From Patescibacteria group bacterium (GTDB lineage Bacteria; Patescibacteriota; Patescibacteriia; UBA1558; GWA2-36-10): a DNA stretch of 49,125 nucleotides. The notes under the pieces are model-generated. The model saw only the letters and a list, made by a program, of their open reading frames with translations. It did not search any database and was not told where the DNA came from. Of this stretch, positions 1 to 49,125 are shown piece after piece. The translations under genes were made by a program, and so were the position numbers. Each line of letters starts with the position of its first letter. The first letter of the stretch is position 1. The stretch covers positions 1 through 49,125 of the forward strand of contig JAGORJ010000003.1 of NCBI GenBank assembly GCA_018062885.1, read 5' to 3'.

Positions 1-488
1 CCAGTCTCATTACAAATAATTCTACGAGTATCATCATCTTTATCTGCAACAGTAGTCCATGTGCCAGCATTAGCATCTGAGGCAAAGTTCACAACCAGAC
101 CACTAGAAGTATCATACTTCCAGCCATATTCACTTAAATCTGGCCAAATAACAGACGAACCTAAACATACAGACGTATAAGATCCACCATAAAGAGTAGG
201 GTATCGTACTGGACTACTATTACACAAATCATCAGCTGGACTTAATTCCTCATCTGCGCACCTCAGTTCTATATCATCACTTAAACACAAAATGATTAAA
301 GGCTGTAAATTATTCAGATGAGCTAAAACTGCCGCTTCTTTAGCCTTATCTCTAGCCGAGCTTAAATTTACCACTGCCACCGATGATAAAATACCAATGA
401 TCGCAATCACCACCAAAAGCTCAACTAAGGTAAAACCTCCGGCAAAGGCGGATCCACTTTTGGCGGATTGTTTAAAATTTAATTTCAT
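1..488 (-). CDS. Type IV prepilin-like protein, 3' part cut by window edge
   Basis: The reading frame starts at ATG 488 and runs off the left edge after 162 codons without a stop. The protein begins MKLNFKQSAKSGSAFAG and continues with the class III prepilin signature GFTLVELLVVIAIIGILSS, so a prepilin peptidase would cleave after the glycine before FTLVE and methylate Phe. After the hydrophobic alpha-1 helix comes NLSSARDKAKEAA, nearly the same as in the neighbouring pilin (575-985), and then a globular part with several cysteines. It is one of two pilin genes downstream of the pilus assembly operon and has its own promoter. The leader is unusually long because of a 30-bp GC-rich in-frame insertion (438-467). 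The pilin assignment is firm. Whether it is a major or minor (pseudo)pilin cannot be told. Confidence 0.88.
   Translation of the reverse strand, partial: MKLNFKQSAKSGSAFAGGFTLVELLVVIAIIGILSSVAVVNLSSARDKAKEAAVLAHLNNLQPLIILCLSDDIELRCADEELSPADDLCNSSPVRYPTLYGGSYTSVCLGSSVIWPDLSEYGWKYDTSSGLVVNFASDANAGTWTTVADKDDDTRRIICNET
438..467 (-). repeat. 30-bp GC-rich palindromic insert in prepilin leader
   Basis: Two related 15-mers stand in tandem: TCCGGCAAAGGCGGA (438-452) and TCCACTTTTGGCGGA (453-467). They are much richer in GC than the surroundings, and the first can fold on itself. The insert is exactly ten codons (minus strand: SAKSGSAFAG), between MKLNFKQ and GFTLVELL, and keeps the frame. Confidence 0.6.
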
Positions 489-508
489 TTTTTATTTTTT
501 ATAACTTT

Positions 509-537
509 ATTATAGCATAAAAAATAAAAAACTACAC
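509..537 (-). promoter_or_regulatory. Promoter of the left-edge prepilin gene
   Basis: On the minus strand an extended -10 (TGC TATAAT; hexamer at 509-514, TGC at 515-517) lies about 21 bases before the start codon at 488. The -35 position 17 bases away is GTGTAG (532-537), a poor match, and it falls inside the stem of the preceding terminator. The extended -10 probably compensates. Confidence 0.55.
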
Positions 538-556
538 CCAAAGAGTGTAGTTTTTT
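526..556 (-). terminator. Rho-independent terminator after pilin gene 575-985
   Basis: A perfect 12-bp inverted repeat (526-537 with 545-556, core ACTACAC/GTGTAGT) with a 7-base loop lies 19 bases past the stop codon of the pilin gene. On the minus strand it is followed by a T-rich run. It overlaps the promoter region of the next pilin gene. Confidence 0.8.
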
Positions 557-574
557 AAAATACTCGAGAAAAAA

Positions 575-985
575 TTATGGACAAAGACCCGCTACTGCAG
601 GGCCAGAACTTTTAGAGCCAGTGTTAGAGATGCAATAATCACCTGCACCACTTTCTATTGCATCCAAATCAACTGATAATGCCCAAGTAGAATTATCTAC
701 AGCCTCATTACAAGTAAAATTAGCAGCAGTTAAGCCACCAGCAACACCTGCTGAAGAAGTAGCGTTATTCAAAGCAGCATCTAAACAAAAAGCATCATAA
801 TCACTGTTATCATCTGCGAATAACTCACCTGCCGCTGCTAAACCAGACAAAGATCCTTTAACTGCGGCGATTTTTGCTTTGGAACGAGCGGAGTTTAAAT
901 TCACTACTGCTACAGAGGACAAAATACCAATGATGGCAATAACGACTAACAATTCTACTAAAGTAAAACCTTTTTTATTTTTCAT
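575..985 (-). CDS. Type IV prepilin (major pilin candidate)
   Basis: The 136-residue protein starts MKNKKGFTLVELLVVIAIIG: a five-residue basic leader, the prepilin peptidase site G^FTLVE with Glu at position +5, and a hydrophobic helix that would span the membrane and then form the filament core. After NLNSARSKAKIAA the globular domain is short and rich in Ala, Ser and Asp, with four cysteines that could form disulfides. I chose the start at 985 and not the upstream in-frame ATG at 1042 because a strong Shine-Dalgarno-like AGGGGG sits just before 985 and the leader then has normal length. It lies downstream of pilC but has its own promoter and a long 5' untranslated region, which suits a highly expressed structural subunit. 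Confidence 0.92.
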   Translation of the reverse strand: MKNKKGFTLVELLVVIAIIGILSSVAVVNLNSARSKAKIAAVKGSLSGLAAAGELFADDNSDYDAFCLDAALNNATSSAGVAGGLTAANFTCNEAVDNSTWALSVDLDAIESGAGDYCISNTGSKSSGPAVAGLCP

Positions 986-1027
986 TTTTACACCCCCTAT
1001 CTTTTGTTCAAACATTAACTTTATTAA

Positions 1028-1046
1028 AGCTTGAGATCTCAAAGCT
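1028..1046 (-). promoter_or_regulatory. Palindrome in the pilin 5' leader
   Basis: The perfect palindrome TTGAGATCTCAA (1031-1042), flanked by AGC and AGCT, lies in the untranslated leader of the pilin mRNA. It can fold as a hairpin or serve as a dimeric protein-binding site. No T-run follows, so it is not a terminator. Its function is unknown. Confidence 0.3.
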
Positions 1047-1100
1047 CTAAGACTTTTGAAAATATTAATGTCTGGGATATTAATAATTAATTATAAAATC

Positions 1101-1129
1101 ATTATAGCATTTTTTTTGTTTTCTCACAA
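1101..1129 (-). promoter_or_regulatory. Promoter of the pilin gene 575-985
   Basis: On the minus strand TTGTGA (1124-1129), a 17-base spacer and an extended -10 TGC TATAAT (hexamer 1101-1106) form a good sigma-70-type promoter just after the pilC stop codon. Transcription would start near 1094, leaving an untranslated leader of roughly 105-110 bases. Confidence 0.65.
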
Positions 1130-1136
1130 CAAAAAA

Positions 1137-2345
1137 TTAACTAATGCTCTGCGCCACTTTAAACATCGGCAACATGATAGCTGCCACCATACCACCGACA
1201 CCAACACCCATGACCATCAAAATCATCGGCTCAATCAGGGCTGTCAAACCATTGACCAAGCTATCTATTTCTCTAGTATAAAACTCAGCTAACTTTTCTA
1301 AGATTGCATCAAGCTTACCAGTCTGTTCACCAATACTCATCATCTGTGAAAGCATCTTAGGCATCAGGTCAGACTTGATAAACAAAGTAACCACTGAGTT
1401 ACCATCCTCCACTTCTTTGATGGTGCCCAAAATCAAAGCACGATAAGCCTCATTATCCACCACTTCGGCGGTGATACGCAAAGCGGCTGAGACAGGCACA
1501 CCACCCCTGATCAAAGTCGAAAAACCTCGGGCAAAACGAACGATATAAATCTTTTGAAACAAAGGTCCAAAAATAGGCACCTTAACTTTGGCTGTGTCCC
1601 AAGCCAGTCTTCCGCCGGAAGTTCTAGTCCAAGCTTTAAACAAAACTACTACACCCACCCCTGCACCCACAATCAGCCACCAAAAAGATTGCATAAAGCT
1701 AGAAACTCCTATCAAAACCCTGGTCAAAAATGGCAATTCTGCCCCGGAATCAATCAGCATCTGCGTCATATTTGGCACCACAAAAATCATCATCAAAAAA
1801 CCTACCAAAATCATACCGGAAATAATAAAAACCGGATAAATCATCGCACCCTTGATGCGTGAAACCAAGTCATAGTCTTTTTCCATCTGGTCAGCTAAAT
1901 ATTGCAAAACTTCATCTAGCTTACCAGAAGTTTCACCTGATTTGACCATTGCCACATAAAAACGACTAAAAGCCTTGGGGTGCTTGGCCATGGCTGATGA
2001 CAGCTTCATACCACCGTCAACATCATTGGCCATTTCCATGATATCACCAATAAAAAGTGGATTCACTGTCTGTTGAGCCAAAATCTTAAGAGCCTGCACG
2101 ATAGGCACGGTCGCTGAAACCATCACGGAAAGCTGACGAGAAAAAATAACTACATCCTTACTTTTGACACTACCAATATTGATATTAAAGCCCTTGGAGC
2201 CTATCTTGCCACCTTCTGCCAAAGACAAAACCACCAAACCCTTGTCTTCCAAGAGCTCGATAGCAGCAGTCTCTGACAAAGCCTCTACATTACCAGTAGC
2301 AACTGCCCCTGTCTGTGATCTGACTCGATATTTAAAAGTTGGCAT
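1137..2345 (-). CDS. pilC: Type IV pilus inner-membrane platform protein PilC (GspF family)
   Basis: The 402-residue length is typical for PilC/GspF. The N-terminus MPTFKYRVRSQTGAVATGNVEA is the usual beginning of the family. Two homologous GspF cytoplasmic domains are visible (about residues 60-190 and 260-395), each with the conserved FSRQLSVMVSATVPI / FARGFSTLIRGGVPV motif and E-x-T-G-K-L-D loop (SGETSGKLD, IGEQTGKLD). There are three hydrophobic segments, near residues 163-190, 215-237 and 370-395. PilC links the PilB motor to the growing pilus. It is the last gene of the pilM-pilC run, 21 bases after the pilT-like gene. Confidence 0.95.
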   Translation of the reverse strand: MPTFKYRVRSQTGAVATGNVEALSETAAIELLEDKGLVVLSLAEGGKIGSKGFNINIGSVKSKDVVIFSRQLSVMVSATVPIVQALKILAQQTVNPLFIGDIMEMANDVDGGMKLSSAMAKHPKAFSRFYVAMVKSGETSGKLDEVLQYLADQMEKDYDLVSRIKGAMIYPVFIISGMILVGFLMMIFVVPNMTQMLIDSGAELPFLTRVLIGVSSFMQSFWWLIVGAGVGVVVLFKAWTRTSGGRLAWDTAKVKVPIFGPLFQKIYIVRFARGFSTLIRGGVPVSAALRITAEVVDNEAYRALILGTIKEVEDGNSVVTLFIKSDLMPKMLSQMMSIGEQTGKLDAILEKLAEFYTREIDSLVNGLTALIEPMILMVMGVGVGGMVAAIMLPMFKVAQSIS

Positions 2346-2366
2346 AAAGCTAAAAAATTATAAAGA

Positions 2367-3437
2367 CTACTTAAAATTGCGCCTAAAGCTATCTGTATCA
2401 AGTGCCTGCAAAACAGCGTCGTTGGCACTCACCTCACCTACTCTGACAAGCTCAAGTAATGACTTATCTAAATTGACCATCCCCTCTTCTTTGGAAGTTT
2501 GCATAATGCTATTAAGCTGATAAAGTCTATTGTCTTTTACAATAGCTTGCACTGCCGAAGTCATAGTCAAAATCTCACAAGCCAAACTTAAACCGCCACC
2601 AATACGAGGCAACAATCTTTGCGCTACCACACCCAATAAAACTTGAGACAAGACATCTTGGCCCCAAAGTTTTTTTTCAGGTGAAAGATCACTGATAAAT
2701 CTTTCTAAGGCAGAAATCACCGAATCAGCATCCATCACCGCTATCACTAACTTACCACTTTCAGTGGCTTGCAAAATAGCCTCTTCTAAGCCAAGCTCAT
2801 TCAAAATACTGATAACCACCACATCTACATCTTCATCAATGGTCTCTAATAGGCCTTTAACAAAACTATTCGTATCTCTACCTATCTCTCTTTGTTCAAT
2901 GATACATTGGTTATTGGACAGCAAGTACTCTATCGGTTTCTCTAAGGTCTGGATATGCAAGCCTTTGTTGCGATTGAGGGTTTCTAGCAGCGAAGCAACT
3001 GTAGTGGTGCGTCCGGAGCCAAAAGGTCCAGTGATGATCAACAAGCCTCTTTCTTTGGCGATCAATTGGGTCAAAATAGCCGGCACACCTAAATCTTTGG
3101 GTGAACGAATGAGCTGAGGAATGATACGCAAAGAAAGGGCTAAATAGCCTTTTTGATAAAAAACGCGCGCACGAAAACGAGCACGATTTGCCCAAGAGTA
3201 AACAGTGATAACTTCTCTAGCGCTTTCTAAAAATTTTTTGTCAGCCTCTGTCAAAAAACTATCTGCCATTGCCAATAAAAAATCTGGGGTCAAAACCTGC
3301 TCATCTGTCAAAGTAATCAGCTTGCCATCAATACGCAAAACAGGGTAATTTCCCACGGTCAAATGCACATCAGTCGCTCGTCTTTCAGCGGACAAATTCA
3401 AAATTTTATTGATCAATAAAGTTTCTGTGGTGGACAT
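2367..3437 (-). CDS. PilT-like protein with degenerate ATPase motifs
   Basis: The 356-residue protein has the size and layout of the retraction ATPase PilT: an N-terminal PAS-like domain (ATDVHLTVGNYPVLRIDGKL), then a RecA-like domain that keeps AQRLLPR near residue 272. Every catalytic motif is altered. Walker A reads GPFGSGRT (137-144), with Arg143 in place of the invariant Lys. The Asp box reads TLEKPIEY (Asp to Lys at 167). The Walker B segment, DVDVVVISILNEL (203-215), lacks the GEMRD core. The His box reads KLVIAVMDADS where PilT has HLVFGTLHTNS. By these changes it is probably unable to hydrolyse ATP and may act as a regulatory or structural partner of PilB/PilC. It follows the response-regulator gene by 9 bases. 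Membership in the PilT family is sure; inactivity is inferred. Confidence 0.85.
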   Translation of the reverse strand: MSTTETLLINKILNLSAERRATDVHLTVGNYPVLRIDGKLITLTDEQVLTPDFLLAMADSFLTEADKKFLESAREVITVYSWANRARFRARVFYQKGYLALSLRIIPQLIRSPKDLGVPAILTQLIAKERGLLIITGPFGSGRTTTVASLLETLNRNKGLHIQTLEKPIEYLLSNNQCIIEQREIGRDTNSFVKGLLETIDEDVDVVVISILNELGLEEAILQATESGKLVIAVMDADSVISALERFISDLSPEKKLWGQDVLSQVLLGVVAQRLLPRIGGGLSLACEILTMTSAVQAIVKDNRLYQLNSIMQTSKEEGMVNLDKSLLELVRVGEVSANDAVLQALDTDSFRRNFK

Positions 3438-3446
3438 GAAAATATT

Positions 3447-3821
3447 TTATTTATTCAAAATAGTTTTGACTTTAGCTATCACTTCACTAGGCACAAAATG
3501 GGCCTTGATCAAATAATCTTTAGCTCCCAAAGCTAAGCATTTATCGATATGTTCTTTTTGAGAAAAATTTGTCAAAACTAAGACGGGAATTTTTTTGGTA
3601 CTCTCATCCTCTTTGAGGTGTTGTAAAACTTCAAAACCGTCCATTTCTGGCAAATTTAAGTCTAACAAAATAAAATCTGGTAATTCTTTTTGCGCAGCTT
3701 TCAAACCCGCTGTCCCCGTCATCGCTGTCAAAACATCAAAATCCTCTAGCTCAAATTTGGCAGCGTACATTTGTGATAAAAAATCATCATCCTCTACTAT
3801 AAGTACTCTAGTTTTTTGCAT
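3447..3821 (-). CDS. CheY-like single-domain response regulator
   Basis: This 124-residue protein is a receiver domain with no output domain. The acidic pocket is in VLIVEDDDF, the phospho-acceptor Asp is in ILLDLNLPEMDGF near residue 54, the conserved Thr is in VLVLTNFS, and the Lys is in KDYLIKAHF. Single-domain receivers of this kind (PilG/PilH-like) control pilus motors in other bacteria. Here it sits between pilB and the pilT-like gene, with gaps of about 10 bases on either side, so co-transcription and a role in pilus control are likely. No histidine kinase is present in the window. Confidence 0.92.
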   Translation of the reverse strand: MQKTRVLIVEDDDFLSQMYAAKFELEDFDVLTAMTGTAGLKAAQKELPDFILLDLNLPEMDGFEVLQHLKEDESTKKIPVLVLTNFSQKEHIDKCLALGAKDYLIKAHFVPSEVIAKVKTILNK

Positions 3822-3831
3822 AATTTTTGAT

Positions 3832-5574
3832 TTACATCTTACTGACGCGTAAGATTTCTTCTACCGAAGTTAAGCCTAATAAAGTTTTGATCATACCGTC
3901 TTGATCCATGGTCAAAAAGTTTTGCTTGATCAGCTCTTTTTCTACGGCTGTTCTATCAAAACCCTTAGCAATAATATCTTTCATATCACGCGTCACATCG
4001 ATAGTTTCTACGATGGCCAAACGGCCTTTGTAGCCAGTATTACCACACTGAGCACAGCCTTGACCACGAAAAAAAGAATACTTACCTTTTTTGGCACCAC
4101 CAAAAAATGAAGCATCTGGTATATCATCTAAGCCTTTTTTCATCTGGGCTAATATATTATCCGGTAATTTTTCCTCTATTTTACATTTTTCACAAAGCTT
4201 ACGCACCAAACGCTGTGCAATCACCACATTGAGAGTGCTAGCTAACAAAAAAGGCTCAATATGCATATCAAACATACGCGGAATAGCGCCCAAAGCATCA
4301 TTGGTATGCAAAGTAGAAAGCACAAAGTGACCTGTCAAACCAGCATGAATAGCTAATTCCGCTGTTTCATTATCACGGATCTCACCCACCATGATGATAT
4401 TTGGATCCTGCCTGAGTAAAGCTCTCAAACCACTGGCAAAAGTAAAGCCAACTTCTGGTCTTACCTGTGATTGGTTAACTCCCGGCACATAGTACTCAAC
4501 CGGATCTTCCAGGGTGGCGATGTTGACTGTGTCTTGATTTAAGACACTCAAAGCCGAAAACAATGTTGTTGACTTACCAGAACCTGTCGGACCGGTCACC
4601 AAAAACATGCCGTTTGGTTTTTTGATATTTGTCATAGCATGCTCGCCACTATAGCCCAAAAAACCAAGTTGTTCAAAGGTCGGGGCTTTTTCTGGAGTTT
4701 CCAAAATACGCATCACGACTTTTTCGTGACCCATCAAAGGAATAGTAGAGATACGAAAATCCACATCTTTGTTATGAATATTGATACGAATACGACCATC
4801 TTGAGGAATACGAGTTTCATCAATTTTCAAGTTTGACATAACTTTGATACGCGAAACCAAAGCTGAATGTACATAAATCGGTAAAACAATCGTTGTATGC
4901 AAAACACCGTCAATACGATAGCGAATTTTACTTTGATTGCCCACCGGCTCAATATGAATATCAGAAGCCCTGCCTTCTATCGCATGTCGCAAAACCACCG
5001 AAACTATCTTGGAAACCGGCGCTGACTTGATAACCTCTGTAAAACCTTTGCCGTCTTCATCATCTAAACTTTCGTCCTTGGGGGCAAAAATAGCCTCAGC
5101 TGTATCCAAAGCCGCGCCCACCTCTTCACCCAAAGTTTCGTATTGCTTCAAAGCTGCTCGATAAGAGTCTTCGGAAATAATATAAAATTTGATTGTGTAT
5201 TGATTTTTACGAGCTAAAAAATTCAAAGCCTCCATGGCTTTGAGATTACTAGGATCAACTAAGCCCGCATCTATCTGCTTGCTTTCTTTATTGAAAACAA
5301 CCATGCGATAATTTTCTGCCAAATCTTGAGGTAAAATATTCAAAATTTCAGCATTGATCACTTTGCCAGCTAAATTGATATACTCCATATCAAAAAAGAT
5401 GCCCTTGCCCTGAGTCCAGTCTTCATCGGAAATCAAAATTTTTCTTCTGACTTGTTTTTCAACATCGGCAAAAGAATCAAATTTTGCATTCAAAAATTCT
5501 TGATATTGAGTATCATTTACTAGACGCTTGGTCTGTAAAAAAGATAATAATTTTAACAATTCTTTTTTTGTCAT
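3832..5574 (-). CDS. pilB: Type IV pilus extension ATPase PilB (GspE family)
   Basis: The 580-residue protein has an N-terminal MshEN/GspE-N-like domain (about 1-160), then the N2 domain with ASDIHIEP (203-210), then the ATPase domain. All motifs are intact: Walker A GPTGSGKS (328-335), Asp box TLEDPVEY, Walker B VGEIRD (396-401), and His box LSTLHTNDA. A zinc site is formed by CEKC (461-464) and CAQC (507-510), as in other PilB proteins. It powers pilus assembly on the PilC platform. It is the only intact ATPase of the operon, in contrast to the degenerate PilT-like protein two genes downstream. Confidence 0.97.
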   Translation of the reverse strand: MTKKELLKLLSFLQTKRLVNDTQYQEFLNAKFDSFADVEKQVRRKILISDEDWTQGKGIFFDMEYINLAGKVINAEILNILPQDLAENYRMVVFNKESKQIDAGLVDPSNLKAMEALNFLARKNQYTIKFYIISEDSYRAALKQYETLGEEVGAALDTAEAIFAPKDESLDDEDGKGFTEVIKSAPVSKIVSVVLRHAIEGRASDIHIEPVGNQSKIRYRIDGVLHTTIVLPIYVHSALVSRIKVMSNLKIDETRIPQDGRIRINIHNKDVDFRISTIPLMGHEKVVMRILETPEKAPTFEQLGFLGYSGEHAMTNIKKPNGMFLVTGPTGSGKSTTLFSALSVLNQDTVNIATLEDPVEYYVPGVNQSQVRPEVGFTFASGLRALLRQDPNIIMVGEIRDNETAELAIHAGLTGHFVLSTLHTNDALGAIPRMFDMHIEPFLLASTLNVVIAQRLVRKLCEKCKIEEKLPDNILAQMKKGLDDIPDASFFGGAKKGKYSFFRGQGCAQCGNTGYKGRLAIVETIDVTRDMKDIIAKGFDRTAVEKELIKQNFLTMDQDGMIKTLLGLTSVEEILRVSKM

Positions 5575-5583
5575 ATTTATTCT

Positions 5584-5913
5584 TTATTCAGCGGCAAAAG
5601 GATAAGGATTACCAGGGTTATTGCGGATATCAATAGAAGTATCTAGATCTAAATTTAATTTTTGGTATTGCGCGTTACTTTCCAATTTTTGCAAAACATC
5701 TTTTTCACCAGAATTAAGCGGGAAGAAACTCAAATTTTCTGTAGCTAAATTTTTTATCTTCAAGACTTTCACCGCATCACTCTGCGCAGTATTTTCAGTA
5801 TTTTGCGCATCTTCTTTAGTCAAGAAAGAAAAAATAAACCAGGCACCTACTATCAAAGCAAGTGCTAGGGCAATCATGATAAGAATCATTGATCTACGAT
5901 TTTGTTCTGCCAT
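5584..5913 (-). CDS. Small single-pass membrane protein of the pilus operon
   Basis: The 109-residue protein has a short cytoplasmic start (MAEQNRRS), one membrane helix (about 9-30), and an extracytoplasmic region. The C-terminus reads IRNNPGNPYPFAAE. Its position directly after the pilO-like gene is where pilP often lies, and the Asn-Pro...Pro-Phe end loosely recalls the R-x-(N/D)-P-F motif of PilP-type proteins. It has no lipoprotein signal and is shorter than PilP. I can support an accessory role in the alignment subcomplex only from context. Confidence 0.7.
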   Translation of the reverse strand: MAEQNRRSMILIMIALALALIVGAWFIFSFLTKEDAQNTENTAQSDAVKVLKIKNLATENLSFFPLNSGEKDVLQKLESNAQYQKLNLDLDTSIDIRNNPGNPYPFAAE

Positions 5914-5918
5914 ATAAT

Positions 5919-6617
5919 TTATTTATTCACAAAATAAGTTTTCATTGTAAAAGTCATCATCAAGCTCTCGCCTGAGCCAGAAAAACTCAAAGACTCCACA
6001 TCCATCAAACGCACATTTCTTTCTAGGTCATCTAAATATTGCTTAAACAAGTCATAAGGATTAGGTATGATTGCGGACGCTACTTCTTCATCATCCCCAG
6101 TGGCTTCTTCTGGAGGTATTTGACTGACCGTCATATTGATAGAGACCGTTTCTAAAGCAGAGCTCGGAATCACCGCTTCCCCTTCTTCTCCTGCTACTGC
6201 TTTTTTAGTAGCCTGATCATCGCCTTCAGTGCTAAAATCAACATTTTGTAAGATAAAACCTCTATTTAAAGCTAATCTTTCAGCGAGCACGAATAATTCC
6301 GCGATTTCTGGATTTTCTGGCACAATTTTTTGTAATCGTAGCAAAGCATTAGTTCGCTCTGTTTTAGCTTTTTGAAACTTAGTTTCCAAATCACTGACTT
6401 GAGCAATAAGAGCATTGACATCTTTTTCAGCTGCACTCACTTCAGTAACCGAAGCTTTAGCTTCTGTAAATTTTTTGATGCCAGGACTCAAAACCAATAA
6501 ATAGCCAAGCACAAAAACAACTAAGATCAAGACTCCTAAAATTGCCCCTAAATATTTGTTGGCCAGTAATAAAAGTTGACTTGGCTGTTCAAATTGCGCA
6601 TCTGTTTTATTAGCCAT
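5919..6617 (-). CDS. pilO: PilO-like alignment-complex protein
   Basis: The 232-residue protein has a cytoplasmic start, one membrane helix (about residues 27-50, GAILGVLILVVFVLGYLLVL), a coiled-coil stretch (about 60-110, with KFQKAKTERTNALLRLQKIVP), and a C-terminal globular domain. The sequence VPENPEIAELFVLAERLALNRGFILQNVDF matches the PilO pattern in which the coiled coil ends at a P-x-x-x-E-hydrophobic segment. It lies 3 bases after pilN, the standard order. It would form heterodimers with PilN and align the pilus machine. Confidence 0.85.
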   Translation of the reverse strand: MANKTDAQFEQPSQLLLLANKYLGAILGVLILVVFVLGYLLVLSPGIKKFTEAKASVTEVSAAEKDVNALIAQVSDLETKFQKAKTERTNALLRLQKIVPENPEIAELFVLAERLALNRGFILQNVDFSTEGDDQATKKAVAGEEGEAVIPSSALETVSINMTVSQIPPEEATGDDEEVASAIIPNPYDLFKQYLDDLERNVRLMDVESLSFSGSGESLMMTFTMKTYFVNK

Positions 6618-6620
6618 ATA

Positions 6621-7610
6621 TTATTCTTTTACTTCTTCATAATAAAATAGCTCCGGATTCAGTGTGAGCTCAATCGTAAAATTAACACCTGTGTCACTCA
6701 AAGTTGCAGAAGATATATTAACACCAGACACAAACTCTTTGGCTTGCTCATCTTGTAGAACTTTGAGCTGTCTCGCAACTGTATAATAGTCAGGCGCCGT
6801 AGCGTCCAAAGTCAAGGCGCTATTTCCTCCAGCAGCAAAAGAACCGTAAGAAACATTAGCTAAAGTATATTTTTCTAACAAAGCAAAAAATTGTGTCCAA
6901 TAGACATGTTTAGCTAAGGCATCGTAAATAATTTGCACTTCCTTACCGACTGAATTAATCTCCTGACTAATAGCCTCAAAACCCAAAAGTTTGTTTTCAA
7001 TTTCTGTGATATTTTTGGCAGTGGTATTTTCACTACTAGACAAACGAGCACTCATAGTCAAAAATCCAAAATAAAACACAACCACTACACCAACTGCCCC
7101 CAACAAAGCAAACAAAGAAAAACTAGTGATTTGTTTCCAAGTTTTAAGCTTACTAGAGCTTGGCACCAAATCAACTCCCTCAGCAGTATCTATAAAACGG
7201 GCGTGCATGGTTTTTTCTGGCTGATGAAATTGACCGTCTATTTTGTCAGAACTTGCGTCTTGAAGTTCAAAACCATTCGCCATCGGTGCCTTTGGCAGAG
7301 AAACATTTTCTTTTCTCTCTTCTACTTTTTCTGGCACTACTATTTCAGGCACAACAAGAGCAGCAGCTTCCTGAGGAGGCACTGTTTGAGCAACAGGCTC
7401 TACAGTGCTATTTTTTTCTACATCTTGTTTATGCAGTCTATCAGCAAATTTTGCCATCCAAGAAGCATGCCCGCCACTCAAGTTAGCCAAGTCTATTTCT
7501 TCTTCTTTATTTTGAGGAACCCTAAGCTCAGGCTCTTGAGCACTAGACTGTGCCTTAACTTCTTTTTGCCTCAAATCTTCGGGCATTAAATTTATATTAT
7601 CTGCTGCCAT
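6621..7610 (-). CDS. pilN: PilN-like alignment-complex protein with long cytoplasmic extension
   Basis: The 329 residues far exceed normal PilN (about 180-210). Residues 5-14 read NINLMPEDLR, the PilN motif that docks in the groove of PilM. It is followed by a low-complexity linker of about 130 residues rich in Glu, Val, Pro and Lys. A second similar motif, GVDLVPSS (145-152), comes just before the single membrane helix (about 162-186). The C-terminal extracytoplasmic part (about 187-329) has a coiled coil and a ferredoxin-like PilN domain. It lies between pilM (10-base gap) and pilO (3-base gap). The PilN role is well supported; the reason for the long linker is unknown. Confidence 0.87.
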   Translation of the reverse strand: MAADNINLMPEDLRQKEVKAQSSAQEPELRVPQNKEEEIDLANLSGGHASWMAKFADRLHKQDVEKNSTVEPVAQTVPPQEAAALVVPEIVVPEKVEERKENVSLPKAPMANGFELQDASSDKIDGQFHQPEKTMHARFIDTAEGVDLVPSSSKLKTWKQITSFSLFALLGAVGVVVVFYFGFLTMSARLSSSENTTAKNITEIENKLLGFEAISQEINSVGKEVQIIYDALAKHVYWTQFFALLEKYTLANVSYGSFAAGGNSALTLDATAPDYYTVARQLKVLQDEQAKEFVSGVNISSATLSDTGVNFTIELTLNPELFYYEEVKE

Positions 7611-7620
7611 TTAATTTATT

Positions 7621-8814
7621 TTAAATATCACGCATCGCCAGCCCAATGCTAGCTGCCATTCTTGGTCCAATTTCTTGCAAAACTGGCTTTAGGTCCAAAG
7701 GATAAATGATTCTATCCCAAGGATCACCAATAATGACGGATAAATTGAGCAATTCTGATAAATACTGAGGTAAGCTTGGTAAAAATGCACTACCGCCAGC
7801 CAAAACTATTTTTTCAATTTTGGTATCACCTTGTCTTTGATAAACATCAAAAACATATTTGATTTCATTGATAATCGGACTCAAAGCATTTTGGATAGTA
7901 TTTGGCACTGAACGATTCGCACCTGTCATCAAACCAAAATCTCTTTTGAACTGCTCTGCTCTGTCAACATTGACATTCATGCTATTCATGATCGCTTGCG
8001 TAATCACTTGACCACCACTATCAATGCCACGGTTCAAAATCGGCACACCATCCTCTATCACACAAATATCAGTATTATTTGAACCAATATCCACAATCAT
8101 TACACTAGACATGTCATTGCCCATCATCGATCTAGATAAGGCAAAAGCCTCTGTTTCCAAACTGACTAAATCTAAATTGGTTCTTTTGAAAATATCCAAG
8201 TAGCGAGAGACCAAGTTTTTTGGCGCTGCTGTCAATAAAATACGATAACTTTTGGCTCCACTGACTCCTCTGTCTACCACCTCGTCTAAATTGGTATTTT
8301 TCTTTACTGGCGCTTCTTCGGCTTCAGAATCGTCTTTTGTCTCTGCAGATTCCTCATTTTTTGCTGCTTTATTAAAGAGATTGCCTAATTTATTACTACT
8401 TTGCGCCACAGCTTCTGAACCAAAGTCTTTTTTGTTCAAAATTTTCCAGTCCAAAATCATTTCTTCAATAGGCAAAGGGATGAATTTTTTTGCTTCCCAT
8501 TTGATAGCTGAAGCTAAATCTTTTTTTGGCATTGGCGGCAAAGAAATAATAGAGGTAAAAACAGAAAAAGTGGGTAAAGCAGCAATTGCCCGGCGAGATT
8601 CCATGCGTGATTTTTTGACAATAAATTTGATATAATCAGCAATCAACTGATTGTTTTTTTCAGTGGAGGCTTTTAAAATATTGGTATTGATATCGGCGTA
8701 GCCATAAGTCTTGAGTTTGGCTTGGCCTTTATAATTTTCTAGTTCAACAATTTTAACACTGGCTGTACCAATATCAACTCCCAAATAACTATTCACACTT
8801 GAAAATAATTGCAT
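7621..8814 (-). CDS. pilM: Type IV pilus actin-like protein PilM
   Basis: The protein (397 residues) has an actin/FtsA fold: phosphate-1 motif LGVDIGTASVKIVEL (11-25), phosphate-2 motif MIVDIGSNNTDICVIEDG, and the adenosine motif KIVLAGGSAFLPSL near the C-terminus. The stretch FIPLPIEEMILDWKIL is typical for PilM. An acidic, low-complexity insertion (about residues 131-188) makes it some 45 residues longer than usual. PilM is cytoplasmic and binds the N-terminal peptide of PilN. It is the first gene of the pilus operon and has a clear promoter. Confidence 0.95.
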   Translation of the reverse strand: MQLFSSVNSYLGVDIGTASVKIVELENYKGQAKLKTYGYADINTNILKASTEKNNQLIADYIKFIVKKSRMESRRAIAALPTFSVFTSIISLPPMPKKDLASAIKWEAKKFIPLPIEEMILDWKILNKKDFGSEAVAQSSNKLGNLFNKAAKNEESAETKDDSEAEEAPVKKNTNLDEVVDRGVSGAKSYRILLTAAPKNLVSRYLDIFKRTNLDLVSLETEAFALSRSMMGNDMSSVMIVDIGSNNTDICVIEDGVPILNRGIDSGGQVITQAIMNSMNVNVDRAEQFKRDFGLMTGANRSVPNTIQNALSPIINEIKYVFDVYQRQGDTKIEKIVLAGGSAFLPSLPQYLSELLNLSVIIGDPWDRIIYPLDLKPVLQEIGPRMAASIGLAMRDI

Positions 8815-8852
8815 ATCTAAAACTGTTTTTTTCTTTCAATAATTCTTTTCTT

Positions 8853-8881
8853 ATTATAACATATTTTATCCAGAGCAACAA
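8853..8881 (-). promoter_or_regulatory. Promoter of the pilus operon
   Basis: On the minus strand TTGTTG (8876-8881), a 17-base spacer and TATAAT (8853-8858, preceded by TGT) lie 39 bases before pilM. No further strong promoter was seen until the pilin genes, so this probably drives pilM through pilC. Confidence 0.65.
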
Positions 8882-8894
8882 ATACTTTAAGCAC

Positions 8895-8923
8895 AAAAAA
8901 AGCTTAGCTAATTAGCTAAGCTT
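8895..8923 (-). terminator. Terminator after surface protein gene 8948-10867
   Basis: A perfect 24-base palindrome (8900-8923, core AGCTTAGCTAATTAGCTAAGCT) is followed on the minus strand by six T. It ends the surface-protein transcript 20 bases before the -35 of the pilus operon. Confidence 0.8.
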
Positions 8924-8947
8924 AATGAAAAAAAATCACAGTTAAAC

Positions 8948-10867
8948 TCAATAAGGATTATAGTTAAACTTTGGCAAACTTTTTACAAAATTTTGCATAC
9001 CTTTTGGTGGATTTACTTGCAATCTACCGTCATTGACAAATTTCTCAGCTGGCGCACCTAAGGTACTATAAGTTCTATTTAGATCAAAATATCTAGCTAA
9101 AACATTGCCATAAATATTTAGCGTAGCACTATCAGGGCCGTTAGTAATAAACTGCCCACAACTTGAATTAGGACTAGCACAATCCTCCACACCGTCACCC
9201 AAAACTATAAATGTCCCTGCAAGCTCTGTCACACTCGCATCAATCGTCACATCACCTTTGACGATCCAAACTAAAGAGGCAATTTCACTGAGTTTATCCA
9301 CCTCATTACTAGCATAGCTAATATTATGGGTAATATTCAAATTACCATTGACAATAACAATACCAGCTCCACTAGCTCCACTGCCACCAATAATAGTTCT
9401 AGCGGCTGCTGGGCCAACCAAATCACTATCATTATAATAAACTGAATTGCCTAGTGCCTGATCAATACCAACATCAGCCCAAAATTGCGGTAAAGCATCA
9501 ATAAAAAGATTAGAACCATACTTATTTAGCCCAGTCTCACCTAGCTGAGTCGTTAAACCATTGTAATCAATTTTACCCAAAACATTTTGATAATAGCCTG
9601 TGTTACTCAAATAGGGAAACTCAATCAAAGAACGATTTTGAAAAACCGGCAAGCCAGCTCCAGTCTGCACATTTGGTCTAGTACTTGAAGCATAAAAATT
9701 AGTAATCGTACCACCAGCTTCAATGATATAAGCATTGTACTTATTTGGTGGCAAAGGCTTAGTATTGCTGATATTAGCTCGTGAATAAATATTGCCAGCC
9801 TCTACTTGAAAATAGGGGTTGTTCCCGGCCGTAATGCGTGGTGAAAATTGCAGCCAACCAATACCATTAAAATCAGGTTCACCAGTTGAGTTCCAAGCCC
9901 AACCGCACATATAGCCATAACCATCATTGGTCGTAGAAGCATAGTCCACTATCAAACCTGGAGTAGCATAATAAGCATCACAAGTTTGACAAGTGTTTTG
10001 GTTATCATTATAAGCATTATCTGGACATCTGGCTTCTGGACTATTTAAGTCACATTCAGTGCACTGATAGCCTGCTACAGTAGATTCTAAATCACCATTG
10101 AAATCATAGCTATACTCCAAACAATTTTCACAAGTATTATTTGCATAATCTTCACATGTACCATCACCTGTCCCACACCCAGTATCATCAACACAAGTAG
10201 CGTCCGAGATACTACATCTTTTTTCACTACTAGCCTGACAATTAAAACAACTAGCCATACTGCCCTCACTACCGCTACCGCTTATCGGAAAGCCTAGCTC
10301 CCAAGTCCACTCAACTTCATCTTCTAAGGGCAAAATACTTGCGTGATAAGCAGAGTCGCCACTATGACTCAAACTATTTTCTACCTTGGTATTGAATACT
10401 GGACTTAAATCTCCTGGTAAACTATTATAATAATAATCACTGATAGGGCCATTTAGATGGACACCTAATTCAGGTGCTTCGGTGTCGCCTGGATCTCCTG
10501 GATTAGAAAAACAAATCCACCAGCCAATATTACCTGCCCAAGCACATCCAGTCACAACCCTTTCTTTTGTAGTATTATCTACTTCTAAAATTAAACCATA
10601 ATCAACTGAGCCATGTCCACCATTAGTTCGACAAGTATCATCAGGCAAAGCATTATCTACTATACCATTTATGCCATCAAAATCATTCAGACAATTTAAA
10701 GACAACCAACCAATCGTCGGCGCCCAAGCCCAGCCAGCAAAGGGATAAGAACCATCAGCTAGCTCTGCTCTAGCAATTTGCTGATAAAAAATCAAGACAA
10801 AAGCAAAGCTAAAAATACTAAACAAAAAAATGCGTAAGTAAAGATGAAAATTTAAATACTTTTTCAT
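8948..10867 (-). CDS. Secreted surface protein with W-A-W/G-W motifs and cysteine cluster
   Basis: The protein has 639 residues. An N-terminal signal peptide or anchor (about 1-34) ends in ARA. Three copies of an aromatic motif follow: AGWAWAPTIGWLSLN (44-58), CAWAGNIGWW (108-117), and CGWAWNSTGEPDFNGIGW (321-338), a pattern I know from CPR surface proteins. A cluster of about 17 cysteines, several as CxxC or CxxxxC pairs, fills residues 207-296. The C-terminal half has short beta-rich repeats (NGNLNITHNI, KGDVTIDASVTELAGTF, TLNIYGNVLA) that suggest a beta-solenoid. It is exported and probably disulfide-stabilised. It lies just upstream of the pilus operon with its own promoter and terminator. 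Function is unknown. Confidence 0.85.
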   Translation of the reverse strand: MKKYLNFHLYLRIFLFSIFSFAFVLIFYQQIARAELADGSYPFAGWAWAPTIGWLSLNCLNDFDGINGIVDNALPDDTCRTNGGHGSVDYGLILEVDNTTKERVVTGCAWAGNIGWWICFSNPGDPGDTEAPELGVHLNGPISDYYYNSLPGDLSPVFNTKVENSLSHSGDSAYHASILPLEDEVEWTWELGFPISGSGSEGSMASCFNCQASSEKRCSISDATCVDDTGCGTGDGTCEDYANNTCENCLEYSYDFNGDLESTVAGYQCTECDLNSPEARCPDNAYNDNQNTCQTCDAYYATPGLIVDYASTTNDGYGYMCGWAWNSTGEPDFNGIGWLQFSPRITAGNNPYFQVEAGNIYSRANISNTKPLPPNKYNAYIIEAGGTITNFYASSTRPNVQTGAGLPVFQNRSLIEFPYLSNTGYYQNVLGKIDYNGLTTQLGETGLNKYGSNLFIDALPQFWADVGIDQALGNSVYYNDSDLVGPAAARTIIGGSGASGAGIVIVNGNLNITHNISYASNEVDKLSEIASLVWIVKGDVTIDASVTELAGTFIVLGDGVEDCASPNSSCGQFITNGPDSATLNIYGNVLARYFDLNRTYSTLGAPAEKFVNDGRLQVNPPKGMQNFVKSLPKFNYNPY

Positions 10868-10881
10868 AATAAATTACTTTT

Positions 10882-10910
10882 ATTATAACATAAATTTTGC
10901 TAAACAAAAA
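10882..10910 (-). promoter_or_regulatory. Promoter of surface protein gene 8948-10867
   Basis: On the minus strand TATAAT (10882-10887, preceded by TGT) lies 15 bases before the start codon. The -35 position 17 bases away is TTTTTG (10905-10910), part of the T-run of the preceding terminator. Confidence 0.5.
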
Positions 10911-10938
10911 ATGTCTCTGCTAGAAGCAAAGACATTTT
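10906..10938 (-). terminator. Terminator after fibre-like protein gene 10961-12931
   Basis: A stem of AAATGTCT-TGC with GCA-AGACATTT (one mismatch, 5-base loop TAGAA) is followed on the minus strand by T5, 22 bases after the stop codon. Its T-run coincides with the -35 of the next promoter. Confidence 0.75.
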
Positions 10939-10960
10939 AAATAAAAATTTATTTCAAAAA

Positions 10961-12931
10961 CTATGGACAGGTTGTAGCAGTAACTAAACCCCCTCTAATA
11001 GTAAGGGTGCAAGAGCCAGAACCAGCGGCATTACGAACGTTTATAGTAGAATTCAAGCCTGCTGCGCCATTTGCACGATAACCACCAGTGCTGTTTATAG
11101 AGCCAGCAACATCTAATTTATAAGATGAATTTGGATTAAGGACTCCAATACCCACCGTGCCATCACCCTTAATAGACATCAAATGACTAGTCCAGTTGTA
11201 AAAGGTCATTGCTAAATCACTGTCCTCAATAACGCCATTTTCGTCAGCTCTGGCCGCTGAAAATCTAAAAGCCTCAGCAGCACTTTGGGCATCAGACTGA
11301 ATACCACGAATCATAAAAGGAGCGTCACCAACTGACTTACCACTTACGATTGGAACAAAATTAGAAGCATCACCGGTACCTTGACCCATCAAAAGTCTAC
11401 CAGTGCCTCGAGTAACCTTTACGCCATCGCCGAGCACAGGGCCAAATGGTAAGGCAACTGTCAATTTAGTACTTGGCGTAATGGTTCCAATACCAACCCT
11501 GTCATTGCCAGCATCGACAAAAAAAGTATTAGTATCTACGGTCACTTTACCATCTTTATCTACCAAAAATTTATCAACTCCAGCTGTCTGTAATTTGAGC
11601 AAATGTGAACCAGCTAATGCTGAGGTAGCATTGGCATAAATCAAATTTTCACCAGGAGCAGCTAAAGCATCTCTAATTTGTAAAGACCCTTCTTTAACAT
11701 AAACATCACCAGCAAAAAAGCCTGCGTAATTATTGAATCCACCAGTATCTTGACAATAAAGATAAAAATCCCCCTCTGCATCATAAGTCTTTTCACCTGA
11801 CACAGCACAAATACCAACACCTGCGCCGTCAAAATTACCACCATTACGCTCATAACCACCAGCAGCAACTAAACCTAAGGCCGCTGGGCCATTAACACTG
11901 GCTAATGTTTGCGTAATACCAAATAATTTACCGATTACTGGGAAATCTGGTACCCCGCCATCATCAGGTGGATTCCAACCAATCGCCGTAGTTCCTCTAA
12001 ACATTCCTCCGTAAATACTAGAGACTCCATAAACACCCACTGGGCTAGCTTGACCAATAATACCATCTCCAGCTGTGATACTGCCATCCGCGATTAAATC
12101 ATCATGTATAGTTGTATAACCCTCTATTGTGACCCCAGCATTTATAGTTGTAGCACCATTTAATTCCGTTAAACCATTAGTCACTAAAGCTTTACCACCA
12201 AGAGCTTGATTACTAAATAGACCGGCGATGCCATTAACATCCTTTGCTGCACCGTACACACCGATCGCATTAGCAAGCGTACTGTATCCCATCACACCAG
12301 CGCCACCACTATTAAGAGCTAAGCCATAAACGCCATAGCTAGGGTAAATACCAGAAGTGGCAAGAGTCTGTCCAAAAACACCATAAGCATAAGAATCATT
12401 AAAAGTGCTCTTACCAGCTATAGCCTCTATAGCTCCACAACCCCTACTTCTAGCTGGATCACAGCCTTTTAAATTTGTAATACCATATTGATCTCTTCCG
12501 GATAAATTAGCAGACAAAGGATTTGTCACGCCTCCGCCAAAAACTGGAGTTACGCCATTAATAGTCCTTACATCTATATCATCAACATTTATTATATCAA
12601 AGTCGCCTAAATCTAAACTTTCTGTCATTGGATTTGTCAATCCACCACCTCCGCCACCAACGAAGGTTGCTGGATCCAGGCCATTTAGGGTAGTCACTTG
12701 TAAAGAATCGATGGAGCCATCACTAAAATTTGCAGTACCACCATTAGTTAAATTAAAGCCGTGCAAATCCAAATTTTCATCCAGAGGATTTGTAACAACA
12801 TTTAGATTAGCACTACCATCTGGATTTGTTGTCGGACCTGCCCATTGAGCAAAAACTTGTTGTTGAACAAAAACAAAAGCCAATACTAGAGCTAGACTAC
12901 CAAGCCAATAAATTTGTTTATTATTAAACAT
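10961..12931 (-). CDS. Secreted fibre-like surface protein (paralogue 1)
   Basis: The protein has 656 residues. The signal peptide (about 1-28) ends near VFAQ. The mature N-terminus carries a motif shared by this family, NPLDENLDLHGFNLTNGG, repeated twice more in diverged form (NPMTESLDLGDFDI, NPLSANLSGRDQYGI). Then come Gly/Tyr-rich repeats (YGVFGQT, YGVYGLALNSGGAGVMG, IGVYGAA), a module with ENLIYANATSALAGSHLLK and GVDKFLVDKDGKV, and tail-fibre-like V-G-I-G-T/V-x-x-P motifs (RVGIGTITPSTKL, TVGIGVLNPNSSYKLDVAG). It ends in SGSCTLTIRGGLVTATTCP. These are features of phage-tail-like or adhesive fibre proteins. It has its own extended -10 promoter and a terminator. Adhesion is inferred, not shown. 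Confidence 0.83.
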   Translation of the reverse strand: MFNNKQIYWLGSLALVLAFVFVQQQVFAQWAGPTTNPDGSANLNVVTNPLDENLDLHGFNLTNGGTANFSDGSIDSLQVTTLNGLDPATFVGGGGGGLTNPMTESLDLGDFDIINVDDIDVRTINGVTPVFGGGVTNPLSANLSGRDQYGITNLKGCDPARSRGCGAIEAIAGKSTFNDSYAYGVFGQTLATSGIYPSYGVYGLALNSGGAGVMGYSTLANAIGVYGAAKDVNGIAGLFSNQALGGKALVTNGLTELNGATTINAGVTIEGYTTIHDDLIADGSITAGDGIIGQASPVGVYGVSSIYGGMFRGTTAIGWNPPDDGGVPDFPVIGKLFGITQTLASVNGPAALGLVAAGGYERNGGNFDGAGVGICAVSGEKTYDAEGDFYLYCQDTGGFNNYAGFFAGDVYVKEGSLQIRDALAAPGENLIYANATSALAGSHLLKLQTAGVDKFLVDKDGKVTVDTNTFFVDAGNDRVGIGTITPSTKLTVALPFGPVLGDGVKVTRGTGRLLMGQGTGDASNFVPIVSGKSVGDAPFMIRGIQSDAQSAAEAFRFSAARADENGVIEDSDLAMTFYNWTSHLMSIKGDGTVGIGVLNPNSSYKLDVAGSINSTGGYRANGAAGLNSTINVRNAAGSGSCTLTIRGGLVTATTCP

Positions 12932-12957
12932 ATATTATCTTAATTAATTATACTTTT

Positions 12958-12986
12958 ATTATAGCACATTTTTAACTAGGTTCCCA
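12958..12986 (-). promoter_or_regulatory. Promoter of fibre-like gene 10961-12931
   Basis: On the minus strand an extended -10 TGC TATAAT (hexamer 12958-12963) lies 26 bases before the start codon. The -35 position is TGGGAA (12981-12986), inside the 3' end of the preceding gene. This is a weak -35 with a strong extended -10. Confidence 0.5.
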
Positions 12987-14621
12987 AACACCATTGGTAC
13001 ATTTACCATTCTCTAAGCCAGGAACCAGATTAACCCAACCACCTGCACCCTGGCATAAACACAGAGAACTATAGTTTGTAAAATAATAAACCCTACCCTC
13101 TTCTCCACTTTTACAAGATGGACCAGATGTTCCGCCTCTAAAATCAATGTAGCTGGAAGCACCATTTAACAACAAATTACCACCCAAATCAGCATCCTGA
13201 CTGGCTAGAGATCCAGCAAAATAAGCATTGCCATCTTTATCAACTCTAAATTTATCAACTCCCAAAGTTTGAGCCTTGATCAAATGTGAGCCAGCTACTA
13301 CGGCACTAGCATTGATATAAAGCATATTTTCATTGGCAGCTGAGAGCTGACCACGAACTTGCACCGAGCCATCTTTGATATAAATATCACCACCAAAAAA
13401 ACCGGCATAATTATTTTTATTTGAAGCATCTTGACAATAAGTATAATAATTTGGATTATCTCCCAAAGCTTTATCTTTGGCACCACTCAAAGCGCACAAA
13501 CCCAAACCCGCATGAGTCAAACTAGCGCCGCCATTAGAGCCGCCAGCTGCCACTAAACCAATGGTATAAGGAGTATAATTACCAACTGCTGCCTGAGTTT
13601 TATCTACACCAAAAAATTTAGTGATTATACCATTATCTGTCACATCATCATCTAGCTCTTCACCTGGTGGCGGAACAGTAGACAAAGTCCTAGCACCTTT
13701 TGCTAAGACTCCTTGCTCACCATAACCATAAACACCAACCACACCACCATTAGCATAAAGGCCAATTTTACCATAAGCCTGAATACCAGCGTTGTTATCA
13801 TTATAACCTGCCACCGCAACTATCGGCGTCAAGTTACCAGTCGTATGAACATATAAATAAGCCCCATTATCTAGCAAGACTGGTCCATCAAAGTAGCCTG
13901 CATAGTCACCAGAACCAACACTACCATAAATACCAGCTCCGCCAGGCAAGCTACTTTGACCAACCACGCCATTGGCGCCTAGACCAAAAACACCGGACCC
14001 ACCAGCGTAACCATTGGCGTTTCTACCAAAAACACCGGACCCAATAGCACTAGTACTTTGGCCAACCACGCCATTGGCGCCACTGCCAAAAACACCAGCA
14101 CTATTAAAACCCGTACTTACACCATAAACTCCTGGATTATTTATCGCCTCTCCATAAATGGCATAGCCACGATTTGCTTTAGCATAAACCGCGCGACCAC
14201 CATTATTCTCTGAAATACCATAAACAGCATAGCTTGGTCTAATACCACTATTAAAAATGGTAGTAGCACGCAAACCATAAGTATAAGAATTGACATCATT
14301 ACTACTATTTGCGGTTGCTCCAAAAGCCCATTTTTCTTCGCCGGCCGCAGCTTCGCCACTAGTGATATCTAGAGAATTACCTGACATTATCAAGCGTGAA
14401 GCGTGAATTTCATTGGCATCCAAAATATTATGTGTGCTCAAATCTAAATCTTCTTGCAAGGGATTTTCCAAAAAATTTAGACCAACATTACCGCCAGGAG
14501 GAGGATCATTTGGACCTTGATAACTTTGTGCAAAAACATTAGTTTGAGAAAATAAAGCACCTACCAATAAAAGAAATAATGCGCTACTTAAAAAAGAAAA
14601 CACTTTTTTATTTTTATACAT
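12972..14621 (-). CDS. Secreted fibre-like surface protein (paralogue 2)
   Basis: The protein has 549 residues. A signal peptide (about 1-31) ends in VFAQ, followed by NPLQEDLDLSTHNILDANEI as in paralogue 1. The central part has many glycine repeats, GVFGxxxNGxxGxS and variants (AGVFGSGANGVVGQS, SGVFGRNANGYAGG, SGVFGLGANGVVGQS), partly repeated at DNA level. It shares the ENMLYINASAVVAGSHLIK / VDKFRVDKDGNAYF module with paralogue 1. It ends in a small cysteine module, PSCKSGEEGRVYYF...LCLCQGAGGW, shared with paralogue 3. It is probably an elongated repetitive surface fibre. Variation in repeat number could alter its length. Confidence 0.83.
   Translation of the reverse strand: MYKNKKVFSFLSSALFLLLVGALFSQTNVFAQSYQGPNDPPPGGNVGLNFLENPLQEDLDLSTHNILDANEIHASRLIMSGNSLDITSGEAAAGEEKWAFGATANSSNDVNSYTYGLRATTIFNSGIRPSYAVYGISENNGGRAVYAKANRGYAIYGEAINNPGVYGVSTGFNSAGVFGSGANGVVGQSTSAIGSGVFGRNANGYAGGSGVFGLGANGVVGQSSLPGGAGIYGSVGSGDYAGYFDGPVLLDNGAYLYVHTTGNLTPIVAVAGYNDNNAGIQAYGKIGLYANGGVVGVYGYGEQGVLAKGARTLSTVPPPGEELDDDVTDNGIITKFFGVDKTQAAVGNYTPYTIGLVAAGGSNGGASLTHAGLGLCALSGAKDKALGDNPNYYTYCQDASNKNNYAGFFGGDIYIKDGSVQVRGQLSAANENMLYINASAVVAGSHLIKAQTLGVDKFRVDKDGNAYFAGSLASQDADLGGNLLLNGASSYIDFRGGTSGPSCKSGEEGRVYYFTNYSSLCLCQGAGGWVNLVPGLENGKCTNGVWEPS
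13953..14081 (-). repeat. Direct repeat inside fibre-like gene
   Basis: A near-identical 27-base segment occurs at 13953-13979 and 14055-14081 (102 bases apart), encoding GANGVVGQS. Between them the ACACCGGACCCA segment is repeated as well. The period is a multiple of three, so unequal recombination would keep the frame. Confidence 0.7.
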
Positions 14622-14643
14622 ATTTTGATTTTTACTTTTCTAT

Positions 14644-14673
14644 ATTATACCACAAAACAAAACAAGCAGCCAA
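14644..14673 (-). promoter_or_regulatory. Promoter of fibre-like gene 12972-14621
   Basis: On the minus strand TTGGCT (14668-14673), an 18-base spacer and an extended -10 TGG TATAAT (hexamer 14644-14649) lie 22 bases before the start. The -35 lies in the loop and stem of the preceding terminator. Confidence 0.55.
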
Positions 14674-14686
14674 TTCTGACTGCCTG
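14653..14686 (-). terminator. Terminator after fibre-like gene 14711-16024
   Basis: A 7-bp stem with one mismatch (CAGGCAG, 680-686, with CTGCTTG, 663-669, of the 14.6-kb region) and a 10-base loop is followed on the minus strand by TTTTGTTTT. It overlaps the next promoter. Confidence 0.6.
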
Positions 14687-14710
14687 TTTAGAAAAAATAT
14701 TGAGAAAAAA

Positions 14711-16024
14711 TTATTTGTCAGCGCACAAGGAATCTGCTTTGCCATTGACCATCGAAAACCAAGAGCTACCATCGCAATAGCACAAGACATTATGTACTTT
14801 AAAATTATAAACTACACCAGCGGTGCCCGCTGCACAGCTTGGCTCTGCCGTGCCACTGTCGTCATTGAAATCAAAGTAGCTACCAGCACTACCAGAAAAA
14901 GACATATAGCCACCAGTCTTCATGCTCAAACTACCAGCAGCAGTTGCTCCGCCATTTAAAGTGGTAGCTCCTGTGACCGTCAAAGCACCGGAAAAATTAG
15001 CATAAGTAGCAGATACACCGCTAGCAAAACTACCAACACCACCAGCTGTCACTCTAAATCTATTTGAGCCGTTGTTTTGTAATAAAATAACATTGGAGGA
15101 AGCATTACTACCACTTGGTAAATTAGCATAAATAATATTTTCACTAGCCGCCAAAGCTGTCGTTGGCCTGACTTGCATCATGCCATCTTGATAATAAGAA
15201 CCAACTAGATGTAACTTAGAGCTGGGCGTTAAGGTGTTGATACCAACATTACCACCCATAATAGCCATGGAGTTAGCTTGACTCAAATTAAATACTCCAG
15301 CTGTATCATCTAGATTAATACCCACTGAATCAGCCCCAGAAACAGTGAGAGTACCCAAAGCTACAGCATAGTCACCGTCAGCAGCAGCTGAATGTCCGGA
15401 CGCAAAACTATAAAGACCATTAGCCGTACTATTGTTACCCACTGCTAAAGAGCCAGCCACTCCGACTGGACCAGAAAAATATCCTGCCCAACCAGAATTA
15501 GCTAGACCATAGACGGCTGTACCACCAGCGTTATTAGAGACGCCAGCGACTGCATAATTTGAATTAGCCGCCGATAAAGCATTGGTAGAGGCATACAGAC
15601 CATAAGAGGCCCCGCCTGTGGCCGATGAACCGGTCATAAAATAAGCTGCTTTAGTTGCTGATCCCATCGCAGAGTTTGTAGCAGTCAATTGCATTGAGCT
15701 ATTCTCCGCTATAATATCTACTGTGCCTTGAACGGCACCAAGAGGAATAGTTAAATTACTAACATCCAAACTATTTGTATTAAAGGTATTAGCAGTCAAA
15801 GTATCTGTTTCTAAATTACCAACATTGATAATATCATTTGTTTCCAAATCTACATCGCCAGACTCATTGGCAATCAGTGGTGTATTTACACCCGTTTGAT
15901 CACCAGGACTGACAGATGGCGCCTCCCAAGCAGCTATAACTTGTTGCTGAATAAAGACTAAGGCTAAAACAGAGACGCTAAGCGTCAAAAATCCTAAAGA
16001 AAATTTATTAAAAAAATGTTTCAT
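14711..16024 (-). CDS. Secreted fibre-like surface protein (paralogue 3)
   Basis: The protein has 437 residues. The signal peptide (about 1-32) ends in VIAAW. The N-terminal family motif appears as NESGDVDLETNDIINVGNL. Gly/Ala/Tyr repeats follow (ASYGLYAST, TAVYGLANSGWAGYFSGP), then NVGINTLTPSSKLHLVGS, the module ASENIIYANL...NRFRVTAGGVGSF, and the terminal cysteine module EPSCAAGTAGVVYNF...VLCYCDGSSWFSM. The last module is nearly the same in plan as that of paralogue 2. It is the first gene of the surface-protein block and is transcribed from the divergent promoter region at 16.07 kb. Surface fibre or adhesin is the best guess. Confidence 0.83.
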   Translation of the reverse strand: MKHFFNKFSLGFLTLSVSVLALVFIQQQVIAAWEAPSVSPGDQTGVNTPLIANESGDVDLETNDIINVGNLETDTLTANTFNTNSLDVSNLTIPLGAVQGTVDIIAENSSMQLTATNSAMGSATKAAYFMTGSSATGGASYGLYASTNALSAANSNYAVAGVSNNAGGTAVYGLANSGWAGYFSGPVGVAGSLAVGNNSTANGLYSFASGHSAAADGDYAVALGTLTVSGADSVGINLDDTAGVFNLSQANSMAIMGGNVGINTLTPSSKLHLVGSYYQDGMMQVRPTTALAASENIIYANLPSGSNASSNVILLQNNGSNRFRVTAGGVGSFASGVSATYANFSGALTVTGATTLNGGATAAGSLSMKTGGYMSFSGSAGSYFDFNDDSGTAEPSCAAGTAGVVYNFKVHNVLCYCDGSSWFSMVNGKADSLCADK

Positions 16025-16068
16025 ATTTTTTATTTTATGCTACTTATCACAGATTACTAATTAAAATA

Positions 16069-16097
16069 ATTATAACACAAATTGACATAAATGAAAA
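16069..16097 (-). promoter_or_regulatory. Promoter of fibre-like gene 14711-16024
   Basis: On the minus strand TTTTCA (16092-16097), a 17-base spacer and TATAAT (16069-16074, preceded by TGT) lie 45 bases before the start. It is back to back with the plus-strand promoter at 16103-16131. Confidence 0.55.
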
Positions 16098-16102
16098 TTA
16101 TA

Positions 16103-16131
16103 TTGCTTTATTTTTTTAGATTGTCTATAAT
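16103..16131 (+). promoter_or_regulatory. Promoter of the 16178 gene and lemA
   Basis: TTGCTT (16103-16108), a 17-base spacer and TATAAT (16126-16131) lie 46 bases before ATG 16178, divergent from the surface-protein promoter. lemA follows only 10 bases after the first gene and is probably co-transcribed. Confidence 0.65.
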
Positions 16132-16177
16132 AAACGTGTAAAAATAAAGATAAACATTATAAATAAGCAATAAAAAT

Positions 16178-16684
16178 ATGTATAAAAAAATTATTTTTTC
16201 TGTTATAGCCATTGTTATCGTCCTGTCCGGAGTCACTGGTCTTTTGGGATATGTTTGGCAAAAGAAAATTAGCCAAATTCAAAATACTCCAAACAAAACA
16301 CCACAACTTGAAGAAAATCAAGCTGGCTTAAAAATTCCTCCCCTACCACCCGTACCTGAGCCACAAGTCATCAATAGCTACAGTGGCGAGATCATAGAGA
16401 TTGCGGCTGACAAATTGGTTTTGGCTACCAACTATGGCAACAAGACTATTTTATTAGATGGACAAACTATTTTTGAAAAATTGTTTATCCCTAAATTCCC
16501 TCAATTACCACCAGTGCCTGGCGAAGAGGCCACCGAAAGAACTGAGATTCCTGAGCCAGAAATTATTGCCGGTAAAGATTTGGTTATGAATCAAAAGATT
16601 CAAGCTTTTGCTGAAACTAATATCAAAGATCAAGATCAATTTACAGCTGACAAAATCAGCCTTATTATCAAACTAGATAATTAA
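16178..16684 (+). CDS. Exported or membrane-anchored protein, DUF5666-like
   Basis: The 168-residue protein starts with a membrane anchor or uncleaved signal (about residues 4-27), followed by a proline-rich linker (PPLPPVPEP). The rest alternates short beta strands: SGEIIEIAADKLVLAT, NKTILLDGQTIFEK, then GKDLVMNQKIQAFAETNIKDQDQFTADKI. That order (G-x-I-x-x-I, a T-x-I strand, a D-L-x-x-G/N-x-x-I/V strand, then A-x-x-I) resembles the small beta-barrel domain called DUF5666. It has no catalytic motif. It lies 10 bases before lemA. The family match is tentative. Confidence 0.75.
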   Translation: MYKKIIFSVIAIVIVLSGVTGLLGYVWQKKISQIQNTPNKTPQLEENQAGLKIPPLPPVPEPQVINSYSGEIIEIAADKLVLATNYGNKTILLDGQTIFEKLFIPKFPQLPPVPGEEATERTEIPEPEIIAGKDLVMNQKIQAFAETNIKDQDQFTADKISLIIKLDN

Positions 16685-16694
16685 CACAAAACAT

Positions 16695-17249
16695 ATGAAT
16701 GGAACATACATTCTTTTGCTAGCACTAGGAGTCGTAGTATTGTGGGTAATATTTATTTTCAACGCTTTAGTACGCTTAAAAAATCGCGTTTCCGAAGCCT
16801 GGTCAGACATCGATGTCCAGCTCAAAAGACGCTATGATTTGATTCCAAATTTGATGGAAACAGTCAAGGGCTATATGCAACATGAAGAAGGCGTTTTGAC
16901 TAAAGTAACCGAAGCTAGAAACATGGCCATGAATGCTAGTGGCACCGAAGCCAAAGGCAAGGCAGAAAACATGCTGTCAGAAACTTTAAAAAGTTTATTT
17001 GCAGTAGCAGAAAGCTATCCAGACCTCAAAGCTTCCCAAAACTTTTTGCAATTACAAGATGAGATTTCTGACACCGAAAATAAAATCCAAGCCTCTCGTC
17101 GCTTTTACAATGGCAATGTCAGAGACTTTAATACCAAAATTCAAGTCTTCCCCAACAATATGATTGCTAATACTTTGGGTTTCAAAGCTTTTGAATTTTT
17201 TGAAGTAGAAAATGAAAAAGAAAGAGAAAATGTCCAAGTAAAATTTTAA
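16695..17249 (+). CDS. lemA: LemA family membrane protein
   Basis: The 184 residues fit the LemA family. A single N-terminal membrane helix (about 4-26) is followed by the conserved stretch YNALVRLKNRVSEAWSDIDVQLKRRYDLIPNL in the slightly changed form FNALVRLKNRVSEAW. The conserved core continues with ETVKGYMQHEEGVLTKVTEAR, AVAESYPDLKASQNF, and ends with SRRFYNGNVRDFNTKIQVFP. The rest of the protein is a long helical bundle outside the membrane. LemA commonly lies next to htpX, as here. Its molecular role is not settled. A terminator follows, so htpX has its own promoter. Confidence 0.96.
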   Translation: MNGTYILLLALGVVVLWVIFIFNALVRLKNRVSEAWSDIDVQLKRRYDLIPNLMETVKGYMQHEEGVLTKVTEARNMAMNASGTEAKGKAENMLSETLKSLFAVAESYPDLKASQNFLQLQDEISDTENKIQASRRFYNGNVRDFNTKIQVFPNNMIANTLGFKAFEFFEVENEKERENVQVKF

Positions 17250-17250
17250 A

Positions 17251-17300
17251 AAATAAAATAAATAACGCCCTTGTTTTATCTTAATGCTTTGGCGTTTTTT
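17251..17300 (+). terminator. Terminator after lemA
   Basis: A stem of AACGCC (17264-17269) with GGCGTT (17291-17296), extended by AT-rich pairing, has a loop of about 21 bases and is followed by TTTTTTATTT. Confidence 0.65.
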
Positions 17301-17312
17301 ATTTATTTAGAA

Positions 17313-17342
17313 TTGACAAAAGTAGCTATTTATTGTTATATT
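17313..17342 (+). promoter_or_regulatory. Promoter of htpX-clpC(-comF)
   Basis: The consensus -35 TTGACA (17313-17318) is followed after 18 bases by TATATT (17337-17342); an overlapping TATAAT is at 17342-17347. Start codon at 17374. The three genes htpX, clpC and comF follow with gaps of 6 and 24 bases. A perfect -35 beside heat-shock-type genes is of interest, but no CIRCE or CtsR site was recognised. Confidence 0.6.
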
Positions 17343-17373
17343 ATAATGAAATTAAGCTAAAAAAATTAAAACT

Positions 17374-18252
17374 ATGTATAATCAAATTACAAAAAATAAA
17401 CAAAAAAGCTTTCTTTTAATGCTAATTTTTGTGGCTGTTATTGCCCTACTTGCTTGGGTCTGGAGCCAATATTCAAATACTGGCTCAAGCATGGTGGTTT
17501 TAGCTATTGTCATCGCCTCTTTGATGAGCTTATTTAGCTTTTATGCTGGCGATAAACTAGCTCTTTCCTCTGCCGGAGCCAAAGAAATCAAGCGCGAAGA
17601 TAATCCTTATGTCTGGCGCATGGTAGAAAACTTGAGCATCACTGCTGGTTTGCCAATGCCAAAAGTCTATATCATCAACGATGCCAATATGAACGCCTTT
17701 GCCACTGGCCGTGATCCAGAGCACGCCTCTATTGCCCTCACTACTGGTATTATCCAAGGCCTGGAAAATGAAGAGCTAGAAGGGGTGATTGCCCATGAGC
17801 TTGCTCATGTCAAAAACTATGATATTCGTGTCATGATGGTAGTAATAGTTTGTATCGGCATCATCACTTTGTTGTCTGACTGGCTCTTGCATAGCTTTTT
17901 GTGGCGAGGCAACAAAGATAGCGACAACAAGGCAAATGCTGTCATTATGGTTATCGGCCTCATCTTGGCCATCCTCTCCCCGCTTTTTGCCCAGCTGATT
18001 CAAATGGCTGTTTCTCGCAAAAGAGAATTTTTGGCTGACGCTTCCGGTGCCTTACTTACTCGTTATCCTGAAGGACTAGCTAGAGCCTTGGAAAAAATCT
18101 CGGCTCAAAATAGCATTCACCAATTAAGTCACGCTAACAAAGCCACAGCTCACTTATATTTTGCCAATCCTTTTAAGGCAAAAAATGTCAGCAAACTATT
18201 TTCTACTCACCCTCCGGTTGAAGAAAGAATCCAGGCTCTAAGAACTATGTAA
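17374..18252 (+). CDS. htpX: Membrane zinc metalloprotease HtpX
   Basis: The 292-residue protein is an M48 peptidase. It has membrane helices near residues 12-30 and 38-58 and two more between about 155 and 205. The zinc motif is HELAH (141-145), and the third ligand is the Glu in SRKREFLADASGALLTR. The conserved NAFATGRDPEHASIALTTG segment lies upstream (107-125). HtpX degrades damaged membrane proteins. It is preceded by lemA, its usual neighbour, and followed after 6 bases by clpC, which places two quality-control proteases in one operon. Confidence 0.96.
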   Translation: MYNQITKNKQKSFLLMLIFVAVIALLAWVWSQYSNTGSSMVVLAIVIASLMSLFSFYAGDKLALSSAGAKEIKREDNPYVWRMVENLSITAGLPMPKVYIINDANMNAFATGRDPEHASIALTTGIIQGLENEELEGVIAHELAHVKNYDIRVMMVVIVCIGIITLLSDWLLHSFLWRGNKDSDNKANAVIMVIGLILAILSPLFAQLIQMAVSRKREFLADASGALLTRYPEGLARALEKISAQNSIHQLSHANKATAHLYFANPFKAKNVSKLFSTHPPVEERIQALRTM

Positions 18253-18258
18253 AAAACT

Positions 18259-20733
18259 ATGGACAACGAACTAGAAGATACCTTAAATAAATTTACCTAT
18301 CACTTTAAGCAGGTTTTGATCCATGCTCAAGATTTGGCTTTGCGAAAAAATCAAGCAGAAATTGAACCGCTAGATATTTTGTTATCTCTGTTAAATACTA
18401 GAGGTGCTTTGGGTGCAGAAATTTTGACCAAAAAAAATATCAACACCATTTTGACAGCCGAAGAAGAAATCAGCAAAGTCCAAATAAATATTCAAGATTT
18501 AGAAGATTTACCTCAACCATCTGAAGAATCACAAAAAATTATAGAAAAAGCTATCATCATTGCCTTTAAACACCAACACAAATACATCGGCACTGAGCAT
18601 TTGCTGTGGGGGCTATCTGAAAGTGAAAATAAACATATTTTACAAATTTGGCATAAAGCTAGTACCAGTAAAGAAAAAATCCAACAACATTTACATTTTG
18701 TTTTAAAAGGCACTTCAAAATTTGGTGACTTAGCTAAAAATGACAATCAACATGAACATGAGCTAGAAGATATTTTGGACAACGAAAGTGCCAATAATCC
18801 TTTAGACAGTTTTGCTTTGGACCTGACAAACCAAGAAGTTCAAAGTGGAATTGACCCGGTCATTGGTCGACAAAAAGAAATAGATAGACTAATACAAATT
18901 TTATCTCGTCGCACCAAAAATAATCCCGTACTCTTGGGTGATGCTGGCGTCGGCAAAACGGCCATCATAGAAGGGCTGGCAAAAAAAATAACCTTGGGAC
19001 TTGTGCCTGATGTTTTGTTAAACAAAAAAATCTTGAGCCTTGATCTATCAAGCGTCATCGCGGGTACGATGTACAGGGGCGAATTTGAAGCTCGCCTAAA
19101 ACAAATCATTGATGAAGCCAAAAAAGATAAAAATATTATTATCTTCATTGATGAGCTACACAACATCATGGGCGCAGGCTCCAGTGGTGGCTCACTAGAC
19201 GCGGCCAATATCCTGAAACCAGCACTTGCGCGTGGACAAATTCGTTGTATTGGTGCTACTACTTTTGAGGAATACAAAAAATATATTGAAAGCGATAAAG
19301 CTTTGGAAAGAAGATTTCAAGCTATCCACATCAACGAACCAAGTGAAACAGAAACTCTCGCTATCTTGACAGGGCTAAAAGAAAACTACGAAAAATTTCA
19401 TCATGTCAAAATTCATGACTCGGCTTTACAAGCGGCTATCGATTTGAGCCAAAAGTTTTTGGCCGACAAAAAACTACCTGACAAAGCCATTGACCTGATC
19501 GATGAAGCGGCAGCCAAATTCAAAGTGCAAATGAGTAAAAATAATTTTGCCCAAAAAATAAAAGAACTGGAGCAAGAAATCAAAGTTAATCAACAAAAAA
19601 AACGCGCTTCTATTTTGGCGGAAAATTATCTAGAAGCCATGGAACACAAAAACAAAGAAGCTGAAATCCGCAAAAACTTAGCCAAAAATCAAGCGCTCTA
19701 CGAACAAAGTCAAAGTAAATATCAAGGTGAAATAGACATTGACGATATCAAAGAAGTCGTAGCTAAAATCACTGGCATTCCTCTGGCAACTGTGAATTTG
19801 AGTGAAAAAAATAAACTGATCCGTTTAGAAAGTCACTTGAAACAAAATATTTTTGGTCAAGAAAAAGCCTTGCAGACTATCGCTTCCACTATTCGCAAAG
19901 CCAAGGTTGGCTTGAATGATGCCAACAAACCCTTAGCTTCTTTTATGTTTTTGGGGCCAAGTGGCGTCGGCAAAACTGAAACTGCCAAATTACTGGCTGA
20001 AACTATTTTTGGTAATCGCCAAAATATTTTGCGCATTGATATGTCAGAATTTGCCGAGAGCTTTAATATTTCTAAGCTCATCGGCGCACCTGCTGGCTAC
20101 ATCGGCTACAAAGAAAGTAATAAACTGAGTGATGTGGTCAAAAATAAACCTCACACTCTGATTCTTTTTGATGAAATAGAAAAAGCTCACAGCGATGTTT
20201 TCAATTTACTCTTACCAATCTTAGAAGAAGGTGAGTTGACTGACGCTAGTGGTCGAGTGGTAAATTTTCGTAACTGTGTCATTGTCATGACCTCAAACAT
20301 CGGCCTAGAAGAATTTAATCAACAAATGGAAATGGGTTTTGAAATAGAAGATGCAAATTTACAAAATGACTTTGAAAAAATCAGTCAGAAAATATCAAGC
20401 TCTTTGACTGACTATTTTCCACCAGAGTTTTTGAATCGTTTGGACAATATCGTTGTTTTTGAACCGATCAACAAAACAGCTGCTGCCAAAATCATCAAAC
20501 AAAACATCAAACAACTTCAGCAAAAATTGGAAAATCAAAATATCATTTTTAGTCTGGATCCAAAAATTATCAAATATTTACTCGAGCAACACTCTGCTCT
20601 ACAAGCTGGCGCTCGTGGCTTAAAAAAACTCATAGACACCGAACTGACCAACCAAATTGCCCTGAGTATTTTACAAAAAAATAAAACCAAGCTCAAAGCC
20701 ACTCTCAATAAAAATAAAATAATTATCAAATAG
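18259..20733 (+). CDS. clpC: ClpC-type AAA+ unfoldase
   Basis: The 824-residue protein has two N-terminal Clp_N repeats (about 10-150, diverged), the first AAA+ domain with Walker A GDAGVGKT (227-234) and Walker B IIFIDELHN, a short coiled-coil middle domain (about 430-490), and the second AAA+ domain with GPSGVGKT (near 567) and LILFDEIEKAH. The C-terminal D2 small domain follows. The segment after SNIGLEEFNQQ contains MGF, placed where the ClpP-binding I/L/M-G-F/L loop lies, so it probably pairs with ClpP; clpP is not in the window. The gene overlaps nothing and lies in an operon with htpX and comF. Confidence 0.95.
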   Translation: MDNELEDTLNKFTYHFKQVLIHAQDLALRKNQAEIEPLDILLSLLNTRGALGAEILTKKNINTILTAEEEISKVQINIQDLEDLPQPSEESQKIIEKAIIIAFKHQHKYIGTEHLLWGLSESENKHILQIWHKASTSKEKIQQHLHFVLKGTSKFGDLAKNDNQHEHELEDILDNESANNPLDSFALDLTNQEVQSGIDPVIGRQKEIDRLIQILSRRTKNNPVLLGDAGVGKTAIIEGLAKKITLGLVPDVLLNKKILSLDLSSVIAGTMYRGEFEARLKQIIDEAKKDKNIIIFIDELHNIMGAGSSGGSLDAANILKPALARGQIRCIGATTFEEYKKYIESDKALERRFQAIHINEPSETETLAILTGLKENYEKFHHVKIHDSALQAAIDLSQKFLADKKLPDKAIDLIDEAAAKFKVQMSKNNFAQKIKELEQEIKVNQQKKRASILAENYLEAMEHKNKEAEIRKNLAKNQALYEQSQSKYQGEIDIDDIKEVVAKITGIPLATVNLSEKNKLIRLESHLKQNIFGQEKALQTIASTIRKAKVGLNDANKPLASFMFLGPSGVGKTETAKLLAETIFGNRQNILRIDMSEFAESFNISKLIGAPAGYIGYKESNKLSDVVKNKPHTLILFDEIEKAHSDVFNLLLPILEEGELTDASGRVVNFRNCVIVMTSNIGLEEFNQQMEMGFEIEDANLQNDFEKISQKISSSLTDYFPPEFLNRLDNIVVFEPINKTAAAKIIKQNIKQLQQKLENQNIIFSLDPKIIKYLLEQHSALQAGARGLKKLIDTELTNQIALSILQKNKTKLKATLNKNKIIIK

Positions 20734-20757
20734 TTTTGTTGAAGAAAAAGCGATAAT

Positions 20758-21408
20758 ATGAAAATCTGGGAAAATATTTTGGATTTTATTTGGCCAAAAT
20801 TTTGTTTATCATGCCACCAAGAAGGATCTTTTTGCTGTCAAAATTGTCAACAAAATATTCAGCTGCTCCCCTTAGATTATGAAGCTTGGACTGACAACAA
20901 AGATTTTGTTTTTGACAAATGTTATGTTTGTCTAGATTTCCAAGAAACGCTCACAAAAAAATTGATCAAAACTTTTAAATACAGTTATATTCAATCCTTA
21001 AGTGAAATATTAGCTAGCATCTTATGGCAACAAGTACAAAGAATAAATTTACCAGCCAACACCGTCATCACTAATATCCCTCTGCATCTCAAAAAGAAAA
21101 AACAAAGAGGCTTTGATCAAACAGAAATATTAGCAAAAAAACTTAGCGAAAAAACCAGGCTACCATATTTAACACTTTTAACAAGAGTTAAGTTTAACAA
21201 AACTCAAGCTCAACTAGACAAGGCCGCTCGTCTGGTCAATGTACAGGATATTTTCAAAATTAATACAAAAATCCAGGCTGACGCTCAAGCAACCGTCTTA
21301 TTGATAGACGATATTGCCACCACCGGCGCTACTTTGAATGAAGCCGCTAAAATCCTCAAATCAGCCGGTTATCAGCATATTATTGCTTTGGTTTTAGCCA
21401 AAAATTGA
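20758..21408 (+). CDS. comF: ComF family phosphoribosyltransferase-like protein
   Basis: The 216 residues match ComF. A four-cysteine zinc finger (CLSCHQEG, CCQNCQQ) lies at about residues 17-34. It is followed by the conserved segment in which LIKTFKYSY corresponds to the family's K-Y-x-G region, and by the PRPP-binding motif VLLIDDIATTGATLNEA near the C-terminus. PLHLKKKKQRGFDQTEILAKKL is the typical central ComF motif. ComF proteins are needed for natural transformation in Firmicutes and Proteobacteria and are often found where T4 pili serve DNA uptake. It ends with TGA, one of two TGA stops that argue for the standard bacterial code. Confidence 0.94.
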   Translation: MKIWENILDFIWPKFCLSCHQEGSFCCQNCQQNIQLLPLDYEAWTDNKDFVFDKCYVCLDFQETLTKKLIKTFKYSYIQSLSEILASILWQQVQRINLPANTVITNIPLHLKKKKQRGFDQTEILAKKLSEKTRLPYLTLLTRVKFNKTQAQLDKAARLVNVQDIFKINTKIQADAQATVLLIDDIATTGATLNEAAKILKSAGYQHIIALVLAKN

Positions 21409-21422
21409 AAAATAGCTAAATA

Positions 21423-21451
21423 TTGCCAAAATACTAAAAATATACTATGAT
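21423..21451 (+). promoter_or_regulatory. Promoter of the tRNA cluster
   Basis: TTGCCA (21423-21428), a 17-base spacer and TATGAT (21446-21451) lie 26 bases before the first tRNA. Confidence 0.6.
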
Positions 21452-21477
21452 ATAGCCTGTTATTCATATATTTACAT

Positions 21478-21569
<92 letters not shown>

Positions 21570-21578
21570 TATAGTTTT

Positions 21579-21666
21579 GGAGAGTTGGCAGAGTGGTCTA
21601 ATGCGGCAGTCTTGAAAACTGTTGTCCTGAAAGGGACCGAGGGTTCGAATCCTTCACTCTCCGCCA
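21579..21666 (+). tRNA. tRNA-Ser (anticodon UGA)
   Basis: The acceptor stem is GGAGAGT/ACTCTCC with discriminator G and encoded CCA. The anticodon loop CTTGAAA gives UGA. It has a long variable arm (88 bases) and lies 11 bases after the Ser-GCU gene. Confidence 0.96.
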
Positions 21667-21674
21667 TTTAATAT

Positions 21675-21750
21675 GTCCTCGTAGCTCAGTGGATAGAGCG
21701 TTTGGTTGCGGTCCAAAAGGTCGCAGGTTCGACTCCTGCCGGGGACACCA
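21675..21750 (+). tRNA. tRNA-Arg (anticodon GCG)
   Basis: The 76 bases fold cleanly: acceptor GTCCTCG/CGGGGAC, D stem GCTC/GAGC, anticodon stem TTTGG/CCAAA, loop TTGCGGT, T stem GCAGG/CCTGC, discriminator A, and encoded CCA. A20 in the D loop is an arginine identity base. The anticodon is GCG. Most bacteria use ACG, deaminated to ICG, for the CGU/CGC codons. Confidence 0.92.
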
Positions 21751-21831
21751 CATAGAAAATTAACACGGTTCGCCCTACATGCGCTGGGCGTCCGGCGAAT
21801 GCCGGACGACTCCTGCCGGGGACACCACATA
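21731..21831 (+). repeat. Duplicated tRNA-Arg 3' end flanking a GC-rich hairpin
   Basis: The last 20 bases of tRNA-Arg plus CATA (21731-21754) are repeated exactly at 21808-21831, 77 bases away. The 53 bases between them are GC-rich and end with the perfect hairpin GTCCGGC-GAAT-GCCGGAC (21790-21807). A duplicated tRNA 3' end is what site-specific integration at a tRNA leaves behind, but the spacer is far too short for a whole element. An attachment-site scar, a miniature element, or a small tandem duplication are all possible. Confidence 0.75.
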
Positions 21832-21836
21832 AAATC

Positions 21837-21858
21837 ACAGCTTAATAGGCTGTTTTTT
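21837..21858 (+). terminator. Terminator after the tRNA cluster
   Basis: A stem of ACAGC/GCTGT with a 7-base loop (TTAATAG) is followed by six T (21853-21858). Confidence 0.7.
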
Positions 21859-21915
21859 GATAGCTCAATAATTCATATAAAAATATTAGCCAAAATGGTG
21901 AACTAATTAAAATTA

Positions 21916-21924
21916 TGCTATAAT
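21916..21924 (+). promoter_or_regulatory. Extended -10 promoter of the 21943 gene
   Basis: TGC TATAAT (21916-21924) lies 18 bases before the start codon. No convincing -35 is seen. It may also serve recG. Confidence 0.5.
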
Positions 21925-21942
21925 ATAAACGAAATTAATCAT

Positions 21943-22497
21943 ATGGCAGAAGAAAATAATTCACAAAAAATAAGCGAAGAAGAGCTTGATTTAGAGACTA
22001 TAGACGACACTGAAGAAGCGCCAAATATTGGAAAAATTTTGGCTTCTTGGGAAATACCAGAATTCCACAAACAAGACAAAGTAAAAATGTGGTACATTTA
22101 TTTTTTTGCCATTATTATTTTACTTTTAATTTATTCTTACTTCAGTAAAAATCCCCTCTTTGCCTTAATCATTGTTTTATTTAGCGTCCTCTATATTTTT
22201 AGCGAGAGAAACGAACCGAAAACTTTTATTTTTGCTATCGCTGAAGATGGCTTGGTGATAGAAAATAAATTTATCCCTTATAAAAAACTAAAAAAATTCT
22301 ACATCATCTATCAACCACCTTACGCCAAAAATCTATATTTTGAACCAAGTAACTTTATCATGCCTTTGATCAATATACCTTTAGAGAAAGAAAATCCAGT
22401 AGCAGTACGCAAAATACTCTTACAATATTTAAGCGAAGATTTGGAAAAAGAAGAAATTCCTAACTCGGAAAGTATCAGTCATTTATTAAAACTATAA
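21943..22497 (+). CDS. Membrane protein with PH-like C-terminal domain, function unknown
   Basis: The 184 residues comprise an acidic cytoplasmic N-terminus (about 1-45), two closely spaced membrane helices (about 48-66 and 69-88), and a C-terminal domain of about 90 residues. That domain, with FAIAEDGLVIENKFIPYKKLKKFYII and LYFEPSNFIMPLINIPL, has the strand pattern of bacterial PH/YcxB-like domains. No catalytic residues are evident. It lies 36 bases before recG and is probably co-transcribed. I do not recognise a characterised homologue. Confidence 0.8.
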   Translation: MAEENNSQKISEEELDLETIDDTEEAPNIGKILASWEIPEFHKQDKVKMWYIYFFAIIILLLIYSYFSKNPLFALIIVLFSVLYIFSERNEPKTFIFAIAEDGLVIENKFIPYKKLKKFYIIYQPPYAKNLYFEPSNFIMPLINIPLEKENPVAVRKILLQYLSEDLEKEEIPNSESISHLLKL

Positions 22498-22533
22498 ACA
22501 TCGCAAGCTTTATTTTATTGTGCTAATTTTTTT

Positions 22534-24600
22534 ATGTCTGATCTGGAAACTAGCATAGTCAATCTACATAAAATAGCCAAAGAAAAGAAAAAAGATTTGG
22601 CAAAAATAGGAATAAAAAGTGTCAATGATTTATTATGGCACTTTCCTTTTAGATATGACGATTTGAGCGAGATCAAAGATGTTCAGTCACTAGAAGCAGG
22701 AGTACTTGCAACTATCCGAGTAAAAATTTTGCAACTAAAAACCATTCGCTCTTGGAAAAGAAAAATCACTATCACTGAAATACTAGCCAGCGACGGGGAA
22801 GGACAAATCAAAGCTGTTTGGTTTGGACAAAAATTTATCTCACAAATTCTAAAAGTTGGTGACGAAATATTTTTGAGTGGTAAGCCAACTTGGCAAAATG
22901 CTTTGTGGCAATTTTCTAGCCCCAGCTATGACAAAGTCAAGGCTATCAATCTACATAGCGCTCGTTTGGTGCCTATCTATCACAGCAGTGGCACTATCAC
23001 TCAAAAGCAATTGCGTTTTTTGATTAGCCTAGCTTTGAAACTTGCTCCAACAGCTGACGATCCCCTGCCAGCTGATATTTTGAATACTGAAAAATATCCC
23101 TGGCTTTATGAAGCTTTGCAAAATATTCATTTTCCTGAGGAAGCAGCCGATTTAGAGATAGCGAGCGACCGCTTAAAATTTCAAGAACTATTTTATCTGC
23201 AATGCAAATATCAACTTGCAAAAAAAGACTATACTCAACAGAGTTCTTGGCCGATGAATATCCAAGAAAAAACTTTACAAACTATTATCAAAAATTTACC
23301 TTTTAAACTAAGTAAGGACCAAAACACTGTTCTCAAAGAAATTTTGCAAGACCTAGAATTAGACCAACCGATGAATCGCTTGGTTGAAGGTGACGTTGGC
23401 TCTGGCAAAACCATTGTGGCTATACTTGCAGCTGTGAACGCCATGCACCAAAAAGAAAAACTCCAAGTTGCCTTGATGGCACCAACCGAAATTTTGGCTT
23501 GGCAACATTTTCAAAATATTCAAAAATTATTACCTGACAGCTATTTAGACAAAATAGCTTTTTTGAGTAAGGACTCTCACTATTTAGGTGCTGATAAACT
23601 CACTAAAACAGCCGTGCTAGAAAGCATCCAAAAAGGAAGTGTGCAAATGATTATCGGCACTCACTCTCTTATTCAAGATAAAATAAAATTTAAAAAACTT
23701 GCTCTAGTGGTCATTGATGAACAACATCGTTTTGGTGTCAAACAAAGACAAGCTTTGAAACAAAAAAATCAAAAACAAGTACCCCATCTACTCAGTCTGA
23801 CAGCCACCCCTATTCCCCGTACTTTAGCTTTGACTCTATATGGTGATCTAGATATTTCTATCATCAAAGAAAAACCAATCGGCCGACTCGCTGCCAAAAC
23901 ACTTTTGGTGCCAGAAAAAAAACGAGCTGGCGCTTATAAATTTTTACAAGAAAAAATAGCTAGTGGCCAACAAGTTTTTGTGGTCTGTCCCCTGATAGAT
24001 GAAAATGATGACTTGGGCTACAAGTCCGTTCAAAGTGAATACAAAAAACTCAACGAAAATATTTTTCCTGATTTAGAAATTGGTTTACTGCACGGCAAAC
24101 TCAAAAGCCAAGAAAAAGAAAAGCTGATGCAGCGCTTTCAAAATAATGAATTTCCTATTCTAGTGTCCACCTCGGTGATTGAAGTGGGCGTGGATGTACC
24201 TAATGCCAGCGTGATTTTGATTGAAAGCGCTGAGCGTTTTGGCTTATCACAACTACATCAATTTCGTGGTCGGGTAGGCAGAAACTCCCTGCCAAGCTGG
24301 TGTTTACTTTTTACCACCAATGACGACAAGCTCAATACTGCCCGCCTCAAAGCTTTAGCACAAAATAATAATGGCTTTGAACTAGCTGAGCTTGATTTGC
24401 AACTCAGGGGTAGCGGTGAAATATTTGGCACCAAACAAACTGGTTTGATGCAACTAAAGATTGCTAAACTCAGCGACACTGAGCTAATAAAAAAGGCCCA
24501 GAGCTGGGCCAAAAAAATCGTCTATGAAGAAAAGTATCTCTCTAATCAACAATTGCAAAAATTACTCAATGATCTAAAAATAGAAATGCACTTGGAATAA
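22534..24600 (+). CDS. recG: ATP-dependent DNA helicase RecG
   Basis: The 688-residue length is typical. The N-terminal wedge/OB domain (about 1-230) includes VNDLLWHFPFRYDDLS, a family signature. Helicase motif I is GDVGSGKT (about 286-293), motif II is IDEQHRFG (DEQH box), motif III is LTATPIPRTLALTLYGDLD, and motifs V and VI include STSVIEVGVDVPNA and QFRGRVGR. The terminal TRG region has LRGSGEIFGTKQTG. RecG remodels stalled forks and recombination intermediates. It converges with the secretion operon that ends at 24642; I saw no strong terminator in the 41-base gap. Confidence 0.97.
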   Translation: MSDLETSIVNLHKIAKEKKKDLAKIGIKSVNDLLWHFPFRYDDLSEIKDVQSLEAGVLATIRVKILQLKTIRSWKRKITITEILASDGEGQIKAVWFGQKFISQILKVGDEIFLSGKPTWQNALWQFSSPSYDKVKAINLHSARLVPIYHSSGTITQKQLRFLISLALKLAPTADDPLPADILNTEKYPWLYEALQNIHFPEEAADLEIASDRLKFQELFYLQCKYQLAKKDYTQQSSWPMNIQEKTLQTIIKNLPFKLSKDQNTVLKEILQDLELDQPMNRLVEGDVGSGKTIVAILAAVNAMHQKEKLQVALMAPTEILAWQHFQNIQKLLPDSYLDKIAFLSKDSHYLGADKLTKTAVLESIQKGSVQMIIGTHSLIQDKIKFKKLALVVIDEQHRFGVKQRQALKQKNQKQVPHLLSLTATPIPRTLALTLYGDLDISIIKEKPIGRLAAKTLLVPEKKRAGAYKFLQEKIASGQQVFVVCPLIDENDDLGYKSVQSEYKKLNENIFPDLEIGLLHGKLKSQEKEKLMQRFQNNEFPILVSTSVIEVGVDVPNASVILIESAERFGLSQLHQFRGRVGRNSLPSWCLLFTTNDDKLNTARLKALAQNNNGFELAELDLQLRGSGEIFGTKQTGLMQLKIAKLSDTELIKKAQSWAKKIVYEEKYLSNQQLQKLLNDLKIEMHLE

Positions 24601-24641
24601 AATTTTAAATTTAATAATCTATTTTTTATTAAAAAAATAAC

Positions 24642-25793
24642 TTAGTTAGCTAACCTAAAAGGATAGTCGGTCATATCAAAATTAGCTATATTCTGACATT
24701 GGCATCCTGGTCCATATTTTGCAAAATTTTCTTCACTACAAGGATACCAGTCTCCAAGGTTAGTAACATCTTGAACAAAACACAGATAACCATTAGTACA
24801 AGCTAGGCCCATAGGACACATAAGTCCCGGACTTGATGGTGATTCAAATGTTACACCACAACTCTGAGCACTAGCCTCCTCTAAACACTGCCCTGTTGGA
24901 TAACCGGCAACATATACCTTCTCATTAGATTGAATTGTGTCTATATTTTTAATATTCAAACCATCAAATTGAACTAACCTTGTAGTGATATTACTTAAGA
25001 GTAAATTACCAGCAAATAACAAAGTAAGACCAAGTAATGCTCCGCGGATGGTTTCTTTGGCATTGTCTATTTTACCAGCATTACCAGAGGCCATTATCCA
25101 TTGCCAAGCAGCAAAAACTATCATAAACATCGCCATTAAACCCGCCAGGCCTGCTCCATATTTATATAGAGCATTAACATAAACTATAATAGCATCTCCT
25201 TTGGAGCTTAATATCAAACCATTTGGGCAATCTGTATATTTTTCGTCATTCAAAGGAAAGCCAGGAATAGGAAATTCCGGCTGAAAACAAATTGGCTTTT
25301 TTTTGATCACAGTTGCTACTCCACTAGAACCGCCACAATCATTGATACTAGCATGCACATGTGGCGCTCCCGGGCTAGATTCAAAAACAGCTTGAGCTCC
25401 ACAAGCATTCACTTGACTGATAATCGGCGCCGCTTGAGTAGCGTTTGCTGCTCGTAAATCTAAAGCGTAGGAACCACCTGCGCAAGCTCTACCATTATCT
25501 ACTAAAGTACCACCATAGTGATCAGATGAGCTATGATGACTGCACACATCATCAGTCCAATTAGTGACACAATGCGAAAAATAATCAGGATCATCACCGA
25601 TAGAGGTAATAATAAGATTTGAGTTTCTACCTGCTAAACAAGAAATCAACTCAAGTAATTTCGGACTAGCTTGATAACACCTATCCCGCTCATCACCAGC
25701 TTCCACCCTCAGGCCATTACAAGAAGCCGCTAAGCTTGAATCTGGGTACAAAAACAGCACCAAGAAAAATAGATAATAAAATATTTTTTTCAT
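24642..25793 (-). CDS. VirB2-like T4SS pilin fused to a putative LAS-type peptidase domain
   Basis: The protein has 383 residues. A signal peptide (about 1-23) is followed by a domain of about 130 residues whose spacing recalls LAS metallopeptidases (M15/M74 type): SSSDHYGG with His92, a cysteine-bearing insert, SYALDLR with Asp112, Glu138, and HVH (145-147). Then comes the T4SS pilin module (about 165-280): CFQPEFPIPGFP, GDAIIVYVNALYKYGAG and two membrane helices, nearly identical to the upstream gene. A cysteine-rich tail follows, with an MCPMGLACTNGYLC segment. It could be a pilus component that cuts cell-wall peptides. The pilin module is firm; the peptidase reading rests on motif spacing only. 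It is the last gene of the operon. Confidence 0.8.
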   Translation of the reverse strand: MKKIFYYLFFLVLFLYPDSSLAASCNGLRVEAGDERDRCYQASPKLLELISCLAGRNSNLIITSIGDDPDYFSHCVTNWTDDVCSHHSSSDHYGGTLVDNGRACAGGSYALDLRAANATQAAPIISQVNACGAQAVFESSPGAPHVHASINDCGGSSGVATVIKKKPICFQPEFPIPGFPLNDEKYTDCPNGLILSSKGDAIIVYVNALYKYGAGLAGLMAMFMIVFAAWQWIMASGNAGKIDNAKETIRGALLGLTLLFAGNLLLSNITTRLVQFDGLNIKNIDTIQSNEKVYVAGYPTGQCLEEASAQSCGVTFESPSSPGLMCPMGLACTNGYLCFVQDVTNLGDWYPCSEENFAKYGPGCQCQNIANFDMTDYPFRLAN

Positions 25794-25822
25794 GTTATTA
25801 AATACAACATTTTATCCGTAAT

Positions 25823-26737
25823 TTAATTACAAGAACTACAATTACTACGCAATGCGCAAGAATCAACTAGCAAAGAATCATTACAACAACAATATGCAGA
25901 AGTATTGGGATCTTCACTGGAATAAGTAATGCATTCGTCGTTACTACCACAAGAACCACTTAAAATATTTTTACAAGTAAAACCAAGATCAGTATCCCAT
26001 CGACAAGGACCATCTGTTGCTGTACTATCATTTAAACAAGCATTTCTATTTCCTGTACCAGAAAATGAACTACAAGTATGCGCCACTGGATATTCATAAT
26101 CATCCGGCACACAAGTACAAGACAAAAGTGAATCTGGATTACAAAAATCTCTTGTAGGCAGACCATCAACCACTGTCCTACACTCAGAGTTTGCCTGACA
26201 TTTACTACCCACACATCGAGCGCCAGTAGATGTTGACACGCTACCACATGGAATATAAATTGTGTTTGGACAAATATCAAAGCTCATACTTTTTAACTGC
26301 TGAGTAGTAATATTATTAATACTCAAACCATTGAAACTAACCAACCTATTAGTAATATTACCTAGGAGTAAATTACCAGCAAATAGCAGAGTTAAACCTA
26401 ATAGAGCACCGCGGATAGTATCTTTGGCATTATCTATTTTACCAGCATTACCAGAGGCCATGATCCATTGCCAGGCAGCAAAGACAATCATAAACATCGC
26501 CATCAAACCTGCTAGACCTGCTCCATATTTATATAAAGCATTAACATAAAGTATAATAGCATCTCCTTGAGAACTCAAAATCATACCACCCTTGCAATCT
26601 CCTGAAGGATCCAGTGGAAAACCAGGAATGGGAAATTCTGGTCTAAAACAAACTCCCTCAGCCAAAGAAATACTAGGTGAAACTAAAAAAACAAAGGCTA
26701 AAAAAAATATGGCTAAGTAGAGTTTTTTTTGTTGCAT
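25823..26737 (-). CDS. VirB2-like T4SS pilin with cysteine-rich ectodomain
   Basis: The protein has 304 residues: a signal peptide (about 1-26), then the T4SS pilin module, with CFRPEFPIPGFP, GDAIILYVNALYKYGAG and two membrane helices separated by the loop GNAGKIDNAKDTIRGA. This is the plan of CPR VirB2/TrbC-like pilins. From about residue 150 onward it carries a cysteine-rich tail of some 25 cysteines, including a CCC triplet, likely disulfide-bonded outside the cell. It lies between the beta-propeller gene (2-base gap) and the second pilin. The module was evidently duplicated, because the two genes are still very similar at DNA level over it. Confidence 0.85.
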   Translation of the reverse strand: MQQKKLYLAIFFLAFVFLVSPSISLAEGVCFRPEFPIPGFPLDPSGDCKGGMILSSQGDAIILYVNALYKYGAGLAGLMAMFMIVFAAWQWIMASGNAGKIDNAKDTIRGALLGLTLLFAGNLLLGNITNRLVSFNGLSINNITTQQLKSMSFDICPNTIYIPCGSVSTSTGARCVGSKCQANSECRTVVDGLPTRDFCNPDSLLSCTCVPDDYEYPVAHTCSSFSGTGNRNACLNDSTATDGPCRWDTDLGFTCKNILSGSCGSNDECITYSSEDPNTSAYCCCNDSLLVDSCALRSNCSSCN

Positions 26738-26738
26738 A

Positions 26739-27965
26739 CTATTTTAATAAAATGCTCTGCAGGCTGCCAGAGCTTTGATCAGTAAAATACAGCACCGAAC
26801 CATCTCCTGATAAAAATAGATTATAAGCTGTGTAGCTACCATCTTCCCCTACTGGGCTTGCTAGTAATGTTTTGGTACCAGTATTTAAATCAATATAATA
26901 AAAATTATCATTGTAACTGTCTGCTATATCTGGATACAAGCCAGCTCCCCGTGGCAAGCCTTGTGGCACCGCACAATAAAGCGCATTTTCTCCACCAAAA
27001 GTACATTTATCTGGCCAAGTTGATAAATTAAGAGAAACTTTAAGGTCACCTAAATTATTTGACTTACCGCCTGTAACCCAAAGATTAGGCAAGTAGTCTG
27101 TTTCTTGGTTGTAAACACTATATAACAAACTTGCGCCATCTGGTGACCATTGACTCTCGAAGCCACTACCCTGCACTGTAAAAGAGCGCAAAGACTGCCC
27201 TTGAGGTGTGATAGGAAAAACTTCTTGTCTCTGTAAATCATATTGTTTACGGTACATCGCAACGACCTGATTGTCTGGCGAGTAGCCAATTTGAACATCT
27301 TTTACCTTATCAGCCAAACCCTCTACCAATCTCATACCGGAACCATCGTCGTTAGCAATCACTAGCCAATTATCTTCTGCATTTGCGCCTAACCAGCTAG
27401 CAGTAATCTGTTGCCCAGAAGCATCAAAATCAAAATTAGACAACTCCACAGGCAAAGTCACGCTCTTGCCTGTACGAAAATTGTACAAAACATTCATGCC
27501 GTCTGGATATTCCAAAATTGCTTTTTCATCTCTGTCTGACCAAATGATATTTTCTACTTGATAAAATTTTTTGTCTGTCAAAAGCTCTGGTTTACCTTGG
27601 GCATTTATACGAAAAAATTGATTAGTGCTTTTATCATAATACTTCAAACCATTTTCAGTGCTTTTGAGACCATTTACTTCTGCGGTGCTTAGTTTAGTCA
27701 CCGCTGTCAAACCACCATTAGCTTTCGTAGAAACTTTATTTTCATCAAAAAAATTTTGCCAAGGCAGACCAGAATTTTGCTCGGGATCTTCTGGCACTAT
27801 ATTTGGACCACCCTGATCAGTGCCAGGGATCACTCCCCCGGAGAAATCATTTGGATCAGTGGGATCTATTTTGTCTGTACGGAAAAAAACCCAATACAAA
27901 GCAAAAATCATCACTAGTACAAAAGTAAAGAATGCGATAAATAATAAGATTTTTTTCCAATTCAT
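26739..27965 (-). CDS. Membrane-anchored beta-propeller protein
   Basis: The 408-residue protein has an N-terminal membrane helix (about 5-29), a Pro/Asp/Gly-rich linker (30-75), and a domain of repeated beta sheets. Several repeats show the PD40/TolB-type signature: IGYSPDNQVVAMYRK, SQWSPDGASLLYSVY, LFLSGDGSVLYFTD. This indicates a propeller of about six or seven blades on the outside of the cell. Such propellers mediate protein-protein binding. Its place between the two-helix membrane protein and the VirB2-like pilins suggests a scaffold in the secretion apparatus, filling a periplasmic role in a machine that lacks recognisable VirB9/VirB10. Confidence 0.82.
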   Translation of the reverse strand: MNWKKILLFIAFFTFVLVMIFALYWVFFRTDKIDPTDPNDFSGGVIPGTDQGGPNIVPEDPEQNSGLPWQNFFDENKVSTKANGGLTAVTKLSTAEVNGLKSTENGLKYYDKSTNQFFRINAQGKPELLTDKKFYQVENIIWSDRDEKAILEYPDGMNVLYNFRTGKSVTLPVELSNFDFDASGQQITASWLGANAEDNWLVIANDDGSGMRLVEGLADKVKDVQIGYSPDNQVVAMYRKQYDLQRQEVFPITPQGQSLRSFTVQGSGFESQWSPDGASLLYSVYNQETDYLPNLWVTGGKSNNLGDLKVSLNLSTWPDKCTFGGENALYCAVPQGLPRGAGLYPDIADSYNDNFYYIDLNTGTKTLLASPVGEDGSYTAYNLFLSGDGSVLYFTDQSSGSLQSILLK

Positions 27966-27986
27966 AACTCCGCGATAAATAATTGA

Positions 27987-28388
27987 CTAGTTAAATGTAT
28001 ATAAATTTTTTATCTGTTCCCAGATAAAGCCCACTGGATCTGCCTTAATAGATAACAAAATCGCCAATAAAACAATAGCTATCAATACAGCCAGGAACAA
28101 GAAAGGGTAAAAAAATTTCTCCGCTCCTTCCAAAGCAATCGCTTTGTTGCCATACAAATTACCAGCGATAAACTGAAAAGACATGCTAGCAAAGGTGACG
28201 ATAATACCCGCTACTGTGGCCGCAAAAGCAACATTGATAATACGTAAAACTAAACGCTTGGTATTTTTCACCACCAATTTTTTGACTTGGTCCGTAGCTT
28301 GAGCTTGCAGACCATTGCTTCCAGCTTGTTTTTTGTCTTGCGCCAGAGCTCTGGCATTTTCTAATTCTCCTGCTAAAGCTTCCGCCAT
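27987..28388 (-). CDS. Small two-helix membrane protein of the T4SS-like operon
   Basis: The 133-residue protein has a charged cytoplasmic N-terminus (about 1-45, with many Ala, Gln and Lys) and two membrane helices (about 49-72 and 91-112). The C-terminal tail reads KADPVGFIWEQIKNLYTFN. There are no catalytic motifs. It directly follows the VirB8-like gene (1-base gap). The size and position would fit a VirB3-like or membrane-scaffold subunit, but sequence alone does not establish this. Confidence 0.75.
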   Translation of the reverse strand: MAEALAGELENARALAQDKKQAGSNGLQAQATDQVKKLVVKNTKRLVLRIINVAFAATVAGIIVTFASMSFQFIAGNLYGNKAIALEGAEKFFYPFLFLAVLIAIVLLAILLSIKADPVGFIWEQIKNLYTFN

Positions 28389-28389
28389 A

Positions 28390-28944
28390 TTATTGCCAGC
28401 TTACTTGATCAACTAGCCAAACATCATCACTTAAAACCAAATTAACCAAAACATCTTGCGCATAAATCTTTTCCTGTAAAGCGGTATTTGTTTCCACTCT
28501 TTGGGTGCGCACTAAAATTTCTGCCACGCCATTTTCTTCATCTAAATCATTGAGCGTATAAGAAATGCTTTTGCTAGTCACGCCATAAAAATCATCACGA
28601 TCATAATTGATCTCTATGTTATTGATATAATTTTGCATTTTCTGAGTGGACAAAGATAATAATTGTTGTAAATTTTGTCCTTGATTGTCAGTGGACCAAG
28701 AGCCAAAACGAGCGACATAAGTTTTGGCTAAATTTGCCACTGTAAACTCAGTACTTGCTTCTTGGCTTGGTGCTTCTGGGCTCAAAACTATACTTTCTAC
28801 TGGAAATATTGGTTGACTTTCAATGCTGTATATATCTGGCGGCAAGGTCTCATCTTTTTTCAAAAAAAATATCAACCAAACAACTAAAATTATAAGTAAT
28901 AATCCTAGAACAACAAACAGTATTTTCTTTTTTTTATTTTCCAT
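28390..28944 (-). CDS. Single-pass membrane protein, possibly VirB8-like
   Basis: The 184 residues start with a lysine-rich cytoplasmic tip (MENKKKK), one membrane helix (about 8-28), and a linker. An extracytoplasmic domain follows (about 70-184), with TVANLAKTYVARFGSWSTD and then beta strands SISYTLNDL, VAEILVRTQRVE and VLVNLVLSDDVWLVDQVSW. Helices followed by a curved sheet is the plan of NTF2-like domains, the fold of VirB8. It lies 4 bases after the VirB4 ATPase gene. VirB8 is the most likely counterpart, on the basis of topology and context, not recognisable identity. Confidence 0.72.
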   Translation of the reverse strand: MENKKKKILFVVLGLLLIILVVWLIFFLKKDETLPPDIYSIESQPIFPVESIVLSPEAPSQEASTEFTVANLAKTYVARFGSWSTDNQGQNLQQLLSLSTQKMQNYINNIEINYDRDDFYGVTSKSISYTLNDLDEENGVAEILVRTQRVETNTALQEKIYAQDVLVNLVLSDDVWLVDQVSWQ

Positions 28945-28948
28945 ATAG

Positions 28949-30823
28949 TTATATTTTTTCTTCTTCTAACATCGCTTCTTCAAACTCCTTTTTAGCGTCC
29001 TCTATTTCTAACAATTGTTTTGGATCTGAAGTGATAATCTGATGCTCAGCATAAGAAGCTTGTACTTTGATAGCAGCGTGCTTGGAGCCAGCAAAAAAGA
29101 TACCTTCACCTACACCAGACTCAAGTAATAAATATTTTTCTCCTTCAGTTAGCATAAAAGTTTTCTGTACCAAAGCAATGGAGGCTGGAGATTGTTTGAG
29201 TAATAACTGCAAAGAAGAATTAGTCACAATGGCAGCTCCATAAGGTGAGGTCAAAAAATCATTCACATCCTGAGTAATGGTTGTGACACCTAAATAATAT
29301 TTTCGACAACGCTTAACCAAAGCATACATAAATTTAGCACTGTCCTCATAACGCATCATCAACCAAGCTTCATCAACCACCAAAATCCTTTTTTTCATTT
29401 CACTTCTGATGATATTCCAAATATAGTTGATAATAACATACATACCGATCGGTCTAAGCTCATCCTCTAGATCACGAATACTAAAAACTACTAACTGATT
29501 ATTGAGCTTAATATTTGTAAAACTATTAAATAAACCTGAAAATGTACCTTCGGTATATTTTTTGATACGCAAAGCCATATCCTCTCCACCTTCCATGCCA
29601 AGTAAAATATCTTCTAAATCAGACATCACTGGCGGCTGAATATTGGCTAAATCTGAACTCGCGGTAATATCTTTTTTGGCATAAGTTTCAAGCAAGGCTC
29701 TATCGAGCAAAGAATCTTCCGCGTGAGTCAAATCGCCAATCATCAAACGAATTAAACCCTTGAGCGTGATGACAGCTGAGCGCAAAATATCTTCGGGCTT
29801 ATTGTCACCGCCAATACCGCGTGGCAAATCAAAAGGATTGAGTTTATTTTCTGAGTTTAAAGAGACATTGATATAGGCACCGCCAACGGCTTCTGCTAAA
29901 TGCTCATACTCATTTTCTGGATCAATGATCAAAACATCCGTGCCCAGCATCAAAGAGCGCAAAACTTCTAGCTTGATAGCATAACTTTTACCAGCACCAG
30001 AAGTCGCAAAAACAACGGCGTTAGCATTTTGTAAACTAAATCTATCAAACAAAATCAAACTATTATTATGTCTGTTGATACCAAACAAAATACCCTTATC
30101 AGAAGTAAGCTCAGATGACACAAAAGGAAAAGAAGAAGCAATCGGTGAGCTGTTCATGTTTGTAGTGATAGTCAACTCATCGTTACCCAATGGCAAAGTA
30201 GAGTTAAAACCTTGTTCAGTCTGAAATAAAGCCCTACGAGAATAAATCAACTGAGCACCCAATAAATTTTCTACTCTATCAGTCGCCAAATCAAGCTCTT
30301 CTAGCTTATTGGCATAAATCGTAATATATAAACCGAACTGGAAAAATTTTTCTGTACCTTGCGACAAAGAATCTCTCAAGGCCTCAATGTCCTGCAAAGC
30401 TGTTTCGGTAATAGGATCGCGAGGAGCACCTTTTTCATGATCAGACATAATCTGAGCTTCCATAGTACCTACTTTGTTGCGTAGTTGTTTCAAAACTAAA
30501 GCAATATCCAAGGGATAAAAAAACATCGAAATATCCAAGACCAAACTTTCATTTATAATGGGAGCAAACCAACCAACCGTCACATACCTGGGATAAGTCA
30601 TCACAAACAAAGTACGCACATACAGATTATTTAGGCGCAACAAATTTGTCTCCACTTGCATAGAAGCCGGAGCAATGATGTCTCTCACTGACACCACGCC
30701 TTCGCGAAAAACTTTTTCTGCTTCTAGTAGAGCCTTATTTTCAGCATCTAACTTTGGGTTGCTTTTGACTGGAGCTGTGGGCGTGGGTGCTTGATTTTGT
30801 TTTATTTTATTTGCTTCAAACAT
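28949..30823 (-). CDS. virB4: VirB4-family secretion ATPase, ATPase domain
   Basis: The 624-residue protein is the motor of the type IV secretion-like apparatus. Walker A is ATSGAGKSYAIK, Walker B is RILVVDEAWLMM, and the Q motif region is TTITQDVNDFL. The tail includes QLLLKQSPASIALVQ, as in VirB4/TraC proteins. The N-terminal 60 residues are polar and disordered. The start codon lies inside the end of the preceding gene (8-base overlap). Together the two genes supply what is one protein in most bacteria. It is cytoplasmic and membrane-associated and would energise pilus assembly or substrate transfer. Confidence 0.93.
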   Translation of the reverse strand: MFEANKIKQNQAPTPTAPVKSNPKLDAENKALLEAEKVFREGVVSVRDIIAPASMQVETNLLRLNNLYVRTLFVMTYPRYVTVGWFAPIINESLVLDISMFFYPLDIALVLKQLRNKVGTMEAQIMSDHEKGAPRDPITETALQDIEALRDSLSQGTEKFFQFGLYITIYANKLEELDLATDRVENLLGAQLIYSRRALFQTEQGFNSTLPLGNDELTITTNMNSSPIASSFPFVSSELTSDKGILFGINRHNNSLILFDRFSLQNANAVVFATSGAGKSYAIKLEVLRSLMLGTDVLIIDPENEYEHLAEAVGGAYINVSLNSENKLNPFDLPRGIGGDNKPEDILRSAVITLKGLIRLMIGDLTHAEDSLLDRALLETYAKKDITASSDLANIQPPVMSDLEDILLGMEGGEDMALRIKKYTEGTFSGLFNSFTNIKLNNQLVVFSIRDLEDELRPIGMYVIINYIWNIIRSEMKKRILVVDEAWLMMRYEDSAKFMYALVKRCRKYYLGVTTITQDVNDFLTSPYGAAIVTNSSLQLLLKQSPASIALVQKTFMLTEGEKYLLLESGVGEGIFFAGSKHAAIKVQASYAEHQIITSDPKQLLEIEDAKKEFEEAMLEEEKI

Positions 30824-31502
30824 CAGTTTCTACTCTTAATTTATTTATATCCTCTAAGGGCTGTTTTTGAAATAAATCTGGGTTATAACTATTATAATAG
30901 AGTTCAATCAAAGCTTGGGTGCTGAGCCTTTGTGAATTTAAACCCAAAGAAGCCAAACCTGACATGATAAAATTGGTTTTTTTATCAAGCTCAGTCGCTG
31001 CTTCAGCAAAATGCTTACGACTCAATTTAATCACTTTAGCGGTAGCAAACACTGAAGCTAGACGCGCAGCAAAATTTTTCTTGGTGTTACCACTTTCACT
31101 ATAAGGCACAATGACAAAAAACTTTTTGCTCATTATTTTTTCTAAAGTAAGCAGTTCGGTGATAAATTGTCGATAGTCAGCAATCTGCATGCGCAATAAC
31201 TCATTGACCTGCTCTTTTTCTTGTTTTTTTAGTTGATCCAAATAATCATCAATATTTAAAGGCCGAGACTGAATCACTACTTGCAAAGGATAATCTAAAG
31301 TATTGAGAAAACTCACATAGCCAGAAATCATCGCCCTCTGCTCTTCTTCTGACTTGAGATCAAAATTCACCGAGGAAACCAACAAAACAGCGCGAACACT
31401 ACCGTCATTCAAAATCACCACATCGTCTTGGACAGAAGCGATGCTCAAATATTTTTGCGTAGAATTAGCTACTTTTTTAGTAGCGGCCGTTTTATTTTTC
31501 AT
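30816..31502 (-). CDS. VirB4/TraC-like N-terminal domain protein (split VirB4)
   Basis: The 228-residue protein has the N-terminal domain of VirB4/TraC ATPases: QKYLSIASVQDDVVILNDGS, then VSFLNTLDYPLQVVIQSRPL, NIDDYLDQL, and an ending YYNSYNPDLFQ, which is the usual boundary before the ATPase part. There is no nucleotide-binding motif. I set the start at ATG 31502, four bases past the prgI stop, because the longer frame (from 31568) lies inside prgI. It stops with TGA and overlaps the ATPase gene by 8 bases, so translation of the two is probably coupled. The clean ends argue for a true gene split, not a recent frameshift. Confidence 0.85.
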   Translation of the reverse strand: MKNKTAATKKVANSTQKYLSIASVQDDVVILNDGSVRAVLLVSSVNFDLKSEEEQRAMISGYVSFLNTLDYPLQVVIQSRPLNIDDYLDQLKKQEKEQVNELLRMQIADYRQFITELLTLEKIMSKKFFVIVPYSESGNTKKNFAARLASVFATAKVIKLSRKHFAEAATELDKKTNFIMSGLASLGLNSQRLSTQALIELYYNSYNPDLFQKQPLEDINKLRVETDV

Positions 31503-31506
31503 ACTT

Positions 31507-31959
31507 TCAATTTGTTTGGATAAATTTATTACGATTAGCTTCACCTTTATAGACACCACCAGTGTCAATGATCAAAGACAATTCTGATAATTTACCGCTA
31601 TTAACTAAAGGTTTTGGCTTAATATATTCTTCTTTTTTTTCTTCGTTTTTTGATTTAAACTCTGAGACGGCTATATACTCCTTCATCCAGACACGAATTT
31701 TGGCTTTAGTAAAAGTATTTAAAAAATTACCAAAAAAAACATGAAAAGGTGCGCCATTGAATTTCACAAAAGCAAATAGTAATGTCACCGCCGTAATCAC
31801 AAAAGCCTCTAAAGCAAACAAGGCAAAGTCAGATAATTTGTAAGCGATAAAAATAAACAAAAAACCAATAATAACTATAATAAACTGTCTGACCGTCACT
31901 GGGCCAAAAATTTTATCTTCCGCGTCAATAAATTGTGGTACGATAAAACGCTCATTCAT
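31507..31959 (-). CDS. PrgI family membrane protein
   Basis: The protein has 150 residues. The start MNERFIVPQFIDAEDKIFGPVTVRQF is the family signature (P-x-F-I-x-x-E/D-D-K-I-x-G-x-x-T-x-R-Q). Two membrane helices follow (about 28-47 and 50-67), and the C-terminal half is a charged cytoplasmic tail. PrgI proteins are VirB3-like partners located next to VirB4 in Gram-positive and CPR type IV secretion loci. It lies 3 bases after the first gene of the operon and just before the split VirB4. Confidence 0.93.
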   Translation of the reverse strand: MNERFIVPQFIDAEDKIFGPVTVRQFIIVIIGFLFIFIAYKLSDFALFALEAFVITAVTLLFAFVKFNGAPFHVFFGNFLNTFTKAKIRVWMKEYIAVSEFKSKNEEKKEEYIKPKPLVNSGKLSELSLIIDTGGVYKGEANRNKFIQTN

Positions 31960-31962
31960 AGA

Positions 31963-33411
31963 CTAAAATCTTAAATTTTTATTTAAGTCTGAGATAGCGG
32001 AAAATTCTTCCATGGTCAAAGTTTCTTGATTATTTTGTTGGTACTGCGCAATGATAGCAGCTACATCTTTGCCTTGACTCAAGCTATCTGTGCCGATAGA
32101 CAAATACTGTCTATAAATAGGACTATTGCGCCAAGCCTCGATACCTTGGGCTTTTTTGGTGACTGAGTCTTTTTCCAAAATATTTATCTTGCTCAACAAT
32201 TTGGCACTTTGTTCAGACGGTGAGTTAGCTAGACGACGAAAATTATCCAAACTAAAACTTTGTAATTCTTCTATGGGGCCGGTTAAATTAACTGGCTGTT
32301 TTGGCGGCGGATTAAAATCTACTGACTGTGGCCTTGGTATTTCTTGTGCCCTCTGCTTGACATCAACCACTTGTTTTTCATTGACCATCTTTGGTCGAGA
32401 AACTTTAGGTAAAGGCACTTCTTGCGCTGCTACAGGCTCTATTGCAGCTAAAACCGGCACCACAAGAGCTGGCCTTTGTTCTTCAATAATAGGCTCAGAC
32501 TTAGTTTCAGCCACCTGCTTGTCTGCCATCTGATTATTCAAAGGCTTTACAATCACTTCTGCTGGTTTTTCTGCTATCTTTTCGGCTGACGCTGAATTAT
32601 CAATTTTTTTAGCTTTGGGTAAATCAGACAAAATATTTTGAATTTCTCCTTGAACTTCTTTTTCATCCAAACCAGCATCTTCAGAAATCTCAGCGTTTAG
32701 CTCTTTTTCTAATTCTTCCACTGGCCCACTTGGTAATTCTTTGGCTAAATTTTTGACAGCCTCACCAAGATCTTTGGCTAAATCTTTTTCCGTCAAAACC
32801 ACTGGCTCTTGCGAAATTTGCTTAGCTTTATTTACCGGCATAGACTCAAGCACTAAGCCCCCTTCTTGTTCAATATTGTACTTTATCGCCTTTATCACCG
32901 AGACCAAGCTATTGACAGTTTCTTCTGACAAAACAGTCTCTGCTGACATCACATTTTCCGACAAAGTCTCCCGGACAATGATAGCGTTTTTACGATTACG
33001 AAAAAAATCAAAAATAATCGTACTAAACTTTTTTTTATTTTCTGGACTCAGCTTTAGCTGGTGTTTTTCTACTAATTTCTCTACTATTTTTTCCAAGCTA
33101 TACTTTTTACTTTCATCTTTTGGGAGAGTTTTGGCTAATTCTTCAGCCTCTTTGGCATCTTCAGGATGGAAAACTAAATGCGATTTTTCATTTGGCTTGG
33201 CATTTTCAGGCAAAAGCATCAAAAAATGATCACTTTCAGGCATCAAAGCCGCTTGAGCAACTCGACTCAAAGCTGGCACTAAAGTAGTACCAGTAAGTGT
33301 GTTTTTTTGAATATTGGGCTGGCTAAACTGACCATTTTCATCTTTAACCAAAAGATTATCCATCAGATTTAGCTCATTTTCTTGCTCAGGTGTCAAAGTT
33401 GTTACTGACAT
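31963..33411 (-). CDS. Unknown cytoplasmic protein heading the T4SS-like operon
   Basis: The 482-residue protein has no signal peptide or membrane helix. The N-terminal part (about 1-170) looks folded, with VPALSRVAQAALMPESDHFLMLLP and a helical stretch KKYSLEKIVEKLVEKH. The middle (about 190-370) is a long low-complexity region rich in Glu, Lys, Ala, Pro and Val. The last 100 residues are helical again (SLDNFRRLANSPSEQSAKLL). It is the first gene after the promoter at 33.46 kb and precedes prgI by 3 bases. It could be a cytoplasmic adaptor or docking factor. I do not recognise the family. Confidence 0.78.
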   Translation of the reverse strand: MSVTTLTPEQENELNLMDNLLVKDENGQFSQPNIQKNTLTGTTLVPALSRVAQAALMPESDHFLMLLPENAKPNEKSHLVFHPEDAKEAEELAKTLPKDESKKYSLEKIVEKLVEKHQLKLSPENKKKFSTIIFDFFRNRKNAIIVRETLSENVMSAETVLSEETVNSLVSVIKAIKYNIEQEGGLVLESMPVNKAKQISQEPVVLTEKDLAKDLGEAVKNLAKELPSGPVEELEKELNAEISEDAGLDEKEVQGEIQNILSDLPKAKKIDNSASAEKIAEKPAEVIVKPLNNQMADKQVAETKSEPIIEEQRPALVVPVLAAIEPVAAQEVPLPKVSRPKMVNEKQVVDVKQRAQEIPRPQSVDFNPPPKQPVNLTGPIEELQSFSLDNFRRLANSPSEQSAKLLSKINILEKDSVTKKAQGIEAWRNSPIYRQYLSIGTDSLSQGKDVAAIIAQYQQNNQETLTMEEFSAISDLNKNLRF

Positions 33412-33457
33412 TATTTTAAAATAAAATCGAGAATAAAAAAATATTTATGATGTTTAT

Positions 33458-33486
33458 ATTATAACATATTTCAACTTTGGCAACAA
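33458..33486 (-). promoter_or_regulatory. Promoter of the T4SS-like operon
   Basis: On the minus strand TTGTTG (33481-33486), a 17-base spacer and TATAAT (33458-33463, preceded by TGT) lie 46 bases before the first gene. The arrangement is the same as at the pilus operon promoter (8853-8881), including TTGTTG and TGTTATAAT. Confidence 0.65.
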
Positions 33487-33502
33487 ACTTTTTGGCAATC
33501 AA

Positions 33503-33542
33503 AAAACAAGTCAAACTCTCAATTTTGTTTATGACTTGTTTT
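33503..33542 (-). terminator. Terminator after efp
   Basis: An 11-bp perfect stem (33503-33513 with 33532-33542, core CAAGTCA/TGACTTG) has an 18-base loop and is followed on the minus strand by TTTTTTGATT. It separates efp from the T4SS promoter. Confidence 0.75.
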
Positions 33543-33551
33543 GATAAAAAC

Positions 33552-34109
33552 TTAAGCTCTTTCGGCGTATTCGCCAGTCTCGGTATTTACTCTGATAGTA
33601 TCACCCTGCTTGATAAACATCGGTGTACGAATCTCCAAACCAGTTTCTAAAATAACAGTTTTGGTGGTTGAACCAGCACTATTACCTTTGACACCATCTG
33701 GGGCAGAAGTCACGAGCAATTCAATCTTGGCAGGCAAAGCAATGGAAGATGGTTTGTTATTGAAAATCAAAACATCCAGGGTTTGACCTTCTTTGAGATA
33801 ATGCACTATGTCCCCCAAATATTCGGCACTAAATTGAAACTGTTCAAAATTTTCATTGTCCATGAAAAAATAATCGCTGTCTTGAGAATACAAAAAGTTT
33901 GCTTGTTTTCTCTGCATATCAGCTTCCGGTACAGAGTCTGAGCCAGCAAAAGTCTTTTCTAAAGTAGAGCCAGTCAACAAATTTTTCAATTTAGTTTTTA
34001 GCACTGCTCCACCTCTAGCAACTTTGATGTGTTGGGTAAAGACAACTTGATACGGCTCGTTGTTGATCTCCAAAACCTTACCCAATTTGATTTCACTCAT
34101 TGATAACAT
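33552..34109 (-). CDS. efp: Translation elongation factor P
   Basis: The protein has 185 residues with the three beta-barrel domains of EF-P. Conserved segments include LEINNEPYQVV, LKNLLTGSTLEKTF, FMDNENFEQ, VKGNSAGSTTKTVILETGLEIRTPMF and the end DTIRVNTETGEYAERA. It relieves ribosome stalling at polyproline. The tip loop reads KVARGGA where E. coli has KPGKGQA, so Arg replaces the modified Lys34 with no change in length. Two starts are possible (ATG 34109 or ATG 34100); MSEIKLGKV from 34100 looks like the usual beginning. It is co-directional with rpsF-ssb-rpsR, 9 bases after rpsR. Confidence 0.96.
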   Translation of the reverse strand: MLSMSEIKLGKVLEINNEPYQVVFTQHIKVARGGAVLKTKLKNLLTGSTLEKTFAGSDSVPEADMQRKQANFLYSQDSDYFFMDNENFEQFQFSAEYLGDIVHYLKEGQTLDVLIFNNKPSSIALPAKIELLVTSAPDGVKGNSAGSTTKTVILETGLEIRTPMFIKQGDTIRVNTETGEYAERA

Positions 34110-34118
34110 AGGATTTTT

Positions 34119-34337
34119 TTATTTAGCCACAAAAGGCAACATGGCCATAAAACGAGCACGTTTGATAGCAAGGCCTAATTTTCTTTGGTGCTTAGAACAC
34201 ACTCCACTTCTTCTCTTAGGAACGATTTTTCCATAAGAAGAAGTAAATCTTTGTAGTTGTTGCCAATTTTTGTAGTCTAACTCATCTACATTGTTGACAC
34301 AAAAATGACAGTATTTAGTAGTTAATTTTGTATGCAT
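34119..34337 (-). CDS. rpsR: Ribosomal protein S18
   Basis: The protein has 72 residues. The core matches bS18: DYKNWQQLQRFTSSYGKIVPKRRSGVCSKHQRKLGLAIKRARFMAMLPF. The N-terminal YCHFC and the CSKH motif could bind zinc, as in cysteine-containing S18 forms. It binds 16S rRNA as a dimer with S6. It is third in the classic rpsF-ssb-rpsR order, 45 bases after ssb. Confidence 0.97.
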   Translation of the reverse strand: MHTKLTTKYCHFCVNNVDELDYKNWQQLQRFTSSYGKIVPKRRSGVCSKHQRKLGLAIKRARFMAMLPFVAK

Positions 34338-34382
34338 AAATTTTATAAATTATTTCTAACAATCGCTTCTTAAACTTACAAA

Positions 34383-34832
34383 CTAGAATGGGATATCTTC
34401 TACACTGATTTCTTCATCGTCATTTGACTGACTTGGAGAAGAAAAATTATTGTTTGATGACGCGGGTTTTGGAGCTGATTGTGAACCTGACCACTCTCCA
34501 CCACCCTTGCTATCCAACATAATCATGTTTTCAGCAATGATCTCGGTACGGTATTTTTTGACACCGCTTGGATCATCCCAAGAACGAGTTTGTAAACGAC
34601 CTTCGACATAGACCTTAGAACCCTTTTTTAAATATTGACCAGCTATTTCTGCTAAACGACGCCAAGCAACAATGTTATGGAACTCTACTTTTTCTTGTTT
34701 TTGACCACTTTGATCTGTCCAAACTAAATTGGTTGCAATGGAAAAAGAAGTGACATTTTGACCATTGGGTGTTGATTTCATTTCTGGATCACGGACAATA
34801 TTGCCAATGATCATAGCTTTGTTTAAATTCAT
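34383..34832 (-). CDS. ssb: Single-stranded DNA-binding protein
   Basis: The protein has 149 residues. The OB fold begins NLNKAMIIGNIVRDPEMKST and continues with TSFSIATNL, VEFHNIVAWRRLAEIAGQYL and GSKVYVEGRLQTRSW. A flexible Gly/Ser/Asn linker follows, and it ends in the acidic tip EISVEDIPF, which recruits partner proteins such as RecG and other repair factors. It lies between rpsF (1-base gap) and rpsR. Confidence 0.97.
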   Translation of the reverse strand: MNLNKAMIIGNIVRDPEMKSTPNGQNVTSFSIATNLVWTDQSGQKQEKVEFHNIVAWRRLAEIAGQYLKKGSKVYVEGRLQTRSWDDPSGVKKYRTEIIAENMIMLDSKGGGEWSGSQSAPKPASSNNNFSSPSQSNDDEEISVEDIPF

Positions 34833-34833
34833 A

Positions 34834-35316
34834 TTATTGATCTTTTTCTAAAATTTTATCTAATTGTTGATCCAACTCGCTTAAATCAACTTTGATTTTT
34901 TCCTCACTTTTGGCTGGCATCTCTTTTTCTACTTTTTTAGTCACTCTTGAGGAACTATGAGTTTTGTGAGCTTTAACTTCTGGTTCAGCCTCAGTATTTT
35001 TGATTTCTAGTTTTGGCTTACCATTTGTCTTGACTACCAAATGACGCAAAATGTTTTTGTTGTGTCTTAAGATAGTTTCAAAATCTTTTAAGCCAGCTTT
35101 GTCCTCAGCTTCTTCAAAAGCAAACTCTAAGACCGTGTAAAAACCGTGTCTTTGTTTTTCGATTGGATAAGCCAATCTTCTGCGACCCAATGAATAGGGT
35201 TCTAGTTTGATAGTTGTTTTAGCTTTTTTTAAGAGGTCTAATACCTCTGCTTGCAAAGCACCGTGTTCTGTTTCCGGCACTTGCGCACTTACAATATAAG
35301 TAAGTTCGTAATGCAT
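34834..35316 (-). CDS. rpsF: Ribosomal protein S6 with C-terminal extension
   Basis: The 160-residue protein starts with the bS6 fold (about 1-100): MHYELTYIVSAQVPE, LGRRRLAYPIEKQRHGFYTVLEFAF, LRHNKNILRHLVVK. Normal S6 has about 95-130 residues. The last 60 here are a charged tail, rich in Lys and Glu, ending in a helix VDLSELDQQLDKIL. S6 binds 16S rRNA with S18. It is the first gene of the rpsF-ssb-rpsR-efp run. Confidence 0.95.
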   Translation of the reverse strand: MHYELTYIVSAQVPETEHGALQAEVLDLLKKAKTTIKLEPYSLGRRRLAYPIEKQRHGFYTVLEFAFEEAEDKAGLKDFETILRHNKNILRHLVVKTNGKPKLEIKNTEAEPEVKAHKTHSSSRVTKKVEKEMPAKSEEKIKVDLSELDQQLDKILEKDQ

Positions 35317-35351
35317 AATATTTTCTTTCTAATCACCTTAATTTCGACAAT

Positions 35352-35376
35352 CAAGGGCCGCATAAATGCGACTTGG
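35352..35376 (-). promoter_or_regulatory. Hairpin in the rpsF leader, possible S6:S18 autoregulatory site
   Basis: On the minus strand CAAG-U-CGCA-UUUA-UGCG-GCC-CUUG folds as a hairpin with an asymmetric internal loop (U against GCC), 36 bases before the rpsF start. Leaders of rpsF often bind the S6:S18 dimer through a hairpin with an asymmetric loop containing CCG. The general plan is similar here, but I cannot confirm the consensus. Confidence 0.3.
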
Positions 35377-35483
35377 TTAATTAGTAAAGCAAGAATTAAT
35401 CAAGCTCTAACTTGCACTACTCTAACACAAATGTCACCCCAAGTCAAGACAGCACTTCTAGTCACACTTTAATAGAAATAGGC

Positions 35484-35511
35484 TTGAAAAAGACTAATAA
35501 TTTGCTAAAAT
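35484..35511 (+). promoter_or_regulatory. Promoter of the methyltransferase gene
   Basis: TTGAAA (35484-35489), a 16-base spacer and TAAAAT (35506-35511, preceded by TGC) lie 29 bases before ATG 35541. It supports the downstream start and not the upstream ATG at 35412, which lies before the promoter. Confidence 0.6.
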
Positions 35512-35540
35512 TTGGCTTTAGAATTATCATTAAAACACTT

Positions 35541-36734
35541 ATGAAAAAATATATCTTTATTTTAGGTCAAGCCAATGACCTGGCTAAACAAGAATTAATC
35601 AGTTTTTTGGAGCTGGAAAACGACACCGAAAGCCTTATTCAAGATGGCTTTATCATCGCAAGCAGCGATATGCGCCCTGAGGAACTTATCAAAAATCTTG
35701 GTGGCACTATCAAAGTCGCTGAATTTATCGGTGAAATAAAAAATTTGTACGACCTCACACCAGAACAATTTTTAGAGTGGCTAGCTCTGAGTCCTCAAGA
35801 AAACAAACTAAATTTTGGCCTTAGTCTTTATCATGGACAAAAAAAAGATCTAAAGTTTTTACAAAAAATAGCTCTAGGCGCAAAAAAAATACTAAAACAA
35901 GAACACAAGCAATCAGCTCGCCTAGTAGTTGGTCAAAATCTAGACCTATCCTCTGTCATTGTGACCAAAAATAAATTGTTGGGTCGCGAGCTAATATTTA
36001 TCTCGGCAAAAAATATTTTTTTTATTGGCAAAACTCTGGCCGTCCAAGACTTTGAAAACTACGCCTTCCGTGACATGGAGAGACCTGGCCGTGATAGTCG
36101 CTCCGGCATGCTCCCACCCAAAGTAGCGCAAATGATGCTAAACTTAAACGGTCCAAACAGAGAGCTAAATTTACTTGATCCATTTTGTGGCTCCGGCACC
36201 ATCATCCAAGAAGCAGCTCTCTTGGGCTTTGAAAAAATATTTGGCTCTGATATCAGTCTCAAGGCTGTCAATGACAGTCGAGAAAATTTGGACTGGCTGG
36301 CAGAAAATTATGATATCAAAAGTAACTACGAAATTTCTCAGCAAGATGTAAATCATCTGGAGCTAAAAGATAAAATAGACCTTATCGTCGCTGAACCTTT
36401 TATGGGTGACGCTCGAACTTTACAAAATCCCAATAACCTCAAATATATCCAAAATCTTTGCCAAGAATTACCCAAACTATATTTGACTGCATTTGAGCAA
36501 TTTAAAAAAATTAGCTCAAAGCAAGCTAAAGTCATTTTTATCTTTCCTATTTTTGTCTTAAATAAAACTCATTTTTCCACTCTGCCCCAAGCTCAAATCG
36601 AACGTTTAGGCTGGGAAAGTATCAAGCCAAATTTTAAGTCAGCTAATTTTTCTCAAAATAAAAATATTATTTACCAAAGACCGGAACAAAAAGTTTTACG
36701 AGAAATCACTGTCTGGCAAAAAAAGCTGAACTAG
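35541..36734 (+). CDS. THUMP/Trm11-like SAM-dependent nucleic acid methyltransferase
   Basis: The protein has 397 residues from ATG 35541 (MKKYIFILGQANDLAKQEL). The N-terminal part (about 1-160) has the plan of the NFLD/THUMP RNA-binding half of Trm11-like enzymes. The Rossmann domain has FRDMERPGRDSRSGMLPPK, then motif I LLDPFCGSGTIIQEAALLGF, followed by IFGSDISLKAVNDSRENL. The catalytic position, normally (N/D)-P-P-(Y/F/W), reads AEPFMGDART. It probably methylates a base in tRNA (guanosine N2, by family). It stands alone on the plus strand between the ribosomal operon and the second secretion block. Confidence 0.85.
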   Translation: MKKYIFILGQANDLAKQELISFLELENDTESLIQDGFIIASSDMRPEELIKNLGGTIKVAEFIGEIKNLYDLTPEQFLEWLALSPQENKLNFGLSLYHGQKKDLKFLQKIALGAKKILKQEHKQSARLVVGQNLDLSSVIVTKNKLLGRELIFISAKNIFFIGKTLAVQDFENYAFRDMERPGRDSRSGMLPPKVAQMMLNLNGPNRELNLLDPFCGSGTIIQEAALLGFEKIFGSDISLKAVNDSRENLDWLAENYDIKSNYEISQQDVNHLELKDKIDLIVAEPFMGDARTLQNPNNLKYIQNLCQELPKLYLTAFEQFKKISSKQAKVIFIFPIFVLNKTHFSTLPQAQIERLGWESIKPNFKSANFSQNKNIIYQRPEQKVLREITVWQKKLN

Positions 36735-36744
36735 CAAATATTTT

Positions 36745-37989
36745 TTAAAAATTATCCTGCCAAACTATTTTATTATTCATCACAATCAGCTCTCGCCATT
36801 TGAGCTGATTATTTTTTTTATCCAAATAAACTACTTGCCCCGAAGCTTGATTTAGGTTAGTCAGATAAAAAGCCGCCAAAACACCCTGCTCGCTTGCTAA
36901 CTGTAATTTTGCACTTAAAATCATTTCCAAAAACAAACGACGCGATAAAAGCTTATCCTGTTCATCTAGGCGCATATTTTCGCCAAATTTTAAATCCACA
37001 AAACGACGCAAAAGACCTTTGAAACGACGATCTTCAACTAATAAAAGATCTAAAGCACTTTTGCTTAATAAAATTTTTAAACAGCTCAAAACTTTGGCTT
37101 GATCCTGCAAAGCCAAGGCCTGCCACAAGATATCTCGCAACTTATACAAACTATTTTCCGCCTCTGACAAAACTAAACCATCACTTAAAATCTGCCCCTT
37201 TAAAACTTCAATTTTGTCGGCAAAATTTTGCAAAATTTCTTCCCAAGACAATGCTTTTTCTTTTTCAGCATCAATTTCCGCCACCTCATCAAGCATCACA
37301 AAGCGTAAAACAGCATCATCAGTAAATAGCTCTACGGCTACATTGTCATCATAAGATAACAAAAAATATCTCAAATTTTCTTTTTCTTTTTCACTCAAAG
37401 CCAAGACATTCGGACTCTGAGCTAAATACCTTGATCTCTCCAAAGAATCATGAAAACCAGCTCCCAAAAAATGTACATAATCACCCAGCCAATTAGCTAA
37501 AGTAGGCTGAACACGACGATTTTGTTCTAAAATAATTTTATTAGCACTCAAGCGTTTGTCTTGCAAATCTGGATACTGTTCTAATAAAAATTTTATTGCT
37601 CCTTTAACACTATTAGGTAAACTTTTATTCACCAACGGCTCTGTCTGTAAAACTTGCAAACGAGGCACTTTAGCACCCAAACGCAAAATCAAACGATCTA
37701 CTTCACCTAAATATTGTTGCAATGGCCACAAAATATTGAGAGCCAGCTCCAAAGATAAGGCACGCAAATCATAATACTCCGATCGCTCCATTTGCTCTAA
37801 CTCTTTAGGTAAATCTAAAGGACTGATAATTTTCAGCCAAATTTTTTCTTCTAAATCCAAAATAAAATCCAGCTGACTTTGGTTTAAAGCAAATTTATCA
37901 GCAATTCGTAAATTCTGGTCTGTCAAATTATCAGAAAAAATAATATCTTTGACAGCTGAACTTAAATTTTGTAATTCTTGAAAAGACAT
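36745..37989 (-). CDS. Unknown alpha-helical protein after the VirB6-like gene
   Basis: The 414-residue protein has no signal peptide or membrane helix and is almost entirely helical and rich in Leu, Glu, Lys and Asp. Segments such as FALNQSQLDFILDLEEKIWLKIISPLDLPKEL, with Trp, Asp and Leu heptads, suggest a helical-repeat or bundle fold. A short beta-like C-terminus (VVYLDKKNNQLKWRELIVMNN) follows. It lies 7 bases after the VirB6-like gene and is probably translated from the same mRNA. It may be a cytoplasmic accessory protein, but I do not recognise the family. Confidence 0.75.
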   Translation of the reverse strand: MSFQELQNLSSAVKDIIFSDNLTDQNLRIADKFALNQSQLDFILDLEEKIWLKIISPLDLPKELEQMERSEYYDLRALSLELALNILWPLQQYLGEVDRLILRLGAKVPRLQVLQTEPLVNKSLPNSVKGAIKFLLEQYPDLQDKRLSANKIILEQNRRVQPTLANWLGDYVHFLGAGFHDSLERSRYLAQSPNVLALSEKEKENLRYFLLSYDDNVAVELFTDDAVLRFVMLDEVAEIDAEKEKALSWEEILQNFADKIEVLKGQILSDGLVLSEAENSLYKLRDILWQALALQDQAKVLSCLKILLSKSALDLLLVEDRRFKGLLRRFVDLKFGENMRLDEQDKLLSRRLFLEMILSAKLQLASEQGVLAAFYLTNLNQASGQVVYLDKKNNQLKWRELIVMNNKIVWQDNF

Positions 37990-37996
37990 TTATAAA

Positions 37997-40567
37997 CTAC
38001 TTACGAATGGGATTACCAAATTGATCTAAAATTTTTGGTGAATTATCAGGAGCACCTCCAGTTGATTCTTTTTTCTTTCTTCCAACACCGTAAATTTCAG
38101 GATCGTATCCAGCAGCCTTAGCTTGATTAAATATCACATCCAACTCAACATTTGGCACATGACCCCTAGTTAATTGATTTGTCATTAATCGTTGTATTTC
38201 CGCTAAAACATCTGCTATTTTATCTTGGCGTTTATCTACATTTTGCTCTGAGACTGCTTTACCCATCTTATCTTTAGCTGCTTTAGCTTTTTCTTCTACC
38301 ACCGCTCTCAAATGTCCCGTGCCAGCTTGATCAGCCATAGCCTTGATTTGTGCCATCGTCAAATGCTTAGCTATTGCTTTAAAGACGCCGGAATCAGTTT
38401 TAATCTTAGCTAAATCAGCACCATCCATCATTCTAGCTAAATTTTGATCAGCTGAAGTAGAGTCAAATTTAATATGGCCATCATCTTCCCTAACATCTGT
38501 GATCTCTGGCTTCTTGGCTTCTGCTTCGCGCTCCTCTTTACTCATCTGTTCTATTGGTTTAGCCTTTTTAGCTCTTGCGTCATCTCTCACTCTGACATCC
38601 TCCTCAGCCTGACGCTGACTTTCTATCTTAGCATTTGCACGAGTGGTGTCAGTAACTTTTAGACCGCTAGCATACTTTGATAAAAAATTTGAATGTCGCC
38701 AAACAGCACTATTAGCATTATCGACACGCAAATCTTCAAATTTATTTTCACCCGTCTCTGTCCTCTTAACCGTATAAGCCTTAGTCTTATTTTTTTCATC
38801 AACTGCTTTCAAATCTTTGAGCTCCAATGTTGCCACATAAGCTGCTATGGCTGCCCAAGAATCGGCATCCATAGTTTTTTTGACTTCTGCTTGCTCTTTA
38901 TCAGTTAGCTCCAAGAAACCACGAGCCAACATCTGACCTCGCCTGTAATCATCAGATTCTTTCTTAGCTACAGTCACTACACCATTGTCATCCTTTTGAG
39001 AAAGATGTGAAATATCCATTTTAGAGTAAGTTTCCTGACCCTTACCTGCTTTGAGGCTTGCTTGAATACCATTTTCAGTATTTAAGAAGCCAAAAGTATT
39101 TTCTAACTTGGTCATAGTTGCCGTGTCATTGACCTGCTTAGCACGGTTGTATCTAGCTTGCGTTTCTTTGCGATCATCATCCTTAAACTCACCACTCTCT
39201 AACTTCATTTTATCTAAATTGCGCTTATTACTTCTGCCCATACTATTGGAATAAGCCTCTCTTTTTGCTTCACTTGACGCATTTTCTGACCATTTAGCTA
39301 CCTTAGCCTCTTTCCTTTGTAAACGACCAACTTTAGCACTAGTCATCATATTCTTGCCTGTCAAAGCTGCGCCCCTAAAAAGGCCGGTAGCAGCTACTCC
39401 TGTCAAACCAACTTGAGCAACACCCATACCAACATTTTGCACACCCGCCCTCAAACCACCCTCACCAGTTGTACCACGCCAAACCTTTGCAGCTCCCCAA
39501 GCAGCTGCGCCAATCGCACCAGCCTTGGCTGTATTTGCCATCTTCATACCTATACCAGAGGCTGTACCACCAATACTCTGTGTCACTTTGAGAGCACCAA
39601 GCAACATAGCAATACCGACAATAAATTTAAAAAAATTATCAGTTTCAGTCGCCTCTGTAAAACCACCCGATGTTCTTTTTTCGTCAGGTGTTTGCTGAGA
39701 GTCTGGTATGTCATTAATCACTGTTTCTACACTATCACCACCAGCACCACCGCCAACAATAGTAAAAGACAACCAGAGAAAAAAAGCTAAGACAGGACCA
39801 ACTATCAACTCTTTAGTAAAAGAACTCATCCATTGACCAAAATATGATTGCGTTCCTGGAAAAGCGTTGGCTAAAAAAGCCAAAGGAGACAAAACTATCA
39901 AAACCCACAAAGCCACTATTCTCGCCAATAAAGTGATAATAAAACCAAAAACCACGATGCAAGTCAAAATCATAAAGACACCAGCAAACAAATAGCCCAA
40001 GATGATATTTACAAAAAGATTTACACCGGTATCTTTTTTAATCTGAGCAGGATCCATGTTCATGATAGTATCCAAACCCAAAGCAGTCACTATATTACCG
40101 GCTGCAATATCTTTCCAAGTAGCCACAAAAGTCAGCATCACCAGTTGAGAAGCATCAATCACTAAACCCACTATTAGCTTACTAAAATTAATCAAAATCG
40201 CCATCAAAATAAGTCTTTTGAGCACTTGCTTATAACCATAAGCGTCTATTTTCAAAATAGTTGCAAAAGACATGATCAAGAGAATAACGATAAAAAACAT
40301 ATTTGACATGTCACGCAAAGCCACCCAACCTTCATTGACACCACTCATATTGGTGAAGCGATCCCATTGGGCAACCATCGGCAAAATGATCAGTTCTAAT
40401 TTTATCAAAACCACAAAAGGCGCTACTAATAAATAATACAAGATAGAACCCAGTGTATCGGTCAACCAATCAGCATAAGTGACCATAGGTACTGCCAAAA
40501 AGACACTGAAAATAGCCAATCCATAGAGCCAAGATTTTAGTTTAGGTTTTTGCATTTTGATTTGCAT
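37997..40567 (-). CDS. VirB6/TrbL-like channel protein with long soluble tail
   Basis: The 856-residue protein divides in two. Residues about 1-350 have a signal-anchor and about seven further membrane helices, with the conserved run DAYGYKQVLKRLILMAILINFSKL and the segment ALWVLIVLSPLAFLANAFPGTQ, as in VirB6/TrbL-type proteins. Residues about 380-856 are soluble, highly charged and Lys/Glu/Ala-rich (for example VRVRDDARAKKAKPIEQMSKEEREAEAKK), with a proline-poor helical end. VirB6 forms the inner-membrane channel of type IV secretion systems. It follows the giant secreted protein by 26 bases. Confidence 0.85.
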   Translation of the reverse strand: MQIKMQKPKLKSWLYGLAIFSVFLAVPMVTYADWLTDTLGSILYYLLVAPFVVLIKLELIILPMVAQWDRFTNMSGVNEGWVALRDMSNMFFIVILLIMSFATILKIDAYGYKQVLKRLILMAILINFSKLIVGLVIDASQLVMLTFVATWKDIAAGNIVTALGLDTIMNMDPAQIKKDTGVNLFVNIILGYLFAGVFMILTCIVVFGFIITLLARIVALWVLIVLSPLAFLANAFPGTQSYFGQWMSSFTKELIVGPVLAFFLWLSFTIVGGGAGGDSVETVINDIPDSQQTPDEKRTSGGFTEATETDNFFKFIVGIAMLLGALKVTQSIGGTASGIGMKMANTAKAGAIGAAAWGAAKVWRGTTGEGGLRAGVQNVGMGVAQVGLTGVAATGLFRGAALTGKNMMTSAKVGRLQRKEAKVAKWSENASSEAKREAYSNSMGRSNKRNLDKMKLESGEFKDDDRKETQARYNRAKQVNDTATMTKLENTFGFLNTENGIQASLKAGKGQETYSKMDISHLSQKDDNGVVTVAKKESDDYRRGQMLARGFLELTDKEQAEVKKTMDADSWAAIAAYVATLELKDLKAVDEKNKTKAYTVKRTETGENKFEDLRVDNANSAVWRHSNFLSKYASGLKVTDTTRANAKIESQRQAEEDVRVRDDARAKKAKPIEQMSKEEREAEAKKPEITDVREDDGHIKFDSTSADQNLARMMDGADLAKIKTDSGVFKAIAKHLTMAQIKAMADQAGTGHLRAVVEEKAKAAKDKMGKAVSEQNVDKRQDKIADVLAEIQRLMTNQLTRGHVPNVELDVIFNQAKAAGYDPEIYGVGRKKKESTGGAPDNSPKILDQFGNPIRK

Positions 40568-40593
40568 ATTTACTTTATGATTTGCTTAAAAAA

Positions 40594-43500
40594 CTATTGT
40601 TGATAAACCACTACCCAAGCATCATAATCGACTGAAGAAACTCTCTCCCAATTGTCAGTCACCGATACACTTGGCTGATAACAAGCAGCGTTCAAAATAT
40701 TTGGTCTGCCACCACTACCATCACAAGCGTATTCCGCATCTGGCTTATAAACATATGGATGATAAAAAGTTTTGTAGCCAGCCTGACAAGCTTCTTGGGT
40801 GCCGGCAAAACCCATCCTGCCTTTGCCACGAATTTCGACATTTGGATCACAATAGTCTGCTGGCATATTATTTTTATATCTTTGAATAAAGCTGCCTGCA
40901 AGATCACCTCTAACAGTACCATCTCCCCAATCAACCCCGATATTGACTATCGGCATATGATCAGGATGAGCATGATAAAAGAAACGTAAATCCGTGTCCA
41001 CTGCTCTACGGCCAACAACATTTTGTCCATTTTGCGCATTTACCGTAATACCTGTTTGAGCCTCAGGACATAAACCGTTGCCACAAACTTTGTAAATCAT
41101 CGGATTATAGTCAGGGCCAGCGTCTTGATTAACCTGAACATCATATACACCATTTACTGGATCTGTTATACCGCCAGTATAAGAACCTCCGCTCCAAGTC
41201 AAATTATACAAACGAGCAAATAAATATTGCATTTGCGCTCTAGCTGTATTAAAATCCCGGCCAAAAAATATAGCTGCTTCATTAGGATTTTCCTGAGTAC
41301 TCAATGGCGCTTGAGTGACAACTGGGCTAGCCGAAGAGCTTCCCTGAGCACTACCAAAATACTTACTTATATTTGGCGTATTTATGTTTGTGCTATCAAA
41401 ATATACAGCAGAACGAGCATAGCTTGCACCATCATAATAATAGGCTTGCCAACCTCTATTGAAAGTAGCATTTTGTGAACTACGCCACCAAATATCTGTT
41501 CTGACCCAAGATAAATCCCTATCACCTTCAGCACCTATCTGAGAAATAACTTCACACTGCTGGAGACACTCAAGTCCTGAACAACTTGCACCCGGTTGAT
41601 CTACTTCGTAACCTCCTGCGGCCGTACAAGAATCCTCAATATCAGAATCCAAACAAAGATCAACTTCATCCAACAAATCAGCATTTACACCTGCCCTCGC
41701 ATTAAGAACGCCGCCACTAACCTGAAAAATACTAGCCAAACAACCTTGTACGTTAGTCGGAGTACATCCAGACCAATCACATGTTTGCTCAATGTTGCCA
41801 TACTCACTGCAATATGGCGTAGCCAATGGATTAGGCAGAGACTCTACACAGCGCTTAAATAAACAATTTGCGTCTGTTCCACAACCAGCAGACGGCACAG
41901 TGATTCCGCTATATGCATCTTCTGACCTCAAACACTCCCTACCACGCTCAGGTCCCGCACAATTAGTTTCCGTACAAGTCAAGTCAGAAATTGAACTATC
42001 TGTCTTCACATAATAATTATAAGCCAAAGGATTGCAATACCTAGTACCATATTGTTTTCTAGCACCATAGAGACCACAATGACTACTGCCACGCCAATCT
42101 CTCACTTCTACCTGATGAAACCCACCTGGACAAATATCCACATCCCAATCATTACAAGAATCTTCATCCTCATAAATCTGAGCTCCGTTTGCTAACACCT
42201 TATCATTGTCGCTACCACTATCCCCTTCATCGAGATTCCAAGTACCATCTCCCTCCACCGCTTCATCAAAATAATAATATTCTATTTCACCGGTAACGCT
42301 GGCAAAAAGTGACGCTAAGTCAACCGGATTTATAACTATACCTTCGAAACTATTGTGACCACCAAAATCTTGACTCTCAAAAAATGCACCCTCTGTAACA
42401 CACTCACCTCTATCTCTATTATCATCATTTTCTCCGGAACAAGCATTATCAGCACCAACTTTTCTAACACCTTCCACACTAGACTCGAAAACAAAAGCGT
42501 TGTTTGTCAAATAATTACCATATGCAAAAACACCAAAACTAGCAATTTGATTAAGCTTAATTTTTGAATTAGCTGGCACCTTTAATAATACTGTACAACT
42601 AAACCCAGTATCAACACCAAAACCATTTTCAGTCGATCCACAATAGTATCTATCTGCTTGCGTCACAAACTCCTCTCCGACTGCGCACATCTCTAAGCTA
42701 TTGCCAGACTCATTATAAAAACCAGCTGTGGTGAAATTGTTATACAAACTTTGGGCGCCCTGAATCTGTCCGACTGGATACCATTGATTACAATAATTTT
42801 TCAAAGCCACGCCTTGAGCGCCATCTTCTGGAATATTAGTAGATAAATCAGCTTCCAAACAAATGCCCTCCCAATTTAAGAATTTTTCTATCTTGCTAGG
42901 TGGCGAACATCTACCACCAATACCACCGCATTGACTATTTTGTTCACAAAAGTCACCTTCTTCCTTTTCCACATTTTCATCCTCACCTATAATTGTACAA
43001 ACTGATTTACTAGTGTCCTCATTACCATTTGCAAAATACTTCACAAAACCAGAAGCACTATAAGTCACTTTCTGATAACCTGGTTCACAGCCATTAGTGC
43101 CATCTTCACAAATGTTTGCTTCTATGAAAGCCTGAGCTTTTTCCACTGTTTGCTTCGACTCATTATCAATGATACTGCTAGCAAAAGGAGCATCTTGAGT
43201 GGCATAGGCCCTGGTAGAAAGCTTGACGACTTCTTCATCGGCTTTTGGATTGAGCCAATACAGACCATCTTTACAAGTGGCTGGGTATGTTCCCAAACCT
43301 CTCAAATTAATCTGATCAATATCTAGATCTTGAGCTGGTGTACAGGTTACATCGGTCTGATAAACCAAACGCAAGTCTGTTTCATTTTCATCTGCTGCGA
43401 AATTATAAGAAACTAAATCTTTGACTGGTAAAAAGTTTGGTAAAGAATAACCAAGGTATTCTTTGTCTGACCAAGTCAAATGACTATTTTCACCTGTAGC

Positions 43501-46500
43501 TCTGTTTTGATACTCGGCAATATCCAAAGGTGCTGTGTCACCATAAGTTGACCATTGAGCACACTGACTGATGTTACTGGCAGTATTAAAATCTGTACAG
43601 CTGTCTATCGCATCACAAACAATCTTGTATGAATTTGTCTTTGGATCCAACACTGCAGTTGAAGACTTACAAGCCAGCCACTCGGCACATTGTCTATCTC
43701 GTCTGACTTGGACCAACTTATTAGCATCCAAAATGCCGGTGGTGATAGGTGCCACCGCCGCGTTTTGTTCTACATTTAAGTCATAAGTATCCAGTGTATT
43801 GTATTGATTGATAATTTCACTATGCTCACCATTCCAATTGTTTTCATCTCTCAATAAAATACAACCATTATTTTGATCAAACTGCCCCGCACATGAGCTA
43901 AGATCTATTTTGTTGTTATTATAATAGTAATAAGGCTTGTTATTATCCAAAGGATCAGAAAAAGTAGTACAAAGATTTTTGTCATCCGGACAACTGGCTG
44001 CCCAATCAGACACTAGCTCTAAATCCAAAGCATTTAGCTGACCGTCTTCATCGTCACTACAACCGATTGGGCTCGTGGCTAAACTATCAGTCTTAAACCA
44101 ACCATTCCACAAAACACCATTGATATTTAGATTCTTTTTGTAACTACAATTTTTATTACCTGGATCTTGGAAATAATAAACACCTTTATCAGAATTATAA
44201 GACTCACAATACAAAGCATCACTCGTGCACAATGATTGCGCATAATTATCTGGATTATTTATCTTATAAACAGTACTGTAAAGCTGCTGACCATCAGCAT
44301 TCACCTTAATAAGATTGTTTGCTTGATCCATTTGTGGCAAGCCCAAAGCGCTACAACCTTTGTAACCTTGTGGACAATAATTTTCTACTTTTGGTACCAA
44401 ATAGACCAAGCTATCAGCTGGTAAATTGAGTTGTGAGTCTAGTCCTGAGTGGAAAGTTTCTGCAAAAGGATTGAGGGAATTTTGTGTATCAATGGCTGCT
44501 ACACAACCGATAGAATCTTCTCGGCATAAACTTGCAAATGATTTCAAACTATAATCTGTACCATTGGTATCCTGATAAGCCTGACAGCCTAAATAGGCAC
44601 CAGTAAATGGTGTGTCACAAGACACTGGTGTTGACCAAGAATTTTTGACTAAAGACAAATTGTCTACTACTTCTTTCAATAAAATATTATCCAAAAATAT
44701 TTCACCCACACCATTTAATTCAAAGCGTAAACTTAAATTATCAAGCTCATTAAAATTAAAATTTTCTCCTGAAGACACTTGATAATTACGCCAAGTATTC
44801 GCTGACACACTTTCTAAAATGCCTAACTCATACTCTTCACTGCCATCTGTCAAAAATACTCTAACACTAGATATATTAGCCGTAGTTTTCATCCACCATG
44901 ACAGCTGATAAGCTTTGTCATTTTGCAAACTAGAAAGTGTTCTACTCAAAGTAGCATTAGCGTTGACCTTCAAAGAATGGCCACCGTTGGCTAAAGATTC
45001 ATTGGATAAATCCAAAGACGCCCCACTCCAAGGACTATAAGTATTATTTTCAAAATTATCCAAAAATACTTGTCTGACATTGTTTGCTGACTCACCCGCG
45101 TACCAGCGACAGCCAGCATATTGCGCTTGGCAACTATGACTTAAATTTGCAATCGCTTGATACTCTTGGCCGGTGCTCGCTCTCCTAAAAGACACACACT
45201 CAGCTGAAGCATAAATAAGCCTATCCTCTAAACGATAAAAAGCATTGCCTTCGGTATCAAAAAATTCACGACAATTTGGATTGACATTTGGATCATCAGC
45301 AGGGTCTGCTGTATCAGGTCCACACACAGCCATCAAACTCACATCGTCTGAGTCTATACAAGTATTTGTACCTGGTGCCACATTTGTACATGGACCAGCG
45401 TCAACATCACTTTGTAAAAAGGTCCAGGTCTTGAGCTGATAACCAGACACATCTTGACCTTCCCAAGTATAATACGTAGCGATATTTCCGGCTGACATTG
45501 GCACACATTGTCTCAGATAGCTATAATACTCTTTACCTTCGCCTCCCTTTGAGACAATATCCAAATTGGTAAACTCTTCACAGCCAACTTCTGAGCTAGG
45601 ACACTCCCTAGCTGTATCAGGAATAAGATTATAATATTCTGTATCCAAATCATTTTCCAAAACATCAAAAATATTTGGACTCTGGGCAAAAGAAGCATAA
45701 CCCACACATTCAGATGGACAGAGGTCACCGGAAGCAATCACCCCTGGAATCATCGGATCACCATTGGCCGGGAAATAGCCACGACAACCAACTTCTTCAA
45801 GCAAACACATTTGCCTATCATCATTCATGAAAATTCTTGCACCATCGCCGTAGTTCGTAAAAGAACTAGCTAAAGTTTGATTTGCTCCCACTTCTTCTAG
45901 CTTAACTGCATCTAAAATTGCGCCGGCACCCAAAATATTTATATTAAAACTAGTAGCTTGAATATTTATAGGAAAATTGATACTAAAAGATTCAGACTGC
46001 CAATCTGGTGTAATATCAAAAGTCTGACTAAATAATTCTCCCGTGCTAGTGCTCACTACAAAAGTAAAGTTATTTGGAGATGATGCTTTGGCCTGAAAAC
46101 TAAAAATAAATTTCCGATTCTTTAAAGGCACACCGCTTTCAAAACCAGTGCTCAAAGAATTTTGAAAACTACCAGCTTTAGCACCCAAATAAGCATCGCT
46201 CACAATGCTTAAGTTTGGTGATGACCAAGCGCTGGCGTCATACTCAAAGCTACCATTAGGCAAAAGATTGACGCCTAAGCCTGAAGCCATAACAATAAAC
46301 TCATGACAACCAGCTTGATCAGAAGGGCAATCAGCTGCCTTGTCATTCAAAAACAAATCATCATTGTCACTGGCTATATCTTGCAAAAGCCAAGCATTGT
46401 TTGCATCTTGTTCTTGAGAATAGCGCTTGCAACCAACTTCATCAGCCGTACAATAGTCAAGTGTTTGCTCGAGATAAGACATAGACTCTTCACCATTGTC

Positions 46501-48264
46501 AAAAGTCAAACAACCTGAATAAATTTCTCCGTCTTCACATCTATCAGCATCTAAACGCCAAATATTTTCTGATCTCACGCAATAGCCATATTGACTATCT
46601 AGACAATTACCCTCATCATCTTCGCGCAAACAAGTGGTCACATCAGCACAATACTCTTGTCTAGTATTTGACTCTTTGGACTCCAAAGTTGGTGCATAAG
46701 CCAAAGCCTCACAGCGAGCTGGTGGAATTTTTAAAACCCAATTTGGATCAACTAAATGATAATAAGGATTAAAGCTTCCCTCTACACCACTATAATATGG
46801 GCAACCTTGATTTTCAAAACAAGCTAATAATTCTCCTAAAGTCACCGCTTGTCCAGCTGGACTAAGACTTGCTGCCATCTCCCAACCAACTGGAATGACA
46901 TTGGCTTTGCGTAATTTGATTAAATTGTGATAACAAAAGCCTTGATTGTAGCAAGAGTCTGAATTATTTCTCGTGTCACTAGAGCCAAAAAAAGCAGTAT
47001 TTGGATTGAGCGTACCCTCATCTATCAATTGCGCCAAAGTCTTTTGCTGAGAAATAGCTTGTAAAAATTCACCAGTAATCACACAGTTGTCTGGATGACG
47101 AAAATCAGCCTGGTCAGGACAAATAGCAAAGTTTTCTAATAGATTAAAACTTTCTACTTCTTCAAACTCGACCGCAAATAAATCTCTAAAAATATCAGCG
47201 CCTCTAGCTGGACGATTGAGGTCTGCTCCACCACGCAATTGAGTCAATAAAGAATCTCTAAAGCTACCGTCTTTGTCATTGAAACATTCACTCAAATTAC
47301 CCACACAACTTTGACCCCATTGCAAAGCATACTTTAACATCTTAGAAGACAAAGTTTTCATAAAATACTGTCCCGCATCTTTCAAAATGTCACTCAATTT
47401 AACAGCATCTTCTTTTGCTAATCTCTCGAGTCTTTGCACTTCTGGATCAATGATTAAATCCCATTGTTTCTCATTGATTGTCAAAACTGTCATACAATGA
47501 GTCTTGACTTGACCAGCGATCGGCGAAGAAACGTCTCTGAAGCCCTTACATTCTTCAGCGGTCATTTTAGCCACATCAGCCGCTGTCATCTCTGCCTCAT
47601 TTAGCTTCTCAACTAAACCCTGAGCAATACCCAGGTCACTATTGGAAGCATCAAAAGAAGACCAAAAATCATCCCAATCTTTGGCAGTGCCTTGAGATGA
47701 CAATTTTACTTTAATAAAATTATCTATATCACCTTCTTTAAGCTGGCCAGAAAATTGAGACCATTTTTTTTGCACATCACGCCACTCACAATCAGGCGCT
47801 GGAGGCGCTTTTGAGTCTATCAGCTTCAAAGTCAAGGATAACTTGAGCTCTAAAGAAGGCTCACATAAATTAAAACCCAAATCTGCAAAAGTATTATCTT
47901 GCAAACTAGTAATAAATTCACCAATAGCCGCTTCTTTAGATTTTTGCAAAGAATCCTTGATAGACTCTCGTCTAAACAAAGATTTACCACCTTCAGCGCC
48001 CTCGGCAATAGAAGAAGCGATATTGTAAGCTAAATTGTTGACATAAGTTTTAACAGTATTATTAATAACTTGACTGCCTATTCTTTTTTGCAAAAAATCA
48101 TAAGCGTCTTCAATTTTCTGCCAAATCCACCAAGCTGGTTGCAAAGCTGCTTGCACAGGATCAACACCCTGAGCATAAGTACGCTGAGGCACGACTAAGG
48201 CAGCTGGCCCGACCAAAAAAATAGCCAGCATCAAGGTCACAATAAATTTTCTAGACTTGTTCAT
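40594..48264 (-). CDS. Giant secreted cysteine-rich protein of the T4SS-like locus
   Basis: The protein has 2556 residues. The signal peptide (about 1-31) ends in TYAQ. Residues 32-350 are helical. From about 435 on the protein is cysteine-rich, with at least eight copies of C-x5-G-C (for example CTADEVGC, CPSDQAGC, CPSSEVGC, CQAQYAGC, CREDSIGC, CEDGTNGC). Two jelly-roll modules resembling CBM4/9-type carbohydrate-binding domains lie at about 665-792 (LLPNGSFEYDASAW to ILDAVKLEEV) and 1065-1199 (LDNFENNTYSPWSG to IFLDNILLKEV). Near the C-terminus DWGDGTV marks a PKD-like domain. It is exported and disulfide-rich and probably binds glycans. It is one uninterrupted frame, between the TSP3 protein gene and the VirB6-like gene, and likely forms an extracellular part or effector of that system. 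Confidence 0.85.
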   Translation of the reverse strand: MNKSRKFIVTLMLAIFLVGPAALVVPQRTYAQGVDPVQAALQPAWWIWQKIEDAYDFLQKRIGSQVINNTVKTYVNNLAYNIASSIAEGAEGGKSLFRRESIKDSLQKSKEAAIGEFITSLQDNTFADLGFNLCEPSLELKLSLTLKLIDSKAPPAPDCEWRDVQKKWSQFSGQLKEGDIDNFIKVKLSSQGTAKDWDDFWSSFDASNSDLGIAQGLVEKLNEAEMTAADVAKMTAEECKGFRDVSSPIAGQVKTHCMTVLTINEKQWDLIIDPEVQRLERLAKEDAVKLSDILKDAGQYFMKTLSSKMLKYALQWGQSCVGNLSECFNDKDGSFRDSLLTQLRGGADLNRPARGADIFRDLFAVEFEEVESFNLLENFAICPDQADFRHPDNCVITGEFLQAISQQKTLAQLIDEGTLNPNTAFFGSSDTRNNSDSCYNQGFCYHNLIKLRKANVIPVGWEMAASLSPAGQAVTLGELLACFENQGCPYYSGVEGSFNPYYHLVDPNWVLKIPPARCEALAYAPTLESKESNTRQEYCADVTTCLREDDEGNCLDSQYGYCVRSENIWRLDADRCEDGEIYSGCLTFDNGEESMSYLEQTLDYCTADEVGCKRYSQEQDANNAWLLQDIASDNDDLFLNDKAADCPSDQAGCHEFIVMASGLGVNLLPNGSFEYDASAWSSPNLSIVSDAYLGAKAGSFQNSLSTGFESGVPLKNRKFIFSFQAKASSPNNFTFVVSTSTGELFSQTFDITPDWQSESFSINFPINIQATSFNINILGAGAILDAVKLEEVGANQTLASSFTNYGDGARIFMNDDRQMCLLEEVGCRGYFPANGDPMIPGVIASGDLCPSECVGYASFAQSPNIFDVLENDLDTEYYNLIPDTARECPSSEVGCEEFTNLDIVSKGGEGKEYYSYLRQCVPMSAGNIATYYTWEGQDVSGYQLKTWTFLQSDVDAGPCTNVAPGTNTCIDSDDVSLMAVCGPDTADPADDPNVNPNCREFFDTEGNAFYRLEDRLIYASAECVSFRRASTGQEYQAIANLSHSCQAQYAGCRWYAGESANNVRQVFLDNFENNTYSPWSGASLDLSNESLANGGHSLKVNANATLSRTLSSLQNDKAYQLSWWMKTTANISSVRVFLTDGSEEYELGILESVSANTWRNYQVSSGENFNFNELDNLSLRFELNGVGEIFLDNILLKEVVDNLSLVKNSWSTPVSCDTPFTGAYLGCQAYQDTNGTDYSLKSFASLCREDSIGCVAAIDTQNSLNPFAETFHSGLDSQLNLPADSLVYLVPKVENYCPQGYKGCSALGLPQMDQANNLIKVNADGQQLYSTVYKINNPDNYAQSLCTSDALYCESYNSDKGVYYFQDPGNKNCSYKKNLNINGVLWNGWFKTDSLATSPIGCSDDEDGQLNALDLELVSDWAASCPDDKNLCTTFSDPLDNNKPYYYYNNNKIDLSSCAGQFDQNNGCILLRDENNWNGEHSEIINQYNTLDTYDLNVEQNAAVAPITTGILDANKLVQVRRDRQCAEWLACKSSTAVLDPKTNSYKIVCDAIDSCTDFNTASNISQCAQWSTYGDTAPLDIAEYQNRATGENSHLTWSDKEYLGYSLPNFLPVKDLVSYNFAADENETDLRLVYQTDVTCTPAQDLDIDQINLRGLGTYPATCKDGLYWLNPKADEEVVKLSTRAYATQDAPFASSIIDNESKQTVEKAQAFIEANICEDGTNGCEPGYQKVTYSASGFVKYFANGNEDTSKSVCTIIGEDENVEKEEGDFCEQNSQCGGIGGRCSPPSKIEKFLNWEGICLEADLSTNIPEDGAQGVALKNYCNQWYPVGQIQGAQSLYNNFTTAGFYNESGNSLEMCAVGEEFVTQADRYYCGSTENGFGVDTGFSCTVLLKVPANSKIKLNQIASFGVFAYGNYLTNNAFVFESSVEGVRKVGADNACSGENDDNRDRGECVTEGAFFESQDFGGHNSFEGIVINPVDLASLFASVTGEIEYYYFDEAVEGDGTWNLDEGDSGSDNDKVLANGAQIYEDEDSCNDWDVDICPGGFHQVEVRDWRGSSHCGLYGARKQYGTRYCNPLAYNYYVKTDSSISDLTCTETNCAGPERGRECLRSEDAYSGITVPSAGCGTDANCLFKRCVESLPNPLATPYCSEYGNIEQTCDWSGCTPTNVQGCLASIFQVSGGVLNARAGVNADLLDEVDLCLDSDIEDSCTAAGGYEVDQPGASCSGLECLQQCEVISQIGAEGDRDLSWVRTDIWWRSSQNATFNRGWQAYYYDGASYARSAVYFDSTNINTPNISKYFGSAQGSSSASPVVTQAPLSTQENPNEAAIFFGRDFNTARAQMQYLFARLYNLTWSGGSYTGGITDPVNGVYDVQVNQDAGPDYNPMIYKVCGNGLCPEAQTGITVNAQNGQNVVGRRAVDTDLRFFYHAHPDHMPIVNIGVDWGDGTVRGDLAGSFIQRYKNNMPADYCDPNVEIRGKGRMGFAGTQEACQAGYKTFYHPYVYKPDAEYACDGSGGRPNILNAACYQPSVSVTDNWERVSSVDYDAWVVVYQQ

Positions 48265-48270
48265 AAAAAA

Positions 48271-49008
48271 TTAAAATTGAGTTAATTGATCTCTAATTTT
48301 TAATAATTCTTCATCGCTTAAAGCATTGATTGTTTCTAAATCTGCTTCTGGCTGGCTCAACAAAAAATTTCTCACCTCTTCAGGGCCCAGGCTTTCATCA
48401 AGACTATCTTGAGCTAGTTCACTTTCTTGTAAAATACTGAAAATATAAAGCAAATCATCATCGGTCAATTTATCCACTTCAGCTTGAGAAAAACCATTGT
48501 CTAATAAAAATTTTCTAAATTCAGCCAAAGCTGCTTCTTCTAAGGTCAAATCTCCACTAAAATTAACCGATTCTACTACATCAGCAAGTTTTGTGCTCGG
48601 TGTAATCAAACGTAAAAGATTGCAATCTTGTCCACTAGGACAAATCGGGTCATTACCAGAGCCAACTTCTTCTGAATCCGAAAATCCGTCTGAATCTGTG
48701 TCTGCCAAAAAAATACTAGTACCAAATTGGTATAATTCTTGATAATCATTGAGGCCATCTTGATCAGTGTCTTCGGCCCTAAGCTCTTCCATGGTTTTTT
48801 CTTTGCCAGTCTCAGAATCTATCAGTATTTTTGCTTTAAACTCTTCGGATAAATTGAGTGCCAAAGGATTTTCTAAGACTTGTTTTTTGTAATACCAAAA
48901 AATCAAAGCTAAAATGGCTAAACTCAAAAATAAAAACAGCCAAAAAAGCTTATTTTTACCCAAAGTCTTTAAGCCCGGCTGATTATAATCTCTGTAGTTA
49001 TCTAACAT
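48271..49008 (-). CDS. Membrane-anchored TSP3/EF-hand-like calcium-binding protein
   Basis: The protein has 245 residues. One membrane helix (about 22-43) follows a cytoplasmic start. Outside it are two type-3 thrombospondin/EF-hand-like calcium loops, DTDQDGLNDYQE and DTDSDGFSDSEE, with the repeat spacing typical of secreted calcium-binding stalks. The C-terminal part has two similar helical units: LLDNGFSQAEVDKLTDDDLLYIFSIL and FLLSQPEADLETINALSDEELLKIRDQL. It begins the second secretion-locus block and precedes the giant cysteine-rich gene by 6 bases. It may hold the giant protein or the pilus to the cell surface in a calcium-dependent way; that is inference from context. Confidence 0.82.
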   Translation of the reverse strand: MLDNYRDYNQPGLKTLGKNKLFWLFLFLSLAILALIFWYYKKQVLENPLALNLSEEFKAKILIDSETGKEKTMEELRAEDTDQDGLNDYQELYQFGTSIFLADTDSDGFSDSEEVGSGNDPICPSGQDCNLLRLITPSTKLADVVESVNFSGDLTLEEAALAEFRKFLLDNGFSQAEVDKLTDDDLLYIFSILQESELAQDSLDESLGPEEVRNFLLSQPEADLETINALSDEELLKIRDQLTQF

Positions 49009-49067
49009 CTTGAAAATGTAATTTTAATACAAAAAATATTTAACAATTTGAAAATATTTATAACATT

Positions 49068-49096
49068 ATTATACCATAAATAAAAAATTTGCCCAA
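49068..49096 (-). promoter_or_regulatory. Promoter of the second secretion-locus block
   Basis: On the minus strand TTGGGC (49091-49096), a 17-base spacer and an extended -10 TGG TATAAT (hexamer 49068-49073) lie 59 bases before ATG 49008. The -35 lies in the loop of the terminator of the gene upstream. Confidence 0.6.
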
Positions 49097-49107
49097 GAGC
49101 AAATTTT
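49084..49107 (-). terminator. Terminator of a gene beyond the right edge
   Basis: A 9-bp stem (AAAATTTGC, 49084-49092, with GCAAATTTT, 49099-49107) and a 6-base loop are followed on the minus strand by T-rich sequence. On the minus strand a frame ending in TAA at about 49106-49108 could be the last codons of the upstream gene, but only six codons are visible. Confidence 0.6.
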
Positions 49108-49125
49108 AATTATCAAACACCTGAT

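Follow-up and report, generated by a model that had tools for sequence, protein, structure and literature searches.

What might a PilT homologue be doing when it holds its place in a type IV pilus operon with the catalytic motifs largely rewritten? PilT is a textbook motor; the gene considered here, pseudo-PilT (pilTx), lies in the window, by which we mean the whole 49,125-nucleotide stretch of contig JAGORJ010000003.1 from a Patescibacteria group bacterium (genome G000 below). The original prediction had placed a PilT homologue at positions 2,367 to 3,437, and these limits proved exact: the minus-strand frame begins with ATG, runs without interruption for 356 residues and matches solved PilTs along its length (PDB 2ewv over residues 7-351, E 1.1e-68; PDB 6ojx over nearly the full length, E 7.9e-58). 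Full-length homology, which bears on descent and not on function, places the protein in the PilT/PilU family; its score with NCBIfam TIGR01420 is 294.2 bits and does not reach the curated cut-off of 319.1. The operon runs in the order PilM, PilN-position, PilO-position, a 109-aa protein, PilB, CheY-like receiver, pseudo-PilT, PilC and pilin-like protein, with only 9 bases between pseudo-PilT and the receiver gene and 21 between it and PilC. The features are as follows, residues here and throughout being numbered as in the window protein.

575-1042, minus strand: pilin-like protein with an N-methylation motif, from sequence
1137-2345, minus strand: PilC platform protein (T2SSF)
2367-3437, minus strand: pseudo-PilT, 356 aa, by homology to PilT
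2721-2762, minus strand: His-box region ESGKLVIAVMDADS, residues 226-239, without either His, from sequence
2796-2831, minus strand: Walker B region DVDVVVISILNE, residues 203-214, without GEMRD, from sequence
2925-2945, minus strand: Asp box LEKPIEY, residues 165-171, Lys167 for Asp, Glu166 and Glu170 kept, from sequence
3006-3029, minus strand: P-loop GPFGSGRT, residues 137-144, Arg143 for the Walker A Lys, from sequence
3447-3821, minus strand: CheY-like receiver, 124 aa, with phospho-Asp54, Thr84 and Lys106 (Pfam Response_reg match)
3832-5574, minus strand: PilB-type extension ATPase with intact motifs GPTGSGKST and GEIRD, from sequence
5584-5913, minus strand: 109-aa protein in the PilO-PilB interval, by sequence found chiefly in the window's own family
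5919-6617, minus strand: PilO-position protein, without a Pfam match, named from its place
6621-7610, minus strand: PilN-position protein, without a Pfam match, named from its place
7621-8814, minus strand: PilM, from sequence

The same genome codes for four PilB-type ATPases (on C3, C5, C35 and C51), the one on C51 adjoining a receiver-like gene. Elsewhere in the window, three tRNA genes are clustered at 21478-21750: Ser(gct), Ser(tga) and Arg(gcg).

The motif changes that the original prediction named, namely a Walker A Arg, an Asp-box Lys, the loss of GEMRD and a rewritten His box, in a frame that keeps its length, its AQRLLP and its operon place, are all in the sequence. In the window protein EDVDVVVISILNE stands where PilT has its Walker B with GEMRD, VGEMRD reading ISILNE and the catalytic Glu being Ile211. 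Similarly, ESGKLVIAVMDADS replaces ETGHLVxATLHTNS, where ETGHLV..LHTN has become ESGKLV..MDAD and the two histidines Lys229 and Asp236. The Walker A Lys, the Walker B GEMRD Glu and the His-box histidines that mark an active PilT are thus all missing.

Relatives were gathered from the class by a search of 53 genomes and a profile search of 285, the loci then being fetched, and from the phylum by a profile search of 379 genomes. The operon-type group of the class comprises 115 copies, one per genome, and was defined by profile score, not by motif. PilB or PilC lies near 108 of them, and neither was found near the other seven; PilC is directly downstream in 94 of the 115, and the gene directly upstream is the receiver (81) or PilB (17) in 98. 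These relatives have full-length frames at 31-78% identity, those at 58-78% including loci from Parcubacteria and Komeilibacteria MAGs; the class itself is probably ABY1 of GTDB. Not one of the 115 has the complete catalytic set: the Walker B Arg is kept in one, His229 in one and His236 in two. The P-loop glycines persist (G137 in 115/115, G142 in 113/115), as does D188 in every copy, and residue 143 is basic in 110 (Arg in 87, Lys in 23, something else in five). A further 18 operon-type copies were drawn from class genomes whose second match was weaker or unread; they are likewise degenerate, which makes 0 of 133 with a complete set; 132 of these were judged in full, since the G099 copy (196 aa, among the 18) is a fragment that lacks the Walker B and His-box regions. 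The G004 copy (198 aa, cut at a contig end, also with Arg143) was excluded by the length filter, and G093:C8, a PilT that is nearly intact and beside which no pilus genes were found, was kept out of the count.

The original prediction held that all ATPase motifs had decayed, and this stands for the Walker B and the His box. It does not stand for the P-loop with its conserved basic residue, which in the window is, on this reading of the sequence, altered (K to R) and not decayed. The Asp box is mixed: Asp167 has become Lys, and the nearly invariant Glu166 and Glu170 are each retained in 112 of the 115 class copies. A change of Walker A Lys to Arg was also dismissed as the defining lesion, given that Lys is kept in 23 of 115 and that the state at residue 143 requires at least 14 changes within the degenerate clade, which indicates interchange of Arg and Lys there, unlike in the intact PilTs examined. 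In two sister copies, L199 (G196) and L231 (G226), the P-loop itself is gone (GPFGSHMQL and GPYGSQQDL), and with it, probably, nucleotide binding. Arrangement also varies, as L145, L150, L161, L165 and L170 show: four genomes from a single family carry pseudo-PilT upstream of PilM, not PilB, and the G165 copy is away from pilus genes.

Outside the class the picture is different. Walker A, Walker B and His box are intact in all 26 of the other-class PilTs that scored best with the degenerate profile (25 with PilB or PilC nearby) and in all 20 taken from lower in the list (18 with PilB or PilC nearby), that is, in 46 of the 46 examined, with minor variants such as GELRD, Glu or Asn in the Asp box, and IHAGS for LHTNS. 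Intact Walker motifs at this locus, which would speak against a pseudo-ATPase, are accordingly the rule among the other-class copies examined, and a full catalytic set occurs in none of the 133 class copies. Two of the intact other-class operon PilTs, L258 (G538) and L265 (G595), bear proline-rich N-terminal extensions of about 140-200 residues with no Pfam match there.

In the window's genome G000, which measures 731 kb and is about 95% complete, a second pilT at C36:5852-6886 codes for an intact protein of 344 aa with the motifs GPTGCGKST, LEDPIEY, GEMRD and ETGH..LHTH and a TIGR01420 score of 437.2 bits against the cut-off of 319.1. Lone PilTs of this kind are intact in 30 of 30 class cases (29 plus G047), and PilB or PilC was found beside none of the 30 class lone loci examined. 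A gene for a protein with a cyclic-nucleotide-binding domain directly follows the lone intact PilT at all 13 lone loci from the window's family (G000:C36; L002:500-1453, minus strand) and at 0 of 17 other lone loci.

A tree of 170 rows, built with the motif columns removed and two of 172 rows (300 aa or shorter) left out, recovers the 113 degenerate class copies as one clade (SH-aLRT 100), sitting in a group with eight intact other-class PilTs (SH-aLRT 100); the lone PilTs group apart, in a clade of their own (SH-aLRT 100). Support is only 9 for the branch that sets the operon PilTs together against the lone ones; with a quick search that used no mixture model and a root on a single Frackibacter row, this makes the deep branching order tentative. 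The topology fits a single loss of motor function in the class's ancestral operon copy, with a second PilT lineage presumably acting as the motor. We regard pseudo-PilT as PilT by descent and, to judge from its motifs, not by function, and as very probably a dead motor.

How might a dead motor serve? Most likely the protein still binds nucleotide, as its P-loop suggests, and does not hydrolyse it. There is a laboratory parallel in RecA K72R, in which a Walker A Lys to Arg change stops ATP hydrolysis while filaments and D-loops still form (according to the available part of PMC3973344); this is a single engineered mutation in a DNA recombinase and thus an analogy only. We propose that pseudo-PilT would bind nucleotide and form a ring, without ATP hydrolysis or the switching of packing units, and that this ring would dock at the PilC platform beside PilB; both ring formation and docking are assumed from the PilT family. 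Once docked, it would gate the motors passively and keep the pilus base in a state that does not retract (or is ready to extend), with retraction supplied by the separate intact lone PilT. That pseudo-PilT gates the pilus motors at the PilB/PilC base has, in our estimate, about an even chance of being right. In its fullest form, the proposal is of an ancient, class-wide division of labour, wherein the operon PilT would be a clutch ring that holds ATP without hydrolysing it and, possibly under the control of the phosphorylated receiver, locks the pilus base between extending and retracting, the second PilT lineage being the motor; taken whole, this is a tentative and rather doubtful reading.

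A different role for the same dead ring, possible and again rather unlikely when taken alone, is that of an adaptor on PilC that brings in the lone intact PilT to do the actual work. A precedent comes from Vibrio cholerae, where, as the available part of the report describes (PMC6821130), PilU can retract pili when pilT carries K136A and not when pilT is deleted. The distribution of the two proteins bears on it from both sides. With a criterion of E<=1e-106 for the lone PilT and a cross-count with pseudo-PilT made by hand, a lone PilT is present in 209 of the 285 sampled class genomes and in 111 of the 119 that carry pseudo-PilT, as an adaptor would lead one to expect. However, no full-length second PilT was found in six pseudo-PilT genomes (G046, G055, G065, G201, G210 and G272, with G055 doubtful on account of a short fragment), and in two others, G179 and G221, the second match is partial only. 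G065, at 99% completeness in six contigs, keeps pseudo-PilT with no other PilT, which suggests that pseudo-PilT has a use without an active PilT. Conversely, about 98 of the 285 have the lone PilT with pseudo-PilT not detected, and among the lone-only genomes with the PilBs nearest to that of the window, PilC follows PilB with no PilT between in 16 of 16 readable operons, two more loci being cut by contig ends and standing outside the 16. Hence pseudo-PilT is dispensable in many lineages and, the losses having gone in both directions, neither PilT strictly needs the other.

The same operons weigh on the idea that pseudo-PilT is a cofactor on the PilB side, helping to start or sustain extension with no role in retraction. 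Its gene does lie between pilB and pilC, its retention in G065 without a second PilT would fit, and V. cholerae PilT binds MshE and PilB in two-hybrid assays and is needed for extension of the MSHA pilus, as stated in the accessible part of PMC9815625. Yet PilB is kept without pseudo-PilT in all 16 of those lone-only operons, and the V. cholerae authors themselves, in that same portion, call the physiological relevance of motor-motor interactions unclear. We therefore consider a pure extension cofactor unlikely.

The CheY-like regulator that the original prediction saw directly beside the gene is indeed there. The window receiver has the phospho-acceptor Asp, the acidic pair, the Thr/Ser and the Lys, and by these residues it looks phosphorylatable and active. 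A receiver is directly upstream of pseudo-PilT in 81 of the 115 copies, and among these 81 class neighbours the phospho-acceptor Asp (Asp54) is present in all, and the Thr/Ser and the Lys in 80 each. In other classes it stands beside an intact PilT in five of 26 cases, with Glu for the phospho-Asp in two of those five. The receiver is also retained in eight of the 16 readable operons without pseudo-PilT (one of the eight being a weak match, and one of the other eight having an unread gap of 530 bases). A receiver dedicated to pseudo-PilT is weakened as a candidate by this: it is not the exclusive partner of pseudo-PilT, and, since half of those operons have kept it after losing pseudo-PilT, PilB is a target no less likely. 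There is precedent for a receiver acting on a pilus ATPase in PixE and PilB1 of Synechocystis (available part of PMC7690835), and the neighbouring receiver may pass a signal into the base complex. A fusion of receiver and PilT was sought as a Rosetta-stone case and rejected, as three longer other-class PilTs have no receiver domain, only unmatched N-terminal stretches.

A further rival reading takes pseudo-PilT for a divergent yet active ATPase, working with a P-loop Arg and with a different acidic residue standing in for the Walker B Glu. The conserved P-loop and Asp-box glutamates would accord with this, as would the Walker B Glu at position 211, kept in 39 of 115 class copies, and the Glu or Asp at 214 in 60 of 115. 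However, no acidic residue is fixed at 211 or 214, the window itself has Ile211, His229 is lost in 114 of 115, and all 57 intact PilTs have both Lys143 and the Walker B Glu. The contacts between subunits point the same way. In Geobacter metallireducens PilT (PilT-Gm), three residue pairs, H230-T221, T221-T133 and R195-T133, make contact in the closed interface and are evolutionarily coupled, as given in the available text of PMC6858323. Mapped through the alignment with 6ojx, for which a 20-residue offset between the chain and the paper's numbering was inferred, H230, T221, T133 and R195 correspond to window residues 236, 227, 139 and 201. Intact PilTs have there H in 57/57, T in 57/57, T in 49/57 and R in 57/57; in the degenerate clade these positions are mostly D/E/N, S/G/A, F/Y and D/E/Q, with Arg201 in 15 of 115, which leaves all four replaced in most copies. 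The contacts of PilT-Gm G277, P271 and D32, in turn, map to residues mostly retained (104, 99 and 73 of 115). With the coupled set replaced and these others kept, the ATP-side switch from subunit to subunit has been dismantled and other parts of the interface retained. We consider an active enzyme very unlikely in general; some members of the class could have residual activity, in view of the Walker B Glu in 39 and the Lys143 in 23 of 115.

As a separate observation on the P-loop, 94 of the 115 degenerate copies have Phe or Tyr as its third residue (139; window 3021-3023), where 49 of the 57 intact ones have Thr, and the aromatic residue is, by this comparison, a derived trait common to the degenerate copies. 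An AlphaFold2 model from 11 sequences (mean pLDDT 62.7, pTM 0.42) was too poor and was set aside.

A functionless, decaying gene has virtually no probability left: the lost catalytic residues and the absence of the gene from many class genomes might recall one, but dN/dS is 0.030-0.109 over ten genome pairs (dS being saturated in several), the frames are full-length at the low identities given above, and D188 is universal. In the two pairs with unsaturated dS (0.60 and 0.67), dN/dS is 0.051 and 0.061 for pseudo-PilT versus 0.025 and 0.041 for PilB, for which dS estimates from eight of the ten pairs were used. Sequencing error is likewise ruled out, identical lesions recurring across many independent genomes. 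Lesions common to the relatives, together with low dN/dS, amount to more than chance. The relaxation is regional: at residues 201-270 the mean entropy per column goes up from 0.71 to 2.27 bits, compared with 1.90 to 2.14 at 1-110, 1.31 to 1.83 at 111-200 and 1.49 to 1.92 at 271-350. Constraint is thus, by this measure, released over 201-270, which takes in the Walker B, the His box, the stretch after it and residues of the neighbour-subunit coupling. The idea of a selected pseudo-ATPase, as originally put forward, is borne out by the class-wide occurrence in one clade, the low dN/dS, the operon position kept and the intact PilT elsewhere; the two roles suggested with it, a subunit mixing with PilB or a block on retraction, are possible ones.

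Several known systems resemble this one in part. The retraction ATPase PilT (6ojx, 2ewv, 5zfq) shares with pseudo-PilT its homology, length, pilB-pilC place, P-loop glycines, Asp-box glutamates and C-terminal residues; pseudo-PilT differs in having neither GEMRD nor the His-box histidines, in the window's Arg for the P-loop Lys, in its replaced closed-interface contacts and in its TIGR01420 score below the cut-off. PilU likewise is a second PilT-family protein in one cell, but it is reported to be active as an ATPase and to have the Walker A Lys (available part of PMC6821130), whereas here it is the operon copy that would be dead, the lone copy being intact. The V. cholerae PilT K136A is ATPase-dead, still forms rings and interacts, supports PilU and, when overexpressed, inhibits native PilT (same portion of PMC6821130). 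In contrast to this laboratory allele with one residue changed, pseudo-PilT is natural, affects several motifs and is found class-wide. FimX offers a case of an enzyme fold retained as a type IV pilus regulator (excerpted text of PMC11656802), but it is a relative of c-di-GMP enzymes, pseudo-PilT being one of motor ATPases. Among the accounts of natural PilTs, all four of Geobacter keep the four motifs (available text of PMC5065972), and the PilB and PilT of Saccharibacteria possess ATP binding and hydrolysis sites (available text of PMC12206443). A dead PilT was not found in the accessible portion of a review of PilB control (PMC11656802), and we found no report of a natural pseudo-PilT fixed at its own operon place in the open-licence literature as partly available, where absence is a weak sign.

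The locus would thus represent a natural separation of the structural role of PilT from its ATPase role, a point raised by the V. cholerae laboratory alleles. In cultivated Saccharibacteria of the same phylum, type IV pili contribute to host binding, according to the available part of PMC12206443; a class-wide change in the control of retraction would hence bear on attachment to hosts. If the reading of pseudo-PilT as a clutch ring is true, a whole class of presumed episymbiotic bacteria would control its attachment pili with a dead motor.

Follow-up and report, generated by a model that had tools for sequence, protein, structure and literature searches.

Patescibacteria encode type IV secretion systems (T4SSs) that resemble those of Gram-positive conjugation, yet possess VirB2-like pilins; VirB1 is usually absent from the vicinity of virB4 and is missing altogether from most VirB2-bearing Patescibacteria genomes (PMC12102498). 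S. epibionticum cannot grow as an epibiont without its T4SS and the associated pilin array (PMC10633639). Wall hydrolases with several domains serve Gram-positive T4SSs; one of them, PrgK, includes a LytM domain of the LAS superfamily (PMC12857230), and ChiX, an M15-type LAS enzyme, is required for a secretion process (PMC5778951). In the relevant sections of the papers on Patescibacteria pilin arrays (PMC12102498, PMC10633639), no pilin is credited with an enzymatic domain, and no description of a pilin-LAS fusion was found in the open-licence literature searched, which agrees with an earlier note on this locus that knew of no described system of such form, although an absence of this kind is weak evidence.

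Here, we describe a pair of pilin genes in a stretch of 49,125 nucleotides (hereafter the window, meaning the whole of the DNA that was analysed) from a Patescibacteria (CPR) genome of 731 kb, the source of which is a tiny bacterium with a probably host-dependent lifestyle. One of the two pilins carries an additional domain with conserved ligand residues and a predicted LAS fold. Our favoured reading, which we hold with only a modest margin of confidence, is that this protein is a pilin-anchored peptidoglycan peptidase and a built-in substitute for VirB1.

The two genes (24642-25793 and 25823-26737, both on the minus strand) are genuine, adjoining open reading frames of 383 and 304 aa, located at the downstream end of a Patescibacteria T4SS operon. 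In the order of transcription, all on the minus strand, this operon comprises a soluble 482-aa protein of unknown function (31963-33411, the first gene of the conserved operon), a PrgI/VirB3-like protein (31507-31959), a TraC_F_IV-like partner of VirB4 recognised by a weak Pfam match (30816-31568), a VirB4-type ATPase (28949-30823; P-loop_TraG, 8e-27; CagE_TrbE_VirB), a single-TM protein (28390-28944) inferred from topology and position to be a VirB8-like candidate, a small two-helix membrane protein (27987-28388), a protein that is anchored in the membrane and weakly matches WD40/PD40 propellers (26739-27965), the 304-aa plain pilin and, lastly, the 383-aa protein, which we call the LAS-pilin. 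The virB4 gene is thus encoded on the same strand as the pilin pair, and both the two-helix and the propeller-like proteins are kept in the operons of relatives. The same gene order was seen in a genome of the sister genus (G009), and a similar one in genomes G485 and G509. The function of the propeller-like protein is unknown; it adjoins the pilins in many such operons. Elsewhere in the window, the minus strand encodes a 2556-aa protein (40594-48264) with one N-terminal membrane helix, 96 cysteines and a weak match to the carbohydrate-binding model CBM_4_9, possibly resembling a giant Cys-rich surface protein, and, adjoining it, an 856-aa protein (37997-40567) that matches no Pfam model and is predicted to contain eight or more membrane helices.

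The LAS-pilin consists of a signal peptide, the LAS-like (M15/Hedgehog-type) domain (residues 24-155; 25329-25724, minus strand), a pilin module with two membrane helices (residues 168-288; 24930-25292, minus strand) and a Cys-containing tail, while the plain pilin combines the same core with a long Cys-rich C-terminal ectodomain. The earlier note had placed a cysteine-rich tail in one protein and the peptidase-like domain in the other; this is corrected here, since the LAS-bearing protein has a tail of its own. Its claim that two adjacent genes share a near-identical pilin module with different ectodomains held: 99 of 121 residues are identical (82%; BLASTP E 2e-66), and within the two-helix core identity reaches 96% in protein and 87% in DNA (dN 0.035, dS 0.68). 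With the Pfam model PF18895 (T4SS_pilin) the window cores score 24.5 and 24.3 bits, just below the gathering cut-off of 26.6, which relatives exceed (e.g. 36.7, 33.0 and 30.7 bits), and the NCBIfam model of the Mbov_0395-type pilin weakly matches both. The assignment of the pair to the VirB2/PF18895-like T4SS pilins held, with polymerisation into a pilus being inferred.

G009 likewise has this pair, arranged in the same order, and an assembly artefact was accordingly dropped as the origin of the duplication. Cores within the G009 pair are 97% identical, while orthologous cores of the window and G009 share only 71% identity. In genome G391 (L047:7100-9477), a tandem pair has cores 100% identical in both protein and DNA but differing C-terminal ectodomains, which may point to recent duplication or gene conversion. 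Recent duplication fits this last pair (dS 0) but, as the sole cause of near-identical cores, misfits those of the window and G009 (dS about 0.7-0.8, dN <0.04) and was rejected. Within each of these three genomes the membrane core has been homogenised or held under strong constraint, while the ectodomains differ; we infer from this that the two subunits need to fit into one and the same assembly. Near-identity of paired cores is not universal, as the two cores in G485 and in G509 are only ~50% identical.

The ~130-aa stretch of residues 24-155 goes unrecognised by the models of Pfam, NCBIfam and PHROGs. Used as a single query against these three collections and the PDB, the domain yielded no useful match, leaving a family profile as the only informative probe. 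Profile searches of CPR genomes recovered the domain in 28 other genomes, bringing the family to 29 proteins. Within the class to which the window belongs it is confined to 23 of 286 genomes (the window's own included), with the remaining finds elsewhere in the phylum. All 29 proteins are linked to T4SSs: 24 contain a pilin core, and the other five are membrane proteins encoded beside virB4. The domain precedes the core in two cases (window and G009) and follows it in 22. By Pfam alone, PF18895 matched 21 of 28 members at E<0.01, and VirB4 was found in 16 of the 17 genomes tested. The family is very divergent (mean column identity of 27% among aligned members), with six to twelve cysteines per domain. 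Four loci (L050, L051, L052 and L072) encode, directly downstream of virB4, two-helix membrane proteins of another kind that bear the LAS domain, and at three more (L049, L057 and L060) the LAS-pilin gene has arrays of short plain pilin-like genes either directly beside it or close by. One scan of viral contigs and a tblastn search of plasmids yielded no relative of the domain, so a phage or plasmid origin is unsupported.

Conservation was assessed in an alignment of 27 members, from which L072 was left out. Six residues are invariant in it: S90, H92, Y93, D112, H145 and H147. Among these, His92 in the SxHYGG motif (25518-25520) and Asp112 in the SxAxD motif (25458-25460) are predicted zinc ligands, and the HxH motif His145-Val-His147 (25353-25361) is predicted to supply the third ligand and an active-site His (all coordinates on the minus strand). 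His86 of a CxH motif (25536-25538, minus strand) is kept in 26 of the 27, and several cysteines are, like it, nearly invariant. The ligand order His, Asp, His of the LAS superfamily is therefore present in the alignment, together with the H-x-H third motif of the M15/Hedgehog type; zinc binding and catalysis are both inferred. This degree of conservation excludes a chance alignment of His and Asp. Outside the alignment, L072 reads HxY instead of HxH and its domain may be inactive.

The spacing between His92 and Asp112 is H-x19-D in the window protein and ranges from x9 to x20 across the 27 members, none of which meets the H-x6-D usual in M15/Hedgehog proteins; the family therefore has an insertion between the first two ligands. 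Glu138 (25380-25382, minus strand), a candidate general base at the end of the strand preceding HxH, is not strictly conserved: E-x-x-H-x-H occurs in 15 of the 27, while the in-register acidic residue is absent in 12, so some members may be inactive. The window protein is one of these 12: here Glu138 closes the strand in question, and the loop leading on to HxH is longer. Measured against the earlier note, His92, Asp112, Glu138 and HVH (145-147) were all located as given and the proposed conservation of His and Asp held within the alignment, whereas Glu138 failed strict conservation as part of the site, and a spacing "like a LAS peptidase" had to be corrected.

When a 26-member profile was compared with PDB sequences, 22 of 23 matches were Hedgehog N-domains, the best at E 0.02. 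CsHskNScHYGG...SyAvDf...dHiHvS was aligned with HHSEESLHYEGRAVDI...AHIHCS of Hedgehog, bringing SxHY, AxD and HxH into register and pairing His86 with the histidine of "HHSEES" that, in Sonic hedgehog, lies six residues ahead of the HYEG histidine. With a slightly altered alignment an unrelated 14.5 kDa salivary protein topped the list, the Hedgehog matches having dropped to E 0.2, so the sequence evidence by itself is marginal. No member matches the M15 or HH models at E<1, and Pfam HH_signal (PF01085) exceeded its cut-off in none of 20 genomes.

AlphaFold models were obtained for the window domain (pLDDT 78.5, pTM 0.74) and the G391 domain (pLDDT 86, pTM 0.81). Foldseek against the PDB gave no significant match for either (best E 0.31 and 0.08), and the claim about the fold rests on structural realignment with VIA-align. 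For the window model, LAS proteins occupy rows 1-26, with Hedgehogs in rows 1-23 (Z 7.1-8.0), followed by VanX, Ply500 and LdcB. For the G391 model, LAS/M15 proteins fill rows 1-34, the first non-LAS row having Z 5.2; they include LysECD7 (Z 8.5), Hedgehogs (7.5-8.3), ChiX (7.7), the S. albus Zn DD-peptidase (6.4) and EndoT5 (6.3), as well as VldE and the RB49 endolysin. Although Z values of ~8 are modest, an unbroken run of 34 rows belongs to one superfamily and concurs with what motifs and profile show independently, which makes the LAS assignment likely. On the strength of these models, the domain probably represents a divergent LAS family outside the strict Hh/DD-peptidase family, with M15/Hedgehog types as its closest solved folds; it would, in other words, be a new and unannotated LAS family. 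The earlier note had named an unrelated fold, or His/Asp residues that are not conserved, as the outcomes that would refute it; neither was seen, the predicted fold being LAS in both models. Of the M15/M74 comparison that it suggested, the M15 side was borne out alongside Hedgehogs and M74 in particular was unsupported. Assignment to the M74 or M23 type specifically was dropped, as no such structure came near the top of either comparison, although neither type is excluded.

One family member, in genome G587 (L068:8969-10876), joins a signal peptide, a pilin core, an SLT lytic transglycosylase domain (E 7e-19) and the LAS domain in a single chain, and possibly represents a complete wall-cutting pilin, an inference made from the sequence alone. 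SLT is absent from the window protein, and G587 is the only LAS-domain member to have it. Of 20 genomes searched for SLT genes only 3 were positive; the window's own genome had none, and neither did 16 of the 19 relatives examined. By inference, the LAS-pilin would work like VirB1 without being a member of the VirB1 family, lacking as it does an SLT/lysozyme-like domain.

In the mechanism that we propose, the 383-aa protein would be a VirB2-like pilin subunit with a divergent LAS zinc-peptidase domain outside the membrane, sharing a membrane pool with the plain pilin of near-identical core. Most likely it would be incorporated into the T4SS along with the plain pilin, in the role of a minor subunit, and thereby keep a peptidoglycan peptidase in place at the machine; this enzyme would cut stem-peptide cross-links, allow the channel or pilus to pass the wall and take the role of the VirB1/PrgK-type hydrolases of other T4SSs. 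Both the peptidoglycan substrate and co-assembly into a filament are inferred. The scheme fits the known biology set out above. A pilin carrying a wall hydrolase, the central suggestion of the earlier note, is supported to the extent that the architecture recurs in relatives, with cutting itself still inferred; that it breaches a host wall was neither borne out nor refuted, and action on the wall of the producing cell is equally undecided. A bolder reading, which we regard as no more than possible, is that a zinc-dependent peptidoglycan peptidase is exposed on the T4SS filament through the minor pilin, that the pilus cuts the host wall on contact, and that the enzyme was recruited in more than one arrangement: before the core (2 genomes), after it (22) and with a lytic transglycosylase (1).

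The most serious rival, and a possible one, is that the domain belongs to an anchored hydrolase that is no filament subunit at all, the pilin hairpin merely tethering it beside the T4SS base, where it opens the cell's own wall as a true VirB1 analogue. Five of the 29 members, encoded at the equivalent place in the operon, are anchored by transmembrane segments of another kind; the pilin core may hence act merely as a membrane anchor, and the classical VirB1 and PrgK proteins are separate from the pilus (PMC12857230). Against this, 24 of 29 use the pilin core, its near-identity to that of a plain pilin in several genomes is hard to explain for an anchor, and in three genomes the LAS-pilin lies beside or near plain-pilin arrays. 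It is less probable, and in our opinion unlikely, that the domain is a pseudoenzyme that binds peptidoglycan or another host-surface ligand, in adhesion or anchoring, without cutting, as do inactive LytM factors or Hedgehog. The loosely conserved acidic residue before HxH and the Hedgehog ligands among the top structural matches would be consistent with such a role, as would the Cys-rich ectodomains of plain pilins in the same operons, which by inference may be adhesive. However, all candidate metal ligands are invariant across very divergent members, whereas inactive LytM-type proteins usually lose theirs, and one member (G587) additionally has an SLT domain.

Two further alternatives appear very unlikely. 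A zinc peptidase might act on proteins, for example on host surface proteins or an S-layer or in the maturation of the Cys-rich pilin ectodomains; LAS metallopeptidases do cut peptides, and autolytic (cannibalistic) activity was reported for ShhN (PMC6027127). The bacterial M15-type matches (LysECD7, ChiX, EndoT5, LdcB and VanX), however, target cell walls or cell-wall precursors, and the SLT fusion in one member also speaks against a protein substrate. Alternatively, the domain might not be LAS-like but a small, disulfide-rich one whose conserved Cys and His residues merely hold a structural metal, in keeping with the six to twelve cysteines and the non-significant Foldseek matches. This is opposed by the motif order SxHY, SxAxD, HxH, by two models topped by LAS proteins and by a profile that matches almost only Hedgehogs. 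The pilin-anchored peptidase remains our preferred reading.

In comparison with known systems, the window pair shares with the VirB2-like pilins of Patescibacteria (PF18895; PMC12102498, PMC10633639) a two-helix core, a signal peptide, a location in or near the virB4 operon and side-by-side paralogues. It differs in that one paralogue bears a peptidase-like ectodomain, and in a core identity of 96-100% (three genomes), compared with a within-array identity of 25% on average and 54% at most (PMC12102498). The Hedgehog N-domain and its bacterial counterpart bacHh (PMC6027127) are closest to the LAS-pilin domain by sequence profile; bacHh is in part >50% identical to ShhN, whereas the LAS-pilin family shows ~20% identity over the structural alignment, without the strict H-x6-D and without PF01085 above cut-off. 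M15-type LAS peptidases (ChiX, LysECD7, Ply500, EndoT5, VanX/VanY and the S. albus DD-peptidase) share the predicted fold and the ligand order His, Asp, His, but the LAS-pilin domain stands apart through its H-x9-20-D insertion, many cysteines, constant T4SS link and position below Pfam detection. Like VirB1, PrgK and TraG, with their SLT, muramidase, CHAP and LytM domains, the LAS-pilin would represent a membrane- or T4SS-associated peptidoglycan-acting domain encoded with its machine. Those proteins are separate and not fused to pilins, while the LAS-pilin domain is of the M15/Hedgehog type rather than M23, with SLT in a single member. A secretion machine of this kind may carry its own wall cutter, and the pilin-borne LAS domain offers a concrete candidate for the missing enzyme, with a named gene and named residues.
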